NCBI GenBank assembly: GCA_029262065.1 | Contig: JAJDAC010000002.1 | Span: 248,001 to 312,000 of the forward strand | Direction: 5' to 3' | Origin: Candidatus Krumholzibacteriota bacterium | GTDB taxonomy: Bacteria; Krumholzibacteriota; Krumholzibacteriia; JAJRXK01 | Length of the DNA: 64,000 nt | Part shown: positions 1 through 64,000 of the stretch, in pieces | How positions within the stretch are numbered: position 1 is the first letter of the stretch | Layout: every line of letters starts with the position of its first letter | The notes under the pieces: generated by a model | What the model saw: the letters and a program-made list of their open reading frames with translations, nothing else | Databases searched by the model: none | Told to the model about the DNA's origin: nothing | Made by a program: the position numbers and the translations under genes

Positions 1-832
1 CGTTGACCGTGTAGTTGGTAGCTCCGCCCACATTCGTAGCCACGGCGGTTACGTCACCCGCGATTTCTACGTACGTACCCTCGAAGGCGGCGCTGTTCGC
101 GCCGGCGGTTGTCGTCGTCTGCGCGGTCAGCGGCGCGTTGCCCGACGAGACCACGGTCACCGCCGTGATGTCTTCGAGTTCCACGGTCGTGAAGAACAGC
201 GTTACGGTACCCGTGACCTCTACGATGTTGCCCAGGTCCTGGAGGGCAGGAACGCCGCTACCGGTTCCGAACACGTTGATGCCTCGGCCCGAATCGTCTT
301 GGATATAACCGCTCTCCAGATCGCTACGATAGTTGGTAGGCAGGTACACCTGGGCGCGCACGGTTACAACTTGGCCGTCGAACGCCCCAATGTTTGCATG
401 AATGTCCGCGATCGGCGTGATCACCGTGCCGCTGCCACCATCGCCTTCAAACACGGTATCCACCAGTGCGCTACCAGTACCGCCGCCGAGTGGCTCCACG
501 TTGGCACTACGCAGTGTGTACTGCAGTGAAGTATTGAGTTCGGCCCCCAACTCCAGGACCGCACGGTCGCCAATGACGCTCACCGCCGCAACGGGAACCG
601 TGTTCGCCGGAAGCGCCGTCTCCCAGATTTGGTAGTTGCCGACGTCGGCCCCGGTCGTGGGATCGATGTCGACGTCGAATGTCACTTCGACTTCTTCGAC
701 ATCGGTGGCAACCACTCCCGTCACCGACGGCTGCGCAAGCGCGGACCCGGCCATGAGCATCAAGGCAAGAACACATGCCACGGGCAAAGCCAGGAGCGGC
801 GATGTGCATTGGTAGAATCGCTTGGGATTCAA
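1..832 (-). CDS. Secreted Ig-like / OB-fold repeat protein (3' end beyond window)
   Basis: Reading the minus strand from a TTG at 832-830 gives an open frame to the left edge. The start is supported by GAGGAG eight bases upstream. The N-terminus is a classic signal peptide: MNPKRFYQ, then a hydrophobic stretch ending AGSALAQ. Residues about 35-125 look like a bacterial Ig/SbsA-like beta domain. About 130-275 look like one or two OB-fold-like beta domains of the kind found in secreted nuclease-associated proteins (segments such as VVTVRAQVYLP, GNIVEVTGTV, TYVEIAGDVTAV). No catalytic motif is visible in the part present. It is probably extracellular or anchored at the surface. The stop codon and any C-terminal catalytic or sorting domain lie outside the window. 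Confidence 0.75.
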   Translation of the reverse strand, partial: MNPKRFYQCTSPLLALPVACVLALMLMAGSALAQPSVTGVVATDVEEVEVTFDVDIDPTTGADVGNYQIWETALPANTVPVAAVSVIGDRAVLELGAELNTSLQYTLRSANVEPLGGGTGSALVDTVFEGDGGSGTVITPIADIHANIGAFDGQVVTVRAQVYLPTNYRSDLESGYIQDDSGRGINVFGTGSGVPALQDLGNIVEVTGTVTLFFTTVELEDITAVTVVSSGNAPLTAQTTTTAGANSAAFEGTYVEIAGDVTAVATNVGGATNYTVN

Positions 833-1132
833 GAGTCGAACTCCTCGTTGCAGACCAGCGTCTTCGTCGTCCTCTTGGACGACAATTGGTCGTGGGTACC
901 GGTCGATACGGTGAATCGGCCAGGGGAGGGCCATCTTCACGCCATCGGCGCGAAGTCGTGGGGCCTACGGATCTGGGAATAACCGATCCCGATTCCTTCA
1001 CCCTGATCAGGGTAAATCGGACGGGCAGGATATCATCGAGGCGGGCCAGGCAAAAGACCCAAAAACGTAGGATCGCACACGATCACGGGATCGGACGACT
1101 GCGTCATCTGTTTGGAGAAACAAAAGCGAAAA
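833..1132. other. Intergenic stretch between the EIIA gene and the secreted Ig protein
   Basis: About 300 bases with no credible gene. The frames that are open here lack a ribosome site and have atypical composition. The one notable element is a perfect palindrome at 1000-1013, listed separately. The stretch must hold the promoter of the leftward Ig-like gene, but I see no convincing -35/-10 pair. Confidence 0.5.
1000..1013. promoter_or_regulatory. 14-bp perfect palindrome, candidate operator
   Basis: ACCCTGATCAGGGT reads the same on both strands. Weaker flanking arms (CCGATT about 988-993 and AATCGG 1015-1020) could extend it into a hairpin. It lies about 170 bases upstream of the leftward secreted-protein gene, a position that fits a regulator site or a leader hairpin. 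No regulator can be named. Confidence 0.35.
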
Positions 1133-1603
1133 CTAGAAGTGGCTTGCTTCGGCTTCGCGAATGGCGGCGATCACGTCCGCCGGTGTCTCCGCGCTGCGCA
1201 GGCCCCGAAGGAAGCTATCTATGCGTACCAGCTTGGAGATACGCGCCAGGACCCGTAGCTGCTGCCCGGGCAGGTCGCGGGAGCCCGCGAGAAGGAACAC
1301 CAGATCCACCGGCTCGTCGTCGACGGCGTTGAAGGCGATGGGGCGATCCAGGGTAGCCACCATGACCAGGCTCCCCACCACGATCTGGCTGCGCGCGTGC
1401 GGAATGGCGATGCCACCGCCGATACCGGTGGTTTCCACCTCTTCGCGCGATACCAGCTCACGGTAGAGGGGCTCGCCCTCGGTGATCTTCCCCAATTCGG
1501 CCAACCGATCCACCATCACGCGAAGGCACTCCTCGCGGCTTTCAACCGCCAGGCGCGTAAGCACCAGGTCAGGCCCGGTGAAGTTCAGCAGCTTCATGGA
1601 CAC
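1133..1603 (-). CDS. PTS EIIA type-2 (fructose/PtsN-like) domain protein
   Basis: A 156-residue single-domain protein of the PTS_EIIA type 2 family. The phosphoryl-accepting histidine is H69 in the conserved context GIGGGIAIPHAR. The GTG start at 1603 is preferred over the ATG six bases later because GAGGA lies at ideal distance from the GTG. No EIIB, EIIC, HPr or EI gene is nearby, so a regulatory PtsN-like role (phosphorylation state as signal, cytoplasmic) is more likely than sugar uptake. It follows the mrp gene on the same strand with a 41-base gap and is probably cotranscribed. Family assignment is firm; substrate or target is unknown. Confidence 0.9.
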   Translation of the reverse strand: MSMKLLNFTGPDLVLTRLAVESREECLRVMVDRLAELGKITEGEPLYRELVSREEVETTGIGGGIAIPHARSQIVVGSLVMVATLDRPIAFNAVDDEPVDLVFLLAGSRDLPGQQLRVLARISKLVRIDSFLRGLRSAETPADVIAAIREAEASHF

Positions 1604-1644
1604 GAGGCGTCCTCGGGGAATTGAGCAAGGGGTGTGAGGGTCGG

Positions 1645-2730
1645 TCAGGCCGACCCCTGGCTGGCTTTTGCTTGCAGGAAACGCACCACGCTGTCGGCGG
1701 CATCCACGAAGGCGCGAGCGGCGGGGCTATCTGGATTATGCGAAACAACTGGCGTACCTATGTCGCCGGCTTCACGAACGGTCGGATCGATGGGCACCGC
1801 CCCCAGAAACGGAACGCCATAGCGGTCGCTGGTACGCTGCCCGCCGCCCTTGCCGAAGATCTCGGTCTCGTGATTGCAGTTGGGGCACACGAACCCGCTC
1901 ATGTTCTCGATCACGCCGATAATGGGCACGTTGGTCGATTCGAACATCTGAATGCCACGCACAACGTCGATCAGCGCCACGTCCTGGGGAGTGGTAACCA
2001 TGACCACACCGGTCAATGGCACCTGCTGCACCAGCGTGAGCTGGGCGTCGCCGGTTCCGGGCGGAAGATCCACCACCAGGACATCCAGGTCTCCCCACAG
2101 GCAGTCTTTCAGGAATTGCTGCACGGCGCCCATCACCATGGGGCCGCGCCAGATCAGCGCCTTATCAGCGGGAATCATGAAACCGATGGAGATGAGCTTG
2201 ATGCCGCCGACCTCGAGCGGAACCATCTTCTTCTGGCCGTTCTGCTCGAGGATTTCGGGCTGTTGGTCGATTCCCATCATGGTCGGAATGCTGGGACCGT
2301 AGATGTCCGCATCCATGAGTCCCGTGCGCAGGCCGCTCTTGGCCAGGGCCAGAGCCAGGTTCGTGGCCACAGTGCTCTTGCCGACGCCACCCTTGGCGCT
2401 GGCCACGGCCACGATGTGCTTTACACCCGGAATTCCACTGCCACCGGCTGGCGACGCACCGGGGCCGGCGCCCGCGGCCGGGGTTCCCTTGCTACGCATC
2501 TCCACGTCCACCTGGCCCACGCCATCCACCGCCGCCGCCGCGGTCTGGGCATCGCGGCGGATGCGCTCGGCCACGCCGGCATCTTCTATCGTATGCTCGA
2601 TGATCACGGTGGCATCCTGGCCGTGCACCTGGATGGCCTGTACCAGCCCGAACGACACGATACTCCGGTTGAAACCGGGGTACTTGACCGCTTCGAGAGC
2701 TTCGCGGATTGCCGCTTCAATGGGGTTCAT
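1645..2730 (-). CDS. apbC: Mrp/ApbC/NBP35-family iron-sulfur carrier ATPase
   Basis: 361 residues. The N-terminal ~85 residues form a DUF59/MIP18-like domain, followed by a Gly/Ala/Pro-rich linker (~82-101) and a P-loop deviant Walker A motif, SAKGGVGKST, at ~111-120. Downstream are the family hallmarks DLPPGTGDAQL and a CPNC pair in VCPNCNHETEIFG, which binds the bridging [4Fe-4S] cluster in homologues. The protein assembles and delivers Fe-S clusters to cytoplasmic apoproteins, and the nearby Rieske and four-cluster ferredoxin genes are possible customers. A GGGTCGG/CCGACCC hairpin (1638-1656) overlaps the stop codon and might attenuate readthrough into the EIIA gene. It is transcribed divergently from the glycosyltransferase at 2860. 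Confidence 0.93.
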   Translation of the reverse strand: MNPIEAAIREALEAVKYPGFNRSIVSFGLVQAIQVHGQDATVIIEHTIEDAGVAERIRRDAQTAAAAVDGVGQVDVEMRSKGTPAAGAGPGASPAGGSGIPGVKHIVAVASAKGGVGKSTVATNLALALAKSGLRTGLMDADIYGPSIPTMMGIDQQPEILEQNGQKKMVPLEVGGIKLISIGFMIPADKALIWRGPMVMGAVQQFLKDCLWGDLDVLVVDLPPGTGDAQLTLVQQVPLTGVVMVTTPQDVALIDVVRGIQMFESTNVPIIGVIENMSGFVCPNCNHETEIFGKGGGQRTSDRYGVPFLGAVPIDPTVREAGDIGTPVVSHNPDSPAARAFVDAADSVVRFLQAKASQGSA

Positions 2731-2768
2731 GGGGCCTCCTGGCCGCAGAGTCGTAGACGAACGTGCAA

Positions 2769-2798
2769 TTGACGGCCCGGCAAGGCCGCGAGGATACT
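2769..2798 (+). promoter_or_regulatory. Candidate sigma70-type promoter for the glycosyltransferase
   Basis: TTGACG (2769-2774) matches the -35 consensus at five of six positions. An 18-base spacer then leads to GATACT (2793-2798), a four of six match to -10. The start site would fall near 2805, leaving a leader of about 55 bases. Seen by eye only. Confidence 0.35.
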
Positions 2799-2859
2799 GC
2801 CGCTGGACCCAAAATCAAACAACAAGCCCGGCGACGGGCAACCGCCAAGAAGCCGAAAC

Positions 2860-3687
2860 ATGGCCCAACCCAAACTCAGCGTATGCATGACGGTGCGCAA
2901 CGAAGAACATCACCTGGCCGAGGCGCTGGCCAGCTGCGGGTCCATCTGCGCTTCGGTCGCCTCTGAAATCGTCGTCGTCGATACGGGCAGCCAAGACGGT
3001 ACGTTGGACATTGCCCGGGCCCACCCAAACGTCAGGCTGTTCGAGCATCCGTTCGTGAACTTCGCCGACGCCAAGCAACACGCCCTGGATCGGGCGCAGG
3101 GTGACTGGGTGTTCGTACTGGATGCCGACGAGCGGGTCAGCGCCGAGCTGGCGCTCGAAATCGAAGCTCGATTGTCCGGACCGCAGGATGCCTCGTACCG
3201 GGTACGTCGCCGCAACTGGATGTTGGGCCGCGAGATGCGCACCATGGGGTTCGAGAACGACTCGCCCCTGCGTCTGTTTCCGCGCCAACTGGCGCGGTTC
3301 GACGACCGGCTCGTCCACGAGGGAATCGAAGTGGATGGGCCCGCACCAGAGCTGATCGACGCCCCTCTGGACCACTACACGTTCGGCGGCATCGATGCTT
3401 ACCTGCGGAAGGTAGACCTGTACACGACGCTCGAGATACAGCAGGGCGACCGCCATCACGACATGTGGCACCTGGTGTTCACCATGCCGTCCACATTCTG
3501 GCGCTTCTATGTAGGCCGCGGCGGTTGGCGCGATGGCTTCCCGGGGTACCTGTGGGCTAGCCTGACCGCCATTGGCAAGTTCGTACGCGACGTGAAGCTA
3601 TGGGTAGCCCACGAAGCGGGCCCGCAGGCCCTGCGGGAGCCGCACCGTCGAACGTCCGGGCGCGACGACTCGGATCGCCCGACCTAG
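2860..3687 (+). CDS. Glycosyltransferase family 2 (WaaE/KdtX-like)
   Basis: 275 residues with the GT-A fold signature near the N-terminus: TVRNEEHHLAEAL, the nucleotide-binding VVVDTGSQDGT, and the metal-binding DADERVS. The middle part (FPRQLARFDDRLVHEGIE) is typical of the WaaE/KdtX branch, which adds sugars to lipopolysaccharide core or lipid A-linked sugars on the cytoplasmic face. The C-terminal ~60 residues are aromatic-rich and probably membrane-associated (TFWRFYVGRGGWRDGFPGYLWAS). No strong ribosome site precedes the ATG. The gene stands alone: divergent from mrp, and convergent with the STAS gene, whose stop codon it overlaps by four bases. Acceptor sugar unknown. Confidence 0.85.
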   Translation: MAQPKLSVCMTVRNEEHHLAEALASCGSICASVASEIVVVDTGSQDGTLDIARAHPNVRLFEHPFVNFADAKQHALDRAQGDWVFVLDADERVSAELALEIEARLSGPQDASYRVRRRNWMLGREMRTMGFENDSPLRLFPRQLARFDDRLVHEGIEVDGPAPELIDAPLDHYTFGGIDAYLRKVDLYTTLEIQQGDRHHDMWHLVFTMPSTFWRFYVGRGGWRDGFPGYLWASLTAIGKFVRDVKLWVAHEAGPQALREPHRRTSGRDDSDRPT

Positions 3688-4025
3688 TCCTCGAACGATT
3701 TGAGCGCGTCTTCTTCTTTGTCGAAAGTCTCGAAAATCAGCTCGAGCTGCGTGACATGAAGGATGTTGTCGATACGATCGGACACCGAGGCAATCTTCAT
3801 TCGCCCGCCCTGCTTCACCAGACTGGTGTACGCCGAGACCATCAGGCCCAAGCCGGTACTGTTGATCCACTTGACCTTGGATAGGTTCAGCACGATGTCG
3901 ACCTGACCCTCGGCCACCATCGACTTGATGGTGTTGTTGAACAGGTCGAAGTCGTCGCCGCCCATGATCTTGCCGGACAGGTCCAGCACGGCAATCTCGC
4001 CGCTCATCCGCTGTTTGATCTTCAC
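3684..4025 (-). CDS. STAS-domain anti-sigma factor antagonist
   Basis: 113 residues, essentially one STAS domain. I chose the GTG at 4025 because GGAGAGG lies eight bases upstream and the product then begins directly with the domain; a longer frame from 4121 adds an unstructured tail. The motif VKWINSTGLGLM corresponds to the SpoIIAA/RsbV region around the phosphorylated residue, here probably the Thr of NSTG. Such proteins bind an anti-sigma kinase or another partner according to their phosphorylation state. No RsbW-like kinase or sigma factor is adjacent. Its stop overlaps that of the convergent glycosyltransferase. Confidence 0.85.
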   Translation of the reverse strand: MKIKQRMSGEIAVLDLSGKIMGGDDFDLFNNTIKSMVAEGQVDIVLNLSKVKWINSTGLGLMVSAYTSLVKQGGRMKIASVSDRIDNILHVTQLELIFETFDKEEDALKSFED

Positions 4026-4151
4026 TTGTGAGGCCTCTCCGCGCTCAGGAACTCGAGGGCAGGCGGAACGTCCCGCCAGCACAGGGTAAAGAGGGTAAAC
4101 CAAGCCCACCGTCTCCGGCAACTACCGCCGGTCGGAAGCGGGTAAAACAAG

Positions 4152-4177
4152 AACCGGGCCCCGTGAGAGGCCCGGTT
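4152..4177 (-). terminator. Rho-independent terminator of the cytochrome bc operon
   Basis: A perfect nine-base-pair stem, AACCGGGCC (4152-4160) with GGCCCGGTT (4169-4177), encloses an eight-base loop. On the minus strand the stem is followed by CTTGTTTTAC, a T-rich tail. It lies 39 bases after the stop of the cupredoxin-like gene, so it ends the leftward respiratory operon. Confidence 0.8.
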
Positions 4178-4216
4178 CGTCCGGGATCAGAGCCCGATCC
4201 CGAATTCTGATGCGAG

Positions 4217-4930
4217 CTACTTGCCCATGACCGTGGTCAGGCTGGCCGCCGAACCCGCGTCGATGGTCACTTCGTGCTCGCTCTCGCCCAGCGTGGCGTG
4301 CCACACCTTCACGGTGTAGTCACCCTCGGGGACGTCGGTGATCTCGAAGTTGCCGGCCGCGTCGGTCACGGCGTAGTAGGGGTTCTGGTTGACCCAGACG
4401 TACCCGTTCATCCAGGTGTGACCGGCATCGCACTTGGCGTTGACCAGACCCACGCGCTTCATCTTCTTCTTGATCTTCTGACCCTGAATGGGCAGCGCCA
4501 GGTTGAACACCGTCTTCTCGCCGGTGCCATCGTAGGTGTGCGTGTTGTGCAGTACGGGGTCCTCGTTGGTGATGACCAACGGCTGCCCCACCATCATCGC
4601 CTGAGCGTGCGGCACGTAGCGGCACTCTTTGTTCTGCAGCATGGGATCGGGCATCGTTGCGGGATCCTTGCCAGCCTCGACCTCGACGAAGTACACGATA
4701 GCGTTGGCCAGGCCGCCTTTTTCGCCCACGAGACAGCTCTCATCGGGAACCGTCGCGTGGCAGGTGCCTTCATCCTTGGTCACGGCGATGGTCTTGGCAT
4801 TGGATGCCGCGGCCTTGGTGGTGATCGTGCCCGAAAGGCTGCCACCGTCTTCGACAGCCACGATCTCGTAGGCAAGCGCGGGGCCTGCCATGAGGCAGAG
4901 CGCGACGAGCGCGCAAACCATTGATTTCAT
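4217..4930 (-). CDS. Periplasmic cupredoxin-like protein with carboxypeptidase-regulatory-like domain
   Basis: 237 residues from the ATG at 4930, which has AAGGAG eight bases upstream and begins a clear signal peptide (MKSMVCALVALCLMAGPALA). The mature part has plausible type 1 copper ligands: a His in DPVLHNTHT and a C-x3-H-x2-M cluster in CDAGHTWM. The last third resembles a carboxypeptidase regulatory-like fold (YAVTDAAGNFEITDVPEGDYTV). This architecture recurs in planctomycete-type methylamine-utilisation-like proteins. Lying last in the cytochrome bc operon, it may be a soluble electron carrier between the octahaem cytochrome and an oxidase. Copper binding is inferred, not shown. Confidence 0.75.
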   Translation of the reverse strand: MKSMVCALVALCLMAGPALAYEIVAVEDGGSLSGTITTKAAASNAKTIAVTKDEGTCHATVPDESCLVGEKGGLANAIVYFVEVEAGKDPATMPDPMLQNKECRYVPHAQAMMVGQPLVITNEDPVLHNTHTYDGTGEKTVFNLALPIQGQKIKKKMKRVGLVNAKCDAGHTWMNGYVWVNQNPYYAVTDAAGNFEITDVPEGDYTVKVWHATLGESEHEVTIDAGSAASLTTVMGK

Positions 4931-5028
4931 TGAAATTACTCCTTGTAAACTCTGGGTCCCCCGGTGTTGTGCATTGAACGCGCGGAGGCATCCGCAGGTT
5001 CCCGATAGGCTCACACCATGGAAGGAGA

Positions 5029-7845
5029 TCACTCGAGCGTCATTAGGTAGTCCCGGAGGGCTTCGATCTCCTCGGGGGCTTCGTCGGTAAAGTATTCTCC
5101 GTCGTCATAGAAGAAGTTCGGCATACGCGTGCCCGGCATCTGCGACTGCGGATCGGTGAGCCAAGAGACGATCCAATCCGGACGAAGACGGTTCTTGGCC
5201 AAGCTCAGGTTCGGCGCGAGCTCGCTGGCCGAAGGCGCATCGGCCGAGAGCGCTCCCGAGGGATGGCACTGCTGGCACTTGTACAACTCAAACAACCCGC
5301 TGCCCGAGCCCGAGTCGGCGTAGGTCAGCAAATCGGCCTGAGGATAGGGATTGTCGTGGGCATCCGCCACCGCCATGAAGTAGTTGGCTACTACTCCCCG
5401 CTCTTCCTCGGTGAATTCAAACGACGGCATGCGCACATTCAGCCAGGGCCGAATGGGCGAAACCTCGTGCAGGAAGCGAACCAGCCAGTCTGGCTGCACT
5501 TTCGCGCCCTCGTTGAAGAGATTGGGTGGATGATAGCCGGTGTCTTCGATCAGCGAAGCGATGGCCCCCCCCTGACCTTCAATTATGTGACATCCCCGGC
5601 AGTTGCGGCTGGCCACCAGTTTTTCACCGCGCGCGGCCTGTTGCTCGGACGCCGACAGGTTGCGCTGGTTCTCCTGGGGCACGGTGTGCTTGGTCCAGGA
5701 AAGCACGTTCGAGGTGACGAGCTTGGCCTGCTCCTCGGTCATGTTGAAGCGCGGCATACGACTCTTTTCCAGAGGGAGCAGATGCATGCCCTCGTCGTAG
5801 CTGCGCGGTTCGAGCATCTTGTGCTCGATCCATGCCTTCACGGAGTGCTCGACCCCGTGCTGGTTGTTGAACGCGAACTTGTTCAGCGGCTTGCTACCTT
5901 CACCGCTCAGCTCGGTGCCGATGGGCAAGGTCTCCTCGAAGCCTTCGATGAGATGGCAACCGAAGCAGCCCTGCCGCCCGATCACCCTCTCGCCCAGCAA
6001 TACTTCACGCGCCCGCTCGTCCATCGCATCGAGCTGGGCCGCGGCCGTGGCCACCGGCTGCGTGTTGCTCAGATAGTCCATGAGGATCTCGTAGACCATC
6101 TCGGGATCCGAGGGCTCTTGGCCGTACGGGGTCGTCGTGTCGGCGCGGAGCGTACGCAGATAAGCGGTGATGTCGGACGCTTCCTGATCGGTCAGCCGCA
6201 TGTTGGGCATGCGAGTCGTCGGATCGTAGGACTTGGGATCCTTCAACCAATGGTAGGTCCAGGCGATCGTCGACTTCGAAGCCACCGCTTCGAGGTTCGG
6301 GCCGAACTGGCGAGGCGAAACGCCCACCACTTCCAGCGCGTCTTCCTCTTCGGCCACGAGGTGGCAAGCCTGACAACCCACGGACTCGAACAGCTGCTGG
6401 CCCCGCTGCGGGTTTCCGCGCGGCACCGCGGCCGAGGCGAAATCGGTTGTCTCGGACTTGTCGAACAGGTACGCCACGATGCCATTGATTTCGGCCGTCG
6501 TACGCCGCGACCAATACGTGGGGTCGCCGTCCTTGCCCCCCACCACGTTCTGGAGGTGGAAGATCTGCGGCATCACCGAATGCGGGCGCACCAACTTGGG
6601 ATCGCTGATCCAGCGATAGGCGAACTCGGGCGTCAGCTTGTCGGCGATGCGTTTGAGGCTGGGACCCGTCTTGGCCATGTCCTCGTAGCCGTCGATCTTA
6701 TGACAACCCTGACAGCCAAAATGCTCCACCAATTGACGACCGGCGTTGTAGGTGTCGGCCTTGGGAATCTCGCGCACACCGGTGTGACACTTCACACAGC
6801 CGGCCTCGTAGTCGTCGGCCGTGAGCATGGGCAGGACCCAGTGGTGCATCTTGTGGTACCCGTACTTCTCTTCCCACTCTTTGCGCTGCTCTTCGTCGCG
6901 CGGCGTGTGGGCGGCACGCGAGAACTCGACACCGCGCGGACGGCCGCCGTGGCACTCGGTGCATCCGAAATCGGTCAAGGGATGGCTCGACGCCGCGGCC
7001 ACGTAGGTGTCCAGATCGGGGTGCGTGGTAAAAGGCTGCGGCGCGTCTTCCCAACGCGGATTGTCGATACCCAAATGGCAGGTCGTGCAACGATCAACCC
7101 GATCGGTCACGCCAAAGTTCACATCGTAGGTCAGCCCCGCCGGCAGAATCTGATTCACCCGGAGCGAGGGCTGGATGAAATCGAGCATGGCGGCGTTGCG
7201 CGCCTTGTTGAACCAGTTGTCCTGGATCGTGGCCAGACGTTTGTCGATGAGGTCGACATCTTCGGTGATCTTGGCGAGCCGTGCCTGCGCCTTCGTCTCG
7301 GCGTCGCGCAGCTCGTCCATCTGGGCTTCAATGGCTTCCCGTCGAGCGATGGCGTCTTCGCGGGCGACGCGCATGCGTTGGAGCTCGAGCCCCATCTCCG
7401 CCAACTTGACTCCGGCGGCTTCGGCTTTCGCTTCGTCGTGACGTTCGTTGGCCACGGCGAACTCATACTTCACGACGTCGTATTCGGCCTTGTAGAACCG
7501 GAAATTCTGGTCGATCCGGTACCATTCGCTATGAACCTGGATGTGTTTCTTGTCCAGCTCGCTCAATTGCTCACGCTGGGCAACCAGTTCGGTCCGCGCT
7601 TCGGTCAGCCGTTCTTCAGCTTTGGTAAGACGATCTTCTTTGATCTTCTCGCTGGCGGCCAGACGCGCCTCCCCGAGCTGCTCCTGCTCGAGGCGCACGA
7701 ATTCACGCTGGTATTTCTTCCAGCTGCGGTTGTAGTCGTCAAACACCATCCCCACGACTACGACCACCATGAGCACCGCCAGAGCGGCGAACCATATGTT
7801 CAGCCGAGAGATGTTGTACTCGTGCAGCGTCTGCGATCGAGCCAT
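5029..7845 (-). CDS. Octahaem cytochrome c with membrane anchor and coiled-coil stalk
   Basis: 938 residues. A transmembrane segment at ~16-35 is followed by a charged coiled coil at ~40-210. Eight CXXCH haem motifs then start at residues 253, 295, 350, 378, 491, 627, 749 and 857. The last five sit in mono-haem cytochrome c modules with nearby Met candidates (SVMPQ 425, TRMPN 546, SRMPR 697, VRMPS 806, TRMPN 908). The first three form a more compact, His-rich block. It directly follows the split cytochrome b genes (12-base gap) and probably replaces cytochrome c1 or f, carrying electrons across the periplasm. The 170-residue stalk would hold the haems far from the membrane. It is followed by the cupredoxin-like gene. 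Confidence 0.9.
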   Translation of the reverse strand: MARSQTLHEYNISRLNIWFAALAVLMVVVVVGMVFDDYNRSWKKYQREFVRLEQEQLGEARLAASEKIKEDRLTKAEERLTEARTELVAQREQLSELDKKHIQVHSEWYRIDQNFRFYKAEYDVVKYEFAVANERHDEAKAEAAGVKLAEMGLELQRMRVAREDAIARREAIEAQMDELRDAETKAQARLAKITEDVDLIDKRLATIQDNWFNKARNAAMLDFIQPSLRVNQILPAGLTYDVNFGVTDRVDRCTTCHLGIDNPRWEDAPQPFTTHPDLDTYVAAASSHPLTDFGCTECHGGRPRGVEFSRAAHTPRDEEQRKEWEEKYGYHKMHHWVLPMLTADDYEAGCVKCHTGVREIPKADTYNAGRQLVEHFGCQGCHKIDGYEDMAKTGPSLKRIADKLTPEFAYRWISDPKLVRPHSVMPQIFHLQNVVGGKDGDPTYWSRRTTAEINGIVAYLFDKSETTDFASAAVPRGNPQRGQQLFESVGCQACHLVAEEEDALEVVGVSPRQFGPNLEAVASKSTIAWTYHWLKDPKSYDPTTRMPNMRLTDQEASDITAYLRTLRADTTTPYGQEPSDPEMVYEILMDYLSNTQPVATAAAQLDAMDERAREVLLGERVIGRQGCFGCHLIEGFEETLPIGTELSGEGSKPLNKFAFNNQHGVEHSVKAWIEHKMLEPRSYDEGMHLLPLEKSRMPRFNMTEEQAKLVTSNVLSWTKHTVPQENQRNLSASEQQAARGEKLVASRNCRGCHIIEGQGGAIASLIEDTGYHPPNLFNEGAKVQPDWLVRFLHEVSPIRPWLNVRMPSFEFTEEERGVVANYFMAVADAHDNPYPQADLLTYADSGSGSGLFELYKCQQCHPSGALSADAPSASELAPNLSLAKNRLRPDWIVSWLTDPQSQMPGTRMPNFFYDDGEYFTDEAPEEIEALRDYLMTLE

Positions 7846-7857
7846 GCGAACGAGCCC

Positions 7858-8934
7858 CTAGATATTGAAGAAGTACTCGGGGATGGCGATGACGTACTTC
7901 AGGTCGAAGAACCAACGCAGCAGCATCTTCAGCGGCAACGCCATCATCGACAGGAACAACGTCATCAGAATGCCGTAGCGGATTGTAGTCATCTGCTGGT
8001 GCATCTGCTTCAGATAGGTCTTCGTCAACACGAAGCCCACGACGGAAAAATAGGCAAGCGTGGCTACGAAGCCCGGGATCTCACGGATCATCCAATTGGA
8101 CGGTAATGGCTGTTGGAACCATTTGATCCAGAAGTACTCGGACAAGTTGATGTTTACCAACGCCTCGAGCTTGTGCGGATCCCAGTACTCGTAGGGTCCG
8201 TAGAAATTCCAGTTGGGCCCTCGTAGGAACGTGCCCAGGAAGATCAACACCACCCACAGCACGATGTAGCCAAACAAGAACCACGTGATCGCGAACTTGC
8301 GCGCACGAAACGTGAAGTAGCCGTTGCCCAGTGGGTTGAAATCGATGAACGGGATGGCCATGAGACCCACCACGATGAGGCCGGGAAACACCACGCCCGC
8401 CAACCAAGGATCGTAGTACACCAGCATTTCCTGCAGACCCAGGAAGTACCACGGTGCCTTCGACGGGTTGGGCGAATCGGCGATGTTGGCCGGTTCTTCC
8501 AGCGGCGCCTTCAGGAAAATGGACCAGATGACCAGCAGTCCGCCCACCAGAAGCATCGCCAGCAATTCGGTGTAGACCAGGTCGGGCCAGGCCCAGACCT
8601 TCTTGCCGCTGTCTTCCTGCTCATCGGGCGGCAGACCCAGTTCCATGCGCTGGTCGTTCGTTATCGCCTGATTCATCGACAACCACAGCGTCCACCACGC
8701 GGTGTACACCATGATCAGGATGGGAATGTTGTCTGGCTTGGTGATGACCTTGTTGAAGTTCGGATCGAGCGCACTCAGACCGAAGAACAACGTGAGCACG
8801 ACATTGCCCACCCAGAAGCTGGTGGTGCTCCAGACCCGCCGCGAGTACACCAGCATGAAGAAGCCAACGGTGCTCAGCCCGATGAACGTCGCCGGCTCGA
8901 ACAGACGATTGACTTGTTCCTTGAATAGATCCAT
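7858..8934 (-). CDS. Cytochrome b C-terminal half (subunit IV-like) of a bc complex
   Basis: 358 residues with about eight hydrophobic segments. The quinol-oxidation-site region appears as SPNPSKAPWYFLGLQE, equivalent to the PEWY region of cytochrome b/subunit IV but reading APWY. A partner N-terminal half is encoded just upstream with a 21-base gap, so cytochrome b is split as in b6f-type complexes, though this C-terminal half is much longer than plant-type subunit IV. It acts in the cytoplasmic membrane in quinol oxidation. The C-terminal ~100 residues add extra helices. Neighbours: cytochrome b N-terminal half and octahaem cytochrome c. Confidence 0.88.
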   Translation of the reverse strand: MDLFKEQVNRLFEPATFIGLSTVGFFMLVYSRRVWSTTSFWVGNVVLTLFFGLSALDPNFNKVITKPDNIPILIMVYTAWWTLWLSMNQAITNDQRMELGLPPDEQEDSGKKVWAWPDLVYTELLAMLLVGGLLVIWSIFLKAPLEEPANIADSPNPSKAPWYFLGLQEMLVYYDPWLAGVVFPGLIVVGLMAIPFIDFNPLGNGYFTFRARKFAITWFLFGYIVLWVVLIFLGTFLRGPNWNFYGPYEYWDPHKLEALVNINLSEYFWIKWFQQPLPSNWMIREIPGFVATLAYFSVVGFVLTKTYLKQMHQQMTTIRYGILMTLFLSMMALPLKMLLRWFFDLKYVIAIPEYFFNI

Positions 8935-8955
8935 GGATTCAGGTGCTCCCGTGCA

Positions 8956-9741
8956 TCAAAGCGGGCCAGAGATTCCGCCGTCCTTACGGACGCGCCAGAA
9001 GTGGATAGCCATGCCAAAACCTGCAATCAGAGGAATGGCAACGCAGTGGAGCACGTAGAAGCGAAGCAGTGTACCGGCGCCGACGAAACGCCCACCCAGT
9101 AGGGCGAAGCGAACGTCATCACCAATATGCACCAGAGAAACATCGCCCACCCGAAGTAGAGCGGCACCCGGCCCCTCGTGTCCCAGGAACGGCGTAGCCC
9201 GCGCCATGTTCGACCCTACCGTGATGGCCCAGATGGCCAGCTGATCCCAGGGCAACAGGTAGCCCGTGAACGAGAGCAGCAGGGTCAGCACGAGTAGGAT
9301 CACGCCTACGTTCCAGTTGAATTCGCGCGGCGGCTTGTAGCTACCGGTCATGAACACGCGGAACATATGGACCCACACCGCGATGACCATGGCATGCGCA
9401 CCCCATCGATGCAGCTCGCGCATGATCCCAAGCGGGACCTGCTCGCGCAGATCAATGATGTCCACGTACGCGTACTCGATGGTGGGGCGGTAGTAGAACA
9501 TGAGTAGTAGTCCGGTGATCGTCTCCAGCAAGAACAGGAAGAACGACAGGCCGCCGGCGCACCACGTGTACTTCATCTTCACGCCGGATTTGCGAACCTT
9601 CACCGGATGCAGATGGAGCAACACGTTGCTCATGATCACGAGTACCCGGTTACGGTCCGTATCGGGGTAACCGTGGCGGAAGAACGCGGTCCAAAGCTGT
9701 GACCGCGCAATCGACTTCTTGACGTTGGCCAGGCGGCTCAT
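8956..9741 (-). CDS. Cytochrome b N-terminal half (b6-like)
   Basis: 261 residues from the ATG at 9741, which has GGAAAGGA close upstream; a longer frame to 9867 would overlap the Rieske gene and adds unrelated residues. It holds the four-helix haem-binding core of cytochrome b: histidines in LHRWGAHAMVIAVWVHMFRV and in FYVLHCVAIPLIAGFGMAIH are the b-haem ligands, and SFTGYLLPWDQLAIWA is the conserved Qo-side sequence. It is paired with the C-terminal half downstream and the Rieske protein upstream (34-base gap). Firm family call. Confidence 0.92.
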   Translation of the reverse strand: MSRLANVKKSIARSQLWTAFFRHGYPDTDRNRVLVIMSNVLLHLHPVKVRKSGVKMKYTWCAGGLSFFLFLLETITGLLLMFYYRPTIEYAYVDIIDLREQVPLGIMRELHRWGAHAMVIAVWVHMFRVFMTGSYKPPREFNWNVGVILLVLTLLLSFTGYLLPWDQLAIWAITVGSNMARATPFLGHEGPGAALLRVGDVSLVHIGDDVRFALLGGRFVGAGTLLRFYVLHCVAIPLIAGFGMAIHFWRVRKDGGISGPL

Positions 9742-9775
9742 GGTTCCTTTCCGGAGTGCGAGAGAAGCGGCAGGA

Positions 9776-10366
9776 TCAAGCCATGGAGACGAAGGATTCG
9801 GGGTTGTCCCACTGACCCTTTTCCCACTGGTACTTCGAATTCTTGTCCACCACGACCTGGCCGTCATCGGCCACGTAGATCTTGTAACGTTCGAGCGGAC
9901 GCGGCGCCGGTCCCTCGAAGTTCATGCCGTCGATATAGAACCCGCTGCCGTGGCACGGGCACTTGAATTTCTGTTCGCCGCCCAGCCAATTGGGCGTGCA
10001 ACCCAGGTGCGTACATATGGTGCTGAGCGCGAACAACGTCGCCTCGTCACGTACGATCCAAACGCCGAACTTCGATTTGAAACGTTCGTCGACGGCGCCC
10101 ACTTCGTACTCGCTGGGAAACCCGGCCTTGAATGTACTGGGGGGCTCGAACAGGACGTTGGGAAACAGGAACCGCAGGGACACACCGGCCAGCATGGCGA
10201 AGCCGGCGGTGATGGACACCCAGGCCAAACCCAACCATGGGAAGAAGCCGCGGCGCGACGTTTTCCCGCGCAGGCCGGAAAGACCTTCGGCTCCCAGGAT
10301 ATTCTCGGCCCGTCGGGTCGGCGCCGCCGTAGGCGATGTGGGCGGCGATTGTCGGCTGTCGGTCAT
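9776..10366 (-). CDS. Rieske [2Fe-2S] protein, TAT-exported
   Basis: 196 residues from the ATG at 10366. A twin-arginine motif, TSRRGFFPWLGLAW (~36-49), precedes a membrane anchor ending near residue 70. The cluster motifs are intact: CTHLGC (C118, H120, C123) and CPCHGSGF (C136, C138, H139). This is the Rieske subunit that takes the first electron from quinol and passes it to cytochrome c. It heads the core block Rieske, b (two genes), octahaem c. The 134-base gap upstream to the HEAT gene could hold an internal promoter. An earlier in-frame start at 10447 would add about 27 low-complexity residues and is less likely. Confidence 0.93.
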   Translation of the reverse strand: MTDSRQSPPTSPTAAPTRRAENILGAEGLSGLRGKTSRRGFFPWLGLAWVSITAGFAMLAGVSLRFLFPNVLFEPPSTFKAGFPSEYEVGAVDERFKSKFGVWIVRDEATLFALSTICTHLGCTPNWLGGEQKFKCPCHGSGFYIDGMNFEGPAPRPLERYKIYVADDGQVVVDKNSKYQWEKGQWDNPESFVSMA

Positions 10367-10500
10367 GACACCTGGACCCTTTCGGGAATCAAAAACAAGG
10401 GAATCTCGGGGCATCGAACCGCCCGGACCGCGGGGCCGTTTCGCCACGATGAGCGACTATATCGGGTGGGCGAGGAGAGCGTCAAACCGTTTCCAGAGTG

Positions 10501-11400
10501 CTAGTTGGCGCGCAGAGCCCGAATTGCGGCTTCTTGCACCAACGGATGATCGGCCTGCCTCGAAAGCTCTTCCAGACGCGACCGTCGGTCCGGCGAGGGC
10601 AGGATCTTTTCCAGACGTCCCAGGGCCTCGGCGGCCATGAGCATGGTCTGTTGCGACAATTGAGGCGTCATTTCGGGCTGCCGGGCCAGATACTCGGCGT
10701 CCAGCATCTTCAGGAGCAAGCCTTCGCCGGCATCGCTGCCCAAGTGGGTAAGAGCGTTGGCGGCATTCCAGGCCACGTCCACGGCCCCGTCCTGCAAGCG
10801 AGCTTCGATCGCGGAAATAGCCGTGGGATCGCCAATGGAAGCCAGCGCGGCCACCGCCACGCTGCGAATTCCGGGATCCTCGTCGCGGCTCAGTTCCACC
10901 ATGCGGGGTATCGCCTCGTAAGCCTTCGCATTGCCCAGCGCGACCACCGCGTACAAACGGGTCTCGGCGTCGGCATCCGATGTTGCCGCCAGAAGCGCGG
11001 GAATCGCGGCGGGAATGGTGGCAAAGCTAAGCACGCGAGTGAGATAGCGTCGCGGCTCGGGATCACCGCCGGCCGTTCGGTCATACACCGCCAACAGCTG
11101 CGCCTGGAACGCAACGTCCTCCAGCAGCTCGGGCTTGGCGGAAATCCGCTTGGATAGCTCAAAGGCGGCCTGGCCACGCCGCCGACTGTCACCCGAGGCG
11201 ACCTGCTGCAAAATGTCTTCTGGTGCGCGGTCCCCGCCCACCAGGAAATTCATACTCAGAAAAACCCCTACAGCCACCAGCACGATCAGGGCTGGGACCA
11301 GAAACAGCTGTCCAATGGCCTTGAGGCCACCGGCTCCCTCTTCTTCGCGGAAAGGGGGAATTTCAGGGCCCGGGCGAGGCGATCCTTCGGAATCGGTCAC
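10501..11400 (-). CDS. Membrane-anchored HEAT-repeat protein
   Basis: 299 residues. One transmembrane helix lies at ~30-50 (LFLVPALIVLVAVGVFLSMNF), and the rest is helical HEAT/PBS-lyase-like repeats from about 60 to the end (units such as ETRLYAVVALGNAKAYEAIPRMV and IRSVAVAALASIGDPTAISAIE). No catalytic residues. It uses a GTG start at 11400. Placed between a four-cluster ferredoxin and the Rieske gene on the same strand, it may be an assembly or docking factor for the complex; that role is inferred from context only. Confidence 0.8.
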   Translation of the reverse strand: MTDSEGSPRPGPEIPPFREEEGAGGLKAIGQLFLVPALIVLVAVGVFLSMNFLVGGDRAPEDILQQVASGDSRRRGQAAFELSKRISAKPELLEDVAFQAQLLAVYDRTAGGDPEPRRYLTRVLSFATIPAAIPALLAATSDADAETRLYAVVALGNAKAYEAIPRMVELSRDEDPGIRSVAVAALASIGDPTAISAIEARLQDGAVDVAWNAANALTHLGSDAGEGLLLKMLDAEYLARQPEMTPQLSQQTMLMAAEALGRLEKILPSPDRRSRLEELSRQADHPLVQEAAIRALRAN

Positions 11401-11470
11401 AGCTCAGTTCCAGGTAGAAAGGAAGCCGACGGCGGCTCATGGAGGTTGTGCTCGACCAGTTCAAATCTGG

Positions 11471-11953
11471 TCAAGTAGTGGAATGGTATCCCTGACCCGG
11501 CCAGTATTTCTTCTGGATGCGCGGTCCCCCGACGTACTCGGGGACCCAGATCGCCTCCTTGATGCAAACCTGCTCGCAGAGTCGGCAACCCACGCATTCT
11601 TTTTCGTGCACGATCGCAGTCCACTGGGGCAAACCCAGCGCTTCCTGCTCGGGTGCGGCCACCAGCTCGATACAATCGAACGGGCAGATGGTTACGCAGT
11701 AATCACACCCGGTGCAGGCGTCGATATCGACTACGGCCTTGGGCATTTCCTTGGGCTTGTACTTATGCACCATGGATCCGTCATCGTCGTAGATGCACTC
11801 CACTGGGCAGTACTTCCCGCAAACGCTGCAGTCGATGCAGAGAGCGGGATCGATGACGTGGAGTTCCTTCTTGCCACCGGTAATCGCCTCGGTGGGGCAC
11901 TTGATCGCGCACACCTGGCAACCGATGCAGGACTCCGTGATGACATGGGACAT
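11471..11953 (-). CDS. Ferredoxin-like protein with four [4Fe-4S] motifs
   Basis: 160 residues from the ATG at 11953, with GGAGAG nine to ten bases upstream. Four complete C-x2-C-x2-C-x3-C motifs occur in two tandem pairs: CIGCQVCAIKCP, CIDCSVCGKYCP, CTGCDYCVTICP and CVGCRLCEQVC. Four clusters are therefore predicted in two bacterial-ferredoxin modules. There is no signal peptide, so the protein is cytoplasmic. It is first in the respiratory gene run and could pass electrons to the quinone pool together with the downstream complex, or simply be cotranscribed. The upstream frame to 12634 is a chance extension antisense to the PAP2 gene. Confidence 0.9.
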   Translation of the reverse strand: MSHVITESCIGCQVCAIKCPTEAITGGKKELHVIDPALCIDCSVCGKYCPVECIYDDDGSMVHKYKPKEMPKAVVDIDACTGCDYCVTICPFDCIELVAAPEQEALGLPQWTAIVHEKECVGCRLCEQVCIKEAIWVPEYVGGPRIQKKYWPGQGYHSTT

Positions 11954-12044
11954 GGTCGATGACTCTCCGCCCTGCGCGAAACTTCGCGCGCTCAAATAGC
12001 CTGCGCGAGGCGCCGCGCCCTGGATCGAACTTTGGCCGCGCCAG

Positions 12045-12072
12045 ACTATACAGGAAGCGTGCCGAGGGGCAA
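12045..12072 (-). promoter_or_regulatory. Candidate promoter of the ferredoxin-bc operon
   Basis: On the minus strand TTGCCC (12072-12067) and TATAGT (12050-12045; five of six to the -10 consensus) are 16 bases apart. Transcription would start near 12038, about 85 bases before the ferredoxin ATG. The -35 lies inside a small GAGGGG/CCCCTC dyad (12064-12079). Confidence 0.45.
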
Positions 12073-12079
12073 ACCCCTC

Positions 12080-12106
12080 CCAACGACAGGTTTGGGGTGT
12101 CGTTGG
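12080..12106. promoter_or_regulatory. Perfect 9-bp inverted repeat in divergent promoter region
   Basis: CCAACGACA (12080-12088) pairs exactly with TGTCGTTGG (12098-12106) across a nine-base loop. It sits just upstream of the predicted ferredoxin promoter and about 30 bases before the rightward PAP2 start. It could be a regulator-binding dyad or a leader hairpin. There is no T-tract, so a terminator is unlikely. Confidence 0.4.
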
Positions 12107-12134
12107 CCCGAAGATGCCCCTAGGCTGGCACCCC

Positions 12135-12890
12135 ATGAATACTCCGCCCACAGTGCCCAGGATCCTCGGCGTCGCGATCGCGCTGGCGTTGCTGGCCTCC
12201 ACGGCGACAAACGCCACGGCGGGCGTCGTGAACCGCGACCAGCTGCGGCGCGCGCTCTCGCATCTCCAGGACACCGACCTCCTACATGCACTGGCCGTGG
12301 GCGGCGTGGGAGCCATGTCGGTGGCTCCCTGGGACGGCGAAATCGTGGAGTTCGCGAGGGATCGCCATTGGCTGGGTAGAGACGCGGGACGCATCGGCAA
12401 ATGGGCCGGCCATCGGTGGACGGTCGGAGCCGAGATGCTGCTGGTACCGGTAGTGGGTTGGGCGATCGGACACGACGCGTTGCGCGACGCGGGACTCCTG
12501 CTTTGGCCCGCCCAGTTGGCCACGCAGGCCGTGGTGCAGGGCCTCAAGTACTCCACGCGACGATCGCGACCGGACAGGGGCGAGCTGGTGAGCTTTCCTT
12601 CGGGACACGCATCGGGCGCCTGGACCACCGCCACCGTGTTGCACGATCGTTTCGGCGCGAAGGTCGGCGTACCCGCCTACGCCGCGGCTCTCTATATAGG
12701 ACTCAGCCGACTGCAGGCCAACAAGCACCATCTGAGCGACGTTATCTTTGGCTTCGCGGTGGCCCATTGGTGCACCAAGGCGGTAACCCGGTCGGCGCAA
12801 GACGGCGTCGCGACCAGCTGGACGCCGCGGCCAACCGTTCTGCCCAGTGGCGATGGCATGGGCCTGTCCCTGCTACGACGAAATCTCTGA
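12135..12890 (+). CDS. PAP2-family phosphatase
   Basis: 251 residues from the ATG at 12135, which begins a signal-peptide-like N-terminus; an ATG at 12114 is the alternative, and neither has a strong ribosome site. All three acid-phosphatase signature blocks are present: KYSTRRSRPD, SFPSGHASG and SRLQANKHHLSDV, which supply the catalytic His residues, Arg and Asp. Such enzymes remove phosphate from lipid phosphates such as undecaprenyl or phosphatidylglycerol phosphates on the periplasmic side. It lies 15 bases upstream of the ClC gene and is probably cotranscribed. Substrate not determinable. Confidence 0.88.
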   Translation: MNTPPTVPRILGVAIALALLASTATNATAGVVNRDQLRRALSHLQDTDLLHALAVGGVGAMSVAPWDGEIVEFARDRHWLGRDAGRIGKWAGHRWTVGAEMLLVPVVGWAIGHDALRDAGLLLWPAQLATQAVVQGLKYSTRRSRPDRGELVSFPSGHASGAWTTATVLHDRFGAKVGVPAYAAALYIGLSRLQANKHHLSDVIFGFAVAHWCTKAVTRSAQDGVATSWTPRPTVLPSGDGMGLSLLRRNL

Positions 12891-12905
12891 CTCGAAACGA
12901 CCAAC

Positions 12906-14933
12906 GTGAAACGACCCACGCTGCGCTTTGTCGGCCCCGACGGTTTCCACAACTACGGCATGTTCCTGCTGTTGGCGGGAATCGTGGGCCTGGCCACGGG
13001 CGGAGGTGTTGTGTTGTTTCGTCGCAGTTACGAGCTGATCACGCATTGGCTCCTGGGCGGCGGACATCTGGTGCTCGATGCCCTCGCCGCAGCCCCCGCC
13101 TGGAAGCTACTGTTGGTGCCCACCGTGGGTGGTCTGGTCGTGGGCACCATTCGCAAAATGCTGCCTACCAGCGGTGGTCACCACGGCGTGACCAACGCCA
13201 TGCACGCCACGGCGTTCAACGACGGAAAAATACCCATCGTCCACACCGTTCGGACCTTCTTCACCAACATCATCTCCATTGGCACGGGTGCATCGGTGGG
13301 CCCAGAGGGTCCGGTAATCGAACTGGGGTCGGGGTTGGGTTCGGCCGTCGGACAGTGGATGAAGCTCTCGCCCGAACGAGTGCGAACGTTGGTGGGATCG
13401 GGCGCGGCGGCCGGACTGGCCGCGGCATTCAACGCCCCGATCGCCGGCGCCATCTTTGCCGTGGAGATCGTTCTGCGTGACTTCGCCGTGGTCACGTTCA
13501 GTCCAATCATCGTAGCCGCCGTCATTGGCACCGCGCTGAGTCGTGCATTTCTAGGCGACGCGCCCGCCTTCCAAACCCTCACTTACGAACTTGGCTCACC
13601 GTGGGAGCTGCCCTTGTACATCGTTCTGGGTGCGGCGGCCGGGCTACTGGGCGTGGCCTTCACGCGTTCGCACCATGCGTTCGCCCGACTGGAACAGTCG
13701 CGCGTGCCGCGCCCCATTCTGGCCGCGGCCGGCGGTCTTGTACTGGGTCTCGCGTTCGTGGCCGGCCTCCCGCAACTATTCGGCGTTGGCTACGAGCCCA
13801 CGAGCCAACTCCTGAACGGCGACCTCGGATGGAAACTCATGCTGTTGCTGCTGGCCGCCAAACTCCTGGCTACGAATCTTTCGCTGGGTACCGGCTTTAC
13901 CGGCGGCATCTTCGCACCGGCGCTGCTCATGGGCGGCGCGCTGGGCGGTGTGTTTGGAACCGCCGTCGCCCAACTGCCACTATCGGTGGGCCCCACCGGC
14001 GCCTACAGCCTGGTAGGCATGGCCGCGCTCATGGCCGCGGTAACCCACGCCCCCATTACGTCCATTCTCATTCTGTTTGAAATGACGGGCGGCTACGAGG
14101 TCATCCTACCGCTCATGCTGTCCTGCATCACCGCCGTGGCCGTCTCGCAAGCGTTGAGCCGCGACTCGATTTTCACGTTGGGACTCAGTCGCGCCGGCGT
14201 CGACATGAACTTCGGACGCGAAAGCGCCATCTTGCGCGGCTTCTACGCCGAAGACCTCATGCACCCCGATGCTCCAGTCCTGGCCGTGAACTGCGACATC
14301 GAAGAAATCGTGCAGCGCTTCCTCGAAAATCTCGAGAACCGCTACTACGTGGTGGACGACCAGAGAGTGCTGGTAGGCGTCATCGATATCCACGACATGA
14401 AGGAGCTGGTTCGAGAACAGGGGCTATCCCGCTTGGTGCTTGCGGCCGATATCATGCGACCGGTGACCGTGCCGGTTTCGTCGCGGCTGAACCTGGAAGA
14501 GACAATCCATATGTTCACACGCGCCGAAGAAGAAGAGCTACCCGTTGTCGACGACAGTGAACCAGCCCGACTGTTGGGAGCCATCAGCCGGCGCGATATC
14601 CTGGAACTCTACAATCGGGAAATCCTGAACCGCGAGGTGTTGGGAATCAAACTCGTACACCATGACACCGATGCCACCGACTACGTAGACCTGCCCGACG
14701 AGTACAAAGTGGAGCTGCTGCCGGTGACCGTCGCAATGACGGGAAAGAACCTGACCGAGCTGGACCTACGCGGCCGTTTCCAGATCCACGTGCTGGCCAT
14801 CAAACGACCGAGTCGTCGATCGAGCGGGTACAACGAATTGCCCGATCCGCGGCGGCCACTTTCACGCGACGATCGTTTGGTGGTGGTGGGGCGGATGGAA
14901 GATCTGGCGCGGTGTCGCGAGGAAGGGGTTTAG
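12906..14933 (+). CDS. ClC-type chloride channel/antiporter with CBS pair and TrkA-C domain
   Basis: 675 residues with a GTG start. The membrane domain (~15-425) has the anion-path motifs GTGASVGPEGP, with the gating glutamate E134, and GTGFTGGIFAPALLMGG. Two CBS domains follow (~440-570; SILRGFYAEDLMHPDAPV, AADIMRPVTVPVSS), then a TrkA-C-like domain at ~590-675 (YKVELLPVTVAMTGKNL). The gating glutamate implies pH-dependent transport. The residue in the position of the internal proton glutamate of CLC-ec1 seems to be Asp (AFLGDAP) in my hand alignment, so whether it is a channel or an exchanger is open. Regulation by adenine nucleotides through CBS is typical of the family. Confidence 0.9.
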   Translation: MKRPTLRFVGPDGFHNYGMFLLLAGIVGLATGGGVVLFRRSYELITHWLLGGGHLVLDALAAAPAWKLLLVPTVGGLVVGTIRKMLPTSGGHHGVTNAMHATAFNDGKIPIVHTVRTFFTNIISIGTGASVGPEGPVIELGSGLGSAVGQWMKLSPERVRTLVGSGAAAGLAAAFNAPIAGAIFAVEIVLRDFAVVTFSPIIVAAVIGTALSRAFLGDAPAFQTLTYELGSPWELPLYIVLGAAAGLLGVAFTRSHHAFARLEQSRVPRPILAAAGGLVLGLAFVAGLPQLFGVGYEPTSQLLNGDLGWKLMLLLLAAKLLATNLSLGTGFTGGIFAPALLMGGALGGVFGTAVAQLPLSVGPTGAYSLVGMAALMAAVTHAPITSILILFEMTGGYEVILPLMLSCITAVAVSQALSRDSIFTLGLSRAGVDMNFGRESAILRGFYAEDLMHPDAPVLAVNCDIEEIVQRFLENLENRYYVVDDQRVLVGVIDIHDMKELVREQGLSRLVLAADIMRPVTVPVSSRLNLEETIHMFTRAEEEELPVVDDSEPARLLGAISRRDILELYNREILNREVLGIKLVHHDTDATDYVDLPDEYKVELLPVTVAMTGKNLTELDLRGRFQIHVLAIKRPSRRSSGYNELPDPRRPLSRDDRLVVVGRMEDLARCREEGV

Positions 14934-15001
14934 GCGTGGCTTGATTGGAGCGCCCGCGCCACTGCTCCTGGGTTGCGTGTTCTCACGAGCTGACGTGGCG
15001 C

Positions 15002-15017
15002 TGGCACGACGCGTGCT
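15002..15017 (+). promoter_or_regulatory. Candidate sigma54 (-24/-12) promoter upstream of M61 peptidase
   Basis: TGGCACGACGCGTGCT matches TGGCACG-N4-TTGCW at all defined positions but one. It lies about 109 bases before the chosen start of the M61 peptidase gene, in a 192-base gap with no other visible element. No enhancer-binding protein gene is in the window. Confidence 0.35.
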
Positions 15018-15125
15018 GTTCTACTCCCACGTATCTCTGGGTATCGCGGGAAACGACTCGACATCAACCGGCTCTTTCGCCCCTCGCGCTCCACGCGAGG
15101 GCCTCTGCATCCATTTACGTTTGCG

Positions 15126-16517
15126 ATGGTCATCGTGTTCGCGGTGGCCGTGGCGGTGGGCATGCGCCTGGCACCAGGCGCCGACCCGCACCCCGTAGTC
15201 CTCGACTACGTGGTGAAGGTGAGCGACGCGGCGCAAGGAAGCCTCGATGTCGAACTGGACATCGAGTCGCCCGACAGCCGCAGCCTGATACTTGGCTTCA
15301 GCGGACATGCGGTATCCGACCAGTTGCCTCGTACGCGATACCGGGTTCGCTCGGCCCAAAATGAACGCGGCGAATCTCTCGCCATCGAGCCCCATCAAAA
15401 CGGTTGGAGAATCTCGACCAAGAAAGCCGAGCGAGTACATATCAGCTACGACGTGCGCTTGCGCTTTGGAAGCGACAATAGCGGTTTTTCCCAAGAAGTC
15501 CTGAGCCGCTGTGACGTTGAGGGTGCGCGCCTGTTGGGCAGCGATGTGTTTCTTTTTCCGTTGGGTCGCGAAGCTGCGGCCATCGGTGCGCGTTACGAAC
15601 TACCGCCGGGATGGTCCCTCTACCATCCGTTTGCCGTCGACGAACACACCGCCCAGTACCCCAGTCTGCATTCCCTGTATTCGTCGGTCGTTGCCGCGGG
15701 ACCGTACCGGGTAGCTCGACGCAGCCTGGCCGGATGCGATCTGACGATTGCAATTCAGGGTCAATTCGCCTTCGGCGATGACGACCTGGTGAGCATGATC
15801 GAGCGGGTGGTAGCACGCGAGTTGGAATTCTTCGGATCTACTCCCCGCCCCAGCTACCTGTTTGTGGTGAACCCTCACCCCCGGTCGAGCGATCCAGACA
15901 ACTTGCGTTACTTCGGACTGCACTTCGACGCCAGCATGATGATCCTCTTGGACGAACGAACCGACTATCGCCGTCTACAGGCCGAACCGGCGCAGATCTG
16001 TGCGCATGAGTTCTTCCACAACTGGAACGGCGGGCTGATAAAGCAGCACGGGTACGACATGAACTGGTTCATCGAGGGCGTGACCACCTACTACAGCTAC
16101 CAGTTTCGAATGGACTGCCGAATGCTGGACCCGGGCACCTACGCGGCGACCGTGCGCGAACGTTTCGAACGCGACGTGCTCAACAGTGGACTGCTGGGAC
16201 ATTCGAGCCTGGCCACGGTCAGCACTCAGGTACTGCAAGCCGCCGAAACCACAAGCTTCCTGTACTCGGGGGGCCTGGTGGTGGCCAAGGCCCTCGACCA
16301 CGAGATAGAGCGCCGCACCAACAACCGGCGTTCGCTCGACGATGTCATGCGCAATCTCGTGCAGAAGGCGCAGGCCAACCGGGACTTCATACTCACTCGC
16401 GAAGCGCTCGAAGCCGAGCTGGAACTGATTACCGAGAGTTCCATGACCGAATGGCTTGCCCGCTACGTGTACGGTCTGGAAACACCACCGCTCGATGCCG
16501 TCGACCCGGCACGGTGA
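15126..16517 (+). CDS. M61-family (glycyl aminopeptidase-like) metallopeptidase
   Basis: 463 residues. A short hydrophobic N-terminus (VIVFAVAVAVGM) suggests export. The zinc site is intact: HEFFHNW at 294-298 and the third ligand E317 in WFIEGVTTYY, the spacing used by M61 peptidases. Before it is the beta-rich N-terminal M61 domain. The usual C-terminal PDZ domain is missing; the protein ends soon after the helical catalytic part. There is no ribosome site near the ATG, so a start further upstream at a non-ATG codon is possible. It is transcribed alone, possibly from the sigma54-like site at 15002, and convergent with the aldo/keto reductase. Confidence 0.8.
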   Translation: MVIVFAVAVAVGMRLAPGADPHPVVLDYVVKVSDAAQGSLDVELDIESPDSRSLILGFSGHAVSDQLPRTRYRVRSAQNERGESLAIEPHQNGWRISTKKAERVHISYDVRLRFGSDNSGFSQEVLSRCDVEGARLLGSDVFLFPLGREAAAIGARYELPPGWSLYHPFAVDEHTAQYPSLHSLYSSVVAAGPYRVARRSLAGCDLTIAIQGQFAFGDDDLVSMIERVVARELEFFGSTPRPSYLFVVNPHPRSSDPDNLRYFGLHFDASMMILLDERTDYRRLQAEPAQICAHEFFHNWNGGLIKQHGYDMNWFIEGVTTYYSYQFRMDCRMLDPGTYAATVRERFERDVLNSGLLGHSSLATVSTQVLQAAETTSFLYSGGLVVAKALDHEIERRTNNRRSLDDVMRNLVQKAQANRDFILTREALEAELELITESSMTEWLARYVYGLETPPLDAVDPAR

Positions 16518-16533
16518 CCCAAAGCGCCTTGGG
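16518..16533. terminator. Possible bidirectional hairpin between convergent genes
   Basis: CCCAA (16518-16522) and TTGGG (16529-16533) form a short stem with a six-base loop in the 18-base gap between the convergent M61 and aldo/keto reductase genes. The stem is short and lacks a proper T-tract, so the call is weak. Confidence 0.25.
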
Positions 16534-16535
16534 GC

Positions 16536-17564
16536 CTACTCCAACCCGGATAGCCGGCGCAGATTCACCCCACCCTGCATGAACTCCAGGTAGTTCTGCG
16601 ACGGCGCGGAAATCTCGTCCAGCCGCTCCAGCGAGTCGTCGGCCACCAGCAGGTCCAACGAGTCCCATTGCTGCACCAGATGCTCGCGCGTGCGCGGCCC
16701 GATGATCGCGCTGGTCACCGCGGGTTGATCCAGTACCCACCGTAGCGACAACGTTACCGGCGACGTCTCGAGCTCCTTGGACGCCGCAACCACCGCGTCG
16801 ACGATATCGAAGTTCCGCGCGGTGAACGTACGTTCTTTCCAGGGAAGCATGATGTCCTGCTCCGATGGGCTCGTCAGGCGCGCACCCGCTGGCCCGCCGC
16901 CGTCACGCTGGTACTTTCCCGAAAGCATACCGAAGCCAAGCGGGCTCCAAGCCAACACCCCCACGTCGTAGTGCTCGGCCACCGGCATCAGGTCGATTTC
17001 GATGTCACGACAAACCAGACTGTACTGCGGCTGCGTACTTACAAACTTCTCGAAGCCGCGCGCGGCGGCGCGTTCCAGGGCCAGGGTCAGCTGCCAACCG
17101 GTGAAGTTGCAGCAGCCCACGTAGTGGACCTTCCCCTCGTGAACCAGATCGCTCAACACACTCAGGGTCTCTTCAATGGGAGTCAGGGCGTCCCACATGT
17201 GAACCTGGTACAGATCGATGTAGTCGGTATCCAGTCGGCGCAGACTCAACTCCACCTGCTCGCGGATATTCTTGCGACTGCTTCCCATCTGGTTGGCGGC
17301 GTCGCCCTCGGGAAAGAAACACTTGGTGGCCAGAACCACCTTGTCGCGTCGTCCTCGCAGACCCTTGGCCAGGATTTCTTCGCTTCGTCCGGCCGCGTAG
17401 CGATTGGCGGTATCAATGAAGTTGCCACCCCGCTCGAGGTAGTCCTCGAGGATGGCCAGCGAGGTGGCCTCGTCAGCCCCCCAGGTGTCGTTTCCGAAGT
17501 TCATGGTTCCCAGGCACAGGGGCGATACCTTCAGCCCACTGCTGCCCAGCATTCGATAGATCAT
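16536..17564 (-). CDS. Aldo/keto reductase
   Basis: 342 residues from the ATG at 17564 (product begins MIYRMLGSSGLKVS, the usual family start; AGGAG lies 11 bases upstream). The catalytic tetrad is visible: D51 and Y56 in FIDTANRYAAG, K81 in LATKCFF, H122 in DLYQVHMWD. The C-terminal NADP(H)-binding segment AIIGPRTREHLVQQ is present. It is a soluble TIM-barrel NADPH-dependent oxidoreductase of the AKR11/12-like group; the substrate cannot be told from sequence. It is not linked to a pathway by its neighbours. Confidence 0.92.
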   Translation of the reverse strand: MIYRMLGSSGLKVSPLCLGTMNFGNDTWGADEATSLAILEDYLERGGNFIDTANRYAAGRSEEILAKGLRGRRDKVVLATKCFFPEGDAANQMGSSRKNIREQVELSLRRLDTDYIDLYQVHMWDALTPIEETLSVLSDLVHEGKVHYVGCCNFTGWQLTLALERAAARGFEKFVSTQPQYSLVCRDIEIDLMPVAEHYDVGVLAWSPLGFGMLSGKYQRDGGGPAGARLTSPSEQDIMLPWKERTFTARNFDIVDAVVAASKELETSPVTLSLRWVLDQPAVTSAIIGPRTREHLVQQWDSLDLLVADDSLERLDEISAPSQNYLEFMQGGVNLRRLSGLE

Positions 17565-17641
17565 CGTCCTGCACGCTCCTGGTGACGGTAGATCGCCATT
17601 GTAGGAGCCTGTCACCGTCGCGGCGACGGAAATGTGACGAG

Positions 17642-19765
17642 CTAACGTATGACCTGGAGTTGGGCATCGTCGAACCAGACCACCGCTCCCGGTGGGCCGC
17701 GCAACGAAAACGACACGCCCAGCGTGCGCTGATCAGCCGGCACACGCCACCGCAAGGTGGCACGTTGCCACTGCTGCGCCACCGGATCCACTTCGGCTAC
17801 GTGCAGTTCGACCGGGGCGTAGCCCTCGAGGTAGGCCGAGCTCAGCGTGACCGACAGGTGCTGAAGATCGCGGGATCGGTAGGCGAACGAGAATTCCAAC
17901 TCACAGCCCTGCCAGAGGTCAGGACTGAGCGCTATCAATTGACTCACGCTCGAAGGATCGTCGCCGGCCTCGAGAACCTCGACCCGCAGGGAGGTCTGTC
18001 CCTGCACCAGCTCTTCGGTGTCAGCCACGGCCGAGAGCGCGCCGCGCGCGGCATCCAACGACCACGATCCCATGGGAGTCAGGGGTTCGGCCTCGAAGCC
18101 GGCGTCGCGCAGCGCCGCCACCTTCGAAGGACCCGTGTGCTCAGAACGAACCCTGGCGGCCGCGGCGTCGAGCCACAACTCGGCACCCTGGGGACCCCGC
18201 AAGAATATCCGCACCTCGACCCGGCGGTGGTCGGGGGGAACCCAGCAGCGCAAACGGGAACGCGACCACGCGCCGTCTTCGACGGCCAGTGTCTGACGAA
18301 ATACCTGCGTCGTGCGTTCTCCATCGGAGGCGTACACACCGGCGTAGACAAAATCCAGGCCCTTGGCCTTCATCGAGATGGCAAACTCGATTTCGGCCCC
18401 GCCCAGAAAACGCGGCGACAGAACAAAACTCTGGGCCACGTGAGAGTAACCATCGACGGGGCGGCGTGGTTGTCGCACTTCGGTACGCAACGCCCGGCGT
18501 CCCTCCACGCGATCCACTTCGTCCCACTCGAACCGCAGCCAACCGAGTCCAGCATCCTTCGAATACCAACCGTCACCGGGCGTGGAAGCCAGGCGTCGCT
18601 GTTCGAAACCCTGGTCGACGAAATCGTCCACGGCGTAGAACGCACCTGCGTTGGGATCCACGTTCGGCGAAGCCGCCGCCGCCGCACCCAGTACCACCAT
18701 CAGAGCCGCACCCATCACGGTCTGCAAACCGTAGGTCCGTTGGAACGCCGCGATCCACAGGATCCGGCGCTTCATGTCCTCGCGGCTTTCGAGAATGCCC
18801 GCCAACGCCGGAATCTGAACCGGCCGGGAAAAGTGTTCGAGCAACTTCAGTATGGTGTGGCCGTATTGGCGGCGCTCCTCTTCATCGAGGTACGCAAGGG
18901 CCAGGGCATCGGTCGCAAGCTCCCGATCGGCGTGGAAGCGCTTCAGTGCCAACCAAACCACGGGGTTGAACCAGTGCAGGATCGACAACACCGTGAAAAT
19001 CCAGTTGAAGAAGATGTCGCCGCGCTTCAAGTGGGCCAGCTCGTGAAGAAACACGAATCGCAATTCTTCGCGGCTGAATCGCGCCCGGAAGGTACTCGGC
19101 AGTATCAAACGGGGTCTGAGGTAGCCGAAAAGCCCGGGGCTCTTCATCTCGTCGGTCTCCAGCAAGGACACCGGCACGAACACCTTCATCTGCTCTTTGC
19201 AGTCTTCCAGCAAGTTCAGCACGGTCGCGTCGGTTACCGGCCGTTTCTTCTGGATCTCGACGGAGAAAAGCACGTTGCCCTTTAGTTGTCGTACGGCCAC
19301 CACCAGGATTCCCAGAAGCCATATGAGAATAGCCCAGGTGGCCGTAGCCCAATCATGGGCACGCGACAGCCAGGGCACCTCGCTCGCGGTGGGCGCTTCC
19401 CGCGGTGTGCGGTAGGACTCCTGGGGATGCAGGCCCGCTCCCTCATCGCTGGGAGGAATCATCACGGTCTCGACCGCATCGGTTTGTTCGGCGAAGACAA
19501 CAGCTGATTCCAGATCAACCGCCGGCGCCTTCCACGCATCTTGCCAACGAGGCGATAGATCGAACGAGGGCAACGGCAACCAGGCCGCATCGGGCAGCAG
19601 GAGCCGGGCAATCACCAGAACCCATAGGCCCGCTCGCCAACGTGGCTGGAGGCGCGACCCCAGAGCCCACTGCAACAACAGGATGACCATCACCAGCAAC
19701 GCTGCGAGTATTGAATTGCGCAGCAGCCATCCGAACAGCGGCTGCAGGGGAAGCAGCGTTTGCAT
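17642..19765 (-). CDS. BlaR1/MecR1-like M56 metalloprotease with two jelly-roll-like sensor modules
   Basis: 707 residues. Transmembrane helices (~15-60, ~140-160) and a cytoplasmic M56 domain with HELAHLKRGD (zinc ligands H241, H245; third ligand probably E282 in DRELATD) are followed by a membrane span at ~345-366. BlaR1 normally ends in a penicillin-binding sensor. Here the outer part is two related beta-sandwich modules (~375-545 and ~546-707) sharing the pattern SQxxxLSP... RGPxGAxxWxD. They resemble carbohydrate-binding folds. The protein should sense an envelope ligand and cleave the BlaI repressor encoded two genes upstream. Its ATG overlaps the TPR gene stop (TGATG). Confidence 0.85.
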   Translation of the reverse strand: MQTLLPLQPLFGWLLRNSILAALLVMVILLLQWALGSRLQPRWRAGLWVLVIARLLLPDAAWLPLPSFDLSPRWQDAWKAPAVDLESAVVFAEQTDAVETVMIPPSDEGAGLHPQESYRTPREAPTASEVPWLSRAHDWATATWAILIWLLGILVVAVRQLKGNVLFSVEIQKKRPVTDATVLNLLEDCKEQMKVFVPVSLLETDEMKSPGLFGYLRPRLILPSTFRARFSREELRFVFLHELAHLKRGDIFFNWIFTVLSILHWFNPVVWLALKRFHADRELATDALALAYLDEEERRQYGHTILKLLEHFSRPVQIPALAGILESREDMKRRILWIAAFQRTYGLQTVMGAALMVVLGAAAAASPNVDPNAGAFYAVDDFVDQGFEQRRLASTPGDGWYSKDAGLGWLRFEWDEVDRVEGRRALRTEVRQPRRPVDGYSHVAQSFVLSPRFLGGAEIEFAISMKAKGLDFVYAGVYASDGERTTQVFRQTLAVEDGAWSRSRLRCWVPPDHRRVEVRIFLRGPQGAELWLDAAAARVRSEHTGPSKVAALRDAGFEAEPLTPMGSWSLDAARGALSAVADTEELVQGQTSLRVEVLEAGDDPSSVSQLIALSPDLWQGCELEFSFAYRSRDLQHLSVTLSSAYLEGYAPVELHVAEVDPVAQQWQRATLRWRVPADQRTLGVSFSLRGPPGAVVWFDDAQLQVIR

Positions 19766-21225
19766 CAGGGTTGGCCCCCACTGAACCCTGCCCGCACCGG
19801 CGCCGCCCGCACCTGGCGCGCACGCTGTTCAAACGTTACCGCCAGGTCAGCTCGGCCCAAGCCGTTCAGCAAGTCGGCGTACGCGTCGGCGCTATCGGCC
19901 AACGCAGGCTCATGAGACCCGAGCGAACGTTCCAAGCCGTCCAACACCCGCAGCTGCATGGCGGCCAGCTTCTCGTGGTGGCCCAATTGCCGGTGAAGAA
20001 CCACGAGGCGGCGTTGGGTATCGGCTACGACCCAGTGGGTGGGGCCAAGTTTTTGTTCGTAGACCGCAAGGGCTCGCCCCAACTCGCGCACGGCGTCGGC
20101 CGGACGACCGACGGTTTCGAATACGCGGGCGAGGTTGCGCCGCCACGTGGCCAGATCGCTGTGATCGCCAGCCCACTTGGACTCGCCAATGCGAATCACG
20201 CGCTCGAACGCGGCGATGGCCTCGGAGTATCGGCCCAGTCGGTTGTAGCAACGGGCCATGTTCTGGATGGTGTACGCCACTTCCACGCCCTCGGCCCCGT
20301 ACTCTCGTTCGCGAATGGGCAGGACCCTCAAGTACGTCTCCAGCGCCGCACCCGGATCGTCCATTTCCTCCTGACATTCAGCCAGGAAGAACAATGTCTT
20401 GGCCAGGGCCAGGGACTGCGGCCCATCGGTACTTTCGTTGATGGTCACGGCCCGCCGCAGATGGCCCAGGGCTTCGTCATGACGATCCATGGCCTGCAGC
20501 AGATACGCCATCGCACGCAGATTCCGCACAAGCTGAGGCGAGTCGGAGCCTTCTCGCTCCTCGGTCAGAACCAGAGCGCGGTTGAACATGGCGTACGAGG
20601 CCGGGTACTCGCTCATGTTGAGCAATAGGTGGCCGTAGTTCACCAGGGTGTTGACCAACGACTCGGAGTTGTCCGCTTGGGCCTGTTCATGGGAAGCCAG
20701 GACCTGCGCGTACAGTGCTTCCGAGCGCGCGAAGTTTCGATTCAACCGATGCACGAGCGCCAGGTCGTCCAGGCTGCCAATAACGTCGGCGTGGTCGGGC
20801 GGAAAATGCGCGCGGCAAATGGCCAACTTGCGCTCGAGCAGCTCAATACAAGGGCCGTAGTTGCCGGTACTGCGCAGCAGACCAGCTAGCGCATCGAGAT
20901 GAGGAAGCAGGCCTACATGGTCCGGGCCGAGCTCTCGCTCCTTGGCGACCAGCGCGGTTTCGAGCAGGGGTCTGGCCCGGTCATACTCGCCCAGCTTCTT
21001 CCATGCGAGCCCACCGGAATTGACCAGGTCGGGTTGGTCGTATACGAGTCCGGCAATGACGCCTTCGTCCAGCAGCTCGCGGGCCGAAATGCGACCAGCC
21101 CGGTACGGAGCCTCTGCTTGGGGCGAGCTGTCGCGCGCACCATCCCACCACGCCACCTTGATCGCGCCCAGGGCGAGAACCAGGGCAACCAACAGCGTGA
21201 GGGCGACCGGCCCCGGACGTGTCAT
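19765..21225 (-). CDS. Membrane-anchored TPR protein in a blaI-blaR locus
   Basis: 486 residues from the ATG at 21225. A transmembrane segment at residues ~8-25 (ALTLLVALVLALGAIKVAWW) anchors an outward array of about nine tetratricopeptide repeats of the kinesin-light-chain type (for example ALGHLRRAVTINESTDGPQ and AIAAFERVIRIGESKWAGDH). It lies between blaI (7-base gap) and the M56 protease (1-base overlap), so it is cotranscribed and may scaffold the sensor or be an output of the repressor. There are no catalytic motifs. The start was chosen to avoid overlap with blaI. Confidence 0.85.
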   Translation of the reverse strand: MTRPGPVALTLLVALVLALGAIKVAWWDGARDSSPQAEAPYRAGRISARELLDEGVIAGLVYDQPDLVNSGGLAWKKLGEYDRARPLLETALVAKERELGPDHVGLLPHLDALAGLLRSTGNYGPCIELLERKLAICRAHFPPDHADVIGSLDDLALVHRLNRNFARSEALYAQVLASHEQAQADNSESLVNTLVNYGHLLLNMSEYPASYAMFNRALVLTEEREGSDSPQLVRNLRAMAYLLQAMDRHDEALGHLRRAVTINESTDGPQSLALAKTLFFLAECQEEMDDPGAALETYLRVLPIREREYGAEGVEVAYTIQNMARCYNRLGRYSEAIAAFERVIRIGESKWAGDHSDLATWRRNLARVFETVGRPADAVRELGRALAVYEQKLGPTHWVVADTQRRLVVLHRQLGHHEKLAAMQLRVLDGLERSLGSHEPALADSADAYADLLNGLGRADLAVTFEQRARQVRAAPVRAGFSGGQP

Positions 21226-21232
21226 GGATGGC

Positions 21233-21607
21233 TCATTCCTTCTTACTGTCGAGCAACGCCTTGAGTTCGTCGATGTCTTCGGCCGAGAGGTCCGAACTCT
21301 CCACGAACTGGGCAAGCATGGGTTTCATGGAACCGCCGAACACACGACCCAAGAAAGTTCGACTCTCTTCGCGCACGCACTCACTCTCATCCACGGCGGG
21401 GAAATAGTGATAGGTCTTGCCGTGTTTTTCGAATCCCAGGGCACCTTTGTTGAGAAGCCGATTGATCAGCGTCTTCACGGTCTTGGGAGCCCAATCCTGA
21501 TCGCCGGCGAGTTCGCCGATGACGTCGTTGGCGGTAGTGGGATGGTTCTTCCAGATGATTTTCATGACCTCCCACTCAGCGTCGGAGATTCGGGGCAGCT
21601 CTGCCAT
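21233..21607 (-). CDS. BlaI/MecI-family transcriptional repressor
   Basis: 124 residues. A winged-helix domain (~1-75; ISDAEWEVMKIIWKNHPTTANDVI, TVKTLINRLLNKGALGFEKHGKTYHYFP) is followed by the helical dimerisation tail (VREESRTFLGRVFGGSMKPMLAQFVE). Members bind palindromes containing TACA/TGTA-type half-sites and are cut by a partner M56 protease. It is first in an operon with the TPR and M56 genes; a dyad (21661-21676) overlaps its candidate promoter and is the likely autoregulatory site. Which genes it represses besides its own operon is unknown. No beta-lactamase is nearby. Confidence 0.93.
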   Translation of the reverse strand: MAELPRISDAEWEVMKIIWKNHPTTANDVIGELAGDQDWAPKTVKTLINRLLNKGALGFEKHGKTYHYFPAVDESECVREESRTFLGRVFGGSMKPMLAQFVESSDLSAEDIDELKALLDSKKE

Positions 21608-21660
21608 GGATCGACCTTCCTATCGGGCGAGACAAACGTAGATGCAGGGGCACCACACCC

Positions 21661-21691
21661 ACATGATTACGCATGTAAGCCTATCTGTCAA
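21661..21691 (-). promoter_or_regulatory. Candidate blaI promoter with BlaI-like operator dyad
   Basis: On the minus strand a perfect TTGACA (21691-21686) is followed 16-17 bases later by an AT-rich -10 region inside the dyad ACATG-N6-CATGT (21661-21676). A repressor bound there would block the -10. BlaI operators also carry ACA/TGT half-sites, so autoregulation is plausible. Confidence 0.5.
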
Positions 21692-21701
21692 CAGGGCACA
21701 G

Positions 21702-21731
21702 AAAAGGGGCGCCGCGAATCGCGACGCCCCT
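21702..21731 (-). terminator. Rho-independent terminator of the dsbD-redoxin unit
   Basis: On the minus strand AGGGGCG...CGCCCCT forms a long stem with inner CGCG/CGCG pairing and an AAT-sized loop, followed by TTTT. It lies about 25 bases after the stop of the redoxin gene and upstream of the blaI promoter, separating the two units. Confidence 0.75.
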
Positions 21732-21756
21732 CTGTAACCCGTTGCTTTGGAATATT

Positions 21757-22386
21757 TTAGCGGGAAGCCGCGGCCGACTTCATCTGCTTCTTGGCCCCTT
21801 CGCCGTACTTGACCGAGCAGCCATAGGGCTTGGTCATGGCCTGCTTCACGGGCTCGCCCTTGAGCGTACTGGCTACGGCGGCGTCCACGTAGTTCTGGGT
21901 GGGCTCTCCCTTGATCTTGCTGTCGTCATCGATGGCACCCTGGTAGACAATCTTGCCCTTGGTGTCGATCACAAACATGTGCGGCGTGGTCTTGGCACCG
22001 TAGGTCATGCCCACCTCGCCGCTGGCATCCTGCAACGTCGGGTAGCCAACCGAGTTCTTCTTGGCCCACGCCATGGTCTCTTCGGCGTTGGTGAAGTGGC
22101 TGCTGTTTACCGCGAACCAAACCACGTCCTGCTCACCGTACTTGGCGGCCAGCTTCGTCATGGTCTCGGCCTTGTAGTGATGCACCACAAACGGGCACTG
22201 CGGATTGGTCCACTCGAGAACCACGACCTTACCTTGATATTCGGACAGCTTGTGTTCGTTGCCGTCCTGGTCGGTGAGTGTGAAGTCGGGAGCCATCTGG
22301 CCAATCTCGACACCACCGGCCATGACCGGAACGGCCATGAGCGCTACGAGCGCGAGAGCAAAAGACGTGCGCAGGATGCGCTTCAT
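21757..22386 (-). CDS. Exported AhpC/TSA-type redoxin (thioredoxin-like)
   Basis: 209 residues from the ATG at 22386, with AGGAGG nine bases upstream and a signal peptide (MKRILRTSFALALVALMAVPVMAGG). It has the redoxin fold with APDFTLTDQDGNEH and a single active-site region, WTNPQCPFVVHHY, where the Cys is followed by PF rather than PxC. The cis-Pro loop is TTPHMFVID. One further Cys lies in KPYGCSVKY near the C-terminus. It is likely a periplasmic thiol oxidoreductase or peroxidase that could be re-reduced by the DsbD protein encoded 38 bases upstream. Substrate not known. Confidence 0.88.
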   Translation of the reverse strand: MKRILRTSFALALVALMAVPVMAGGVEIGQMAPDFTLTDQDGNEHKLSEYQGKVVVLEWTNPQCPFVVHHYKAETMTKLAAKYGEQDVVWFAVNSSHFTNAEETMAWAKKNSVGYPTLQDASGEVGMTYGAKTTPHMFVIDTKGKIVYQGAIDDDSKIKGEPTQNYVDAAVASTLKGEPVKQAMTKPYGCSVKYGEGAKKQMKSAAASR

Positions 22387-22424
22387 ATTGGAAAACCTCC
22401 TGAATGGGTCGCTTACAAACTGCC

Positions 22425-24737
22425 TCAACCGCGAGGCGATTCCTCGTCCACTCGAGCTGCTTGCCGACCGCTACCGCGGCTGGGGCCAGCATTTTCGAGC
22501 GCCTCGAGAACCATGCCCTTGGTAATGACCTCGGGCAATACGATGGGGTCGTCCAAACGACCCGAATGGAAAATGGCGTAGAACGGCACGCCGCTCCGAC
22601 CGAACTTGCGCAATACACTGGTGATCACGGGGTCGCGGCGTGTCCAGTCGCCCACCAGCGTCACCACGTTGAGTTCGCGCAGCTTCTCTACGACCTCGTT
22701 GGCCGATAGGATTGTCTTTTCGTTGGTCTTGCAGGTCAGGCACCACGCCGCGGTGAAATCGATGAATACCGTATTACCGTCGGCCACGGCCGTTTCCAGC
22801 CCGTCGATGGTGAATGGCTCCCAGGCCAAGCCACCCTGGACATGCCCGGCCGACGCCGTGCCGAGGTTGGCGAGGTATTCGTCGGAAAGCGGTTCGGTCA
22901 AGAAACCAACCCAACCCCCGACGGTCAGCCCCACCAACACCAACATCATGACCACCCGCCGTACGTTGGAACTCACCATGGATACGGTTGAACCGTAGAG
23001 CCACAGGCCAAAGCCCAGCGTCAGCAGGAAAGCCAGCGTCCAGATGACACCGTCGGCCCCGATCTGCTTCCCCAATACCCACAGCAGCCAGACCAGGGTA
23101 GCCATGAGAAGGAAACCCATGACCTGCTTGAACTGCTCCATCCAGGGACCCGGCTTGGGCACGATCTTCAGCCAGCCAGGATTCATACTGAGAAGTAGAT
23201 ACGGAAGCGAGAGTCCCAGACCGATGGTCAGGAAGATCGCCAGAATCGTCACCGCGGACTGGGTGAAAGCGAAACCCAGCGCGGTACCCAGAAACGGTGC
23301 GGTGCAGGGCGTGGCCAACGCGGTCGCCAGAATGCCGTTGAAGAAACTCTCGGTATACGCACCGCCACGGCCCCCGCCGCCACCCATGCCCACCGGTAAC
23401 ACAATTTCGAAGACGCCGAACAGGCTGAGCCCAAAGGCAAATACGACGGCGGCCATGACCACGACGAACGCGGGGTTCTGGAACTGAAAACCCCAGCCCA
23501 ACTGATCGCCAGCGGTCTGCAAACCTACCACCACCAAGGCCAGTGCCAGGAACGACGCCAACACGCCCAGACTGAACACCAAGCCCAGTCGAAACACCAT
23601 GCCCCGGTCCTCGTTCGCGTGCTGTACGAACCCCATGATCTTCAGCGACAACACCGGCAGCACGCAGGGCATGACGTTCAGGATCAAGCCGCCCACCACG
23701 GCCAGAAGCAGATACTTCCACAGGCTACCGGTCGCGGCGGCGGGCATCGCGGTCTGCAAGAGACCCGTGCTTTCGACCAAGCCGAACAAGGGTCCAAATA
23801 GATCACTCGCTTGCGCGTCGACGGCGTCGCTCGGGGAAGCAATGCGCAGGGGAAACTCCAGCTGCACGAAGCGCGAGACACCCGCCGACTCCAACTCGAG
23901 TACGCCACCCCAGGCCAGCACCTGGCCGGGCTCGGAGGCCTCATCGATCTCAAACGGCATTCCAATCAGCAGATCGTTGCCGTCGACCGTGGACGAGGTA
24001 TGGCCGGGAAAGACCGGCTCCAGATAGTCGGGAAAAAAAGTCCAGGCCACGGTACCTGGGTTTTCCAGCCCCCGTACCCGCAGTCCCAGGTGGGCGGACT
24101 GGCCGGGGGGTACCGCGGACAGATCGATGGCGGCATCCACTTCGAGCCCGGAATGCTCGGCCAACGAACGCGGCAGTCGCGCGCGGGCCGCAGCCAGACG
24201 TTCGAGCGAGGCCGCCGGCGCCGGTTGGTGCGATGAAGCCACCGTCAACTCGATGTTGACCTGCGCGTCACCGGGGATACACAGGGTCTTGCACATCAAC
24301 CAGCTTACGTCGGCACCGATGGATACTCTTTCGCCCAATGGCGCGTCGGCCGGAACCTGGATCTGCGCCATGAGTACGGCGTGCTTGGAGTACCCGTACG
24401 TAATGAGATCGCCCTCTTCGAAACTCTCGGGGCTGGGCCATTGGAGCTCCCCGACCGTGTAGCCGTCGGGCAGCTTCCAGGTAACCTCGGTTGCGTAGCC
24501 CGAGTCGCCGCTATTCAGCCAATAGGTGTGCCATCCCGGATCCTGGATGAGGTGCACGGCTACCGTGGCGGACTGGCCGGGCACCAGAGTCTGCGTCTCG
24601 GCGATCAGCTCAGCACGTACTGGGTCACTCTTGGGCGCCTCGAGCGAGGGCAAGTCCGGTGGCTTGGCCAGCCCCGCTTCGGGGCCGATGGCCATGAGCG
24701 CCAGAAGCGCGGTGGAGGCTAGAATACGTCGGAACAA
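22425..24737 (-). CDS. dsbD: DsbD/ScsB-like transmembrane thiol electron transporter
   Basis: 770 residues from a TTG at 24737, chosen because AAAGGA lies six bases upstream and the product begins with a proper signal peptide (MFRRILASTALLALMAIG). The order is: N-terminal periplasmic DsbD-type domain with CKTLCIPGD (~45-340), an eight-helix core with the two key cysteines in NVMPCVLPVLSLKI and ATPCTAPFLG, and a C-terminal thioredoxin domain with AAWCLTCK. It moves reducing power from cytoplasmic thioredoxin to periplasmic partners, here presumably the downstream redoxin and perhaps the TlpA protein of the opposite array. It is divergent from apbE. Confidence 0.92.
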   Translation of the reverse strand: MFRRILASTALLALMAIGPEAGLAKPPDLPSLEAPKSDPVRAELIAETQTLVPGQSATVAVHLIQDPGWHTYWLNSGDSGYATEVTWKLPDGYTVGELQWPSPESFEEGDLITYGYSKHAVLMAQIQVPADAPLGERVSIGADVSWLMCKTLCIPGDAQVNIELTVASSHQPAPAASLERLAAARARLPRSLAEHSGLEVDAAIDLSAVPPGQSAHLGLRVRGLENPGTVAWTFFPDYLEPVFPGHTSSTVDGNDLLIGMPFEIDEASEPGQVLAWGGVLELESAGVSRFVQLEFPLRIASPSDAVDAQASDLFGPLFGLVESTGLLQTAMPAAATGSLWKYLLLAVVGGLILNVMPCVLPVLSLKIMGFVQHANEDRGMVFRLGLVFSLGVLASFLALALVVVGLQTAGDQLGWGFQFQNPAFVVVMAAVVFAFGLSLFGVFEIVLPVGMGGGGGRGGAYTESFFNGILATALATPCTAPFLGTALGFAFTQSAVTILAIFLTIGLGLSLPYLLLSMNPGWLKIVPKPGPWMEQFKQVMGFLLMATLVWLLWVLGKQIGADGVIWTLAFLLTLGFGLWLYGSTVSMVSSNVRRVVMMLVLVGLTVGGWVGFLTEPLSDEYLANLGTASAGHVQGGLAWEPFTIDGLETAVADGNTVFIDFTAAWCLTCKTNEKTILSANEVVEKLRELNVVTLVGDWTRRDPVITSVLRKFGRSGVPFYAIFHSGRLDDPIVLPEVITKGMVLEALENAGPSRGSGRQAARVDEESPRG

Positions 24738-24905
24738 GGTTGGTCCTTTGCGGGCAAAAGTCCTGAATAGGATGCACCAGATCGGGTGCGGCCACCACCG
24801 ACACGGTGTGAAATCGAGGCAAAGCTCGCGACCCGGCTCCAAACCAGTAACTATATATACACGTGCCAGGCAGCAGGGGCTCACTTCTTGCCATCATCAC
24901 CCTCC

Positions 24906-25943
24906 ATGAATCCCCTATTTCTTCTACTCCCAGCCCTTTTCGCCGCCGCGGCCCTGCCGCCCACCACCACGGTGCGCTGGTCGACCCCCGTCATGGGCAC
25001 CACCGCGACGGTGGCAATTGCCACCCCGGACTCGACCCACGCGTGGCCGGCCGCTCACCTGGCCCTCGGTGCCATGGCCGCGGTGGATTCTCTCATGAGC
25101 AATTGGACACAGACCAGCGAAGTCGCCCGCATCAACCGACTGGCCGGCGCCCAGGTGATACGAACCCACCCCGAGGTTTCACGCGTGCTTGGGTTCGCCT
25201 TGGAAGTAGGCCAGCAGTCGGGCGGAGCTTTCGACGTTACGGTTGAACCTCTCGTTCGCCTCTGGGGTTTTCTGGGTGGCCGCCCGCAACTACCCGACGC
25301 TGGGGCCATCGAGGCGCTCCTTCCCACGGTGGGCCAACAGTTCGTGCAACTCGATGCCGAGCGAAACACGCTGCGATTCGACCGTCCAGAATTGAAGATA
25401 GATCTGGGTGGCGTGGCCAAGGGTTACGGCGCCGACCGTGCCGCGGCAAGGTTGGTCGGCGCCGGCGTCGAAAACTTCCTGGTGGATATCTCGGGCAACA
25501 TGGTCGCTCGTGGCCATCCCGCTCAGCGCGATAGTTGGACGGTAGGAGTCCGCGACCCGGCGGACGTGACCCCCTATTTCGCCCGACTTCAGTTGCACAA
25601 CCAGGCCGTGGCCACGTCGGGAAACTACGAACAGTTCGTCAGCGCCAACGGTCAGCGCTTTGGTCACATCCTGGATCCGCGTACGGGTTGGCCGGTGTCC
25701 GAACTCGTTTCGGTGACCGTGGTTGCGCCCACCGCCATGGAAGCCGATGCCTGGGCTACCGCCATCTGCGTGCTGGGACCGAAGGAAGGACGCGCCCTGG
25801 TGAGCAACTCCGACACCCTACGCGCCATTCTGATTGCTCGCGCCCCCAATGACGCATTCTTCGTGTGGATCGACCAGAGACTGAGCCCCGCGTTCACGTT
25901 GGAACCCCGAGCAGAAACGCGATTCCTCGTCCGACCCTTCTGA
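24906..25943 (+). CDS. apbE: ApbE FAD:protein FMN transferase
   Basis: 345 residues from the ATG at 24906, which opens a signal or anchor peptide (MNPLFLLLPALFAAAALPP); there is no clear ribosome site. Family motifs: DLGGVAKGYGADRAA, the SGN in TSGNYEQF, and HILDPRTGWP. ApbE attaches FMN covalently to Thr/Ser of exported proteins. No classical target with a NqrC/RnfG-type SGAT motif is seen nearby. The flavin acceptor may be among the lipoproteins and other secreted proteins of the array that follows on the same strand after 281 bases. Divergent from dsbD, which fits a shared redox role. Confidence 0.93.
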   Translation: MNPLFLLLPALFAAAALPPTTTVRWSTPVMGTTATVAIATPDSTHAWPAAHLALGAMAAVDSLMSNWTQTSEVARINRLAGAQVIRTHPEVSRVLGFALEVGQQSGGAFDVTVEPLVRLWGFLGGRPQLPDAGAIEALLPTVGQQFVQLDAERNTLRFDRPELKIDLGGVAKGYGADRAAARLVGAGVENFLVDISGNMVARGHPAQRDSWTVGVRDPADVTPYFARLQLHNQAVATSGNYEQFVSANGQRFGHILDPRTGWPVSELVSVTVVAPTAMEADAWATAICVLGPKEGRALVSNSDTLRAILIARAPNDAFFVWIDQRLSPAFTLEPRAETRFLVRPF

Positions 25944-26108
25944 GGTCACACGAAGGCCTGCCCTCCCCGACCAAGTGGGATGAGCGACGGTAACCCCGCC
26001 TTTGCCTCGGCCCTCCTCACCCACCGGTTTGTGGTTCGATCGTTGCACCGTCATGTCAATTGACTCGCCATCACCCCGCGGAGTTTCACCGTTCGGCAAA
26101 GTGCGAGC

Positions 26109-26180
26109 TGCCCCCAGAGCTTTTGGGGCACGGGAGGGAATCACCCTCTCAACCCGTCGATTCCGCCGGAGTGGAATTCG
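26109..26180 (+). ncRNA. Candidate structured 5' leader RNA (three stacked hairpins)
   Basis: Three hairpins lie side by side 45-116 bases before the lipoprotein start. They are TGCCCC/GGGGCA (26109-26130), a nested ACGGG-AGGG/CCCT-CCCGT (26130-26157), and a third pairing CGATTCC with GGAATTCG (26158-26180). The packing without spacers is unusual for chance. I could not match it to a riboswitch class I know. It may control the long array downstream. Confidence 0.35.
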
Positions 26181-26224
26181 GCAACGCGGTCGTAGCTGCG
26201 ATCGTGCAAAATGAAAGTGTCGGT

Positions 26225-26689
26225 ATGTCGAGCACCCTGGTGCACAACCTGCGCGGAACAAGACTCCCACTGCCCGTGGCTGCCCTTGCGGTGAGCCTGA
26301 CGGTCGCAGCGTGTGAGTCTCCCACGCGTGTTGACGACAACGGTCCCGCCGGAGGCGGCGACACGTACGTGCTCGACTTCGTCACGTTCAACGCGACCGT
26401 CCAGCCAATCTTGGTGGCCCAGGGTTGCAAGGCCGCTGGCAACTGCCACGGTGGCGGCATCCGCGGTACGTTCGAGCTGTCGCCCGAAAACGACTCCGAC
26501 CCCCAATTCGACTTCGAGCAGGCCGTGCTACAGGTGAATGGCTACGACCACACCAACAGCCCCCTGCTCACCAAGCCGCTAGAAGAAGCGGCCGGTGGGG
26601 AACCCCACAACCACGAAGTGTTCACGGACACGAACGACCCCGACTACCAGGCCATTCTGGACTGGATTGGACAGGGGGAGTTCCAATGA
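26225..26689 (+). CDS. Lipoprotein with noncanonical CX5CH haem-like motif
   Basis: 154 residues from the ATG at 26225, chosen because it gives a normal lipoprotein signal peptide with lipobox VAAC (C30). The mature protein resembles planctomycete-type cytochrome domains (FNATVQPILVAQGC...) but the haem motif reads C-KAAGN-CH (C68, C74, H75), five residues between the cysteines instead of two. A possible axial region lies near the C-terminus (DPDYQAILDWIGQGEF). It may bind haem through a modified motif or may be a degenerate relative. It starts the rightward array; its stop overlaps the next start (ATGA). Confidence 0.75.
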   Translation: MSSTLVHNLRGTRLPLPVAALAVSLTVAACESPTRVDDNGPAGGGDTYVLDFVTFNATVQPILVAQGCKAAGNCHGGGIRGTFELSPENDSDPQFDFEQAVLQVNGYDHTNSPLLTKPLEEAAGGEPHNHEVFTDTNDPDYQAILDWIGQGEFQ

Positions 26690-27321
26690 GTCGCGCGCTC
26701 CTCGCGCTCGCTCTTCTCATGTTGGTGCCCGCGATGGTCTTCGCGCAAGCACCGGCAGAAGAGCCCAGCGCCGATACCGATACGCCCACCAAGACGAAGT
26801 CGTCACAGTTGCAGTATCTGGTACCCGAAATGGAAGGCCAGGGATTTCGCGTGGATCCCGGCAAACGCCAGTTCAAGCACCGCCTGGCTTTCTCGCCCGC
26901 GGTGGGGCAGCTGGGCGACGGTAACTACTACGCCTTTCGCGTGGGCTACAACCCCAACGAGTGGTTGGGCTACGAAGCGAGTCTGGGGCACAACCCCGAC
27001 AAGTCCGTCCACGCGCTGCTGAACTCTCTGAACGTCGTCGTGCGGTATCCGTTGCCCGGACGCTTTCAGCCGTACGTCAGCGCGGGCTACGGAATGATGC
27101 TTGTTTTTCCCGGCGCCATCTTCAAGGCCGATCCCGTGACGAAGAATGTCGTGGGGGCCGGCGCCGGCCTGGAAATCTATCTGCGCAACGATGTCGCTCT
27201 ACGGAGCGAGATTCGTAACACCACGGTTCTTGGTGGAAGAACGGAAGCCGACACTTCGGCCGCCTTCAGCTACCGGGAATTCACGTTTGGGATGACGTTC
27301 TACAAAACGTTGAACCGGTAG
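26686..27321 (+). CDS. Outer-membrane beta-barrel protein
   Basis: 211 residues from the ATG at 26686, overlapping the preceding stop by four bases. There is a signal peptide (MSRALLALALLMLVPAMVFA-QA). Alternating beta strands follow, such as YYAFRVGYNPNEWLGYEASLGH and FQPYVSAGYGMMLVFPG, ending with an aromatic-containing strand (FTFGMTFYKTLNR). This is typical of small OmpA/OmpW-like eight-strand barrels. Function unknown; by context it could be an outer-membrane partner of the adjacent cytochrome-like lipoproteins. Confidence 0.75.
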   Translation: MSRALLALALLMLVPAMVFAQAPAEEPSADTDTPTKTKSSQLQYLVPEMEGQGFRVDPGKRQFKHRLAFSPAVGQLGDGNYYAFRVGYNPNEWLGYEASLGHNPDKSVHALLNSLNVVVRYPLPGRFQPYVSAGYGMMLVFPGAIFKADPVTKNVVGAGAGLEIYLRNDVALRSEIRNTTVLGGRTEADTSAAFSYREFTFGMTFYKTLNR

Positions 27322-27385
27322 CGAGAAACACCCTGTGAGGCACCTTCCCGGGGGGAAAAGGCCTGCAGGATCCAGAGGAGAGAGA

Positions 27386-29407
27386 ATGCTACGCCAAGTC
27401 GCAACCTGGGGGACAACGCTACGCCGACACGGGTTGGCCACGCTGAGTCTATGCGTCGTGATGGCGTTGATGGCGGGCTGCAAAAACAGCGCGCCCAACG
27501 ACATCTTCGTCGACGAACAGACCACCGAGGCCATCGTGTTTGTGAAGACCTACGGGGAAGAAACCCTGAACCGTAGCTGGTCATCGGGAAACCTGTACAA
27601 GCTTTCACCGATATCACCCGACGGCAGGGTGACTCCCATCACCGAATACGAAGGGGCCAGCGTTTCTGATCCGGTGGTTTCGTTCGACGGAACCAAGATC
27701 ATGTTCTCGATGCGGCCCCCGGGTCAGTCATCGCGCAACATCTACGAAATCAACACCGATGGTACGGGCCTGACGCAGGTAACCGACAACGGTGGACATG
27801 ACTTCGACCCGGTCTATCTTCCCGACGGTCGCGTGCTGTTCACCAGCTCGCGCGGCAACGAAATGGACGAGTACAACCACTCGCGAGCCGAGCACATGCA
27901 CGTGTGCAACGAAGACGGCACTGGCGTGGAGCGCCTGAGCTTCAACCAGAGCGACGACTTCGATCCCGTGCTGCTGCCGAGCGGTCGTATCGCGTACACG
28001 CGGTGGGATCACTTCGGAACGTTCAACCGGTTCCCGCTCTTTGCGACGAACCCGGACGGAACGGGCATCTTCCATTTCTACGGGCCTCACAACCGCAACT
28101 TCTTCCACGCCCAGCCGACTCCTGACGGTCGTATGATCGCCATCGAGTCGACCATGGTGAACGAAGACGCGGGACCAATCGCGGTACTGAAGCTAGAGGG
28201 CGGCCCGGCCGACCCGGCTCCCAACCGCGATATCCACTGGGACGTGTTGAACGCCAACGTCAACGGCAGCGGTGCTCCGTGGCCGTACGGTGCATTCAAG
28301 TACCCGTTCCCCATTGGCGACAACAGCTACGTGGCTTCGTACACGCTGCCCGCGGCTGACGAAGGCCAGGTGGATTACGGTCTCTACACGTTTTCACTGA
28401 CCGAAGAAGGTTCGGGTACCGAGGCAGACCCCACGCGGATCAGCATCAACGATCTGACGTTCCTCTACAACGACCCCAACACCAACGAGTACGACGCCCA
28501 GCTGATCGCCCCGCGCGAAAAGCCGCCGGTGATCGAGCCCGTAACCGACCCCTCGGTCGATTGGGGTATCTTTACCGCGCAGGACGTCTTCAACCGCGGC
28601 AACGATGGTCAGGAACGACCCCAGAAGGGCATCGACCCCATCACCGAGATCGCGGTGTACGCGGCGCGTCCGACGCGTCCGGGTGAGATGAACGACTTCT
28701 CGGCCAACGAGTTCGAGAAGCGCGCGCTCATCGGCTTCGCGCCGGTGCAGTCCGATGGCTCGTTCAGCATTCGCGTGCCGGCCGACACCCCCATTGGCTT
28801 CGCGACCCTCGACCAGAATCGTCGCGGCTTCGTGACCAAGCGCACATGGATCTCGGTTCGTCCGGGCGAGACGTTCGACAAGTGCACGGGTTGCCATGAG
28901 GACCGTGGTCAGGCTGAGGGTGCGGCGACCAATCCGAACCCCATGGCCGCCACCATGGAACCCACCGATCTGAACATCCCCCGGGACCAGTTCACGATCA
29001 TCAACTACCGCGACGACGTCCAAGCTGTCGTGCAGGCCAAGTGTCAGAGCTGTCATTCGCCGGGCTTCGTTCCCGACATTGATATAGCTGACCTACCCCG
29101 CGATCCGCGCAATGGCGATCCCATTACCGCGGCGGGCGGTCTGGACCTGAGTGACACGCCGGAAACCACCATGATGGAGAATCAGACCTTCCCGCGCGGG
29201 TACATCAACCTGTCGGGCGAGGCCGAGATGATGGACCACCAGGTGACGCGGCCGGCATTTCCGCGCCGCTCGCTGTTGGTGGACTACGTCATGGGTCTGG
29301 GTGATCGCGACGGCATGGGATCGCATCCGACGGGAGACAACGCGCTCACGGCGGAAGAGATCGAAATGTTCAACCTGTGGGTGCTGTTGGGCGCCCAGTA
29401 CCGATAG
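27386..29407 (+). CDS. Dihaem lipoprotein with TolB-like beta-propeller (HZS-alpha-like layout)
   Basis: 673 residues from the ATG at 27386, with GAGGAGAGAGA just before it. The lipobox is LMAGCKN. Residues ~45-330 hold WD40/TolB-like repeats (DPVVSFDGTKIMFSMRPPG, DFDPVYLPDGRVLFTSSRG, DFDPVLLPSGRIAYTRWDH). The C-terminal third carries two haem sites, CTGCH (C500) and CQSCH (C553). This order, propeller then cytochrome, resembles proteins related to the hydrazine synthase alpha subunit; that likeness is from layout, not alignment. It is likely an outer-membrane- or periplasm-facing electron-transfer lipoprotein. It lies in the same transcript direction as apbE, tlpA-like and DUF4266/DUF3570 genes. 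Confidence 0.8.
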   Translation: MLRQVATWGTTLRRHGLATLSLCVVMALMAGCKNSAPNDIFVDEQTTEAIVFVKTYGEETLNRSWSSGNLYKLSPISPDGRVTPITEYEGASVSDPVVSFDGTKIMFSMRPPGQSSRNIYEINTDGTGLTQVTDNGGHDFDPVYLPDGRVLFTSSRGNEMDEYNHSRAEHMHVCNEDGTGVERLSFNQSDDFDPVLLPSGRIAYTRWDHFGTFNRFPLFATNPDGTGIFHFYGPHNRNFFHAQPTPDGRMIAIESTMVNEDAGPIAVLKLEGGPADPAPNRDIHWDVLNANVNGSGAPWPYGAFKYPFPIGDNSYVASYTLPAADEGQVDYGLYTFSLTEEGSGTEADPTRISINDLTFLYNDPNTNEYDAQLIAPREKPPVIEPVTDPSVDWGIFTAQDVFNRGNDGQERPQKGIDPITEIAVYAARPTRPGEMNDFSANEFEKRALIGFAPVQSDGSFSIRVPADTPIGFATLDQNRRGFVTKRTWISVRPGETFDKCTGCHEDRGQAEGAATNPNPMAATMEPTDLNIPRDQFTIINYRDDVQAVVQAKCQSCHSPGFVPDIDIADLPRDPRNGDPITAAGGLDLSDTPETTMMENQTFPRGYINLSGEAEMMDHQVTRPAFPRRSLLVDYVMGLGDRDGMGSHPTGDNALTAEEIEMFNLWVLLGAQYR

Positions 29408-29415
29408 GACCTGGA

Positions 29416-29967
29416 ATGATCCGCTTCAGCTTGCGGACCGTGGCACTGGCCGTAGCGGCGGGGGTTCTTGCCCCCGCCGCCGTGCCGGCCATTGCGTTGT
29501 CCAACGACACGGCTCTGTCCGGTGCAACCGTGGACGCCCTCGACGGAACGTCGGTGTCGATCAACGAGATGCGCGGCGACGTAGTGCTCGTGAATTTCTG
29601 GGCCACCTGGTGCAAGCCGTGTCGTAAGGAACTTCCGGTACTGGAAGCCTGGCGACGGGAGCTCGAGGGTCACAACGTTCAGTTCATGGCCATCTCCATC
29701 GACAACGACCGCAAGAAGGTGGAGCGCTTCGTGAAGAAGCACGCGCCGTCGTTGCCGATCTACCACGACGGCCCGGACGGACTGGCCCAGGAACTCGATA
29801 TTCCCTACCTGCCGTGCACCTACGTGCTCGACGCTCAGGGAAACGTGGCCCTGGTTTCACCCGGAGCCGACGAGGCGAGCCTGAACGAGATCCGCAGCAT
29901 GCTGACGAGTCTCGCAACCGCGCGCCAGACTTCAGACGAGACGCCGGTTCAACTGGGGAGGGAATGA
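29416..29967 (+). CDS. TlpA/ResA-like exported thioredoxin with extra Cys at the cis-Pro loop
   Basis: 183 residues from the ATG at 29416 (AGGA upstream), with a signal peptide (VALAVAAGVLAPAAVPAIA). The active site is WATWCKPCRKE (C66, C69). At the cis-proline loop, where relatives have PTT or PTS, the sequence is YLPCTYVLD, placing a third cysteine beside the active site. Such proteins reduce cytochrome c precursors or other periplasmic thiols and receive electrons from DsbD/CcdA proteins; a DsbD gene lies 5 kb away. It sits eight bases after the dihaem propeller gene and four bases before DUF4266. Confidence 0.9.
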   Translation: MIRFSLRTVALAVAAGVLAPAAVPAIALSNDTALSGATVDALDGTSVSINEMRGDVVLVNFWATWCKPCRKELPVLEAWRRELEGHNVQFMAISIDNDRKKVERFVKKHAPSLPIYHDGPDGLAQELDIPYLPCTYVLDAQGNVALVSPGADEASLNEIRSMLTSLATARQTSDETPVQLGRE

Positions 29968-29971
29968 CGGC

Positions 29972-30184
29972 ATGCGATGTCTCACCTTTCTACTTCTAAT
30001 TGGTCTGCTGCTCATGGGCGGGTGCGCCAACGTGCGTCACTACCAGCGCGAGCACCTGGCCGACCCGATCATGACGTTTGACGCCGACGCCGAAGAGGCG
30101 GGCCGCGAGCTGCACTGGATCGAGGCCCGCGAGGGCTCGACCGGCGGCACCGGCGGCGCCGGAGGTGGCTGCGCATGCAATTGA
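29972..30184 (+). CDS. DUF4266 small lipoprotein with Gly-rich CxCN tail
   Basis: 70 residues. Lipobox LLMGGCAN (C18). A conserved middle region contains YQREHLADPIMTFD and HWIEAREGSTGG; the tail is Gly-rich and ends GGGCACN (C67, C69). This matches the DUF4266 pattern I know from other bacteria, where the gene sits beside DUF3570 and a TlpA thioredoxin. The tail could bind metal, form a disulfide for the adjacent thioredoxin, or be modified. The start has GGAGGG nine bases upstream. The last ten bases overlap the DUF3570 gene, and the Gly codons supply its ribosome site. Confidence 0.88.
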   Translation: MRCLTFLLLIGLLLMGGCANVRHYQREHLADPIMTFDADAEEAGRELHWIEAREGSTGGTGGAGGGCACN

Positions 30185-31344
30185 TCTTCTCCCAGGAAGC
30201 CAAACGACGCTTTGGCATACTCATGGTGTTGGGGCTGGGCGCGGTATTCGCGCCAGCGCCAAGTACCGCCATGAACCTGGGGGTCGACGAACAATCGGCT
30301 CAGTATCTGTTTCAGATCTTCGCCGACGCCGACGACATCCACGTCTATTCCAACTACGGAAACTACGATCTCCTTTTCGAGAACGAGGCGCGCATCGCCC
30401 TGCGGTTCAACCACGAGACGGTGATCGTGCCGGCGGTCGACGCGCCGGTAGGCAGTGCCGAGTCCGTGGACGCCATCACCACGGCCAGCCGCCCCATCCG
30501 CGATATTGGCGACGCGTACAATGATTTCCGCAAGAAGCGCGATGAAGTCCAGGGTGACTTCATCTACCGCGGGGCCTCGGCCGGCTACTACATGTCGGTC
30601 GAAACCGACTACTTTGCCCAGCAGGTACGCGGCAGCTACAACCGCGACTTCCTGGATCAGAATTTCAACCTGGCCGTCGCGGCCAGTTATGGCTGGGACG
30701 ACATCAAACCCCTCCTGGACCAGGACACCGTCGCGGCCAACGATTTCCGGAATACGACCCACGTCAGTGCCGTGGCCACCCAGGTGATAACACCGGTGAC
30801 CCTGCTTCGACTGGGTGCCGAGGTCAGTTCGGTTTCGGGCCTGCAGCACAACCCGTATCGCAATGTCTATGTAGACGGCGCCAACGTGGCTGAGTTGCAT
30901 CCCAATGAACGGTCGCGGCGAGACGTATTCGTGAAAGTGAGTCAGTACCTCACCAATCAGTCGAGCCTCAAGCTCGACTACAAGTACTACACCGACGACT
31001 GGGGGATTGATTCGCATACCGTCGGTGCTCGGCTGAACCAGTACGTAACTTCGAATCTAACCGTGCGGTATCGATATCGTTACTACGATCAATCGTCCGC
31101 CGACTTCTTTCGAGATGAGTACATCCAGCCGGGGGGCGTCAACGGCTTTCAATCGGGGGACTATCGGATGGGGGAATTCACCGCTCACCTGTTCGGCACG
31201 AAGATCGAGTGGTCCTTGGCTGGAATCTTCAGCGATTCCGACCTCTGGAGCCAACTCAAGATTCGGTTCAACTATGAGCGGTATTTCAACAGCAACAACT
31301 TCTCCGCCAACATCTTCGAGAGCGGTTTCGCTCTTGCGTTTTAA
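30175..31344 (+). CDS. DUF3570 outer-membrane beta-barrel
   Basis: 389 residues. After a signal peptide (~1-32, ending PSTAMN) the sequence is a run of amphipathic beta strands (YYMSVETDYFAQQVRGSYNRDF, SLKLDYKYYTDDWGIDSH, LTVRYRYRYYDQSSADFF), ending FESGFALAF as barrels do. This fits DUF3570, predicted outer-membrane proteins linked to DUF4266. The ATG overlaps the DUF4266 gene and uses GGAGGT inside that gene's tail codons, so the two are translationally coupled. Likely partner: it may carry or export what the DUF4266 lipoprotein carries. Function not established. Confidence 0.85.
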   Translation: MQLIFSQEAKRRFGILMVLGLGAVFAPAPSTAMNLGVDEQSAQYLFQIFADADDIHVYSNYGNYDLLFENEARIALRFNHETVIVPAVDAPVGSAESVDAITTASRPIRDIGDAYNDFRKKRDEVQGDFIYRGASAGYYMSVETDYFAQQVRGSYNRDFLDQNFNLAVAASYGWDDIKPLLDQDTVAANDFRNTTHVSAVATQVITPVTLLRLGAEVSSVSGLQHNPYRNVYVDGANVAELHPNERSRRDVFVKVSQYLTNQSSLKLDYKYYTDDWGIDSHTVGARLNQYVTSNLTVRYRYRYYDQSSADFFRDEYIQPGGVNGFQSGDYRMGEFTAHLFGTKIEWSLAGIFSDSDLWSQLKIRFNYERYFNSNNFSANIFESGFALAF

Positions 31345-31366
31345 CTGGCGGAAGAGGAGAGCAGGC

Positions 31367-33019
31367 ATGAGACGCATCAAGATCTGCACCACACTGCTCC
31401 TGCTGGGGATGGTGCCTTCACTGGCCCTCGCGGAAAGCTTCCGGCCGTCCCCTCTCGCCGCCGATGCGGGCATTGATGCCCTGAATCGATCGGTAGCGCA
31501 GGAGGTTCTCGAACGGGAACTCTTCGGAAATCCCTACGCCAGCGTGGTGATCGGTAACATCGACATCTACGATCAATTCCCCTATCTGGAGGCTCGTTAC
31601 TTCCAGGTTGTGTCGGATCCCCAGTGGAACCGACTTCTTTACGGCGAGACCGATCAGGGTCTCTTCGCGTTCGACGGTAGTTCGTCGAGCGTAGGTGCTC
31701 TGGCCAACCCACGAGGTTTGGCCACGGACGCCGATGGCAACCTGTACGTAGCCGACGCGGACAACGACCGCATCGTGGTGCTGGGTACCAGCTATGAGTT
31801 CGACGAGTTGCGGCTTACGCCGCGCTACGAGATCTCGGGCCTGGCCCGTCCCTACGGCCTGGCCGTATCGGACGCGGGCACGCCGCTCGATACCAGCGAC
31901 GACCTTCTCTACGTAGCCAACACCGGCAAGAACGAAGTCGTGAGCTATGCTCTCGCCGCAGATGGCGCGAGCCTGAAGGCGCGCGTGGGCGAACTCGGAA
32001 GCGGCATTGGTTTCTTCGCCGGTCCCATGGCCATTGCCGTGGGCCGCGACAACGGGGTGAACACCGACCGCGTCTTCGTGGCCGATGCCCATAACAGCCG
32101 TCTGGTCGAGTTGATCGACCGCGGCAACCAGCTCGAGTGGGCCAACAGTGCCCGTCACGAGATGGGCTTGGTAACGTCGCTCGACACCGACCATTGGGGC
32201 AGCATCTACGCCGCGGCTCCCAATGCGGGTCTGATCCAGAAGATGGACACGACCATGAAGCCGGTGGCCGAGATGCGTTCGGAGGTCAAACGCCCCCGCA
32301 GTTTCCACGTTCCTTTCGTGAACACCCACGATCACACCACCGGCCGGGTTACCCGGGCCGGACACGGTGGCGGTCTGGTGGTTGAAGAATGGAGCGACAA
32401 CAGCGGTCTGCGTCTGGTCGATCTGGACGTCGAAGTCAAGGATGTCGCCGTCGTGGCCGACGAGACGATTGACGTCAGCTTCCAGCTGACCGATCGCGCT
32501 CACGTGCGCGCGGAGATCGTCGCAAGTGACGGCAAGGTCGTGGCGCGTCGTGATGCCGGTATGATGAATACTGGCGATCAGACCGTTTCGATGGGCGCCG
32601 ATGACTTCGTAGCCAACGCGAGCCCGGGTGAATATTCGCTCAGGTTGCGGGCCGACTCCAGCTACGCCGATCGTCAGGGCGACGAGAGCTATACGCAGTT
32701 TGCGTTGGCGGGAGCCCCCTTTACCGTGCTGCCTTCACGGGTGGAGCACATGGGCGCCTTCCCCAATCCGTTCAACCCTCAGACACGAATCAGCTTCGTC
32801 GTTCCGTCGGGAGCCGATCGTGCCTGGTCGATCAAGGTGTTCGACCTGCGTGGACGTGAAGTTCGTGACCTTGGTCGCGGCACCGCCGCCGCCGGCGAGC
32901 ACGGTGTGATCTGGGACGGTCGCGACACCAATGGGGGCAGCGTGTCCTCGGGTGTGTACGTGTACGAGCTGCGCGTTGACGGTGATCTCTTCTCGGGCAA
33001 GCTGGCCCTGGTCAAATAG
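31367..33019 (+). CDS. Secreted NHL-type beta-propeller with C-terminal FlgD-like sorting domain
   Basis: 550 residues from the ATG at 31367 (AGGAG upstream). Signal peptide MRRIKICTTLLLLGMVPSLALA. Residues ~95-310 hold NHL-type repeats (LANPRGLATDADGNLYVADADN, ARPYGLAVSD). A beta-sandwich follows (~345-455). The last ~90 residues match the FlgD-Ig/type IX-like C-terminal domain: FPNPFNPQTRISF, VFDLRGREVRDL, WDGRDTNGGSVSSGVYVYEL. That tail is common in FCB-group secreted proteins. An odd His-rich patch, HVPFVNTHDHTTG, lies near 320. It follows DUF3570 by 22 bases. Confidence 0.85.
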   Translation: MRRIKICTTLLLLGMVPSLALAESFRPSPLAADAGIDALNRSVAQEVLERELFGNPYASVVIGNIDIYDQFPYLEARYFQVVSDPQWNRLLYGETDQGLFAFDGSSSSVGALANPRGLATDADGNLYVADADNDRIVVLGTSYEFDELRLTPRYEISGLARPYGLAVSDAGTPLDTSDDLLYVANTGKNEVVSYALAADGASLKARVGELGSGIGFFAGPMAIAVGRDNGVNTDRVFVADAHNSRLVELIDRGNQLEWANSARHEMGLVTSLDTDHWGSIYAAAPNAGLIQKMDTTMKPVAEMRSEVKRPRSFHVPFVNTHDHTTGRVTRAGHGGGLVVEEWSDNSGLRLVDLDVEVKDVAVVADETIDVSFQLTDRAHVRAEIVASDGKVVARRDAGMMNTGDQTVSMGADDFVANASPGEYSLRLRADSSYADRQGDESYTQFALAGAPFTVLPSRVEHMGAFPNPFNPQTRISFVVPSGADRAWSIKVFDLRGREVRDLGRGTAAAGEHGVIWDGRDTNGGSVSSGVYVYELRVDGDLFSGKLALVK

Positions 33020-33041
33020 ACAGGCGATGAGGAACACACTC

Positions 33042-33644
33042 ATGAACACGCGTCGCATGCCTTCGTCTCGCTGGGTCGTACCCCTGGCCGCCCTCGCTAT
33101 CGCGGGGTGCCTGGGCCGACCCAGTGTCGACGAACGCTGGACCAGCCTTGAGATCGTTCAGTCCAGCGTCACCGCGCCTGACCCGGTGACGCTGGGCGGC
33201 GATCCCATTACCGTTTCAGCAAACCTGACGTATCGGAACATCCTGACCGGCGCCTTCGTGGCCGAGATGCGAGCCAGTGACACCATTACCAACGATATGG
33301 TGCAGCTCGACATCGAGAAGCAAAGCATCGGCACCGCCAAGGATGTCGATTTCATCCTGGCCAACTCGGTCACCGCCGGACGCGATGTGCGCACGGTAAC
33401 CGGATTTCCGTCGTTGGTGCAGGACGTGAACTTCACGTTCGACACCTTCACGCCGCCCGGCATGGGCTCCGTGACCGGTCTCTTCCTGGTGCTCTACATG
33501 GGGGACGAGGAAGAAATCGAGGTCCAGGGCCAGGACTCCATCGTGGTCACGCCATGGATCTCGGACGAGTACGAAGTGCTCCACAAGGGAATCGCGATTC
33601 CCCTGGCCGGACCCGTCGTACCGCCACCACCACCTACACCCTAG
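33042..33644 (+). CDS. Lipoprotein of unknown function
   Basis: 200 residues from the ATG at 33042 (AGGA nine bases upstream); an in-frame ATG at 33027 is the alternative. Lipobox LAIAGCLG. The rest is beta-rich (DPITVSANLTYRNILTGAFVAEM, VQDVNFTFDTFTPPGMGSVTGLFLVLYMGD) and ends with a Pro-rich tail (VVPPPPPTP). I recognise no family. It lies 22 bases after the propeller/FlgD gene and before a barrel gene, so it belongs to the envelope array. Confidence 0.75.
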   Translation: MNTRRMPSSRWVVPLAALAIAGCLGRPSVDERWTSLEIVQSSVTAPDPVTLGGDPITVSANLTYRNILTGAFVAEMRASDTITNDMVQLDIEKQSIGTAKDVDFILANSVTAGRDVRTVTGFPSLVQDVNFTFDTFTPPGMGSVTGLFLVLYMGDEEEIEVQGQDSIVVTPWISDEYEVLHKGIAIPLAGPVVPPPPPTP

Positions 33645-33678
33645 TTCGGCCACAACCCACGATCGGAAAGGATTCCTC

Positions 33679-34350
33679 GTGCGTTACCGTGCGGCACTGG
33701 CCGCTGCCCTGCTGGCGGCCCCGCTGGCCTTGACGGCCCACCCGGTCACGGCCGAGGTCCTTGCCCCCACATCATCCAGCGCTGGTGCGTGGCAACTCGA
33801 AGTGGGTCCCTTTGGCGGCGGAACCTGGTACGACCCCGATCTGCGCAATTTCCGCTGGGACGTTACCGGTACCCATACGCTGGGCCTATCGGCTCTGACT
33901 CGACACGGCCGTTGGGGAATGGGACTACGCGCCTCACGGGGTTGGACCACCCAGACCACGGGCATTCCCGGCGAAACCCAAGCACCCACCGTTCGACTGA
34001 CCCGGGTCGAATTTCAGGGACAGGCCCGCCTGGCACGCTGGCGAGGAATCGAGGCCTTCGCCTCGGCCCACGGGGGCCGCGTGCACATGGGCTACGACCC
34101 CGACGTCCTGGTGATCGACCCCGGCAACGGGTCAACCGTGAAAGTCTCGTTTGCCCCCATCGACGAGTGGATCGCCGGCGGAGGTTTTGGCCTTCGGGCC
34201 GAGACCTTCTCGCGACTGGCCCTTGGCTTGCACATTGAGCGGACGTACTTCGCGTTGTCCACGAAGCATCGCAACGGAACGGACATCGAGGAAGAACGAG
34301 AAACGTTCGGAAACTGGGCGCTGCGATTCTCACTCGCCTGGATCTTCTGA
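33679..34350 (+). CDS. Outer-membrane beta-barrel-like protein
   Basis: 223 residues from a GTG at 33679 with AAAGGA six bases upstream. There is a signal peptide (YRAALAAALLAAPLALTAHPVTA). Amphipathic strands alternate with turns (WGMGLRASRGWTTQT, RLALGLHIERTYFALS), and the chain ends with FSLAWIF, a typical barrel C-terminus. No known family recognised. It is between a lipoprotein gene and another barrel gene. Confidence 0.7.
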   Translation: MRYRAALAAALLAAPLALTAHPVTAEVLAPTSSSAGAWQLEVGPFGGGTWYDPDLRNFRWDVTGTHTLGLSALTRHGRWGMGLRASRGWTTQTTGIPGETQAPTVRLTRVEFQGQARLARWRGIEAFASAHGGRVHMGYDPDVLVIDPGNGSTVKVSFAPIDEWIAGGGFGLRAETFSRLALGLHIERTYFALSTKHRNGTDIEEERETFGNWALRFSLAWIF

Positions 34351-34380
34351 GCCCCCGAGTTGCGAAACCGGAGAATGGAA

Positions 34381-35202
34381 ATGGCACTCCGAACCCTCCC
34401 CTGGCTGTTGGCGGCTTGGGTATTGATGTCCGCGCCGACCTTGGTTGCGGCCCAATCTGAAGAATTAAACGGCCCTCACGTTCTGCGCGAGAAAATGGTC
34501 GAGTTCGACAAGAACGAGAGCAACGTGGTGCGTAGCGGCCCGGGGTCGGACTTCGCGATCACCACGGTCATCCCGTTCGGCGCCAAGCACAAGGTCATCG
34601 CCAAGAGCGGTGAATGGTACAACATCCACATCTCGGCCTCTGAAACGGGCTGGGTGCATTCTTCGCTCGTACGCGAGTTTGACGACATGTCGGGCCTGGA
34701 ATTTCGTCCCAACCCACGTCTGTTCTCCCGTATCGGAAGTTTTTCGCTCAGCGGATACACGGGCGCGTACACGTTCGACCGCAAGTCCAACTCGCTGGTC
34801 GTCGGCGGGCGCCTGGGCTACTACCTGTTCGACCACTTCGAGGTCGAGGGCAGCGTGGCCTGGAGTCACATTACCCGGCCCGCCGAAATCGTCGAGAGCC
34901 TCTTCAACCTGAGCCTGGCCGAAGAAGATTTCCACATGCTGTTCTATCACCTGAACGTTCATGTGAAGTTGCTACCCGGCCGACAGATGGTTCCCTTCAT
35001 TACCGGCGGATTGGGTTCCACCATCATGCAGGGCGAAACCGAATCGAGCGTGAACTTCGGAATTGGAACGAATCTGTTCATCACGCGCCGAAGCTCGCTG
35101 CGGTTTGAGATCCGCGACTATCAGTTCAAGTCGGGCTTCGGCACCGCCCGACGCCACAACAACAACGTCGAGTTCAGCGTGGGTACGTCTCTGTTGTTCT
35201 AG
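34381..35202 (+). CDS. SH3-like domain plus OmpA-type beta-barrel protein
   Basis: 273 residues from the ATG at 34381 (CGGAG seven bases upstream; two earlier in-frame starts exist). Signal peptide ends LVAAQ. Residues ~25-100 form a bacterial SH3-like fold (NVVRSGPGSDFAITTVIPFG, KVIAKSGEWYNIHISASETGWVHSSLV). Residues ~120-273 form an eight-strand OmpA/OMP-b-brl-like barrel (GRLGYYLFDHFEVEGSVAWS, VPFITGGLGSTIM, ending FSVGTSLLF). The SH3 part probably binds peptidoglycan or a partner in the periplasm. A parallel layout is known from myxobacterial gliding and envelope gene sets. Confidence 0.8.
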   Translation: MALRTLPWLLAAWVLMSAPTLVAAQSEELNGPHVLREKMVEFDKNESNVVRSGPGSDFAITTVIPFGAKHKVIAKSGEWYNIHISASETGWVHSSLVREFDDMSGLEFRPNPRLFSRIGSFSLSGYTGAYTFDRKSNSLVVGGRLGYYLFDHFEVEGSVAWSHITRPAEIVESLFNLSLAEEDFHMLFYHLNVHVKLLPGRQMVPFITGGLGSTIMQGETESSVNFGIGTNLFITRRSSLRFEIRDYQFKSGFGTARRHNNNVEFSVGTSLLF

Positions 35203-35231
35203 TACCAACCAGAGTTGGGGGGATTGACATC

Positions 35232-35801
35232 GTGAATCTGCATCGCCACCACATCTTGGGACCGGCCCTGGTCGTGGGCACTCTGCTTCTATGGGCCACG
35301 ATCGCCGAGGCCGGCAAGAGCCAGCCCACCACCGCGCGCCATGGACTGGAACTGGCGACCGACGCGGCCCAGACCTGGTCGGACGACGCCCGGCTCATCT
35401 ACGTGGAAAACGACGAAGACGTCCTTGGCGCCGGTTCGGCCGAGCGTTGGGGTTACCTCTTCTATTCGGCCACCCGAGATCGCTCCCGCGCCTATTCGGT
35501 GAAGGGTGACAAGATCGAGGTAGCCAACGACCTGAGTTTCAAACTCGACGCCCCGCCCGTTCACGCCGAGTGGATCGACAGCGCCCGAGCTCTGAAGGCC
35601 GCCGAAGACGCGGCGGGGGCCGACTACCGGAAGTCCTACGCCGGCCATCTACGTTCGATGCTGCTGATTCGCGGCGCCTTCCACCAGGATGATCCCGACA
35701 AGACCACCTGGACCCTCGTTTACGACTCCAGTTCAGCACCCTCGCTCTTCGTGGTGGTTGACGCCGCTTCGGGCAAGGTCGTTCGCCGCTGGAAGGGCTG
35801 A
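35232..35801 (+). CDS. Secreted PepSY-like protein of unknown function
   Basis: 189 residues from a GTG at 35232, preceded by a GGGGGG ribosome site. Signal peptide ends ATIAEAG. The mature part resembles a PepSY/YpeB-type alpha-beta fold (LELATDAAQTWSDDARLIYVEN ... AERWGYLFYSATRDRSRAYSV ... FVVVDAASGKVVRRWKG). The match is by feel and not firm. It sits between the SH3-barrel gene and the coiled-coil gene, all within 35 bases of each other. Confidence 0.6.
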   Translation: MNLHRHHILGPALVVGTLLLWATIAEAGKSQPTTARHGLELATDAAQTWSDDARLIYVENDEDVLGAGSAERWGYLFYSATRDRSRAYSVKGDKIEVANDLSFKLDAPPVHAEWIDSARALKAAEDAAGADYRKSYAGHLRSMLLIRGAFHQDDPDKTTWTLVYDSSSAPSLFVVVDAASGKVVRRWKG

Positions 35802-35804
35802 TCC

Positions 35805-36608
35805 ATGGACAAGATGCAACGACCACTGTTCTTCGCCCTGACCTTGCTGGGATTCGTTCTGGCCGGCGTGTTCATGAGCCAGGCTGCACCCGACGACGAA
35901 CCAGAAGAAGACTTCAAGATCGAACGCAACGATCACAAGAAGGACAAGAAGCCCACGCTTCGGTTCCTGAATGAGAACAAGGATTTCCTCCGCGCCCAGC
36001 TCGACCTGCTGCGACGCATCGCGCGCGATCGCGACGGCGAGGCCGAGATTCTCAGCGATCGCGACCTCATGTTCCGCGACATGCTCTCGGACATCCTGGC
36101 CGCCCAGGACACCGTGGCCATCGAACGCGCCAAGATGGAACAGTGGGAGTTGATGCAAAGCGTCACCGAACTGGGCGAGTTGGAAGCGCAGATGGATCTC
36201 ATGGCCAAGTTGCTCGACGAGCAGCAGCAGCGCCTGGCGCTGCTGGAAGACGACTTTGTTGGTCGCCAGGAAACGGCGATCGTATTGCTGATCAAGGGAT
36301 TTCCCGCCGATGGTCCGGCGGCCTTGGTGTTCGGCCAGGCCGAAAATGGTCGTTTGACCGTACCGCTCACCGAAGCCCAGCGCGCTTCACTGGCACAAGG
36401 CGGTATAGCCCAGATCTTTCACGAGTTCGTGGAGCCGCGCGAGCTGAGTTGGGATCTCACGTTCGAAGGCGAAGGCTGGTCGGATCGCCCGGCGCAGACC
36501 CTCACCGTCACGCCCGCGCGCGACCGAATGACGTTCGTGCAGTTGGACCTCGAACAGCTTGAAGCCACGTCCAACCTGGCCCTGGCCACCACAACCTGGG
36601 AGAGGTAG
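35805..36608 (+). CDS. Membrane-anchored periplasmic coiled-coil protein
   Basis: 267 residues. A single hydrophobic segment (~7-27) is followed by acidic and helical sequence with a coiled coil at ~95-150 (MEQWELMQSVTELGELEAQMD, MAKLLDEQQQRLALLEDD), then a beta-rich end. I recognise no family. It is placed three bases after the PepSY-like gene and 24 bases before the giant TPR gene, so it probably acts in the same machine. Confidence 0.7.
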   Translation: MDKMQRPLFFALTLLGFVLAGVFMSQAAPDDEPEEDFKIERNDHKKDKKPTLRFLNENKDFLRAQLDLLRRIARDRDGEAEILSDRDLMFRDMLSDILAAQDTVAIERAKMEQWELMQSVTELGELEAQMDLMAKLLDEQQQRLALLEDDFVGRQETAIVLLIKGFPADGPAALVFGQAENGRLTVPLTEAQRASLAQGGIAQIFHEFVEPRELSWDLTFEGEGWSDRPAQTLTVTPARDRMTFVQLDLEQLEATSNLALATTTWER

Positions 36609-36632
36609 CGCAACCTCGCGCCCAGGCACACC

Positions 36633-39600
36633 ATGCAAGCACGCTCGCTCCTCGTCCTACTGGCCGTCAACGCATTGGCATTGGCTGGCGCCCAAGCGTC
36701 GACTACCACGACGCCCGAGACCTCTGTCGCTATCGACTGGTCCGACTTCAACCTGCGTCGCGGCGTCTACGAATGGGCCACCGGCGATACCTTGGGTGCC
36801 CTGGAGTACCTGGAATCGGGACCCAGCACGGGGCGCGCCGCCCTACTGCGCGCGGAAGCAGAACGGCGACTCGGCAACCGCTACGATGCCCTACGACGAC
36901 AGGCAGACCAAGGCGAGGGATTCGACGCCTGGATCGCCTACGCCCAGCTCCTTGAGCATCATCGTCAGCTGGGCACCAGCGATGCCCCCGTTCCCATGGC
37001 CCCCGCGAACTTCGCTGATGCCGATTTCCTGTCGGCCGTATTGCGGTTCGAGCGGGGAGACCACGCCGGCGCGAGACAACAACTGGAGTCGTCGGCCGAG
37101 GGACCCTGGAAAGCAATGCGCCTGCAACTGCGGGCCCAGATCGCCGAAGCCGAAGGCGACGATGCGTGGACGTGGTGGCGCAAATTGGCCGACCATGAGC
37201 CCGGCGCCCAGGGCGATCGTCGCCTGGTCGACGCCGCCCGCCTCCGCGCCGCCGCCTACGCCGATGATCACCAGGAAGACCCGGCCCAGTGGTTGGAGTT
37301 GGTTGAGGCGGCCAGCCCGTTGTACGCACGTGCCCAACACATGCTGGGCCTGGTCGAGGTGTCCGCCGGCAATGAAGCGGGTTTGGAGCGACTGCGTGCG
37401 GTGGCCATGTCGCATCCAAACTACGACGGGCGGGCCGATCTTCTGCAGGCCCTGGGCGGCCAAGCGCTCGAGACATCGCAGTTCGACGATGCTCGCCACT
37501 TGTTTCTGCAGCTGGACGATGAATGGTCGATGCGAGCCACCGAGTTGGATCGGCTTGGAGAACGCGTAGATCTGTCCGATGTCTGGAAACAATGGGAACG
37601 ATCCTGGGCCACCGACGACGTTGCTTGGGCGCATGAGCCTTCGCTGCAGCTGGCCATCGATGCCGCCCGGGATCTCAAGCAGGCCGTGCCGCGCACCAAC
37701 GACATATCGACTCTGCCCGCCCCCATGCCCGCGGCCGGTTTCACCGCGCCGGTTCAACTGGATGACGCAGAGATCCGGCGTGACATGCGACTGACGATGG
37801 AGCGTCAACACAACGAGTATCTGCGTGCCCGCGAAGAGCGCACGCTGGCGAACGAATTGGAGCGCCTGGGCCGCTCTCGTCGCTACTTTCAACGTGGCGC
37901 CGACGAAATCGACTCCAGCCTTCGCGACCTCGATGCATCGGTTGCGCGCCTGGACTCAGTGCTGGCTACGTTGGAGATCCTGCTCGCCGACCTACGTGCG
38001 GTACGTGACGACGAAATCGACCGTATCGCGACCCGAGGTGCGCGCCTGTTGGCCCTGGGAACCACCAACGCCAACTACATCCGCTCTTTCATGCATTTCT
38101 ATATCGACGGACCCATGGGCAAACGCCTGCGCGACCTGCCCGAGGGCATTCCCCATCCGTCGGAGATCCTGCTGGAAGAACTGGAACTCAGCGGCATGAT
38201 CGAGGATTTCGTTCAGGTCTTCTCCGACCGCGCACCAGTTCGCGTGCAGCGGTCCAGCGACGAGATCTGGGAACCGCGCCTGATGGGCGCCGCCCCCGCG
38301 CTGGCCGCCCGCGCCAAGGAACAACAACGGTGGGCACTGGCCATGGCGGCCGCGGTCGACTCGAGCCTGGCCGCCACCACCAGTTCACCGCAACTGCTGG
38401 CCAGCCAGGCGGCGCTGGCCAACCTGGCCGCGAATGCAGACTCGCTTCAGCAGCGACAGAACGCCCTGCGCGACGTCACCCTGCGCGACGCCATCGCGCG
38501 AACCCGCGCAAACATGGACACCCGGCGTGAGGGTATCGACTATGGTCTTGCCGCCGCCCACTATGAGCTCACCGTCGCCCAGACCCAGGCCGACGTGCCG
38601 GTAGCTTCAAAACCCACGGCCGCGGCCATCGAGCACCTTCAACGATTTCTTGAGCGCTATCCCGATAGCCACGCGCGCGGCGAAAGCCGCTTCCGCCTGG
38701 CTGATCTTCTGCTACTGCAAGCGCGTGACGAGTTCCACGGCCGCATGGCCAACTATCTGGCCGCGCGTGAGAACGGCACGTCCGGCTCCATGGCCGTGCC
38801 CTTCCTGGACTACGAATCAGCCCTGGATCTCTATCGCGCGATCCTGGCGGAAGACACCGACTTTCCCCACCGCGATGCCACACTCTTCCATCTGGGTATG
38901 ATCCTCTCCGACGCCGTGGATCCGCAGGCCGAGGAATACCTCCAGGAACTCATTACCAGTTTCCCCGACGCGGAATTCGTACAACGCGCGCACCTGCGCC
39001 TGGCCGACAACCGCTTCGCCCAGAAAAACTTCGTAGCCAGCGCGCAGCAGTACGAGAAGGCCGCGCAGGGCGACGACAACGAGGCCCGGGCCATCGCTTT
39101 GTACAAACTGGGATGGAGCCACTTCAACACCGATAGCTTCGATCAGGCGGCCGTTGCGTTTGGCCGGCTGATGGACTTGTACGACGCGGACGCGCGTTTC
39201 GACACCTCGGTGGACCTACGGGGTGAAGCCCGCGACGATCTGATCCATGCGCTGGCCCGCGGTGGAGGCGCCTCGGCGTTTCTCGAGCACTTCGACTCGC
39301 AAGGAACGCGAGACTACGAGAAGTCGGTGCTGGGTGGCATTTCCCAGCTCATGCGTACGTTTGCCCTGTACGACGAAGCCACCGCTTCCGATCGGTTGTA
39401 TCTACAGAAGTACGCCACCGATCCGTCGGCGCTCGACGCCGCAACACGGCTCATCGACACGTACGAACGTGGCTTTGACAAGGAGCAGGCCAACGAAGCC
39501 CGCCTGGACGTGGCCCAGAAGTTCGTACCCAACGGCGACTGGTTCGAAACCAACGTGGCCGATTCGCTGCGAGCACAAGGACTTGAGTTCGCACGAACCT

Positions 39601-41363
39601 CGTATCGTACGGTAGCGCTGTATGAACACCGACAGGCGCGCGAAGAAGAGGCAAGCGCCCACGCCAACTGGAACGAGGCACTGGGGCTGTACGGCCAACT
39701 CATCACCAATTGGCCGGACCACGGAGAAACCCCAAGGTTCCACTACCTGGCCGGTGAGTGCGCGAGGGAATTGACCGATTTCGCCAGCGCCCTCGATCAC
39801 TACCGTGCCGCCGCGGCCTCCGACACGGCCAGTTTCCGTGAGGAAGCGGCCTGGGCCAGCGTGGCCGTCTGCGACACGTGGTACGAAACGTCGCGACCCG
39901 CCGGCGAACCCAACGCGGTCGGCGCCGATTCGCTGGCGACCCAGCTCATCGAGGAGGGACGCGCCTTCCTGACCAAACACCCGGCGGACAGCCGCGGGGC
40001 CGACATCCTCTGGCGCGAGGGAAACCTCTCGTTTGCCCACGGATGGCACGATGCGGCTGAAACCAGCCTACATGATTTCGTACGGGCCTATCCTCGTGAC
40101 GAGCGGGCGCCACGCGCGGCCCGCTTGCGTGCCGATTCGTTCTATCGTCGGGCCAGGTACCAGGACGCGGGTAGTGCCTACGAAGACGCGTTGCTGGTCT
40201 TGCGGGCCGCGGGCGAAGACTCGCTCGCCGCGCACGTGACCACGCTCATCCCCCACTCCTATTACAAGCACGCGGAATCGATCGCCGCCAGCGACTCCAC
40301 GGAAGGCCTGGCCAACGCCGCGGTTGCATTCGAGAACGTGGCCCAACGCTGGCCCGCGTTCGAGTTCTCACACCTGGCTCTGTATCAGGCGGGTCTGGGC
40401 CGGGCCAGTGCCGGTGAAGCCCCGCTGGCCGTGAGCGATTGGCAGCGTCTGATCGACACCTATCCCGAAAGCGAGTATCGCCAGGACTCGCTGCGTCAGA
40501 TCGCCCTTACCTGGGAAGCCGCGGGCCAGCCCCTGGCGGCCGCCCGCGCCTACGAGCGTTACTCGACGACATACCCCACCGAATCCGACGCGGCCGACGC
40601 GCTGATGAAGGCGGCCGATTTGCTGGAAGCGGGCGACGACCCAGTGGGCGCCGAGACCATACGCACCCAGTACCTGCAGCAGTATCCCGACGACTTCGAA
40701 ACGGCGCTGGAAATCCGTGAGAAACGGGCTCGTCGCGATCTGGCTCAGTTCGGCGCGTCTCCGGCGGGAATGGTGGCGCTGCTCGACCCTTCAGCCACGG
40801 TGCCGTCGGAACTGTCGCGCTACCTGACCCTGGCCAAGCAACATCCCGATCGCGCCGCCCCCGATATCCTGGCCCAGGTGGCATTCCTGGAGGCGGAACA
40901 GGAACTCGCGCGTTACACACAACTACGGCTCACGCAGCCGCTCGAACAGAGCCTGCAGCGTAAGCGCGATGCGTTGGACGCGACCCTGCAGAGCCTGGGC
41001 GCCTGCGCCCAACACTCAGTGGCCCCATGGGCCCAGGCCGCCGCGTATCGCGTGGGCGAAGCGCTCGTACATTTTGGCGACGCGCTGGTTCAGAGTGAGC
41101 GTCCGTCAGACCTGACTGGCGATGATCGACTGGCCTACGACGAGGTACTCGAAGAACAGAGCTGGGCATTCTACGACCGGGGCGAGGAAGCCTGGGCACA
41201 ACTACTACGCGAGCCCGGGTCCTCGGAAAGCGACGAAGTTCGCACGTGGCTCGAGAAGACACGGTCTTCGTTGTACCCCCGAGTGGCCCGCCGTTTCGCA
41301 CACCACCCCGAAGTTTCCTACCCGTTGGTTCCGGCGACGGAACCCGAAAACGCGGCACGGTAG
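36633..41363 (+). CDS. Giant periplasmic TPR protein
   Basis: 1,576 residues, the largest product in the window. A signal peptide (MQARSLLVLLAVNALALAGAQA) leads into TPR-like helical repeats over most of the length, with a coiled-coil region at ~385-465 (LERLGRSRRYFQRGADEIDSSL). Repeats include QYEKAAQGDDNEARAIALYKLGWSHF and ALDHYRAAAASDTASFREEAAW. Large periplasmic TPR proteins of this kind accompany the ExbB/ExbD/TonB-like Agl-Glt motors of myxobacteria. Here it precedes a TPR lipoprotein and such a motor on the same strand. No catalytic motif. Exact partner is unknown. Confidence 0.85.
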   Translation: MQARSLLVLLAVNALALAGAQASTTTTPETSVAIDWSDFNLRRGVYEWATGDTLGALEYLESGPSTGRAALLRAEAERRLGNRYDALRRQADQGEGFDAWIAYAQLLEHHRQLGTSDAPVPMAPANFADADFLSAVLRFERGDHAGARQQLESSAEGPWKAMRLQLRAQIAEAEGDDAWTWWRKLADHEPGAQGDRRLVDAARLRAAAYADDHQEDPAQWLELVEAASPLYARAQHMLGLVEVSAGNEAGLERLRAVAMSHPNYDGRADLLQALGGQALETSQFDDARHLFLQLDDEWSMRATELDRLGERVDLSDVWKQWERSWATDDVAWAHEPSLQLAIDAARDLKQAVPRTNDISTLPAPMPAAGFTAPVQLDDAEIRRDMRLTMERQHNEYLRAREERTLANELERLGRSRRYFQRGADEIDSSLRDLDASVARLDSVLATLEILLADLRAVRDDEIDRIATRGARLLALGTTNANYIRSFMHFYIDGPMGKRLRDLPEGIPHPSEILLEELELSGMIEDFVQVFSDRAPVRVQRSSDEIWEPRLMGAAPALAARAKEQQRWALAMAAAVDSSLAATTSSPQLLASQAALANLAANADSLQQRQNALRDVTLRDAIARTRANMDTRREGIDYGLAAAHYELTVAQTQADVPVASKPTAAAIEHLQRFLERYPDSHARGESRFRLADLLLLQARDEFHGRMANYLAARENGTSGSMAVPFLDYESALDLYRAILAEDTDFPHRDATLFHLGMILSDAVDPQAEEYLQELITSFPDAEFVQRAHLRLADNRFAQKNFVASAQQYEKAAQGDDNEARAIALYKLGWSHFNTDSFDQAAVAFGRLMDLYDADARFDTSVDLRGEARDDLIHALARGGGASAFLEHFDSQGTRDYEKSVLGGISQLMRTFALYDEATASDRLYLQKYATDPSALDAATRLIDTYERGFDKEQANEARLDVAQKFVPNGDWFETNVADSLRAQGLEFARTSYRTVALYEHRQAREEEASAHANWNEALGLYGQLITNWPDHGETPRFHYLAGECARELTDFASALDHYRAAAASDTASFREEAAWASVAVCDTWYETSRPAGEPNAVGADSLATQLIEEGRAFLTKHPADSRGADILWREGNLSFAHGWHDAAETSLHDFVRAYPRDERAPRAARLRADSFYRRARYQDAGSAYEDALLVLRAAGEDSLAAHVTTLIPHSYYKHAESIAASDSTEGLANAAVAFENVAQRWPAFEFSHLALYQAGLGRASAGEAPLAVSDWQRLIDTYPESEYRQDSLRQIALTWEAAGQPLAAARAYERYSTTYPTESDAADALMKAADLLEAGDDPVGAETIRTQYLQQYPDDFETALEIREKRARRDLAQFGASPAGMVALLDPSATVPSELSRYLTLAKQHPDRAAPDILAQVAFLEAEQELARYTQLRLTQPLEQSLQRKRDALDATLQSLGACAQHSVAPWAQAAAYRVGEALVHFGDALVQSERPSDLTGDDRLAYDEVLEEQSWAFYDRGEEAWAQLLREPGSSESDEVRTWLEKTRSSLYPRVARRFAHHPEVSYPLVPATEPENAAR

Positions 41364-41447
41364 GCGGCCCACGACTTGCAGAAATAGCCCGAACACGGCC
41401 CCCGCTACCAGCGCCGGGCCCACGCAATGTGAAACGACGAGGCATCG

Positions 41448-42374
41448 ATGGACATCGCGCTCAACATCGCTTCCCGATCGGCCCAGACTCGCGCTGGCGT
41501 TGGGGACTTGTCGACACGTTGCCGCGTGGCATGTCGCAATAGCGCGCCCAATGCAACATGGATGGCCGCGTTGTGCCTGTTGGTCGCGGCATGTGGTGGC
41601 CCGTCGGTGCAAACCGACCCCACGGAAATCGACACCGAGCTGACGCCCGAAAAGGTAGCGGCCCAGGTGGCCGAACATCGAGCGCGAGCCGTCGAGCAGC
41701 CCCACGAACCCTACTGGTTGTACAAGGCGGCCGAGACCCATTCCCGAGCCGGCCAATCCGTCGACGCTATTGCCGCGCTACGCGAAAGCCTGGCCGTCAA
41801 CGACAGCTACGAGCCATCGCTCTCCCTGCTCTCCAAGATCTACTACGTCTCCGGTCAACATCAGGCGGCTATCCAGCTGCTGGAAGATGTGCAGAGCCGG
41901 AACGGAACCCTGTCCGATGAACTACTGGCGGGCCTGGCCCTGAACTACGAGGCCCTGGGCGAATACGACACCAGCGATCCGCTGTTCGACACGTTGCGCC
42001 ACCGGGGATCCCGTGAATCTGCCGTGATCTATCACCTACTACAGGGTGAAAGCTTCCTCGAAGTTGGCGACCGTGCGTTTGCCGCGGTCGAAGCCAAACC
42101 GAACGTGGCCGCTAACCAGAACAACTTCGGCATTGCGTTGCTCTACCAGGGACGCCCCAAGGAAGCACGCGAGCGTTTCCTGCGAGCTTTGGAACTCGAC
42201 GCCGATCTGCCGGGCGCCATGTACAACATGGCCATCGTCGACAAGTTCTACTTCTTCGACGACGAATCCAGCCTCGAGTGGTTCACGCGGTATCAACAGA
42301 TTTCCGGTGATTTCGACCCCGACGGTCTCGCCGAGTTGCTGCAATTGGCTCCCGCAGAAGCGGTAGGGAGATAG
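41448..42374 (+). CDS. TPR lipoprotein (GltE-like context)
   Basis: 308 residues. An unusually long N-region (~38 residues) precedes a hydrophobic core and lipobox LLVAACGG (C49); a start at the inner ATG would be too short for a signal peptide, so the ATG at 41448 (GAGG upstream) is kept. Residues ~70-300 are TPR repeats (EPYWLYKAAETHSRAGQSVD, NFGIALLYQGRPKEARERFL). It precedes the motor genes by only two bases plus a small gene, and is likely an outer-membrane-tethered adaptor of the ExbB/ExbD/TonB complex. Confidence 0.82.
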   Translation: MDIALNIASRSAQTRAGVGDLSTRCRVACRNSAPNATWMAALCLLVAACGGPSVQTDPTEIDTELTPEKVAAQVAEHRARAVEQPHEPYWLYKAAETHSRAGQSVDAIAALRESLAVNDSYEPSLSLLSKIYYVSGQHQAAIQLLEDVQSRNGTLSDELLAGLALNYEALGEYDTSDPLFDTLRHRGSRESAVIYHLLQGESFLEVGDRAFAAVEAKPNVAANQNNFGIALLYQGRPKEARERFLRALELDADLPGAMYNMAIVDKFYFFDDESSLEWFTRYQQISGDFDPDGLAELLQLAPAEAVGR

Positions 42375-42376
42375 AT

Positions 42377-42625
42377 ATGTTTTCCGCACCCGCTCTGGCG
42401 CTGGCCCTTTGGTTGTCGTCCACCGGCGCGACCGGCCAGGCCCGAACTCTCGATGCTATCACCATCGAGGGTGAGATCGATATGCCCGAAGTGCTCTTCA
42501 TCACCGCACGCGATCAGTATCGCTACATGGATTACCTTCACCGTCGCTACGACAAGAGCATGGCCCAGTTGGGCCTCGATGTGCGCTTGCCACGGCGACT
42601 CGAGTTGCTGACCAAGGAGAAATGA
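42377..42625 (+). CDS. Small secreted protein of the TonB-motor operon
   Basis: 82 residues with AGGGAG six bases before the ATG. It has a signal peptide (MFSAPALALALWLSSTGATG-QA) and a compact domain, TITIEGEIDMPEVLFITARD followed by a basic helical tail. I recognise no named family. Its position between the TPR lipoprotein (2-base gap) and ExbB (1-base gap) argues for a role as a small periplasmic linker in the complex. Confidence 0.75.
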   Translation: MFSAPALALALWLSSTGATGQARTLDAITIEGEIDMPEVLFITARDQYRYMDYLHRRYDKSMAQLGLDVRLPRRLELLTKEK

Positions 42626-42626
42626 C

Positions 42627-43265
42627 ATGGATGCCTTGTCGACCGTCGCGTCCTTCTTCCGTAGCGGCGGACCGTTCATGTTCGTCATCATGGGCACCGC
42701 TGTCCTGATTCTGGCCATCGCCGCCGAACGCCTTTGGGTACTTTCCCGGGCGGGGGCGTTGAACCACGGAAAAATGATGAAGGACCTCATGCGTCACGTT
42801 CAGTCGGGCGATCTAAGCGCGGCTTCGCAGGTGGCCAAGAAGGTCAAGAGCCCGGCCGGGCGCGTGGCGTACGCCATCGTGTCCAACGGCACGAGCAACG
42901 AGGAAAGCCTCAACAACGCCGCCGATGGAGCCGCCGTCGTGGTGCTGCCGCCGCTTTCCAAGCGTCTGCCGCACCTGGGCATGTTGGCCAACGTGGCTAC
43001 GCTGCTGGGCCTGCTGGGTACCATCTTTGGTCTAACCCAGGCGTTCTCGGCGGTAGGCGCGGCCGACGCGTCGGAACGCTCGGCCTTCCTGGCCGCCGGT
43101 ATTTCGCAGGCCCTGAACACCACGGCATTCGGTTTGATGGTGGCCGTACCCGCCATGGTCATCCACGGCTTTCTGGTGGGCAAGGTCGACGCCATCGTCG
43201 AACAGACCGATGAGGTAAGCGTCCGCCTGATCCGGGTCATGACCGGCCGTAGCGACAACTTCTAG
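42627..43265 (+). CDS. MotA/TolQ/ExbB proton-channel protein
   Basis: 212 residues with three transmembrane helices: ~15-38, ~118-142 and ~160-185. The family core is LPHLGMLANVATLLGLLGTIFGLTQAF and the third helix ISQALNTTAFGLMVAVPAMV. It forms the pentameric stator channel with the ExbD proteins that follow. Conversion of proton motive force to movement of the TonB-like partner is the known job of the family. Resembles AglR-type genes in gene order. Confidence 0.92.
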   Translation: MDALSTVASFFRSGGPFMFVIMGTAVLILAIAAERLWVLSRAGALNHGKMMKDLMRHVQSGDLSAASQVAKKVKSPAGRVAYAIVSNGTSNEESLNNAADGAAVVVLPPLSKRLPHLGMLANVATLLGLLGTIFGLTQAFSAVGAADASERSAFLAAGISQALNTTAFGLMVAVPAMVIHGFLVGKVDAIVEQTDEVSVRLIRVMTGRSDNF

Positions 43266-43306
43266 TTCGAACACGACCCTAGTCACTACCGGAAGACCAG
43301 AACGCC

Positions 43307-43756
43307 ATGGCACGTAGGAAACGAGGCTATCGACAGTTGGTCGAGGCCGACCTCGACATCATGCCGCTCATGAACCTGTTCGTGGTGCTGATTCCCATGC
43401 TGCTGTTGTCGGCTGTGTTCATCGAACTGTCGTCGATCGAGATGAATCTACCGTCTCCCGACGCCACCGCATCGACACCAAAGCAACGACTGGAACTGGC
43501 GGTCACGATTGCCGACGAGGCCTACGTCGTGGAAGGACGCGGGCTACGGAGGCAGAAGATCGAGCGTGACGCCGATGCGGCGTACGACGAACTCCAGGAC
43601 ACGTTGGAGACGATCGCCTCGGGGCATCCCGACAACAAGGAGATCGTCATCGTCTCGCCGGGCGATACCGAGTACCAGGAACTGATCACGGTCATGGACA
43701 TATCGCGCGAGGCGGGCATGCCAGCCATATCACTCGTAGGCGCGTCCGCGCGCTAG
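43307..43756 (+). CDS. ExbD/TolR-like protein lacking the membrane Asp (N23)
   Basis: 149 residues, one transmembrane helix at ~18-40 and a periplasmic domain. In ExbD/TolR the helix carries an essential aspartate in PFIDV; here the same place reads PLMNLFVVLI, so the Asp is Asn23 (codon AAC). The periplasmic part (NLPSPDATASTPKQRLELAV ... IVSPGDTEYQELITVMDI) is otherwise normal. It would pair with the second ExbD of the operon, which keeps the Asp. Confidence 0.9.
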   Translation: MARRKRGYRQLVEADLDIMPLMNLFVVLIPMLLLSAVFIELSSIEMNLPSPDATASTPKQRLELAVTIADEAYVVEGRGLRRQKIERDADAAYDELQDTLETIASGHPDNKEIVIVSPGDTEYQELITVMDISREAGMPAISLVGASAR

Positions 43757-43770
43757 AAGAGCGACTCCCA

Positions 43771-44265
43771 ATGTCACGACGCAAACGCCACCTGGGCCAT
43801 CGCGGGCACCGCAAGCACCAGCCGCTGCGTATAACTTCGATGATGGACATCCTGACCGTATTGCTCTTGTTCCTGCTCAAGAGTTTCGTGGTCGACGGTG
43901 AAGCACATACTCCCGCCGCCGGGGTCGAGCTTCCTTTGTCGTCGAGCACTATCAAACCCGAGTCTTCCATCGTCATCGCCATAAACGGCGGTGACATACT
44001 GGTGGCCAACGAGCTGGTAGCCAGGGTCACCGCGTCGAACGCCAACACCGATATGATGATCGAGGAACTGGCCGACCGATTGGAGGCCACCCGTGATCAA
44101 ACCATCGCCTTGCACGGGCGTCGCGGCGACGAGGTGGAGTTCGACGGCAAGATCACCATCCAGGGTGATCGCGACATGCCGTTTCAGATTCTTCAGCGCG
44201 TAATGTTCACCTGCAACATGATTGGCTACGACAATATTGCGTTGGCCGTCATCCAGTCGTCGTAG
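43771..44265 (+). CDS. ExbD/TolR-like protein with intact membrane Asp (D26)
   Basis: 164 residues. A basic N-terminus (MSRRKRHLGHRGHRKHQ) is followed by a membrane helix with the proton-carrying Asp in TSMMDILTVLLLFLLKSF (D26). A lysine (K37) inside the helix end is unusual. The periplasmic ExbD domain follows (LADRLEATRDQTIALHGRRGDEV). With ExbB and the Asn-variant ExbD, this is likely the catalytic subunit of a heterodimeric ExbD. Confidence 0.9.
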   Translation: MSRRKRHLGHRGHRKHQPLRITSMMDILTVLLLFLLKSFVVDGEAHTPAAGVELPLSSSTIKPESSIVIAINGGDILVANELVARVTASNANTDMMIEELADRLEATRDQTIALHGRRGDEVEFDGKITIQGDRDMPFQILQRVMFTCNMIGYDNIALAVIQSS

Positions 44266-44274
44266 GAAGGGACC

Positions 44275-45279
44275 ATGGTAAAGCACACGGTTCCCCTGAA
44301 GTACCGCGAGCCGATCATCGGCGCGATGGATCGCGTCTATCGCAAGTCGCTGACCACGTCGTCTATCGCGGCCGTGGTGCTGCTGGCCATCATCTACATC
44401 ATTCCCCAGCGCGCGCCTGAAGTCGCCACGGTGGAAGACATTCCCGAGCGCTTCGCGAAGCTCATCCTGGAAAAGCCCAAGCCGCCCAAAGTGGTGACAC
44501 CGGTGGTGCCCGAATCAAATCCCATCGAAGACAAGATCGCCGAGGTCGCCGAACCCGAACCCGAAAAGCCCAAGCCCCGACCCGAACGCCCCAAACCCAC
44601 GCGCCGATCGGTGACGAAGCCCAAGGTCGACGTAGATGCGGGCAAACAAGGTCGTGAGCGGGCCAAGCGAGACGTGGAAACCAAGCTCGCGTCGGTCACC
44701 GGCTCGGTCGACAAGGTGCTCGACAATATATCTTCCGCATTGCCAGCCTCGGGTGACGCCAAGCCCACATCGCGGCGCCCCTCTCGACGTCGCTCGGTGC
44801 GCAAGGGTCGCGGCGGATCTGACATCGGTCAGGTCGCGACCGCCCAGACCGGTTCGAGTGCCGATGTTACGGGTTCGGCCATTGGCGGATCGCCCATCTC
44901 CATTGCCCAGATCGAAGATGTCGAGATCGCCGATGGCGACGGTGGCGGGGGCGGCGGCGGATCGAACTCGGGCGGATCTGGCGGCGAGCTCCGGAGCAAT
45001 CAATCGTTGCTGAGTGTCGTGCGCCGATACGCGCCGGGCATCCAGTACTGCTACGACAACCAGCTCAAAAGCAACCCGAACCTGCGCGGCAAGGTGGTTG
45101 TAAGCCTTACCGTATCAGCCACGGGCAAAGTGCTCGAAGCCATCGTGGTTCAGGACTCCCTGGGGTCGAAAGCCGTAACCGAGTGTGTGTTGGGGCAGAT
45201 ATTCGGCTGGAAATTCCCGAAGATCGCAACCGGCGACGTAACCTTCAAGACGCCGTTCGTCTTCACGCCACCCAACTAG
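44275..45279 (+). CDS. TonB-like protein with AgmX/PglI-type C-terminal domain
   Basis: 334 residues. Short cytoplasmic N-terminus, one membrane helix (~26-44, IAAVVLLAIIYIIP), a Pro/Lys/Glu-rich region (~60-115), a Gly-rich linker (~220-237) and a C-terminal domain of ~90 residues (SLLSVVRRYAPGIQYCYDNQL, VVVSLTVSATGKVLEAIVVQD, WKFPKIATGDVTFKTPFVF). The end matches the AgmX/PglI C-terminal family of myxobacterial gliding proteins; the two Cys (QYCYD, TECVL) probably form a disulfide. It should link the ExbB/ExbD motor to the outer envelope. Confidence 0.88.
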   Translation: MVKHTVPLKYREPIIGAMDRVYRKSLTTSSIAAVVLLAIIYIIPQRAPEVATVEDIPERFAKLILEKPKPPKVVTPVVPESNPIEDKIAEVAEPEPEKPKPRPERPKPTRRSVTKPKVDVDAGKQGRERAKRDVETKLASVTGSVDKVLDNISSALPASGDAKPTSRRPSRRRSVRKGRGGSDIGQVATAQTGSSADVTGSAIGGSPISIAQIEDVEIADGDGGGGGGGSNSGGSGGELRSNQSLLSVVRRYAPGIQYCYDNQLKSNPNLRGKVVVSLTVSATGKVLEAIVVQDSLGSKAVTECVLGQIFGWKFPKIATGDVTFKTPFVFTPPN

Positions 45280-45289
45280 GTTGGGCGGC
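45267..45289. terminator. Possible bidirectional terminator hairpin
   Basis: GCC-A-CCCAAC (45267-45276) pairs with GTTGGG-C-GGC (45280-45289), leaving the TAG stop codon of the TonB-like gene as the three-base loop. It lies in the junction of two convergent genes. Neither side has a strong T-tract, so termination is only probable. Confidence 0.4.
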
Positions 45290-47056
45290 TTAGAGCGGCC
45301 AGACCAGAAGAATCATGGGCAACCCCACTGCAATCACCAGCAGGGAAAGCGGTAGGCCCAACCGAATGTAGTCGCTGAAGCGGTATCCGCCCGGGCCCAG
45401 TACCAATATGTTGCACTGGTGACCCATGGGCGTCAGAAAACAACTCGATGCCCCCACCGCCACGGCCATCAGGAACGTGTCGGGTGACGTTCCCAGATCC
45501 ACCGACAATTTGTAGGCAATAGGCGCCATGAGCACCGCGGTGGCCGCGTTGTTGATGACGTTCGATATCAGCATGGTTGACACCATGACCACCGCCACGG
45601 CCCCCGTGGGCGACACCCATACCGCCAGGCCGGCCAATGCGTGGGCCAGGGTGTCGGCGCCCCCCGTCTTCTCGAGCGCCGTGCCCATGGGAATCGTCGC
45701 CGCCAGGAGCAGAACCACGGGCCAGTCGATTGCCGTGTAGGCCTCGCGCACCGATACCACGCGAAGAAAGACCACGACCAGTGCCGCGGCCATGAACGCG
45801 AAGCCCAGCGGCACCAGGTTCGTAGCGACCGACACCATGGCCACGCTGAAAATGGAGACGGTCAGCAACAACTTGGGCCAGGCCACGCTATGTGCTTTGT
45901 CCTGCAACGTGAAGCACTTCAACTGGCGCAACAGGTCGGCCATATCTTCGGTGCGAGCCTGGATGAGCAACACGTCGCCACCACGGAAACGAATGTCCGA
46001 GAGCCGACGCATAACCCGACTACCTTGCCGCGAAATGCCCAGCAGGTTCACTCCGTAACGCCAACGCATGCGCAGCCCCTTGGCCGTGCGACCCACCAGA
46101 GGCGACCCCTTGGCGACAACGATCTCTTGCAGGTCGACGTCGTCGCCGCCGAAGTCTTCCTCGCCGATCGATCGCCGCTTGCCCAACTCCAGACCCGACT
46201 TGTCGATCAGCTTCTGAAGCTCGCCGCCGCTGGCCTCCACCAACAGAAGATCGTCGACTTCGAGTTGCTCGAAGGCCGGTGGCGCCGCGATACGCCGGCC
46301 ACCGCGTACCAGCCCCACCACGTTTACGTCCAGGTCCAGAAGCTCGAAGTCGCGCAGGGGCCGGCCGGCCAACTGGCTGGCTTCGGGAACGCGCAGCTCG
46401 GAGAAGTACGACTGCAATCGAAGCAGGCTATGCGTGGAGACGCTACCACGACGCTTGGGAATCAGCCGCCAGCCTACCAAGGACAGAAACATGATGCCCG
46501 CCATGGCCACGACCAACCCCACCGGGGTGAAGTCGAAAAGGCTATAGGGCTGACCCGTGTGTTCCTGGCGGAACGAAGAGACCAGGATGTTGGGCGGCGT
46601 GCCAATGAGAGTGATCAAACCGCCCAGTAGCGAGGCGAACGCCAACGGCATGAGCAGCGCCGAAGCCAACCGATGCGTGGCCCGGGCCACGTGCACGGCC
46701 ACAGGCAGAAAAACCGCCAGTGCCCCGGTATTGTTCATGAAGGCAGAGAAGAACGTGACCGTACTGGAAAGCGCAAGGGTCTGACCGGGGGCACCACCGC
46801 CAAACCGTAGCAAGCCAACGGCGAAGGGTTCGGTGATGCCAGCCCCTCGAAGGGCCTGTCCCACCACCAGGATCGCCACCACCGAGAGCACCGCGTCGTT
46901 GCCAAAGCCGTGGAACACCTCGGTCGGCTCGAGAACGCCGGTAACGGCCAGTACGGTGAGCGAGGCCAGAGCCACCAGCTCATACCTGAACCGGCCCCAG
47001 ACCATCAGTCCCAGGGTCACCAAAATCACCGCGTAGACCAGAAACTGTTGCCACAT
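45290..47056 (-). CDS. SLC13/DASS-type anion transporter with two RCK-C domains
   Basis: 588 residues. Twin membrane halves carry the DASS hallmarks: AFMNNTGALAVFLPVA and ITLIGTPPNILV in the first, and LLLAATIPMGTALEKTGGA, SNVINNAATAVLMAP and GHQCNILVLGPGGY in the second. Two TrkA-C (RCK-C) domains lie between (~215-295 and ~300-385). It should use sodium or proton gradients to import a divalent anion such as sulfate, phosphate or dicarboxylate; the substrate cannot be told. Divergent from the glycosyltransferase at 47178 and convergent with the TonB gene. Confidence 0.9.
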   Translation of the reverse strand: MWQQFLVYAVILVTLGLMVWGRFRYELVALASLTVLAVTGVLEPTEVFHGFGNDAVLSVVAILVVGQALRGAGITEPFAVGLLRFGGGAPGQTLALSSTVTFFSAFMNNTGALAVFLPVAVHVARATHRLASALLMPLAFASLLGGLITLIGTPPNILVSSFRQEHTGQPYSLFDFTPVGLVVAMAGIMFLSLVGWRLIPKRRGSVSTHSLLRLQSYFSELRVPEASQLAGRPLRDFELLDLDVNVVGLVRGGRRIAAPPAFEQLEVDDLLLVEASGGELQKLIDKSGLELGKRRSIGEEDFGGDDVDLQEIVVAKGSPLVGRTAKGLRMRWRYGVNLLGISRQGSRVMRRLSDIRFRGGDVLLIQARTEDMADLLRQLKCFTLQDKAHSVAWPKLLLTVSIFSVAMVSVATNLVPLGFAFMAAALVVVFLRVVSVREAYTAIDWPVVLLLAATIPMGTALEKTGGADTLAHALAGLAVWVSPTGAVAVVMVSTMLISNVINNAATAVLMAPIAYKLSVDLGTSPDTFLMAVAVGASSCFLTPMGHQCNILVLGPGGYRFSDYIRLGLPLSLLVIAVGLPMILLVWPL

Positions 47057-47177
47057 TGCCGGCGTATCCTCCCCCCTGATTCTAGCGAGGAAGCCGAGGT
47101 TGCCCTAGCGCTCAATGATTCGAGCTGGCCCGGAACTTGAAGTCGCGACCGGGAACAACGGAGCCACGGAAGGAACC

Positions 47178-49055
47178 ATGCGCAACCAAGCCCGAAATCA
47201 GAACTCGTCCCGGCCAAGCCGGAACGACCGCGACCCCTGGCGGGTCGGAAATCCCATGCGAATCCTGCTGGGCCCCCTGCACTTCCCGGCGCACTGGGAG
47301 TACATGGAGGGCTCGTTCGATGACCATGACTGCAAGACATTCGGCCCGCACGCCCGATCGGACATTCAGGTCCCCAGCATGGCGTCCGTCGACCACATTC
47401 TGGCGCAGCTCCCCCAGGGTTGGTCGCCCGACCTGATCCTGATCTGGCGCCCCGAGTACGGAAGCCTGCCGCCCGACCTGGATCAGGCCCCGGTGCCCGT
47501 GGTTACCCTGACCAACGATTGGTACCTGGCCTTCGCCGAGTGTATGACGGCAGCCGCCTTCTCGAACGCCACCGTCACGGGGAGTCGAGGCGAGCCCGTA
47601 TTCCGACGCGCGGGGGTGGATCGCGTGTTCAACCTTCCCATGCTCGGCTACCAGCCCGGCGTCGACGGCGTTGTGGGCAAAGATGAGCGCGACATCGACG
47701 TGTTCAGCGCCACCAACCCCAGCTGGTCCATTCATACGCAACGCATCCAGGATTTTGGCTGCCTGCTGGATCTGCCGGCCGACGTGAAAGTGGCGTTGCG
47801 GAGCCACCTGACACGAGCCCAGTACAACGACCACCTTTCGCGCTCGAAGATCTTCGTCAACCGCACGGTCATTGGCGAGATCAACATGAAGATCTACGAA
47901 GTCACGGCCACGCAAACCTGCCTGTTCGTAGAGGAAGACAACCTCGACGTTCGCAAGTACCTGATTCCCGATGAATCCGTGGTGCTGTTCAACCGGGAAA
48001 ACCTGATCGAGAAGATCACCTACTATCTGGCCCACGACGAAGAACGACAGGCGATCGCGCGTCGTGGGCACGAGGCCATGCAAGGGTTTTCGTACCGGGC
48101 CAATATGAATCGGATCGTGCTGGAGATGCAGCGTGTGGGACGCAACGAGCTCATGGCCTCAGGCCGCGAAACCGCACGCACGCCGGCACGGGAGCGTCGA
48201 TTGCGCCACCTGGCATACTCGCTGAATCGCTCTGAGTCGGACGTTCCCGAGCTGCTCGAACGGGCCCAGCCAACGTCAGACGACGTGGTCGAGCAGTATC
48301 TTTGGTTGTTGTGTCACGCCAACGCGCACACCCAGACCGAACGCATCGATCTAAAGGGCGTGGATTTCATTCCCCTGCCGGATCTGGTGGACGCTTTCGA
48401 TCAACTGCGTGCGAAGCACCCTGACTATTTCCCGCTGCTCTACTCGCGGGCCTTCATCACGCAGTACGTCGACCGGGAAAAAGCCCTGGTGGCTCACGAT
48501 GAGGCCGTGGCGGGGCTGCGCCGTGGCATCGACATTCCGCTCGGTGGCAGCGCCGCGTATCTGTGGGAGACCGACCCTTGCTGCGTGTTGCAACGCTCGG
48601 CCTGGGAAGCAGTGGAGCGCCACGAAGATCCCACCGAGGCGCTTCGCCCCCGGCTGATCTACTACGTCCGTCTGAACCAGGCCAAGCTTCTGTTGTTGAT
48701 GGAACGATTTGATGACGCAGAACAGGCCCTCCTACAGGCCATTGATGCGTTCGCCGGACACCTCGAAGCACGCCGCATTCTGGCGCAGTTGTTGACGATG
48801 CAACGTCGCGACGACGCGGCGATTGAACATTGGTACGAACTACTGCGGGCAAACCCGATAGACGGCGGTGGCCACTCGGTATTGTTCGAAGTGTTGATTC
48901 GAAACCAACGCACCGACCAGGCCTACGAGCTCATGCGTCGATACAACCGACTGGCGAAGGTCGTGGGCGACCGAAAAACACAGACCCACACCGGCGGCCT
49001 GTTGGCTCGAATGCATCCGTTGGTCGAGGCCGTGGGGACGAGCGGACGACGCTGA
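47178..49055 (+). CDS. CgeB-like glycosyltransferase with TPR-type C-terminus
   Basis: 625 residues from the ATG at 47178 (AAGGA three bases before). Residues ~20-340 look like a GT-B protein of the CgeB/Glyco_trans_1_2 group: a C-terminal donor-binding segment includes SKIFVNRTVIGEINMKIYEV, ATQTCLFVEEDNLDVRKYL and the FNRENLIEKITYYLAHDEER helix. Residues ~400-620 are helical TPR-like repeats (RLIYYVRLNQAKLLLLMERFDDAEQALL). TPR-linked glycosyltransferases build surface polysaccharides or modify proteins. It precedes the phosphoramidate-type cluster by 231 bases on the same strand and may add the sugar that is later modified. Confidence 0.8.
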   Translation: MRNQARNQNSSRPSRNDRDPWRVGNPMRILLGPLHFPAHWEYMEGSFDDHDCKTFGPHARSDIQVPSMASVDHILAQLPQGWSPDLILIWRPEYGSLPPDLDQAPVPVVTLTNDWYLAFAECMTAAAFSNATVTGSRGEPVFRRAGVDRVFNLPMLGYQPGVDGVVGKDERDIDVFSATNPSWSIHTQRIQDFGCLLDLPADVKVALRSHLTRAQYNDHLSRSKIFVNRTVIGEINMKIYEVTATQTCLFVEEDNLDVRKYLIPDESVVLFNRENLIEKITYYLAHDEERQAIARRGHEAMQGFSYRANMNRIVLEMQRVGRNELMASGRETARTPARERRLRHLAYSLNRSESDVPELLERAQPTSDDVVEQYLWLLCHANAHTQTERIDLKGVDFIPLPDLVDAFDQLRAKHPDYFPLLYSRAFITQYVDREKALVAHDEAVAGLRRGIDIPLGGSAAYLWETDPCCVLQRSAWEAVERHEDPTEALRPRLIYYVRLNQAKLLLLMERFDDAEQALLQAIDAFAGHLEARRILAQLLTMQRRDDAAIEHWYELLRANPIDGGGHSVLFEVLIRNQRTDQAYELMRRYNRLAKVVGDRKTQTHTGGLLARMHPLVEAVGTSGRR

Positions 49056-49286
49056 CCTCCGCTTTCCCGTTCGTCGCCCACGAGCGGCCAAGGGTCGCCA
49101 TCGGTGCCTGTTTTCTAGCCACCGCACGAGCCAAAACTCCTCGTAACTCGTTGTTATTCAGGGTTTTGGCTCTCGAAGAGACTGGCATCCCGATTGCCCA
49201 AGGTCTCCTCGCCAGGCCTCTTCATTCGCGTTGCCTCCCACGCCTGGACCAGAAACCCTCTCGTCTGCTGCTCATAGGGAGCCACC
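49056..49286. other. Gap holding the promoter of the phosphoramidate-type cluster
   Basis: 231 bases with no gene. It holds the sigma54-like site at 49183-49197 and, just before the next ATG, a good GGAG ribosome site. I see no other strong element, repeat or RNA gene. Confidence 0.4.
49183..49197 (+). promoter_or_regulatory. Candidate sigma54 (-24/-12) promoter
   Basis: TGGCATCCCGATTGC has TGGCA, the right spacing and TTGC, matching TGGCACG-N4-TTGC except at two positions between the boxes. It lies about 90 bases before the cytidylyltransferase start. The GG and GC key dinucleotides are both present. Confidence 0.4.
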
Positions 49287-50084
49287 ATGAAAGCCATTCT
49301 GCTTGCCGCCGGCCAAGGAACGCGCCTGCGCCCGCTTACCGATGATCGACCCAAATGCATGGTCGAAGTCGACGATAGACCTCTGCTGCACTGGCAGCTC
49401 GACACGCTTGTCGAGGCCGGTGTCGACGACATCGTGGTGGTCCGCGGCTACCAGCGAACGCATCTCCAGGGACCCGGCTTCCGCACCATCGACAGCACGC
49501 GGTGGGAAACCACCAACATGCTCGAGAGCCTTCGCTGTGCTCGCGCCGAGATCAGCGGTGAGATCCTGGTGTGCTACACGGACATTCTGTACGAAACGTC
49601 GGTGATCCAGACCGCGCGCGCATCGTCGGCCGATGTAGGAGTAGTCATCGACCACGACTGGGAAGCCCTCTGGCGACGACGCATGGATGACCCATTGGAC
49701 GACGCCGAGACGCTGCGCCTCGACGCGAACGGTCGCATCGTCGAAATTGGTCAGCGCGCGCACGCGCTGGCACCGATCGACGGCCAGTTTGTTGGCGTGT
49801 TGCATTTCTCGGCCGCCGGTTCCGAACTGCTACGCCATACGCTCGACGAGATCTCGCGCGAAGATGAGCACCACGGAAGCATCTTCGGAGGCCGCTACGA
49901 TCTCAAGAACGCGTACACCACCGACCTCCTCACCGAATGGATCGATCAGAACGTCCCCGTGATGGAAATTCCCATCGCCGGAGGATGGACGGAAATCGAC
50001 TCGCAACGCGACCTGCAGGTAGCCCAGGAACTCATGGCCGAAGGTCAACTGGCCATGGGAGCCGCCACGGGGTCGCTTCGGTGA
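49287..50084 (+). CDS. Sugar-phosphate/choline-type nucleotidyltransferase (Cj1416-like candidate)
   Basis: 265 residues, one GT-A-like nucleotidyltransferase domain. The nucleotide-binding motif is LLAAGQGTRLRPLTDDRPKCMVEV (residues 5-28) with catalytic R13 and K23; the metal-binding Asp is in VCYTDILYE. Relatives include LicC-type choline-phosphate cytidylyltransferases and the CTP:phosphoglutamine cytidylyltransferase Cj1416. Together with the next three genes, it best fits activation of a phosphorylated small molecule (perhaps phosphoglutamine) with CTP. The stop overlaps the next start (GTGA), so the two are coupled. Substrate is inferred from neighbours. Confidence 0.85.
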   Translation: MKAILLAAGQGTRLRPLTDDRPKCMVEVDDRPLLHWQLDTLVEAGVDDIVVVRGYQRTHLQGPGFRTIDSTRWETTNMLESLRCARAEISGEILVCYTDILYETSVIQTARASSADVGVVIDHDWEALWRRRMDDPLDDAETLRLDANGRIVEIGQRAHALAPIDGQFVGVLHFSAAGSELLRHTLDEISREDEHHGSIFGGRYDLKNAYTTDLLTEWIDQNVPVMEIPIAGGWTEIDSQRDLQVAQELMAEGQLAMGAATGSLR

Positions 50085-53000
50085 GAGCCATCGTACTGGG
50101 CGCGGGTCGCGGCTTGAGTCTGCAACCCGAAGCCACCACCCCCAAATGTCTGCTCGAGGGCATCGCCGGTTGGCGTGTCCTCGACTGGATACTGAACGCC
50201 CTGAACGAAGGCGGCGGTGTCCGCGACGTGGTGTTCATTGGTGGCGATGCGATCGGCGAGGTACAGAAAGCCTATCCCGACCTTCACTACGTTTTCAATC
50301 CACAGTGGTACAACCAGCACGTCGTAGGGTCCTTGTTCGTCGAACCCGATGAGCTGCGTGGACCGTTTCTATTTTCCTACTCGGACGTGGTGTACCGACC
50401 GGCCACGGTGCAATCACTCATGGACGCGCCCGGCGATATCGTCCTGACCGTTGACCGCGGTTGGCGCGAGCGCTTCGTCGGCCGTTCCCAGCTGCTGCTG
50501 CAAGATGCAGAGAAGGTGGCCGCCCCCGACGGTCGGGTTTTGCGACTGGGCAAGGACCTGGACCTGGACGACGACATCGTTGGCGAATTCATCGGGCTGG
50601 CCAAGTTCAGCGAGCGCGGGACACAGGCCCTGAAACAGGTCCACGAAGGGCTCTCCGTCATCTACGGACAACGCGAATATCGCGGTCGGAAGAATCTGGC
50701 CAACGCGTTCCTTTCAGACCTCATCCAGGAAATGATCGACCAGGGGTTTGAGGTGCGAACCCACGTGATCGATGGCGGTTGGGCCGAGCTGGACGTACCC
50801 GAAGATCTCAGTCAGTTCGTTTTCGGAACGAAGGCCGAGACCCTGGAACGGCTGCGCCCGCTCATGCGACACGCCACGATCGCGCGCGGCACGCACCTGC
50901 AGGTTGGCCAGTGGTTGAACGATCCCGCCGCGTGGGCACAATCTTTGGCGCTTCAATTCGAGGGCCAACCACTGGCCGTGCGCAGCAGTGCGCTGGCTGA
51001 AGATCAATCAACCACCAGCAATGCGGGTCGGTACCACAGCGTGCTCGACGTCGAGGGCGGAAACGCCGTGGCCATTGCCGAGGCCGTCGATACCGTGGTG
51101 GCCAGCTACGAGCGCGATGGAGCCCGGCCCGACGACCAGATCCTCATTCAACCGTTTCTCGCCGACGTGATCATGAGCGGCGTACTCATGACCCGTGATC
51201 TCGACTCGGGCGCTCCCTACCTGGTGGTGCACTACGACGACCAGTCGGGAAGAACGGACGCGGTCACCGCCGGCACCGGTGAGTCGCATACGGTGCGCGT
51301 CGCAAGGAGCGCGGCGGCGAACTTCGCGGCTGAACAGGGATCGGCCTTCGCGCCCCTCATCGCAGCCGTCTCGGAACTGGAGGCCATGACCGGATCCGAT
51401 ACGCTGGACGTGGAGTTCGCGATCGACCGCGAGCAACAGCTGCACGTGCTTCAGGTGCGACCGATTGCCGCGCGCGCCGGTTGGACCAACCTTGAACCCC
51501 GCGCCCACGACGACGAACTTCAACGCGTCCGGGCGTTCCTGGAACAACGCCTTTCGGGCGCCGCCACGATATTCGGTCAGATGCCCGACTGGAATCCAGC
51601 CGAGATGATCGGGGCCTTCCCCGACCCATTGGCTCGCTCACTGTACGAAAGCCTGATTACCGACACTACCTGGCGGCGTGCCCGCGCACGATTGGGATAC
51701 ACCGATCCCGGACCGCATCCTCTTTTGGTGGAACTGGCCGGACGCCCGTATGTCGACGTGCGCCTGAGTGTGACGAATCTATTGCCGGCTACGCTGGACA
51801 TTGAAGTACGCGAACGAATCGCCGATGCCGCCATCGCCACCCTGCGCGCCAAGCCCCACCTTCACGACAAGATCGAGTTCGACGTGTTGGCCACCTGCTT
51901 CGATTTCGATCTCAGCCGCGCGCTCGACCAACTCGAGGCCCATGGTCTGCCGAAAGACGACCGGCGGCCCTACGAAGACGCGCTTACCACCCTGACCATG
52001 CGCATTCTGCTGAACGCAAATGAGTCGTTGGCGTGGGCCGAGAATGCGCACGCGACATTGCAGGACCGGGTTGATTCGCTGATGGGCGACACGATCACCG
52101 ACCGGGCCCAGCGAATCGCCCAGCTTCACGAATCGACGATCGAGCTGGGCACCCTACCGTTCGCGGTCAACGCCCGCCTGGCTTTCGTCGGAACCTCGCT
52201 GCTGCGCTCGCTGCGCCGCAAGGACCTGTTGTCCGGTGAACAGTGGGACGCCTTCTTTGCCTCCACGTCGACCATTACCACCGAGTTCGTTCAGGCCCTG
52301 AACGGCGCCCGAAACGACGACGACGCCCGACGTGGATTTCTTGCCCGCTTTGGTCACCTGAGACCGGGCAGCTACGACATCCGATCGCCTCGCTACGATC
52401 AAGCGCCCGAAGCCTACCTCAACGGGCAGGCGACCACGGGCGAAGACACACTTCCATTCGAACTGGACGAGTCCCAGCATGCAGCCATCGACCGTCTACT
52501 GCGTCGGCACGGACTCCCGGTAGACAGCCACGGCCTGTTCAGCTTCGTGCGCACGGCCGTAGCGGCCCGGGAGGCATCGAAATTCGCTTTCTCGCGCGCG
52601 CTAAGCGGCATGCTCGAACTGATCGCCGAATGGGCGGAACAGCTGGGGCTGTCGCGTGAAGAGGCGGCCATGCTGGAAATCAGTGACGTGCTCGCGTGGA
52701 AAGCACGGCCAGCGCCGCGAAACCTGGATTCGCGCTTGTTGCGATTGGTGGCCGACCGACGACTTCACCGACAGGTGCAAGCGCGTGTCTCCTTGCCAAT
52801 CCTGATCCGTGACGCCGCCAGCGTTGACTGGTTCGAGGAAGATCAAGCGCGCCCCAACTTCGTAACCCAGCGCCGGGTACGCGGCGCACCGCTTCGGCTG
52901 GATGCCAATACCCCATCGGAAGACCTGGACGGACGCATTGTCGTGATCGAGGGAGCGGATCCGGGCTACGACTGGATCTTCGGTCATCGCATCGCCGGCC

Positions 53001-53164
53001 TCATGACCCGCTTTGGCGGGGCCAATTCCCACATGACCATCCGGTGCGCGGAGTTTGGAATTCCGGCCGCCATCGGCTGCGGTCAGGTTCTGTTCCAGCG
53101 AGCCAAGAAGGCAAATTTGCTCGAGCTGGATTGCCAAGGAGAGAGTATCCGTGTCCTCGAATGA
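50081..53164 (+). CDS. Nucleotidyltransferase fused to PEP-synthase-like kinase (L-glutamine kinase-like)
   Basis: 1,027 residues from the GTG at 50081; longer frames to 49937 lie inside the previous gene. Residues 1-245 are a second nucleotidyltransferase (GAGRGLSLQPEATTPKCLLE, SYSDVVYRP). Residues ~275-465 are a PPDK-N/ATP-grasp domain (LAVRSSALAEDQSTTSNAGRY; DVEFAIDREQQLHVLQVRPI). A helical region follows. Residues ~935-1027 are the swivelling phosphohistidine domain with H984 in FGGANSHMTIRCAEFGIPAAIGC. The kinase part has the domain order of PEP synthase and of Cj1418, which makes glutamine phosphate from ATP. The fusion would couple kinase and cytidylyltransferase in one chain. Confidence 0.88.
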   Translation: MRAIVLGAGRGLSLQPEATTPKCLLEGIAGWRVLDWILNALNEGGGVRDVVFIGGDAIGEVQKAYPDLHYVFNPQWYNQHVVGSLFVEPDELRGPFLFSYSDVVYRPATVQSLMDAPGDIVLTVDRGWRERFVGRSQLLLQDAEKVAAPDGRVLRLGKDLDLDDDIVGEFIGLAKFSERGTQALKQVHEGLSVIYGQREYRGRKNLANAFLSDLIQEMIDQGFEVRTHVIDGGWAELDVPEDLSQFVFGTKAETLERLRPLMRHATIARGTHLQVGQWLNDPAAWAQSLALQFEGQPLAVRSSALAEDQSTTSNAGRYHSVLDVEGGNAVAIAEAVDTVVASYERDGARPDDQILIQPFLADVIMSGVLMTRDLDSGAPYLVVHYDDQSGRTDAVTAGTGESHTVRVARSAAANFAAEQGSAFAPLIAAVSELEAMTGSDTLDVEFAIDREQQLHVLQVRPIAARAGWTNLEPRAHDDELQRVRAFLEQRLSGAATIFGQMPDWNPAEMIGAFPDPLARSLYESLITDTTWRRARARLGYTDPGPHPLLVELAGRPYVDVRLSVTNLLPATLDIEVRERIADAAIATLRAKPHLHDKIEFDVLATCFDFDLSRALDQLEAHGLPKDDRRPYEDALTTLTMRILLNANESLAWAENAHATLQDRVDSLMGDTITDRAQRIAQLHESTIELGTLPFAVNARLAFVGTSLLRSLRRKDLLSGEQWDAFFASTSTITTEFVQALNGARNDDDARRGFLARFGHLRPGSYDIRSPRYDQAPEAYLNGQATTGEDTLPFELDESQHAAIDRLLRRHGLPVDSHGLFSFVRTAVAAREASKFAFSRALSGMLELIAEWAEQLGLSREEAAMLEISDVLAWKARPAPRNLDSRLLRLVADRRLHRQVQARVSLPILIRDAASVDWFEEDQARPNFVTQRRVRGAPLRLDANTPSEDLDGRIVVIEGADPGYDWIFGHRIAGLMTRFGGANSHMTIRCAEFGIPAAIGCGQVLFQRAKKANLLELDCQGESIRVLE

Positions 53165-53912
53165 AGAGTTCATCAAGATCGCCGTTACCCAACGTATTAC
53201 CGAAGCCTCGCGCTACGTCGAGCGACGCGACGCGCTCGCCCACGATTGGATTGCCACCCTGCGAGGGTGGAAAGCCCAGCCACTCCTGGTGCCCAATACG
53301 TGGCGTGCACCCACGCGCTTCGTCGACAGCTGGGGCGTGCAGGCGATCTTGCTGACGGGCGGAAACGATCCGATCACCCCGGGCGTGGCCGCCACGGGCC
53401 TATTGGCGCCCGAGCGTGACGAGACCGAACGGGAACTCATTGCCTACGCGATCACCCGGGGCATTCCCATCATCGGCATTTGCCGGGGAGCGCAGGTACT
53501 CAACCTGTACTTCGAAGGCACGCTCTCGGAAGTGGAAGGCCACCGGGCCACGACTCATCGCGTGCGGGTGGCGGACTGGATCGGTCTGGAACGACAGGAG
53601 CCAGCCGTTGATTCGGCCCTGAGTGCCACCGGACGCGCCAACGGAAGCCGTTTGAGCGACAACGAAGTGGAAGTGAACAGCTACCACCAACTGGGCATGA
53701 CCTCGAACGATCTATCCAATGAACTGAGGGCATTCGCCTGGGGCGACGACAACACCGTGGAGGCGTTCTTCCACCCGCACATGCCCTTGCTTGGCGCGAT
53801 GTGGCACCCCGAACGGCCCGCGCCACCCCACGCTGGTCTCAATCGATTGTTCGGGCAAGTCCTACGCGGCGCCATGCCATGGACGGCCGCCGCGACCACC
53901 GAGGCAAAATGA
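53151..53912 (+). CDS. Class I glutamine amidotransferase/peptidase C26 (Cj1417-like amidate hydrolase candidate)
   Basis: 253 residues from the GTG at 53151, with AAGGAG upstream and 14 bases of overlap with the kinase gene. The catalytic triad is intact: C111 in GIPIIGICRGAQVLN, and H219 and E221 in MWHPERP. The family includes gamma-glutamyl-gamma-aminobutyrate hydrolase (PuuD) and Cj1417, which cuts CDP-glutamine to cytidine diphosphoramidate and glutamate. Placed directly after a PEP-synthase-like kinase, the second role is the better fit. No synthetase domain for a typical amidotransferase is attached. Confidence 0.88.
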   Translation: MSSNEEFIKIAVTQRITEASRYVERRDALAHDWIATLRGWKAQPLLVPNTWRAPTRFVDSWGVQAILLTGGNDPITPGVAATGLLAPERDETERELIAYAITRGIPIIGICRGAQVLNLYFEGTLSEVEGHRATTHRVRVADWIGLERQEPAVDSALSATGRANGSRLSDNEVEVNSYHQLGMTSNDLSNELRAFAWGDDNTVEAFFHPHMPLLGAMWHPERPAPPHAGLNRLFGQVLRGAMPWTAAATTEAK

Positions 53913-55348
53913 GCTACCCCTACGCAGAACCGAAACTTCAGAGCGAGTACAAGCCCTACAGCTATTCTACGTTCATCGGGCGGGAGTTGGTGGACGAGTA
54001 CCGCACGGCCCGTCGCGCGCAACGCGAGTCGCTGACCGCCGGAGCACCACCGGGTGCCGTCGATCATTGCTTCGATACGCTGCACACGCAGTGGGATCGC
54101 GACACTCAACGTCGCCCGCTCGAACTCGCTCGGTTTCTCGACGATCTCATTGGCCCGGTATTGCCCGGGGTAGACGACGTGCCCGCATTGTCGGATCCCG
54201 CTCGCAATCGGCGCAATTCGAGCGGCGTGACCTGGGCCAGGAATACGGTGGATACCCTGCTGGCCAAGTACGAGGCGTTCGGCCGTATCTACCCTGCCTA
54301 CGACGGGTCGTGGCGCCGAATGAACGGCGACGAGCCCAACGATCCACCGCTTCTGGCCCGACTGGCCGCGGCCGCGGCCTGGCGTATGTCGGTGACCGAG
54401 CCGGCCGACCGAGCGGCCGCGGTGGCCACGCTGAACGTACTCCTGAAGCTGCACGACCGCATTGCGGCGCAACAAACCAAGGGCTACCAACCCGACGCCA
54501 CCAGCGCCCGCTATCTGCGCCGCTCGATCGATATCGAGATGCGCATGGTCGAATGCGTGGCGCGCTGGACCTCGGCGGTAAGCGAGTACGACTCGCTCAT
54601 CGAGAGCAGCATCCCCGCCTCCATGGAAGACACGCGGGCACGGCCCTTGGCGTCCAGTGCGCTGATCGCGTATCCGGGCCTGCGATCGCGTGCGTATCTC
54701 CAGACCATGGTGCGGCACCAGGTAGCGCCGTCGGTGGTGATTCAACTGGGCTCCGAGTGCCAAACCCAATGCACCACGACGTCGCTGGGCTTCGACCCCC
54801 AACAGACCCTGGCCCAGACCGCCGCTCACGCGGAAATACCGCTGATCGAAATCGACACGCGGGACGTCAACGATCCGCAGGTGACCGAACTCGTGCGCGA
54901 GCGCGATTGGGCTATCTACAGCGGTGGCGGTGTCGTCAGTGCCCAAACGCTGGATTCCCCCGTCCGGTGGCTGCACATACACCCGGGACGCCTTCCCGAC
55001 ATGCGAGGCAGCACCTGTCTACATTATGGATTGCTTCTGGAGGGGGCAGTTTGGGCATCGGCCTTCGTCATGGAGCCTACGCTGGATACTGGCCGCATCG
55101 TGGCCCGGGCCCCCGTACCGGTTCCGGCTGGTCTTGCGCCGGCCGACCTGGACCATGCGTTCGACGCCCACGCCCGGGCGGAGGTGCTGATCCGGGCTCT
55201 ACGGGTTCTGGGCGCGAATTCCCACTGGGAGGGGGTGCGACAGACCACCGCTCCCCACCGCAACTACTTCATCATCCACCCTGTCCTGAAACACCTGGCG
55301 GTTCTGTCGACCCTCCAGGACGAGGTGATCCGTGTCGATCGTCATTAG
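53909..55348 (+). CDS. Formyltransferase-like protein with unknown N-terminal domain
   Basis: 479 residues from the ATG at 53909 (GAGG upstream, ATGA overlap with the previous stop). The C-terminal half (~260-479) has the methionyl-tRNA formyltransferase-type signature: WLHIHPGRLPDMRGSTC with H358, and LDTGRIV with D393. The usual Asn of this motif is His356. Residues 1-250 are helical with several Asp and Arg clusters and match no family I know. Such proteins use 10-formyl-tetrahydrofolate, so the product may be an N-formylated sugar or amidate. The gene overlaps the next by 17 bases. Confidence 0.75.
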   Translation: MSYPYAEPKLQSEYKPYSYSTFIGRELVDEYRTARRAQRESLTAGAPPGAVDHCFDTLHTQWDRDTQRRPLELARFLDDLIGPVLPGVDDVPALSDPARNRRNSSGVTWARNTVDTLLAKYEAFGRIYPAYDGSWRRMNGDEPNDPPLLARLAAAAAWRMSVTEPADRAAAVATLNVLLKLHDRIAAQQTKGYQPDATSARYLRRSIDIEMRMVECVARWTSAVSEYDSLIESSIPASMEDTRARPLASSALIAYPGLRSRAYLQTMVRHQVAPSVVIQLGSECQTQCTTTSLGFDPQQTLAQTAAHAEIPLIEIDTRDVNDPQVTELVRERDWAIYSGGGVVSAQTLDSPVRWLHIHPGRLPDMRGSTCLHYGLLLEGAVWASAFVMEPTLDTGRIVARAPVPVPAGLAPADLDHAFDAHARAEVLIRALRVLGANSHWEGVRQTTAPHRNYFIIHPVLKHLAVLSTLQDEVIRVDRH

Positions 55349-56417
55349 CATTCACGAGCCGTGGCACTATCGAAATTGGGAGCCGGTGTTGCGTCACGCG
55401 GAGCCCAACGAGATCAGTCTCGTGGTCACCCCCTGGATGCACCGGGGAGAAGATCCCGGCGTCCAACAGCAAGCGGTCGATCAAACCCTGGCGTGGCTGA
55501 AACAACACGGTGTCGCGGCCGCGTGCAACATCGAACGCGAGCCCCACGTCCTGGCTACGTTGGCCATTGCCGGACGTTCGGTGGGATATCAGTACTCCCG
55601 TCAGGTTCGCATGCTCTACGCCGTGATCAGCAAGCAATACACGTACAGCGAGAAAAACAAGGAATACGACGCGGTCATGGTGGCGTCGACGTTTGGACGC
55701 AACCTCCTGGCCAAGCACCAGGTGCGGGCGCAGGTGGTTGGGTATCCGAAACTCGACGACTACTTCAATGGTGTCATGACGCGCGCATCCGTGCGCGAGC
55801 AATTGGGCCTGACGGCCGACGAGACGATCGTCCTGTACGCGCCCACTCTGGCCAGCGACTCACCGGTGGAGCGATACGCGCACGCGCTGTCCGAGATCGA
55901 CCCCTCGATCCGGGTCATCGCCCAGCTACACCCCGTAAGTTACATTTCCGAACCAGAACGCTTCGCTTCTTTGCTACCCGACCGGGTCGAGGTGGTACCC
56001 GAGCTCGAGGGTGGAATCCACTGGATCGCAGCGGCCGATGCCGTCATCAGCGACTACAGCGGGGCCACGTTCGAGGCCGCGGCCATGGACAAGCCGGTGA
56101 TACTGCTGGAGAACCCCGACCTCGAAATGACCGAGGACGTGGAGCGTGCCCACCGGGATGTGGGAATTCGCGTGGACGATCCCGCCGACCTCGCCAAAGC
56201 CGTCGACGGTGCTCTGGCTGAGCCCGAGCGGTTCGCTGATCGACGGGAATACTACCGGGAAACCTTTTTTGAATACCGGGGAAAGGCGGGCGAGCGAGCT
56301 CTGGAAGCCCTTCGCGGCTTCAGCCAGGAGGCCCGTGATGCCCGCCTGAGAGACACCGAGCTGATCTATGATCGGATGCGCAAGTTGGAGCAGACGCTGG
56401 GAATTTCCTCAGTCTGA
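55332..56417 (+). CDS. CDP-glycerol glycerophosphotransferase-like GT-B enzyme
   Basis: 361 residues from a GTG at 55332. The C-terminal half has the family hallmark AVISDYSGATFEAAAMDKPVIL and upstream RVIAQLHPVSYISEPERF, as in TagB/TagF-like enzymes that transfer a phosphate-linked group from CDP donors. The N-terminal half is less conserved. As the last gene of the cluster, it is a good candidate for the transferase that places the CDP-activated group on a glycan. A teichoic acid role is unlikely in a diderm. Confidence 0.85.
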   Translation: MSIVISIHEPWHYRNWEPVLRHAEPNEISLVVTPWMHRGEDPGVQQQAVDQTLAWLKQHGVAAACNIEREPHVLATLAIAGRSVGYQYSRQVRMLYAVISKQYTYSEKNKEYDAVMVASTFGRNLLAKHQVRAQVVGYPKLDDYFNGVMTRASVREQLGLTADETIVLYAPTLASDSPVERYAHALSEIDPSIRVIAQLHPVSYISEPERFASLLPDRVEVVPELEGGIHWIAAADAVISDYSGATFEAAAMDKPVILLENPDLEMTEDVERAHRDVGIRVDDPADLAKAVDGALAEPERFADRREYYRETFFEYRGKAGERALEALRGFSQEARDARLRDTELIYDRMRKLEQTLGISSV

Positions 56418-56513
56418 CCCGATTTGGGACACGATTCGACCCTGCCGCCCTTGCCGCGCATGGGCCGGGAGCCTACACTTCCGGGACCTTTTCTCCCGCA
56501 GACCAGGCGCCCG

Positions 56514-57386
56514 ATGACCGAAGATCGACCCGACATTCCACACGTAGGACTCCCGTCGCCCAAGCTGGCCGACCCGGAGTCGCTCGATGACCTGTGGCGA
56601 ACCATCGAAGATGGATTGCTGGAGGATGCTCTGGAATTCGCCGATCAACTGGCGACCGAGTTTCCCGATGACGGCAACGTTGCCTTGGCGCGAGCGGCCG
56701 CCTTCTACGAAGTAGGCCTGGCCCGCGACACGCTCGCCGAAGCCGAACGCGCCGGCGAGCTTGGCACATCCGACGACCTGTTGCAGGCCTGGTACATCGC
56801 CGCCGCGCAGTTCTACATGTGGCGCTTCCCCGCGGCTCGTGAGCAGTTGGACGAAATCGTTCGCTCAGGCCAATCCGACGGCGACGAATTCGCCGAGGCG
56901 TGGTATCTGCTGGCCCAGGTGTGCGAGATGCAGGAAGACGAAATCGGCGCGCGACGCGGTTACGATCGAGCATTCGCTCTGAGCCCCGAGCGCTTTCATC
57001 GACCCACCCGGCTCAGCGACGAGGGCATGGACGAAGCCATGGCCGCGGCCCGCGACCAACTTCCGCCGCAATTCCAGGCCGCCCTCGACGAGTTGGCCGT
57101 GGTAGTGAACGACCTTCCGACCCACGAGCTGGCGTCGAGCGAGGGAAGGGACGACCCCCTTCCGCCCGATCTTCTGGGGCTCTATGTAGGCACGGACCGA
57201 CTCGATCAGTCTGTGTTCGATCCTGTCGATCAGCCCGGAGTCATTTTCCTGTTCCGCAAGAACCTCGAGCGTATCTGCGCGCAGCCTGACATCCTCGTCG
57301 AGGAAATCCGAACTACGCTTTGGCACGAACTGGCGCACTACCTGGGCTTCGAGGAAGAGGACATGGCCGGCCTCGACCTGGACTAG
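56514..57386 (+). CDS. TPR-like protein with C-terminal minimal zincin domain
   Basis: 290 residues from the ATG at 56514; a start at 56424 adds a Pro-rich tail that is unlikely. The N-terminal ~160 residues are TPR-type helices (DDLWRTIEDGLLEDALEFADQL, EAWYLLAQVCEMQEDEIGAR). The last ~120 residues match the small bacterial metallopeptidase family (PF06262-like) with HELAHYLGFEEEDM near the C-terminus. No signal peptide, so it is cytoplasmic. Substrate unknown. It lies 97 bases after the GT-B gene and 23 bases before metG. Confidence 0.85.
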   Translation: MTEDRPDIPHVGLPSPKLADPESLDDLWRTIEDGLLEDALEFADQLATEFPDDGNVALARAAAFYEVGLARDTLAEAERAGELGTSDDLLQAWYIAAAQFYMWRFPAAREQLDEIVRSGQSDGDEFAEAWYLLAQVCEMQEDEIGARRGYDRAFALSPERFHRPTRLSDEGMDEAMAAARDQLPPQFQAALDELAVVVNDLPTHELASSEGRDDPLPPDLLGLYVGTDRLDQSVFDPVDQPGVIFLFRKNLERICAQPDILVEEIRTTLWHELAHYLGFEEEDMAGLDLD

Positions 57387-57409
57387 TTCCAGTCAGACGG
57401 GGAGCAAAC

Positions 57410-59098
57410 GTGTCCCGATTTCAACGGACCCTGGTGACCGCGGCGCTTCCGTACGCCAACGGACCCATCCACCTGGGCCACCTGGCCGGCGTATACGTAC
57501 CCGCCGACATCTACGTGCGGTATTTGCGCGCGCGCGGCCAAAGCGTGTTGTTCATCTGCGGCAGCGATGAACACGGCGTTCCCATTACGTTGGCGGCCGA
57601 AAAAGAGGGCATCTCGCCCAAGGAATTGGTCGATCGAAACTACGTGGGCATCCGCGACAGCTTGCGCGATCTCGGCATCAGCTTTGACAACTTCAGCCAG
57701 ACGAGCCGGCCGATACACACGCAGACCAGCCAGGAATTCTTTCTGGATCTACACGCCAGCGGCAATCTGCGGCAAGGTACGTCGCAGCAGTTCTACAGCG
57801 AATCGGCCGGGCGCTTCCTGCCCGATCGCTACGTCGAAGGTACCTGCCCCCACTGCGACCACGAATCGGCGCGCGGCGACCAATGCGAACGATGCGGCAC
57901 GCAGATCGAAGCCGAAACGCTGATCAAGCCCAGGAGCGTCGTAGACGACTCCGCGGTAACGCTGAAGGATAGCACGCATTGGTTCCTGCCCATGGGTGAC
58001 ATGCAACCGTGGCTGGAGCAGTGGATCAACAGCAAGACGGACTGGCGCGAGAACGTCACCAACTACTGCCGCGGCTGGTTTCGTCAGGGGCTGGGTGATC
58101 GCGCGGTCACGCGCGACCTGGATTGGGGAGTTCCTGTTCCCCTGGAAAACCACGAGGGCAAGGTCCTCTACGTATGGTTCGACGCGCCCATCGGTTACGT
58201 GTCGGCCACGAAGGAATGGGCCAACGACCGCGATGACCCCGAAGCCTGGCGCACCTGGTGGCAAGATGACAGCACCCGCCTGTTGCACTTCCTGGGCAAG
58301 GACAACATCGTTTTTCATGCCCTGTTGTTTCCGGCCATGCTCAATGCGCACAGCGAATCGTATATCGTACCCGACAACATCCCCGCCAATGAGTTTCTGA
58401 ACCTCGAAGGCGACAAGTTGTCTACCAGCCGCAACTACGCGGTGTGGTTGCCGGATTACCTGGAGTCGTTCGCGCCCGACAGCCTGCGCTACTGCCTGGC
58501 CCGCAACCTGCCTGAGTCGCGCGATACAAATTTCACCTGGGCCGATTTCCAGGCGCGTCACAACAACGAATTGGCTGACATCCTGGGGAACTTCATCAAT
58601 CGCACGCTGACGTTCGTGGAGAAATACTTCGACGGACGCGTGCCGGAGATGGGCGAACTGCTCGATGTGGATCGACAAGCCCTGGCCCACCTGGACACTT
58701 CCATCGGTCAGGTGGAACGATTGATGGAATCGTTCGAAATCCGCGCCGCGGCTGAAGCGTTGCTGCTCGTAACCAAGGAAGCCAACCGGTACTTCGATGA
58801 AGTCCAGCCCTGGGCCACCCGAAAGTCGGATCTGGCGCGATGCGGTACCAGTCTCTACGTGTGTTGCCAGTTCGTGCGCGCCTTCGCGGGGATCTGGGCC
58901 ATCATACTGCCCGAGAGCATGGAGAAACTCTGGGACGCGCTGAACATTCCGGGGAATCTGGAATCCGAGGGCTGGCCCAGCAAGGAACGACGATTGCCAG
59001 CGGGGCACCCCGTGGGCAAGCCCGAGATCCTCTTCCAGAAAATCGAAGACGAAACCATCGCCGCCCAGGTCGAACGACTGCGCGCGGCCACGCAATGA
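57410..59098 (+). CDS. metG: Methionyl-tRNA synthetase
   Basis: 562 residues from the GTG at 57410 (GGGGAG five bases upstream). Class I motifs: PIHLGH (19-24) and KLSTSRNY. A zinc knuckle CPHCDHESARGDQCERCG occupies the connective peptide. It charges tRNA-Met in the cytoplasm. The C-terminal EMAP/tRNA-binding domain found in many bacterial MetG proteins is absent; the chain ends after the anticodon-binding helical domain. Its stop overlaps the fluC start (ATGA). Confidence 0.95.
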   Translation: MSRFQRTLVTAALPYANGPIHLGHLAGVYVPADIYVRYLRARGQSVLFICGSDEHGVPITLAAEKEGISPKELVDRNYVGIRDSLRDLGISFDNFSQTSRPIHTQTSQEFFLDLHASGNLRQGTSQQFYSESAGRFLPDRYVEGTCPHCDHESARGDQCERCGTQIEAETLIKPRSVVDDSAVTLKDSTHWFLPMGDMQPWLEQWINSKTDWRENVTNYCRGWFRQGLGDRAVTRDLDWGVPVPLENHEGKVLYVWFDAPIGYVSATKEWANDRDDPEAWRTWWQDDSTRLLHFLGKDNIVFHALLFPAMLNAHSESYIVPDNIPANEFLNLEGDKLSTSRNYAVWLPDYLESFAPDSLRYCLARNLPESRDTNFTWADFQARHNNELADILGNFINRTLTFVEKYFDGRVPEMGELLDVDRQALAHLDTSIGQVERLMESFEIRAAAEALLLVTKEANRYFDEVQPWATRKSDLARCGTSLYVCCQFVRAFAGIWAIILPESMEKLWDALNIPGNLESEGWPSKERRLPAGHPVGKPEILFQKIEDETIAAQVERLRAATQ

Positions 59099-59481
59099 CG
59101 CTGGGATGGATTGCGCTGGCCGGCGCCGCTGGCGCCCTGGCCCGCTACGGTGTCGTGCAACTCACGCATCGCAACCTCAGTACCGCATTTCCCTGGGGGA
59201 CGCTGGTTGCCAACGTAGCCGGCTGTTTTCTGATGGGCCTGTTGGCCACGTGGCTGGTCGAGCGCGTCGCGGTGAACCCCACCGTCCGTCTCGCCGTGAT
59301 GTCGGGTTTTCTGGGCAGCTTCACCACGTTCTCGGCATTCAGCTACGAAACGCTTCTGCTGACCCGGGACGGTCACTGGTGGCGTGCGGGGTTGAATGTT
59401 GCCGCCTCGGTCATGTTGTGCCTGCTGGCGGTGGCCCTGGGGGTAGGACTGGCTCGCGCTGGGTGGCTACGTCAGGCCTGA
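59095..59481 (+). CDS. crcB: Fluoride ion channel FluC (CrcB)
   Basis: 128 residues with four membrane helices. The family signatures are GAAGALARYGVV, FPWGTLVANVAGCF and SGFLGSFTTFSAFSYET, including the pore Phe residues. It exports fluoride as a dual-topology dimer. I see no fluoride riboswitch upstream because it overlaps metG by four bases and must be translated from that transcript. The stop overlaps the convergent deaminase gene by ten bases. Confidence 0.95.
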   Translation: MTLGWIALAGAAGALARYGVVQLTHRNLSTAFPWGTLVANVAGCFLMGLLATWLVERVAVNPTVRLAVMSGFLGSFTTFSAFSYETLLLTRDGHWWRAGLNVAASVMLCLLAVALGVGLARAGWLRQA

Positions 59482-60488
59482 GCCGAATCGACGCGAAACG
59501 AATGTGCGCGAGCGGTTTCATTCCACTGGCTCAACGTTTCTTCCGAAACACCCCACTGGCCCACGCGTTCGTGCTCACTGGCCAGGGTGCAATCGAACCA
59601 GGCCGGATCATCACTTCCCAGACAAACGGGAACGCCCGCCGCGGCCAGCCGCAACAGCGGATGGGGTTGGCTGGAATCCCACACCCCCGTGCGTTCGTTG
59701 CTGGTGGGGCATACTTCCAGCAATACATCTTCCTGGGCCAGCTCCCGCATGAGCTGCTCGTCGGCGGCGGCGGCAATACCATGACCCACACGACGTACTT
59801 CGAGTTCTTCAACCACCTCACGTACCGCATCGGCGGTGGTTCCCTCGCCGGCGTGACAGGATAGACCCAACCCGGCCCGGGCCGCCCGCCGGTAGATTTC
59901 CCGGAAATTCTGGGCCCGCACCGCTCGCTCATCGCCTCCCATGCCGAATCCCACGATCCGGTGCTGCTGCAGATCGAGCGCCTGGTCGAGAACCCGCTCG
60001 CAAGCCGGCACCCCCCATTGCCTCGTGGCGTCCGCTATGAACCAAACTGAAGGCCCTCCCTGGGCCGCCCGTTCGCGGGCGGTTTCGGCCAGCACCGGCA
60101 ATATCGATTTTGGACTCACTTCGGACTTCATCATCTGGCCCAACGCGACGAAAACCTCTGCGTAGGTCACTCCCTGCTCCTGCAGTGAATCGAGCAGATC
60201 CTCGAGCAGCTGCCGATAGGCATCGGGATCGCGCAAAAGGTGCGTAGACCACCCGAAAAGGCGAAGGAACTCGCCAAGGTCCTGGAACCGCCAGCGCGCA
60301 CCGGCTCTTTCCGCGGTCGACGTCGCGGCGGACCAGGGGCGGCCATCGGCCAGTTGGATGCCGCCGGCGGGGGGCGATGGCAGATGTGGTGCCCGAGCCA
60401 GCAGATCCAGAGCACGTGGAGCGGTGAACGCGCCCTCCAGGTGCACATGCAACTCAACCAGGCGGGGGGAAGATTCTTCCGCCGACAT
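59472..60488 (-). CDS. Adenosine/adenine deaminase family protein
   Basis: 338 residues from the ATG at 60488 (AGGAG ten bases upstream); a longer frame to 60923 is antisense to the next gene and is a shadow. Zinc and catalytic residues: H14 and H16 in ELHVHLEGAF, H212 and E215 in CHAGEG, H236 in GHGIAA, and D293/D294 in GSDDPAWF. It deaminates adenosine, deoxyadenosine or possibly adenine. Convergent with fluC and divergent from the GspE-like gene by 27 bases only. Confidence 0.9.
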   Translation of the reverse strand: MSAEESSPRLVELHVHLEGAFTAPRALDLLARAPHLPSPPAGGIQLADGRPWSAATSTAERAGARWRFQDLGEFLRLFGWSTHLLRDPDAYRQLLEDLLDSLQEQGVTYAEVFVALGQMMKSEVSPKSILPVLAETARERAAQGGPSVWFIADATRQWGVPACERVLDQALDLQQHRIVGFGMGGDERAVRAQNFREIYRRAARAGLGLSCHAGEGTTADAVREVVEELEVRRVGHGIAAAADEQLMRELAQEDVLLEVCPTSNERTGVWDSSQPHPLLRLAAAGVPVCLGSDDPAWFDCTLASEHERVGQWGVSEETLSQWNETARAHSFRVDSAQA

Positions 60489-60515
60489 CAGCTTCGAACT
60501 CCTGAAAGGTGATTC
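60489..60515. promoter_or_regulatory. 27-base divergent junction with both ribosome sites
   Basis: The whole gap between the deaminase and the GspE/PilB start is 27 bases and holds the ribosome sites of both genes: AGGAG for the leftward gene and GAAAGGTG for the rightward gene. Promoters for each must therefore lie inside the coding region of the other, or the genes must be reached from elsewhere. Confidence 0.7.
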
Positions 60516-62276
60516 ATGAAGCGCAACTTCGGCCAGGTCCTGATCGAAAAGGGACACCTCGACGCGTCGCAGCTGGCCAAGGTGGCTGGCCCCGTCCACG
60601 GCGACCTGGAGCTGGCCCAAGCGATCGTAGAAGCGGGGCTGGTGGACGCCAAGTCCGTTCTCGAAGCCCGCGCAGAAGCCCTGGGCGTTTCCTGCATCGA
60701 GATCAATCCGTACAGCATCGACCCTGCCATCGTCGAGGTCGTACCCGAGGCAATCGCGCGACGCATCCGCGCGGTGCCGCTGTTTCGCGTGGGCAACGAT
60801 CTGACCCTGGCCATGGTAGACCCCTCGGACGTCATTGCCATCGACGAAGTACGCGATGCCACGGGCTGTGATGTACTCCCGGTCCTGGCGCCGCAAGCCG
60901 ACATTGAAACGGCCATCCAGCACTACTACGGCGTGGACAATCTAATACGCGATCTGGTGGAGGCAGCCCAGCTCGCCAGCGCCGTTCCCGACTCCCGGCC
61001 CGAGGAAAAGGAAGTGGACCTGGCTGAGGATGCCGGCGACGACACGCCCCTGGTTCGTATCGTCAACCTCATCATCTTGAAGGCCATCCGTCGGGGGGCC
61101 AGCGACATCCATATCGAACCCGACGAAGACGGAGTGCGCGTGCGCTACCGCGTCGACGGGCGCCTCGAAGCCGACGAGATGTTTCCGCCCTCGCTGCAGG
61201 CGGGCATTGTCAGTCGCATCAAGATCATGGCCGATCTGGACCTGGCCCAGAAGCGACTGCCCCAGGATGGCCGCATCAGCCTACGGGCCGAAGGACGACG
61301 AATCGACTTCCGCATCAGCACCCTACCGACGGTGCGTGGCGAGAAGACGGTCATGCGCCTGCTCGATACCGGCAGCACCGTAGCCACCCTGGAAGAGTTG
61401 GGTCTACAACCGGCGGCCCTGGCGCAATGGCGACGGCTGATCGAGCAACCGAACGGAATCATCCTGGTCACCGGCCCCACGGGCAGCGGAAAGACCACGA
61501 CCCTCTACTCGTCGTTGGCCGCCATCAACACCCTCGATCGCAACATCGTCACGGTCGAGGATCCCGTGGAATACGATTTCCCCGTGATCAACCAGGTGCA
61601 GGTGAACACCAAGGCCGGCCTTACCTTCGCAACCGCACTGCGCAGTATCCTCCGCCAGGACCCGAACGTGGTCATGGTGGGCGAGATCCGCGACGCCGAC
61701 ACCGCCACCATCGGTATCCGGGCGGCACTCACCGGCCACCTCGTGTTGTCGACGCTGCATACGAACGACGCCAGTAGTGCGGCGACCCGGCTCATCGATA
61801 TCGGTGTGGAACCATACCTGGTGGCCAGCGCCCTCAAGGGAATCCTGGCGCAGCGACTGGTGCGCCGCATCTGCACCGACTGCCGAACTGCCCACGAATC
61901 GGTCCCCAGCGTGGGGATGCCCGACCACGTAGTCGAATGGTTGGAACGAAACGAATTTCAGTCGTTCGTGGGCAAGGGCTGCCGCCACTGCGGCGACACC
62001 GGATTCCGCGGGCGAGTGGCCATCCACGAGCTGCTCGTGGTGGACGAAGACATCGAACGCGCGATCGTGCGCGGCGCTCCGGTCAACGAGCTGCGCCGGC
62101 TGGCCCGGCAAGCCGGCATGGTGGATCTGTTCGGCGATGGCCTACACAAAGCCGCCGCGGGACTGACGACGGTGGAAGAGATCCTGGTCGCCACCCGCAT
62201 GGAAGAAGCCGAGGCCACCGAAGACACCGCGACGGCACCCCCCGCGCCCGAACCCGCGCTGGCGCCAGTGGAATAG
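60516..62276 (+). CDS. GspE/PilB-family assembly ATPase
   Basis: 586 residues. An N-terminal MshEN-type domain (~1-160) is followed by the AAA+ ATPase with Walker A GPTGSGKTTTLYSS, an Asp box VTVEDPVEYDFP, Walker B-like DPNVVMVGEIRDADTA and a His box HLVLSTLHTNDA. A tetracysteine zinc site lies near ~455-500 (CTDCRTAHES ... GCRHCGDTGFRG). It powers assembly of type II secretion pseudopili or type IV pili from the cytoplasmic side of the membrane. The GspF and GspG genes follow. Confidence 0.93.
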   Translation: MKRNFGQVLIEKGHLDASQLAKVAGPVHGDLELAQAIVEAGLVDAKSVLEARAEALGVSCIEINPYSIDPAIVEVVPEAIARRIRAVPLFRVGNDLTLAMVDPSDVIAIDEVRDATGCDVLPVLAPQADIETAIQHYYGVDNLIRDLVEAAQLASAVPDSRPEEKEVDLAEDAGDDTPLVRIVNLIILKAIRRGASDIHIEPDEDGVRVRYRVDGRLEADEMFPPSLQAGIVSRIKIMADLDLAQKRLPQDGRISLRAEGRRIDFRISTLPTVRGEKTVMRLLDTGSTVATLEELGLQPAALAQWRRLIEQPNGIILVTGPTGSGKTTTLYSSLAAINTLDRNIVTVEDPVEYDFPVINQVQVNTKAGLTFATALRSILRQDPNVVMVGEIRDADTATIGIRAALTGHLVLSTLHTNDASSAATRLIDIGVEPYLVASALKGILAQRLVRRICTDCRTAHESVPSVGMPDHVVEWLERNEFQSFVGKGCRHCGDTGFRGRVAIHELLVVDEDIERAIVRGAPVNELRRLARQAGMVDLFGDGLHKAAAGLTTVEEILVATRMEEAEATEDTATAPPAPEPALAPVE

Positions 62277-62285
62277 GTGATCCAG

Positions 62286-63497
62286 ATGCCCATGTTCCAC
62301 TACGTAGCCATGGATGTCCACGGCCAGGAAACCGCCGGCGCCATCGAGGGGCCCAGCCGCAATTGGGTCAGTGAGCGCCTGGCCCAGGAAGACCTGGTTC
62401 CCCTGGACATTGAAGAACGCGCCACCAGCGTTACGCTTCTCGACCACATCCGGCAGATCTTGCCGGTGGGCGTGACCGACCTGTCGCTGTTCAGCAGCCA
62501 GTTCGCGCTGATGATCGATACTGGTCTGCCCATCCTGACCGCTCTCGACCTGTTGGCCGACAACACCACCAAAACCCGTCTGAAGGTTGCGCTGGAAGAA
62601 ACGGCGTCGTCCATCCGCGACGGTAACTCGCTGCATCAGTCTTTGCAGGCCACGACCGTATTCCCCGACATCTATATCAACATGGTGAAAGCCGGGGAAA
62701 CCGGAGGCACCCTGGTCGAGGTCATGCGCCAACTTTCGTCGTACCTCGACCGAGAGGCCGAGCTGCGGGGCAAGGTGAAGAGCGCCATGGCCTACCCCCT
62801 GTTCCTCATCGTCTTGGCGACGGTCGTGGTCACGTTTCTCATGGTAGCCATCATTCCCCGGTTTACCCAGATCCTGGACAACCTGAACGTCCCGCTACCA
62901 CTGCCCACTCGCATTCTGGTGGCCATGAGTGCGTTCCTGGTGGCGCACTGGCCCTGGATCCTGTCGGCCGTGGGTCTGACCGCGATAGGAATTTTCGTCC
63001 TGTTCCAACGCGAGGATTTCCGCCGTCGGCTGGACACCTTCTTGCTGAAGGTGCCCTTGGCGGGAGACCTCGTGCGCAAGAACAGCTTGGCTCGCTTCGG
63101 GTACGTGTTGGGGTCACTGCTGGCCGGCGGCATTTCCATCGTCGATGCGTTGGAAGTTGCCCAGGCCACTTGCGGCAATCGACGCCTGGCCATCGCCATT
63201 GGCGAGGCCCGGAAAAAGGTGATCGGCGGCAAGAGCATATCGGAAGCGCTCGAGTCGACGCGGGCCATGCCCGCCCTCTTGATCCAGATGGTGTCCATTG
63301 GAGAAGCCACTGGAAATCTGGATCAAGTTCTTACCCGGGTGTCCGATATCTACGACGAGCAAGTCGATCGCGTCACCGCCACGATGGTGAGCATGATCGA
63401 GCCGGCTCTGATCGTGGTATTGGGGGGAGTCGTGGGGTTTATCGCCCTTTCCCTCGTTCTACCCATGGTCAAAGCGGTTTCGGCGATCGGTGGTTGA
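62286..63497 (+). CDS. GspF/PilC-family inner-membrane platform protein
   Basis: 403 residues from the ATG at 62286 (AGGTGA upstream); a GTG directly after the previous stop at 62277 is the alternative. Two GspF domains (~65-190 and ~265-390) each start with a helical hairpin, and the membrane helices lie at ~165-190, ~215-240 and ~370-395. Family segments are ALDLLADNTTKTRLKVALEE, INMVKAGETGGTLVEVM and MVSIGEATGNLDQVL. It anchors the ATPase and the pseudopilus. Confidence 0.92.
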   Translation: MPMFHYVAMDVHGQETAGAIEGPSRNWVSERLAQEDLVPLDIEERATSVTLLDHIRQILPVGVTDLSLFSSQFALMIDTGLPILTALDLLADNTTKTRLKVALEETASSIRDGNSLHQSLQATTVFPDIYINMVKAGETGGTLVEVMRQLSSYLDREAELRGKVKSAMAYPLFLIVLATVVVTFLMVAIIPRFTQILDNLNVPLPLPTRILVAMSAFLVAHWPWILSAVGLTAIGIFVLFQREDFRRRLDTFLLKVPLAGDLVRKNSLARFGYVLGSLLAGGISIVDALEVAQATCGNRRLAIAIGEARKKVIGGKSISEALESTRAMPALLIQMVSIGEATGNLDQVLTRVSDIYDEQVDRVTATMVSMIEPALIVVLGGVVGFIALSLVLPMVKAVSAIGG

Positions 63498-63537
63498 CCC
63501 CTGAAGAGCTCCTTCAGCCAGAGAGAAAGATTGGATC

Positions 63538-64000
63538 ATGAAACGACTGCATAGCATCCCCACCCTCGGACGGTCGGACCAGCACGGGTTCAGTCTCGCT
63601 GAGGTGCTGATTGTGATCGCGCTGCTGGGCATCCTGGCCTCGGTGGTGCTGCTGAACCTGGGTTCGTCTGACGTCAAGGCCAAGGAACAGACACTGAAAT
63701 CCAACCTATCGGCCATGCGTACCGCGATCAACCTGTACCGCAGTGACCACGGCCGGTATCCGTGCAGCACCGGCGACTACGGCTATCCATGCAGTGACAC
63801 CGACTTCCAAAGGAAACTCACGCGGTTCACGCGTGAGGACGGTCGAACCAGCGCGACCAAGAACACGAGCTACAAGTACGGACCGTACCTCGACGACTTT
63901 CCTACCGATCCGTTCGGCGAGTCCAGCGTGATCGAATGGTCACTGGGAACCGAGCGGCTGAAGACCACGATTGCCAACGCCATCGATGGTGGCACTGGCA
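63538..64000 (+). CDS. GspG-like major pseudopilin (3' end beyond window)
   Basis: 154 residues in the window. A basic leader ends at the prepilin-peptidase site HG/FSLAEVLIVIALLGILAS, with Phe at +1 and Glu at +5 as in type II secretion pseudopilins and type IV pilins. The remaining part has the GspG-like SAMRTAINLYRSDHGRYP and PYLDDFPTDPFG segments. An unusual insertion carries two Cys (YPCSTGDYGYPCSD), perhaps a disulfide. It is cut by the right edge. Confidence 0.9.
   Translation, partial: MKRLHSIPTLGRSDQHGFSLAEVLIVIALLGILASVVLLNLGSSDVKAKEQTLKSNLSAMRTAINLYRSDHGRYPCSTGDYGYPCSDTDFQRKLTRFTREDGRTSATKNTSYKYGPYLDDFPTDPFGESSVIEWSLGTERLKTTIANAIDGGTG

Follow-up and report, generated by a model that had tools for sequence, protein, structure and literature searches.

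A conserved tandem ExbD pair with a single proton-binding aspartate in a putative bacterial envelope motor

The stretch of 64,000 nucleotides from a Candidatus Krumholzibacteriota bacterium that was analysed here (the window) harbours two adjacent exbD genes, and the canonical ExbD/TolR membrane-helix aspartate is absent from the first product, ExbD1 (Asn23), and present in the second, ExbD2 (Asp26). Our comparisons strongly support the view that each ExbD pair has one protonatable site by conserved and selected design, because the pairing is kept across phyla, has two origins and goes together with a membrane helix that is the best-conserved part of ExbD1. The original prediction had gone further and placed this single protonatable residue in an ExbD heterodimer; on the same evidence the part concerning one site per pair stands, whereas the heterodimer is suggested by the gene arrangement. 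Judged from the sequences, this motor deviates from AglRQS precisely in that one of the two ExbDs lacks the Asp, while the gene set itself is the published Agl-Glt core complex.

Together with five other genes, the exbD genes form an intact cassette on the + strand (36633-45279). It starts with a large and a second TPR protein, continues with a small secreted-looking protein, ExbB and the two ExbDs, and ends with a TonB-like protein whose C-terminal domain is of the AgmX/PglI type. The first gene (36633..41363, +) encodes a large TPR protein of 1576 aa (Pfam TPR), homologues of which were found at the same place in six of seven relatives by BLAST and in 68 of the 80 wider loci described below by profile matches. 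The second TPR protein (41448..42374, +) has a lipobox-like start and is weakly GltE-like (25.6 bits against a cut-off of 225); a counterpart is present in 7/7 relatives and 51/80 wider loci. The small secreted-looking protein (42377..42625, +) carries the motif I-E-G-x(4)-P-x-x-L-F-I and has a BLAST homologue in 6/7 relatives, and in Pfam and NCBIfam it matched no family above cut-off. It is followed by the ExbB/TolQ-type pentamer subunit (42627..43265, +; Pfam MotA_ExbB, 83.9 bits) and by exbD1 (43307..43756, +) and exbD2 (43771..44265, +), both intact open reading frames, located as originally predicted and lying 14 nt apart in one operon. The last gene (44275..45279, +) encodes a TonB-like force transducer with the AgmX/PglI C-terminal domain (NCBIfam NF033768, 91.3 bits, cut-off 40), and a TonB-like match is present in 70 of the 80 wider loci.

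Both ExbDs are recognised by the Pfam ExbD family PF02472 (67.3 bits for ExbD1 and 52.7 bits for ExbD2, cut-off 25.4). When compared to the NCBIfam ExbD equivalogs of TonB-ExbB-ExbD uptake systems, ExbD1 scored 30.4 and 28.9 bits, below the cut-offs of 123.45 and 152.95. ExbD1 has a predicted TolR/ExbD fold: the modelled periplasmic domain superposes on TolR 5by4 with a Z of 12.6 over 84 residues at 2.5 A, and the helix of the model is of middling confidence. Sequence searches of the PDB returned only TolR/ExbD and TolQ/ExbB chains; Foldseek matches beyond TolR/ExbD (MreB, ribosomal proteins) were taken as common arrangements and set aside. A scan of viral contigs found no relatives of ExbD1.

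The claim that Asn23 occupies the essential membrane Asp position of ExbD1, and Asp26 that of ExbD2, was confirmed by the codons (AAC at 43373..43375 and GAC at 43846..43848, both +) and by profile alignment. In an alignment of the ExbD1-orthologue profile with solved TolR and ExbD chains, N23 falls on the D of the TolR 'PLLDV' and of the ExbD 'PFIDV' motif. The alignment revealed no alternative acid at the membrane position of ExbD1: D15 and D17 lie on the cytoplasmic side and E40 at the periplasmic end, unconserved. Among 151 ExbD1 proteins of the Asn/Ser class, residues 18-42 contain no conserved acid, and another acid filling the pore position was thus rejected by both profile alignment and residue conservation. 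Sequencing error was dismissed as the source of N23, as Asn occurs in 8/8 orthologues. Asn as background noise among ExbDs was likewise rejected, since 64/64 control ExbDs encoded in the genomes of relatives (27/27 pairs being Asp/Asp, plus 10 single ExbDs with Asp) carry the Asp.

An ExbD1 match of any kind was obtained in 43 of 78 relatives, and seven of these carry an evident orthologue, with an E value of 3e-22 or lower. Among these near relatives of the same family and class, window included, Asn is found in 8/8 ExbD1 and Asp in 7/7 ExbD2, the eighth being cut by a contig end. The genes around ExbD1 are likewise conserved. A wider survey started from the neighbouring ExbB, which served as bait for 84,980 species genomes and made the choice of loci independent of the ExbD residue; the best 80 of 583 confirmed loci were kept. 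The alignment of tandem ExbD pairs that had been proposed along with the original prediction revealed a conserved one-Asp asymmetry: among these best 80 loci, 64 are Asn/Asp, 4 Ser/Asp and 10 Asp/Asp, one has Asn alone (L123) and one is without a pair (L125). Two adjacent exbD genes are present in 78 of them. By record titles and NCBI ranks, the loci are distributed over Gemmatimonadota, Eisenbacteria, Krumholzibacteriota, Latescibacterota, KSB1, Fibrobacterota, Nitrospirota, Acidobacteriota, Bacteroidota, Bdellovibrionota, Pseudomonadota and others, and most of them have the same neighbouring genes. There is a small overlap between the wide set and the near relatives, L047 being the same record as L056, and L043 almost identical to L052.

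Further sampling gave a similar picture. The class to which the genome of L104 belongs (Thiotrichaceae; presumably Gammaproteobacteria) was sampled with 321 genomes. This ExbB was found in 68 of them with an E value of 1e-40 or better, and all 79 ExbB matches in these genomes, one of which (L234) is L104 again, are followed by an adjacent ExbD pair, Asn/Asp in 78 cases and Asp/Asp in one. Nine genomes from other samples contributed 30 loci with 11 pairs (4 N/D, 3 S/D, 2 C/D and 2 D/D), 18 single ExbDs with Asp and one locus without a match. As Asn, Ser and Cys are all seen at the first ExbD, the conserved trait is the absence of a carboxylate; as far as the sequences tell, the first ExbD tolerates Asn, Ser and Cys, and Asp rarely. 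The baits were taken from Asn/Asp operons, and all these shares describe this ExbB family rather than ExbD pairs at large. Asp/Asp occurs in 11 of 166 sampled family members, so the family does not require the one-carboxylate state. Individual loci depart from the usual layout. In Oleiphilus (L123:8639-9160) an Asn ExbD is followed directly by a TonB-like gene, with no Asp ExbD in the operon, and the first ExbDs of the related operons L206 and L208 have Cys instead of Asp. A Bdellovibrio genome (G080, L084) has three paralogous ExbB-ExbD-ExbD sets (L207, L212 and L221), two of them Asp/Asp and one Ser/Asp.

With the D/D loci removed, 151 pairs of the Asn/Ser class remained, in which the ExbD1 residue is Asn in 147 and Ser in 4, and the ExbD2 residue is Asp in all 151. 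In these pairs the share of the commonest residue is 0.78 in the helix of ExbD1 compared to 0.42 in its periplasmic part, and 0.74 compared to 0.47 in ExbD2. That the helix is the best-conserved part of ExbD1 fits a pore helix, and not a decaying or pore-excluded copy. A membrane proline, P30 in the window (codon CCC, 43394..43396, +), lies at position +7 from N23. In the 80-locus survey it is present in 65/65 Asn and 4/4 Ser first ExbDs, with Phe in 10/10 Asp ones; in the class sample it is present in 73 of 78 Asn first ExbDs (five lack it) and the Asp first ExbD has Phe, and in the nine-genome set it is found in 8/9 non-Asp first ExbDs, the exception being L204. On the ExbD tree, only two independent pairs on well-supported branches bear on whether the proline and the missing Asp are independently associated, and no significance was obtained; the match between the two would thus mostly reflect shared ancestry.

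The ExbB partner was compared to E. coli numbering by matching motif spacing. Thr132 and Thr166 are invariant in 166/166 family members, which suggests that the proton path remains. The Glu of the third helix is found in only one of the 166, the window ExbB having Q161; for the E. coli protein, the passage of PMC8599685 that deals with this Glu calls it essential and its function unclear. Val, Gln, Ile and other residues occupy the position in the family, and a conserved Asn is located two residues before the conserved Thr.

The genome of the window encodes ten ExbDs, as four tandem pairs and two singles, and a second pair with one Asp lies on contig C14 at ~33.3-34.1 kb (L048:9264-10120), here in the order Asp then Asn. 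The operon of this pair also encodes a 1002-aa TPR-like protein and ExbB. In relatives this second family is D/N at 23 of 24 loci, with one D/D (L144), and at a further 3/3 loci, giving 26 of 27 in total. What it has in common with the ExbD1/ExbD2 family is an ExbB with two ExbDs, one of them without Asp. In contrast to that family, its order is reversed, the Pro at +7 is missing, the third-helix Glu of ExbB is kept (26/26) and it occupies a separate place on the ExbD tree. This tree, built from 108 rows after masking of the two trait residues, sets the two Asn groups apart and requires a minimum of four changes between Asp and non-Asp; the base of the ExbD1 clade is weakly supported (50). If Asp were ancestral, this would amount to two losses and two returns, one in Nevskia in the first family and one at L144 in the second. 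The first ExbDs of L114, L122 and L130 (Nevskia) and of L311 apparently went back to Asp, with Phe replacing the Pro at +7. A larger ExbB tree places one more D/D row, L311, within the Asn class; here the D/D label has to change five times, and at least two of these changes are forced by well-supported branches. Several D/D rows sit on long branches. By these comparisons the one-Asp design evolved at least twice, the second origin being independent of the first.

We propose that the cassette probably encodes a proton-driven motor of the ExbB5-ExbD2 kind with a heterodimeric ExbD1/ExbD2 axle, a single titratable Asp and 5 protons per turn. The heterodimer and its one-site rotary mechanism are likely; the pairing of ExbD1 with ExbD2 inside a single ExbB pentamer is inferred from the operon, in which both share one ExbB. 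The assembly would then be 5:1:1 (ExbB:ExbD1:ExbD2). At the pore site, the ExbD1 half of the axle (Asn, and Ser or Cys in relatives) would never be protonated or charged, and the ExbD2 half, with the sole titratable Asp, would do the chemistry. Each pass of the single Asp by an ExbB subunit would couple one proton, so that a turn would take 5 protons in steps of 72 degrees instead of 10 in steps of 36. ExbD1 would serve as a permanently neutral, proline-kinked half-axle that keeps register and extends into the periplasm, and the work would be passed to the AgmX-type TonB protein and, via the TPR proteins, to the outer membrane.

In the turnstile model, as described in PMC9389320, protonation swaps between two sites with 36 degrees per proton and 10 protons per turn, and MotB D22N is called a protonation mimic in the same source. 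We coded the turnstile rule as a toy model, in which the rates are arbitrary and only the ratios follow from the rules. Given two Asp, it used 10.0 protons per turn. When one site was made permanently neutral but still had to obey the rail rule, there was no rotation, and release of that site from the rails gave 5.0 protons per turn at a similar speed. If the N/D motor rotates, the strict turnstile model cannot be general. Several points speak against this reading: in the sister motor of Myxococcus, AglQ D28N is fatal, with proton conductance abolished, motility paralysed and sporulation blocked as described in PMC3858216; the strict rail rule gave no rotation in the toy model; L123 has an Asn ExbD without a second ExbD in its operon; L125 is without any tandem pair; and D/D members occur inside the family.

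Other arrangements were weighed against this heterodimeric axle. The motor might be an ExbD2 homodimer with two Asp, leaving ExbD1 as an accessory outside the pore that binds peptidoglycan or TonB or acts as a regulator. We regard this as unlikely, though it deserves some weight: ExbD2 has the Asp and the helix of a canonical ExbD, and the two exbD genes differ in length, are weakly similar and could have separate partners. However, the membrane helix with N or S at the pore position is the most conserved part of ExbD1, a single ExbB gene serves both proteins, and the exbD genes are adjacent in 78/80 and 79/79 loci. The strict pairing, the fixed gene order and the conservation of the helix also suit a fixed partner better than an inhibitor, which is what ExbD1 would be if assembly were mixed, the ExbD1/ExbD2 ratio setting the shares of D/D, N/D and N/N axles and ExbD1 acting as a dominant-negative throttle. 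Such a throttle is in keeping with the inactivation of AglQ by Asn, by which N/N and perhaps N/D axles would be silent, and with the existence of D/D family members; but with the genes 14 nt apart in one operon no separate control is visible, and we consider it very unlikely. That the N/D motor does not rotate, its single Asp powering a rocking or pulling stroke on TonB, would agree with the toy model, in which a strict two-site turnstile with a permanently neutral site stands still, and with the conserved membrane proline of ExbD1 that is absent from D/D relatives. The ExbB Thr positions, on the other hand, are those of the rotary family, which leaves a non-rotary stroke distinctly improbable.

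Two further explanations were weighed. In favour of ExbD1 being a decaying duplicate that lost its Asp by drift, Asn is a single transition away from Asp (AAC/GAC). Yet Asn has persisted in many phyla; replacement by S and C does occur, but the Asn class shows only two apparent reversions to D, and the ExbD1 helix is highly conserved, which makes drift scarcely credible. A replacement acid elsewhere in ExbD1 or ExbB is highly improbable as well: the acids D15 and D17 lie near the start of the helix, but D-type ExbDs have acids there too and the alignment places them on the cytoplasmic side, no acid is conserved in ExbD1 18-42, and the ExbB family is without even the third-helix Glu.

Put in its most general form, namely that rotary envelope motors whose axle is an obligate heterodimer with a single proton site, and which use 5 protons per turn, arose at least twice in bacteria, the proposal is a tentative one that we doubt slightly more than we believe. 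If true, it would contradict a strict two-site turnstile, which confines any neutral site like a protonated Asp, and would allow the competing models of 5:2 motors to be told apart. It bears on the requirement of 5:2 motors for both Asp, on the number of ions used per turn and on a possible AglQ/AglS heterodimer. As a natural motor with one Asp per pair is widespread, also in named isolates, such questions become testable, and the axle subunits are genetically distinguishable, so that each site can be changed alone.

The likeness to the Agl-Glt motor of myxobacteria, which had also been pointed out in the original prediction, holds for the gene set. PMC3169522 describes a 'core complex' of seven 'group B' genes, for homologues of GltC, GltD, GltE and GltG and of AglR, AglQ and AglS, that form a single cluster in Geobacter and in non-deltaproteobacteria, together with an extra gene that Myxococcales and Bdellovibrionales lack. 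The window cassette agrees with this group B set, with ExbB, two ExbDs, TonB-like and TPR proteins in one cluster; judged by sequence, the operon corresponds to this Agl-Glt-related complex and is not AglRQS. By its distribution, the small gene upstream of ExbB (42377-42625 in the window) is a candidate for the extra gene of PMC3169522: a G-x(3-5)-P motif, written after seeing examples and carried by 5/6786 other ORFs, is found in a small gene 5' of ExbB in 41/66 N/D or S/D loci but in 0/10 D/D loci, and L123 lacks it as well. The count omits L125 and two of the 80 loci in which the upstream sequence is short. GltG has an FHA domain. The GltG equivalog reached 48.8 bits in the window, below its cut-off of 650, and in 118 genomes of a phylum sample searched for genuine Myxococcus AglRQS no GltG was found above cut-off. 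In Pfam the window TonB-like protein gave no FHA match. As a possible general mark of D/D types, FHA was looked for in seven proteins: the TonB-like proteins of two Bdellovibrio-type D/D loci have the domain, four others have a TonB match without FHA, the L058 protein matched nothing, and the Nevskia D/D type lacks FHA.

AglRQS-Glt of Myxococcus xanthus (PMC3169522, PMC3858216, PMC9389320) has in common with the window one ExbB-type and two tandem ExbD-type proteins, an AgmX/PglI-type TonB and TPR proteins. The likeness does not extend to the ExbD residue, which for AglQ and AglS was taken from the papers rather than from their sequences: AglQ has the essential Asp28 and AglS is also said to have the Asp, whereas ExbD1 has Asn23. 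The state that kills AglRQS when introduced by D28N would therefore be the normal state of the window motor. According to the passages of a review that treat AglQ and AglS (PMC9389320), both have the Asp and it is unknown whether they hetero- or homodimerise; in PMC9120999 they are speculated to be two coupled subunits.

Tandem exbD1-exbD2 genes as in the window are also found in the TonB operons of Xanthomonas and Sphingobium. Unlike in the window pair, Asp25 is described as conserved in both ExbDs of Sphingobium SYK-6 (PMC8599685). Among the titles and opening abstract lines of the open-access PMC papers listed by our searches, we found no report of ExbD pairs with one missing Asp. With the 5:2 rotary motors TolQR, ExbBD and MotAB the window system has in common the Pfam families, the ExbB Thr residues and a TolR-like periplasmic fold. 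However, the axle of these motors consists of identical subunits with two Asp, whereas the window pair consists of two different subunits with one Asp.

Follow-up and report, generated by a model that had tools for sequence, protein, structure and literature searches.

The five genes at positions 49287-56417 of the window (the whole stretch of 64,000 nucleotides analysed here, from a Candidatus Krumholzibacteriota bacterium) probably encode a variant of the known CDP-amidate pathway, and the two domains of their fourth product, DN and DC, are found again in many phosphoramidate loci. P-N bonds seldom occur in biology; activated P-N groups and their chemistry are known from the Campylobacter capsule. 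We consider it likely that the operon produces cytidine diphosphoramidate from glutamine and also uses it, in that the product of the last gene, E, would attach its P-N group to a surface glycan. With Cj1415-Cj1418 of C. jejuni (transferases Cj1421/Cj1422), the operon probably shares the families of glutamine kinase, phosphoglutamine cytidylyltransferase and gamma-glutamyl-CDP-amidate hydrolase. In contrast to the MeOPN genes of C. jejuni, it contains neither a CDP-amidate kinase nor a methyltransferase, its kinase is fused to a nucleotidyltransferase (NTase)-like domain, and it has an added DN-DC protein and a TagF-type candidate transferase. The same variant of the C. jejuni-type pathway is present in two other genomes of the same family.

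All five genes (A to E) lie on the forward strand, and successive genes overlap by 4, 14, 4 and 17 bases. This confirms the coordinates and the overlaps of 4-17 bases reported for five coupled genes in a preliminary description of this DNA. The interpretation given there is partly supported: its first three enzyme families and the absence of Cj1415 stand, whereas its views of the NTase fusion, of gene D, of a capsule and of the novelty of two enzymes call for amendment. The two genomes of the same family have the same five-gene order, at protein identities of 36-54%, and a chance origin of the arrangement is excluded. Identity in these relatives is 39-41% for gene C and about 28-36% for the N-terminal part of gene D, and the flanks of the window (up to 9 kb) are unconserved in one relative and marginally conserved in the other. 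GC content is 0.60-0.65 throughout, and base composition showed no sign of recent transfer. The domain calls of the five genes are backed by Pfam and NCBIfam, with the exception of the Pfam call on gene D.

Gene B (50081..53164, forward strand, GTG start, 1027 aa) encodes a degenerate NTase-like domain followed by a probable L-glutamine kinase. Its kinase part (residues 243-1027) matches the NCBIfam model NF004508/PRK05849 over the full length (positions 6-789), with 819 bits against a cut-off of 501. It combines an ATP-grasp domain (PPDK_N) with a mobile domain (PEP-utilizers), keeps His984, and has the motif ADPGYDW...GGANSHMTIR in common with its relatives, while a Pfam/NCBIfam domain search found no PEP/pyruvate barrel. 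NF004508 probably includes Cj1418, a link that runs through family and gene context. PEP synthases and rifampin phosphotransferases (Rph), which as closest relatives would have refuted the preliminary description by its own terms, are ruled out as the identity of the kinase by the NCBIfam family scores. Models of PEP synthase, PigC and Rph gave at most 46 bits (PEP synthases at most 46, where the lowest cut-off is 598; Rph 33.9, where it is 999).

Gene A (49287..50084, forward strand, 265 aa) is a CTP-type nucleotidyltransferase and probably the Cj1416-type cytidylyltransferase for phosphoglutamine. It matches NTP_transf_3 of Pfam (2.9e-16), and its nearest solved relative is the CTP:phosphocholine cytidylyltransferase 1JYK (1.3e-15). 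Its identity to the 'phosphocholine cytidylyltransferase' genes adjoining plasmid-borne kinases is mostly 35-39%, and 30% in Agrobacterium vitis. The GxGxR..PK, D99 and EID motifs are intact, with Arg13, Lys23, Asp99 and Asp238 kept. Two nucleotidyltransferases had been described earlier. The signature is indeed intact in gene A, but the NTase-like part of gene B (about residues 1-242) has lost the GxGxR signature for nucleotide binding, which leaves gene A as the one apparent working equivalent of Cj1416. On this motif loss we rejected the idea that both are working enzymes; the fused domain is a degenerate, probably non-catalytic partner. Some residues are still kept in the window's own copy of this domain and in that of locus L035.

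Gene C (53151..53912, forward strand, GTG start, 253 aa) belongs to the class I GATase/C26 family. Its best NCBIfam match is NF045546, the gamma-glutamyl-CDP-amidate hydrolase (6e-32), with 111 bits, which is under the 250-bit equivalog cut-off. Against this model, C26 proteins from three other plasmid loci reach 75-127 bits, and the homologue in L040, a locus with the full gene set, is likewise under the cut-off. Cys111, His219 and Glu221 are intact and conserved across the family. Gene C thus probably has the gamma-glutamyl-CDP-amidate hydrolase activity of Cj1417, and the earlier matching of the first three genes to the Cj1418, Cj1416 and Cj1417 families is supported by NF004508, the cytidylyltransferase signature and the best match to NF045546.

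A Cj1415-like CDP-amidate kinase had been reported as not visible. A genome-wide search for APS_kinase (PF01583) also returned no match at E <= 0.001, in an assembly that is 95.6% complete. With no member of the APS-kinase family in the genome, the pathway lacks the Cj1415 step. O-methyltransferases of the Cj1419/Cj1420 type were found neither among the five genes nor in the upstream glycosyltransferase gene. We would expect the operon to yield a glycan that bears a phosphoramidate without a methyl group; non-methylated phosphoramidates occur in the LPS of Xanthomonas and Shewanella (PMC3907429).

Gene D (53909..55348, forward strand, 479 aa) combines a new all-helical domain, DN (about residues 1-235), with a domain of formyltransferase fold, DC (about residues 240-479). 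In genomes G002 and G003, two separate genes that overlap encode DN and DC. Neither a Pfam match above cut-off nor a PDB match was obtained for DN, and its predicted structure (pLDDT 82) returned no fold match. Among 80 genomes of the phylum, DN is clearly present in only three, exactly those with the operon. A weak DN match in G003:C4, with no other pathway gene nearby, was set aside. The Pfam match of gene D to Formyl_trans_N covers residues 351-430 only and is below cut-off (E = 0.014), and the match to fmt TIGR00460 has E = 2e-7. The AlphaFold model of DC (pLDDT 89.7) matches ArnA and Fmt in Foldseek (ArnA, E 1.6e-12, TM 0.62). DC shares with ArnA, Fmt and sugar N-formyltransferases the overall fold and two residues of the catalytic triad, the His (His358) and the Asp (Asp393), but His356 takes the place of the catalytic Asn, so that H-x-H replaces N-x-H. 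This His occupies the Asn position in nearly all 37 DC sequences compared, L122 being a distant outlier with Asn, and the window's branch of DC carries a distinct C-terminal signature. The earlier label 'formyltransferase-like' holds for the fold of DC but not for gene D as a whole; a single canonical formyltransferase was rejected, since two genes are fused and the catalytic Asn is replaced. An N-formylated product is just one option, unproven because the catalytic Asn of DC is a His.

Gene E (55332..56417, forward strand, GTG start, 361 aa) is a TagB/TagF-type CDP-glycerol glycerophosphotransferase-like protein (PF04464, 4.5e-17, 62.5 bits against a cut-off of 22.1). It shares the domain family and the HP (H200) and SDYSG motifs with TagB/TagF, and D241 is conserved; a PDB sequence search gave no match at E <= 0.01. 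Unlike TagB/TagF, it is the sole family member in its genome (5.77 Mb) and is encoded alongside CDP-amidate genes. A TagF-like domain releases CMP from CDP-glycerol (PMC11924219). Gene E is the best candidate for transfer of the phosphoramidate from CDP-amidate to a glycan, its donor being guessed from the chemistry of the family. The acceptor might possibly be made by a glycosyltransferase and TPR protein encoded upstream (47115..49055, forward strand; Glyco_trans_1_2, 6.9e-17), 231 bp from gene A; this role is unproven, and the glycosyltransferase has no relative in any of the 91 related loci scanned, L035 and L036 included. The capsule proposed earlier is not borne out, as no polysaccharide or capsule locus adjoins the operon and PF05159 is absent from the genome. 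Wza-type PF02563 genes are present on other contigs.

In the pathway that we propose, gene A would join phosphoglutamine to CMP from CTP, and gene C would then hydrolyse off glutamate, as its nearest characterised family does, leaving CDP-NH2. The 3'-phosphorylation by Cj1415 would be skipped, because there is no APS-kinase-like enzyme. Gene D most likely alters CDP-amidate or its nitrogen ahead of transfer. Gene E would then use CDP-NH2, or a form of it that gene D has altered, as the donor and place the phosphoramidate on a hydroxyl of a surface glycan, with release of CMP. The NTase-like domain of gene B may serve as a docking site for gene A or pass on the labile phosphoglutamine.

An alternative explanation might be that the CDP-amidate core is the same but gene E is a true glycerophosphotransferase or another sugar transferase acting on the acceptor, and that the phosphoramidate is moved by gene D or by an enzyme encoded elsewhere. 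Characterised PF04464 members use CDP-glycerol, and many phosphoramidate loci lack any Glyphos-type gene. Moreover, DN is fused to an APS-kinase-like enzyme in two loci, and DN/DC adjoin this enzyme in many, so gene D could handle the nucleotide donor. We nevertheless regard this as unlikely, given that the genome encodes no PF04464 protein besides gene E, that gene E overlaps gene D by 17 bases, and that the fold of DC is that of a formyltransferase and not of a phosphotransferase. It seems improbable that the operon yields a small molecule or some other nucleotide-activated amide instead of a glycan decoration, with a kinase that may use an amide other than glutamine. This would fit the lack of an adjoining polysaccharide locus and the core of Agrobacterium vitis, whose neighbours (a CDP-alcohol phosphatidyltransferase, LysE exporters and an amino acid-tRNA-ligase-like gene) look like those of a small-molecule or lipid product. 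Several related loci, however, are situated among glycan genes, the operon includes a TagF-type transferase and lacks an exporter, and the matched hydrolase family is specific for gamma-glutamyl-CDP-amidate, implying glutamine. It is extremely improbable that the five genes form a nucleotide-sugar or teichoic-acid-like operon without P-N chemistry, with an ordinary PEP synthase- or Rph-like kinase. The PPDK_N and PEP-utilizers domains are common to those families, but the family scores and the lack of a barrel argue against it, and the C26 gene in so many related loci would be left unexplained.

A bolder version of the preferred glycan-decorating pathway, which we offer tentatively, is that the operon belongs to a second type of phosphoramidate pathway, widespread and without the Cj1415 step. 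Here DN and the rewired DC would alter CDP-amidate and a TagF-type enzyme would perform the glycan transfer, yielding an undescribed P-N group such as an N-acylated phosphoramidate.

A review of 2022 called the glutamine kinase C. jejuni-specific (PMC9561416). The kinase family occurs in at least 552 related loci of bacteria and archaea, most of which have the same C26 and cytidylyltransferase genes, and decoration with phosphoramidate may thus be common on cell surfaces. Phages of C. jejuni use such groups as receptors (PMC3907429). These loci hint at the type of gene set to seek behind the LPS phosphoramidates of Xanthomonas and Shewanella, and they single out three parts without a known role: DN, the H-x-H domain DC and, on the kinase, the degenerate NTase domain.

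We compared 91 related loci, comprising G002, G003, G075, plasmids, one phage record and 80 loci of named genomes. The kinase is accompanied by a C26 gene in 81 of them, by a Cj1416-like NTase in 78 and by an APS-kinase-like (APSK) gene in about 54; on some plasmids the full Cj1415-1418-like set occurs together with a methyltransferase. The two enzymes described earlier as new in this setting are in fact recurrent partners, with a formyltransferase-like gene in 34/91 loci and a Glyphos-type gene in 22/91; no gene D was found on plasmids. DC and the Glyphos family co-occur in 20 of 22 loci (sign test on the kinase tree, median p 0.03), and DC showed no association, by exclusion, with the methyltransferase across the 91 loci. 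APSK is present in 5/25 NTase-fused loci versus 50/66 others (p 1.9e-6 if loci are independent). The NTase fusion changes only four times on the kinase tree, giving three independent pairs and no significance, so the association with APSK loss rests on few independent events. Replacement of APSK by the NTase fusion was accordingly rejected as a statistical law and kept as a tendency.

Fusions link the parts of the pathway to one another: NTase-like-kinase in 21 ORFs plus the window, APSK-kinase in three, APSK-DN in two, DN-DC in the window and L099, and kinase-C26 in one. The Vibrio alfacsensis plasmid NZ_AP024168.1 (L041) resembles the window in its N-terminally extended kinase, C26 and cytidylyltransferase genes, followed by a CDP-glycerol glycerophosphotransferase-family gene and then glycosyltransferases, with no APS-kinase-like gene found. 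It differs in its gene order, and no DN-DC was found in its 20-kb locus. Conversely, loci of Alteromonas, Pseudomonas and Aeromonas (L097, L092, L095, L094, L079, L105) have kinase, C26, cytidylyltransferase, DN, DC and Glyphos-type genes in one run, but unlike the window they keep the APS-kinase-like gene, their kinase is not fused, and DN and DC are encoded separately.

The five genes A–E lie on the plus strand and overlap by 4, 14, 4 and 17 bases, in that order: the cytidylyltransferase A (49287–50084), the kinase B (50081–53164), the C26 hydrolase C (53151–53912), the two-domain protein D (53909–55348) and the PF04464 (Glyphos) protein E (55332–56417), with GTG starts in B, C and E. A glycosyltransferase/TPR gene (47115–49055) ends 231 bases upstream of A. 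The 3′ side holds a zincin-like metallopeptidase gene and type II/IV secretion-type genes, none of them related to the operon by content, and GC content stays even from the flanks through the island. On that side, at 60516–63497, a type II/IV secretion ATPase (T2SSE/MshEN) and T2SSF, PilB/PilC-like, form a pilus or secretion locus. At 36633–43265, genes for two TPR proteins, one of them a repeat protein of 1576 aa, and for a TolQ/ExbB-like protein resemble an envelope/TonB-Tol-type set.

The reading of these genes as a phosphoramidate set was upheld at the family level. The kinase part of B comprises ATP-grasp and mobile-His domains only, and the NCBIfam model NF004508 (PRK05849, 789 positions) covers residues 243–1027 end to end with 819 bits (cut-off 501). 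PEP synthases, the prodigiosin ligase PigC and rifamycin phosphotransferase followed with at most 46 bits, and hence are not its nearest relatives. In an alignment of 12 relatives, the catalytic His (His984 of B) lay within the conserved motif ADPG[YF]DW...GG.NSHM.IR. The NF004508 entry itself carries no functional name; judging by the gene neighbours, it is probably the family of the glutamine kinase Cj1418.

For gene C, the top NCBIfam match was gamma-glutamyl-CDP-amidate hydrolase (NF045546; 6e-32), although its 111 bits fall under the cut-off of 250. C26 proteins from three further plasmid loci scored 75–127 bits; L040, among these three, has a complete Cj1415–1418-like set. Cys111, His219 and Glu221 of C are retained in essentially all of 71 aligned C26 proteins. 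The preliminary description counted two separate nucleotidyltransferases (NTases). This holds for A, which retains the full NTase signature and whose nearest solved protein is CTP:phosphocholine cytidylyltransferase, but the NTase-like domain at the N-terminal end of B lacks the GxGxR part. Since the signature is also mostly gone in nearly all other fused kinases, A is probably the working cytidylyltransferase of the operon.

Relative to the known pathway, the cluster is a variant with DN-DC and a TagF-type enzyme and without a CDP-amidate kinase: as described earlier, no Cj1415-like kinase is visible, and no protein of the APS_kinase family was found in the genome assembly. Because the cluster, when tested, had neither Cj1415 nor the methyltransferase of the MeOPN pathway, we do not class it as that pathway. 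E is the only PF04464 protein of the genome. The label 'capsule' is an extrapolation, as PF05159 is absent from the genome, though Wza-type export proteins are encoded on other contigs.

Protein D was called formyltransferase-like. The fold of its DC half agrees (Foldseek 1.6e-12 to ArnA), but DC has His in place of the catalytic Asn, and D carries an additional domain, DN. For the latter, neither Pfam (above cut-off) nor the PDB gave a match; it is modelled as a helical domain (pLDDT 82) in which Tyr, Arg, Glu, Lys and Asp residues are invariant. Two genomes of the same family (G002, G003) share all five genes and their order, with DN and DC as overlapping separate genes; DN and DC are fused in the window and in Paraglaciecola arctica (L099). 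Among 80 genomes of the phylum, DN was clear only in the three operon-bearing ones, and one more, weak match in G003 had no pathway genes nearby. DN is fused to an APS kinase in two loci, and the order APS kinase-DN-DC-kinase-C26-NTase is frequent (e.g., L097); both observations assign the two domains to the nucleotide side of the route.

Gene order, families, active-site residues kept or lost, conservation and the absent APS kinase, all read from sequence, are consistent with the following route. B would phosphorylate glutamine to N-phosphoglutamine, A would convert this to CDP-glutamine, and C would release CDP-amidate. D may then modify the product and E may transfer it onto a glycan with release of CMP, by analogy with a TagF-like domain that releases CMP from CDP-glycerol (PMC11924219).

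Associations were counted across 91 kinase loci by an ORF-based census without gene-by-gene curation, in which absences from short loci are uncertain because of contig ends. DC was present in 27 of 28 DN loci, and accompanied the Glyphos family in 20 of 22. On a rough FastTree kinase tree, the DC–DN association survived (median p 0.002) and DC–Glyphos was marginal (median p 0.03). APS kinase was rare with NTase-extended kinases (5/25 versus 50/66 other loci), a link that cannot reach significance on the tree because it offers only three independent pairs. In three loci labelled Acidobacteriaceae, Bryobacteraceae and Gammaproteobacteria (L114, L119 and L124), an APS-kinase domain is fused N-terminally to the kinase, in the position that the NTase-like domain occupies in other loci.

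A 2022 review described the glutamine kinase as specific to C. jejuni (PMC9561416), and chemical evidence for non-methylated phosphoramidates exists for Xanthomonas and Shewanella LPS (PMC3907429). The phrase 'outside Campylobacter' was borne out but much too narrow: in one scan of 84,980 species, at least 552 loci encode the kinase family, and the best 80 of these come from many bacterial phyla and from archaea, among them Haloferax, Nanoarchaeota and Pacearchaeota. The kinase is also found on 14 plasmid records. A C26 gene occurs in 81 of the 91 loci, a Cj1416-like NTase in 78 and an APS-kinase-like gene in about 54. Plasmids of Azospirillum (L039) and Smac51 (L040) match the Campylobacter gene set with kinase, C26, NTase, APS kinase and methyltransferase.

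Kinase, C26 and cytidylyltransferase co-occur in Haloferax elongans (L085), a halophilic archaeon (L066), Pacearchaeota (L050), Nanoarchaeota (L053) and an uncultured archaeon (L076). A divergent kinase branch lies on plasmids of the nodulating bacteria Cupriavidus taiwanensis (L043), near nifK, and Microvirga lotononidis (L045), with no C26 or cytidylyltransferase partner within the 20-kb locus. A further fusion of consecutive steps, kinase-C26 hydrolase, is a 1011-aa ORF (MT837632.1, 652–3687) on a short, unannotated fecal contig with an unverified phage label. On an Agrobacterium vitis plasmid (NZ_AP023281.1, 6691–14003), kinase, C26 and cytidylyltransferase precede genes for a LysE exporter and a CDP-alcohol phosphatidyltransferase, and a tRNA-synthetase-like ligase, a TauD-type dioxygenase and an asparaginase are encoded nearby. 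This gene set resembles a pathway to a small molecule or lipid with a phosphoramidate.
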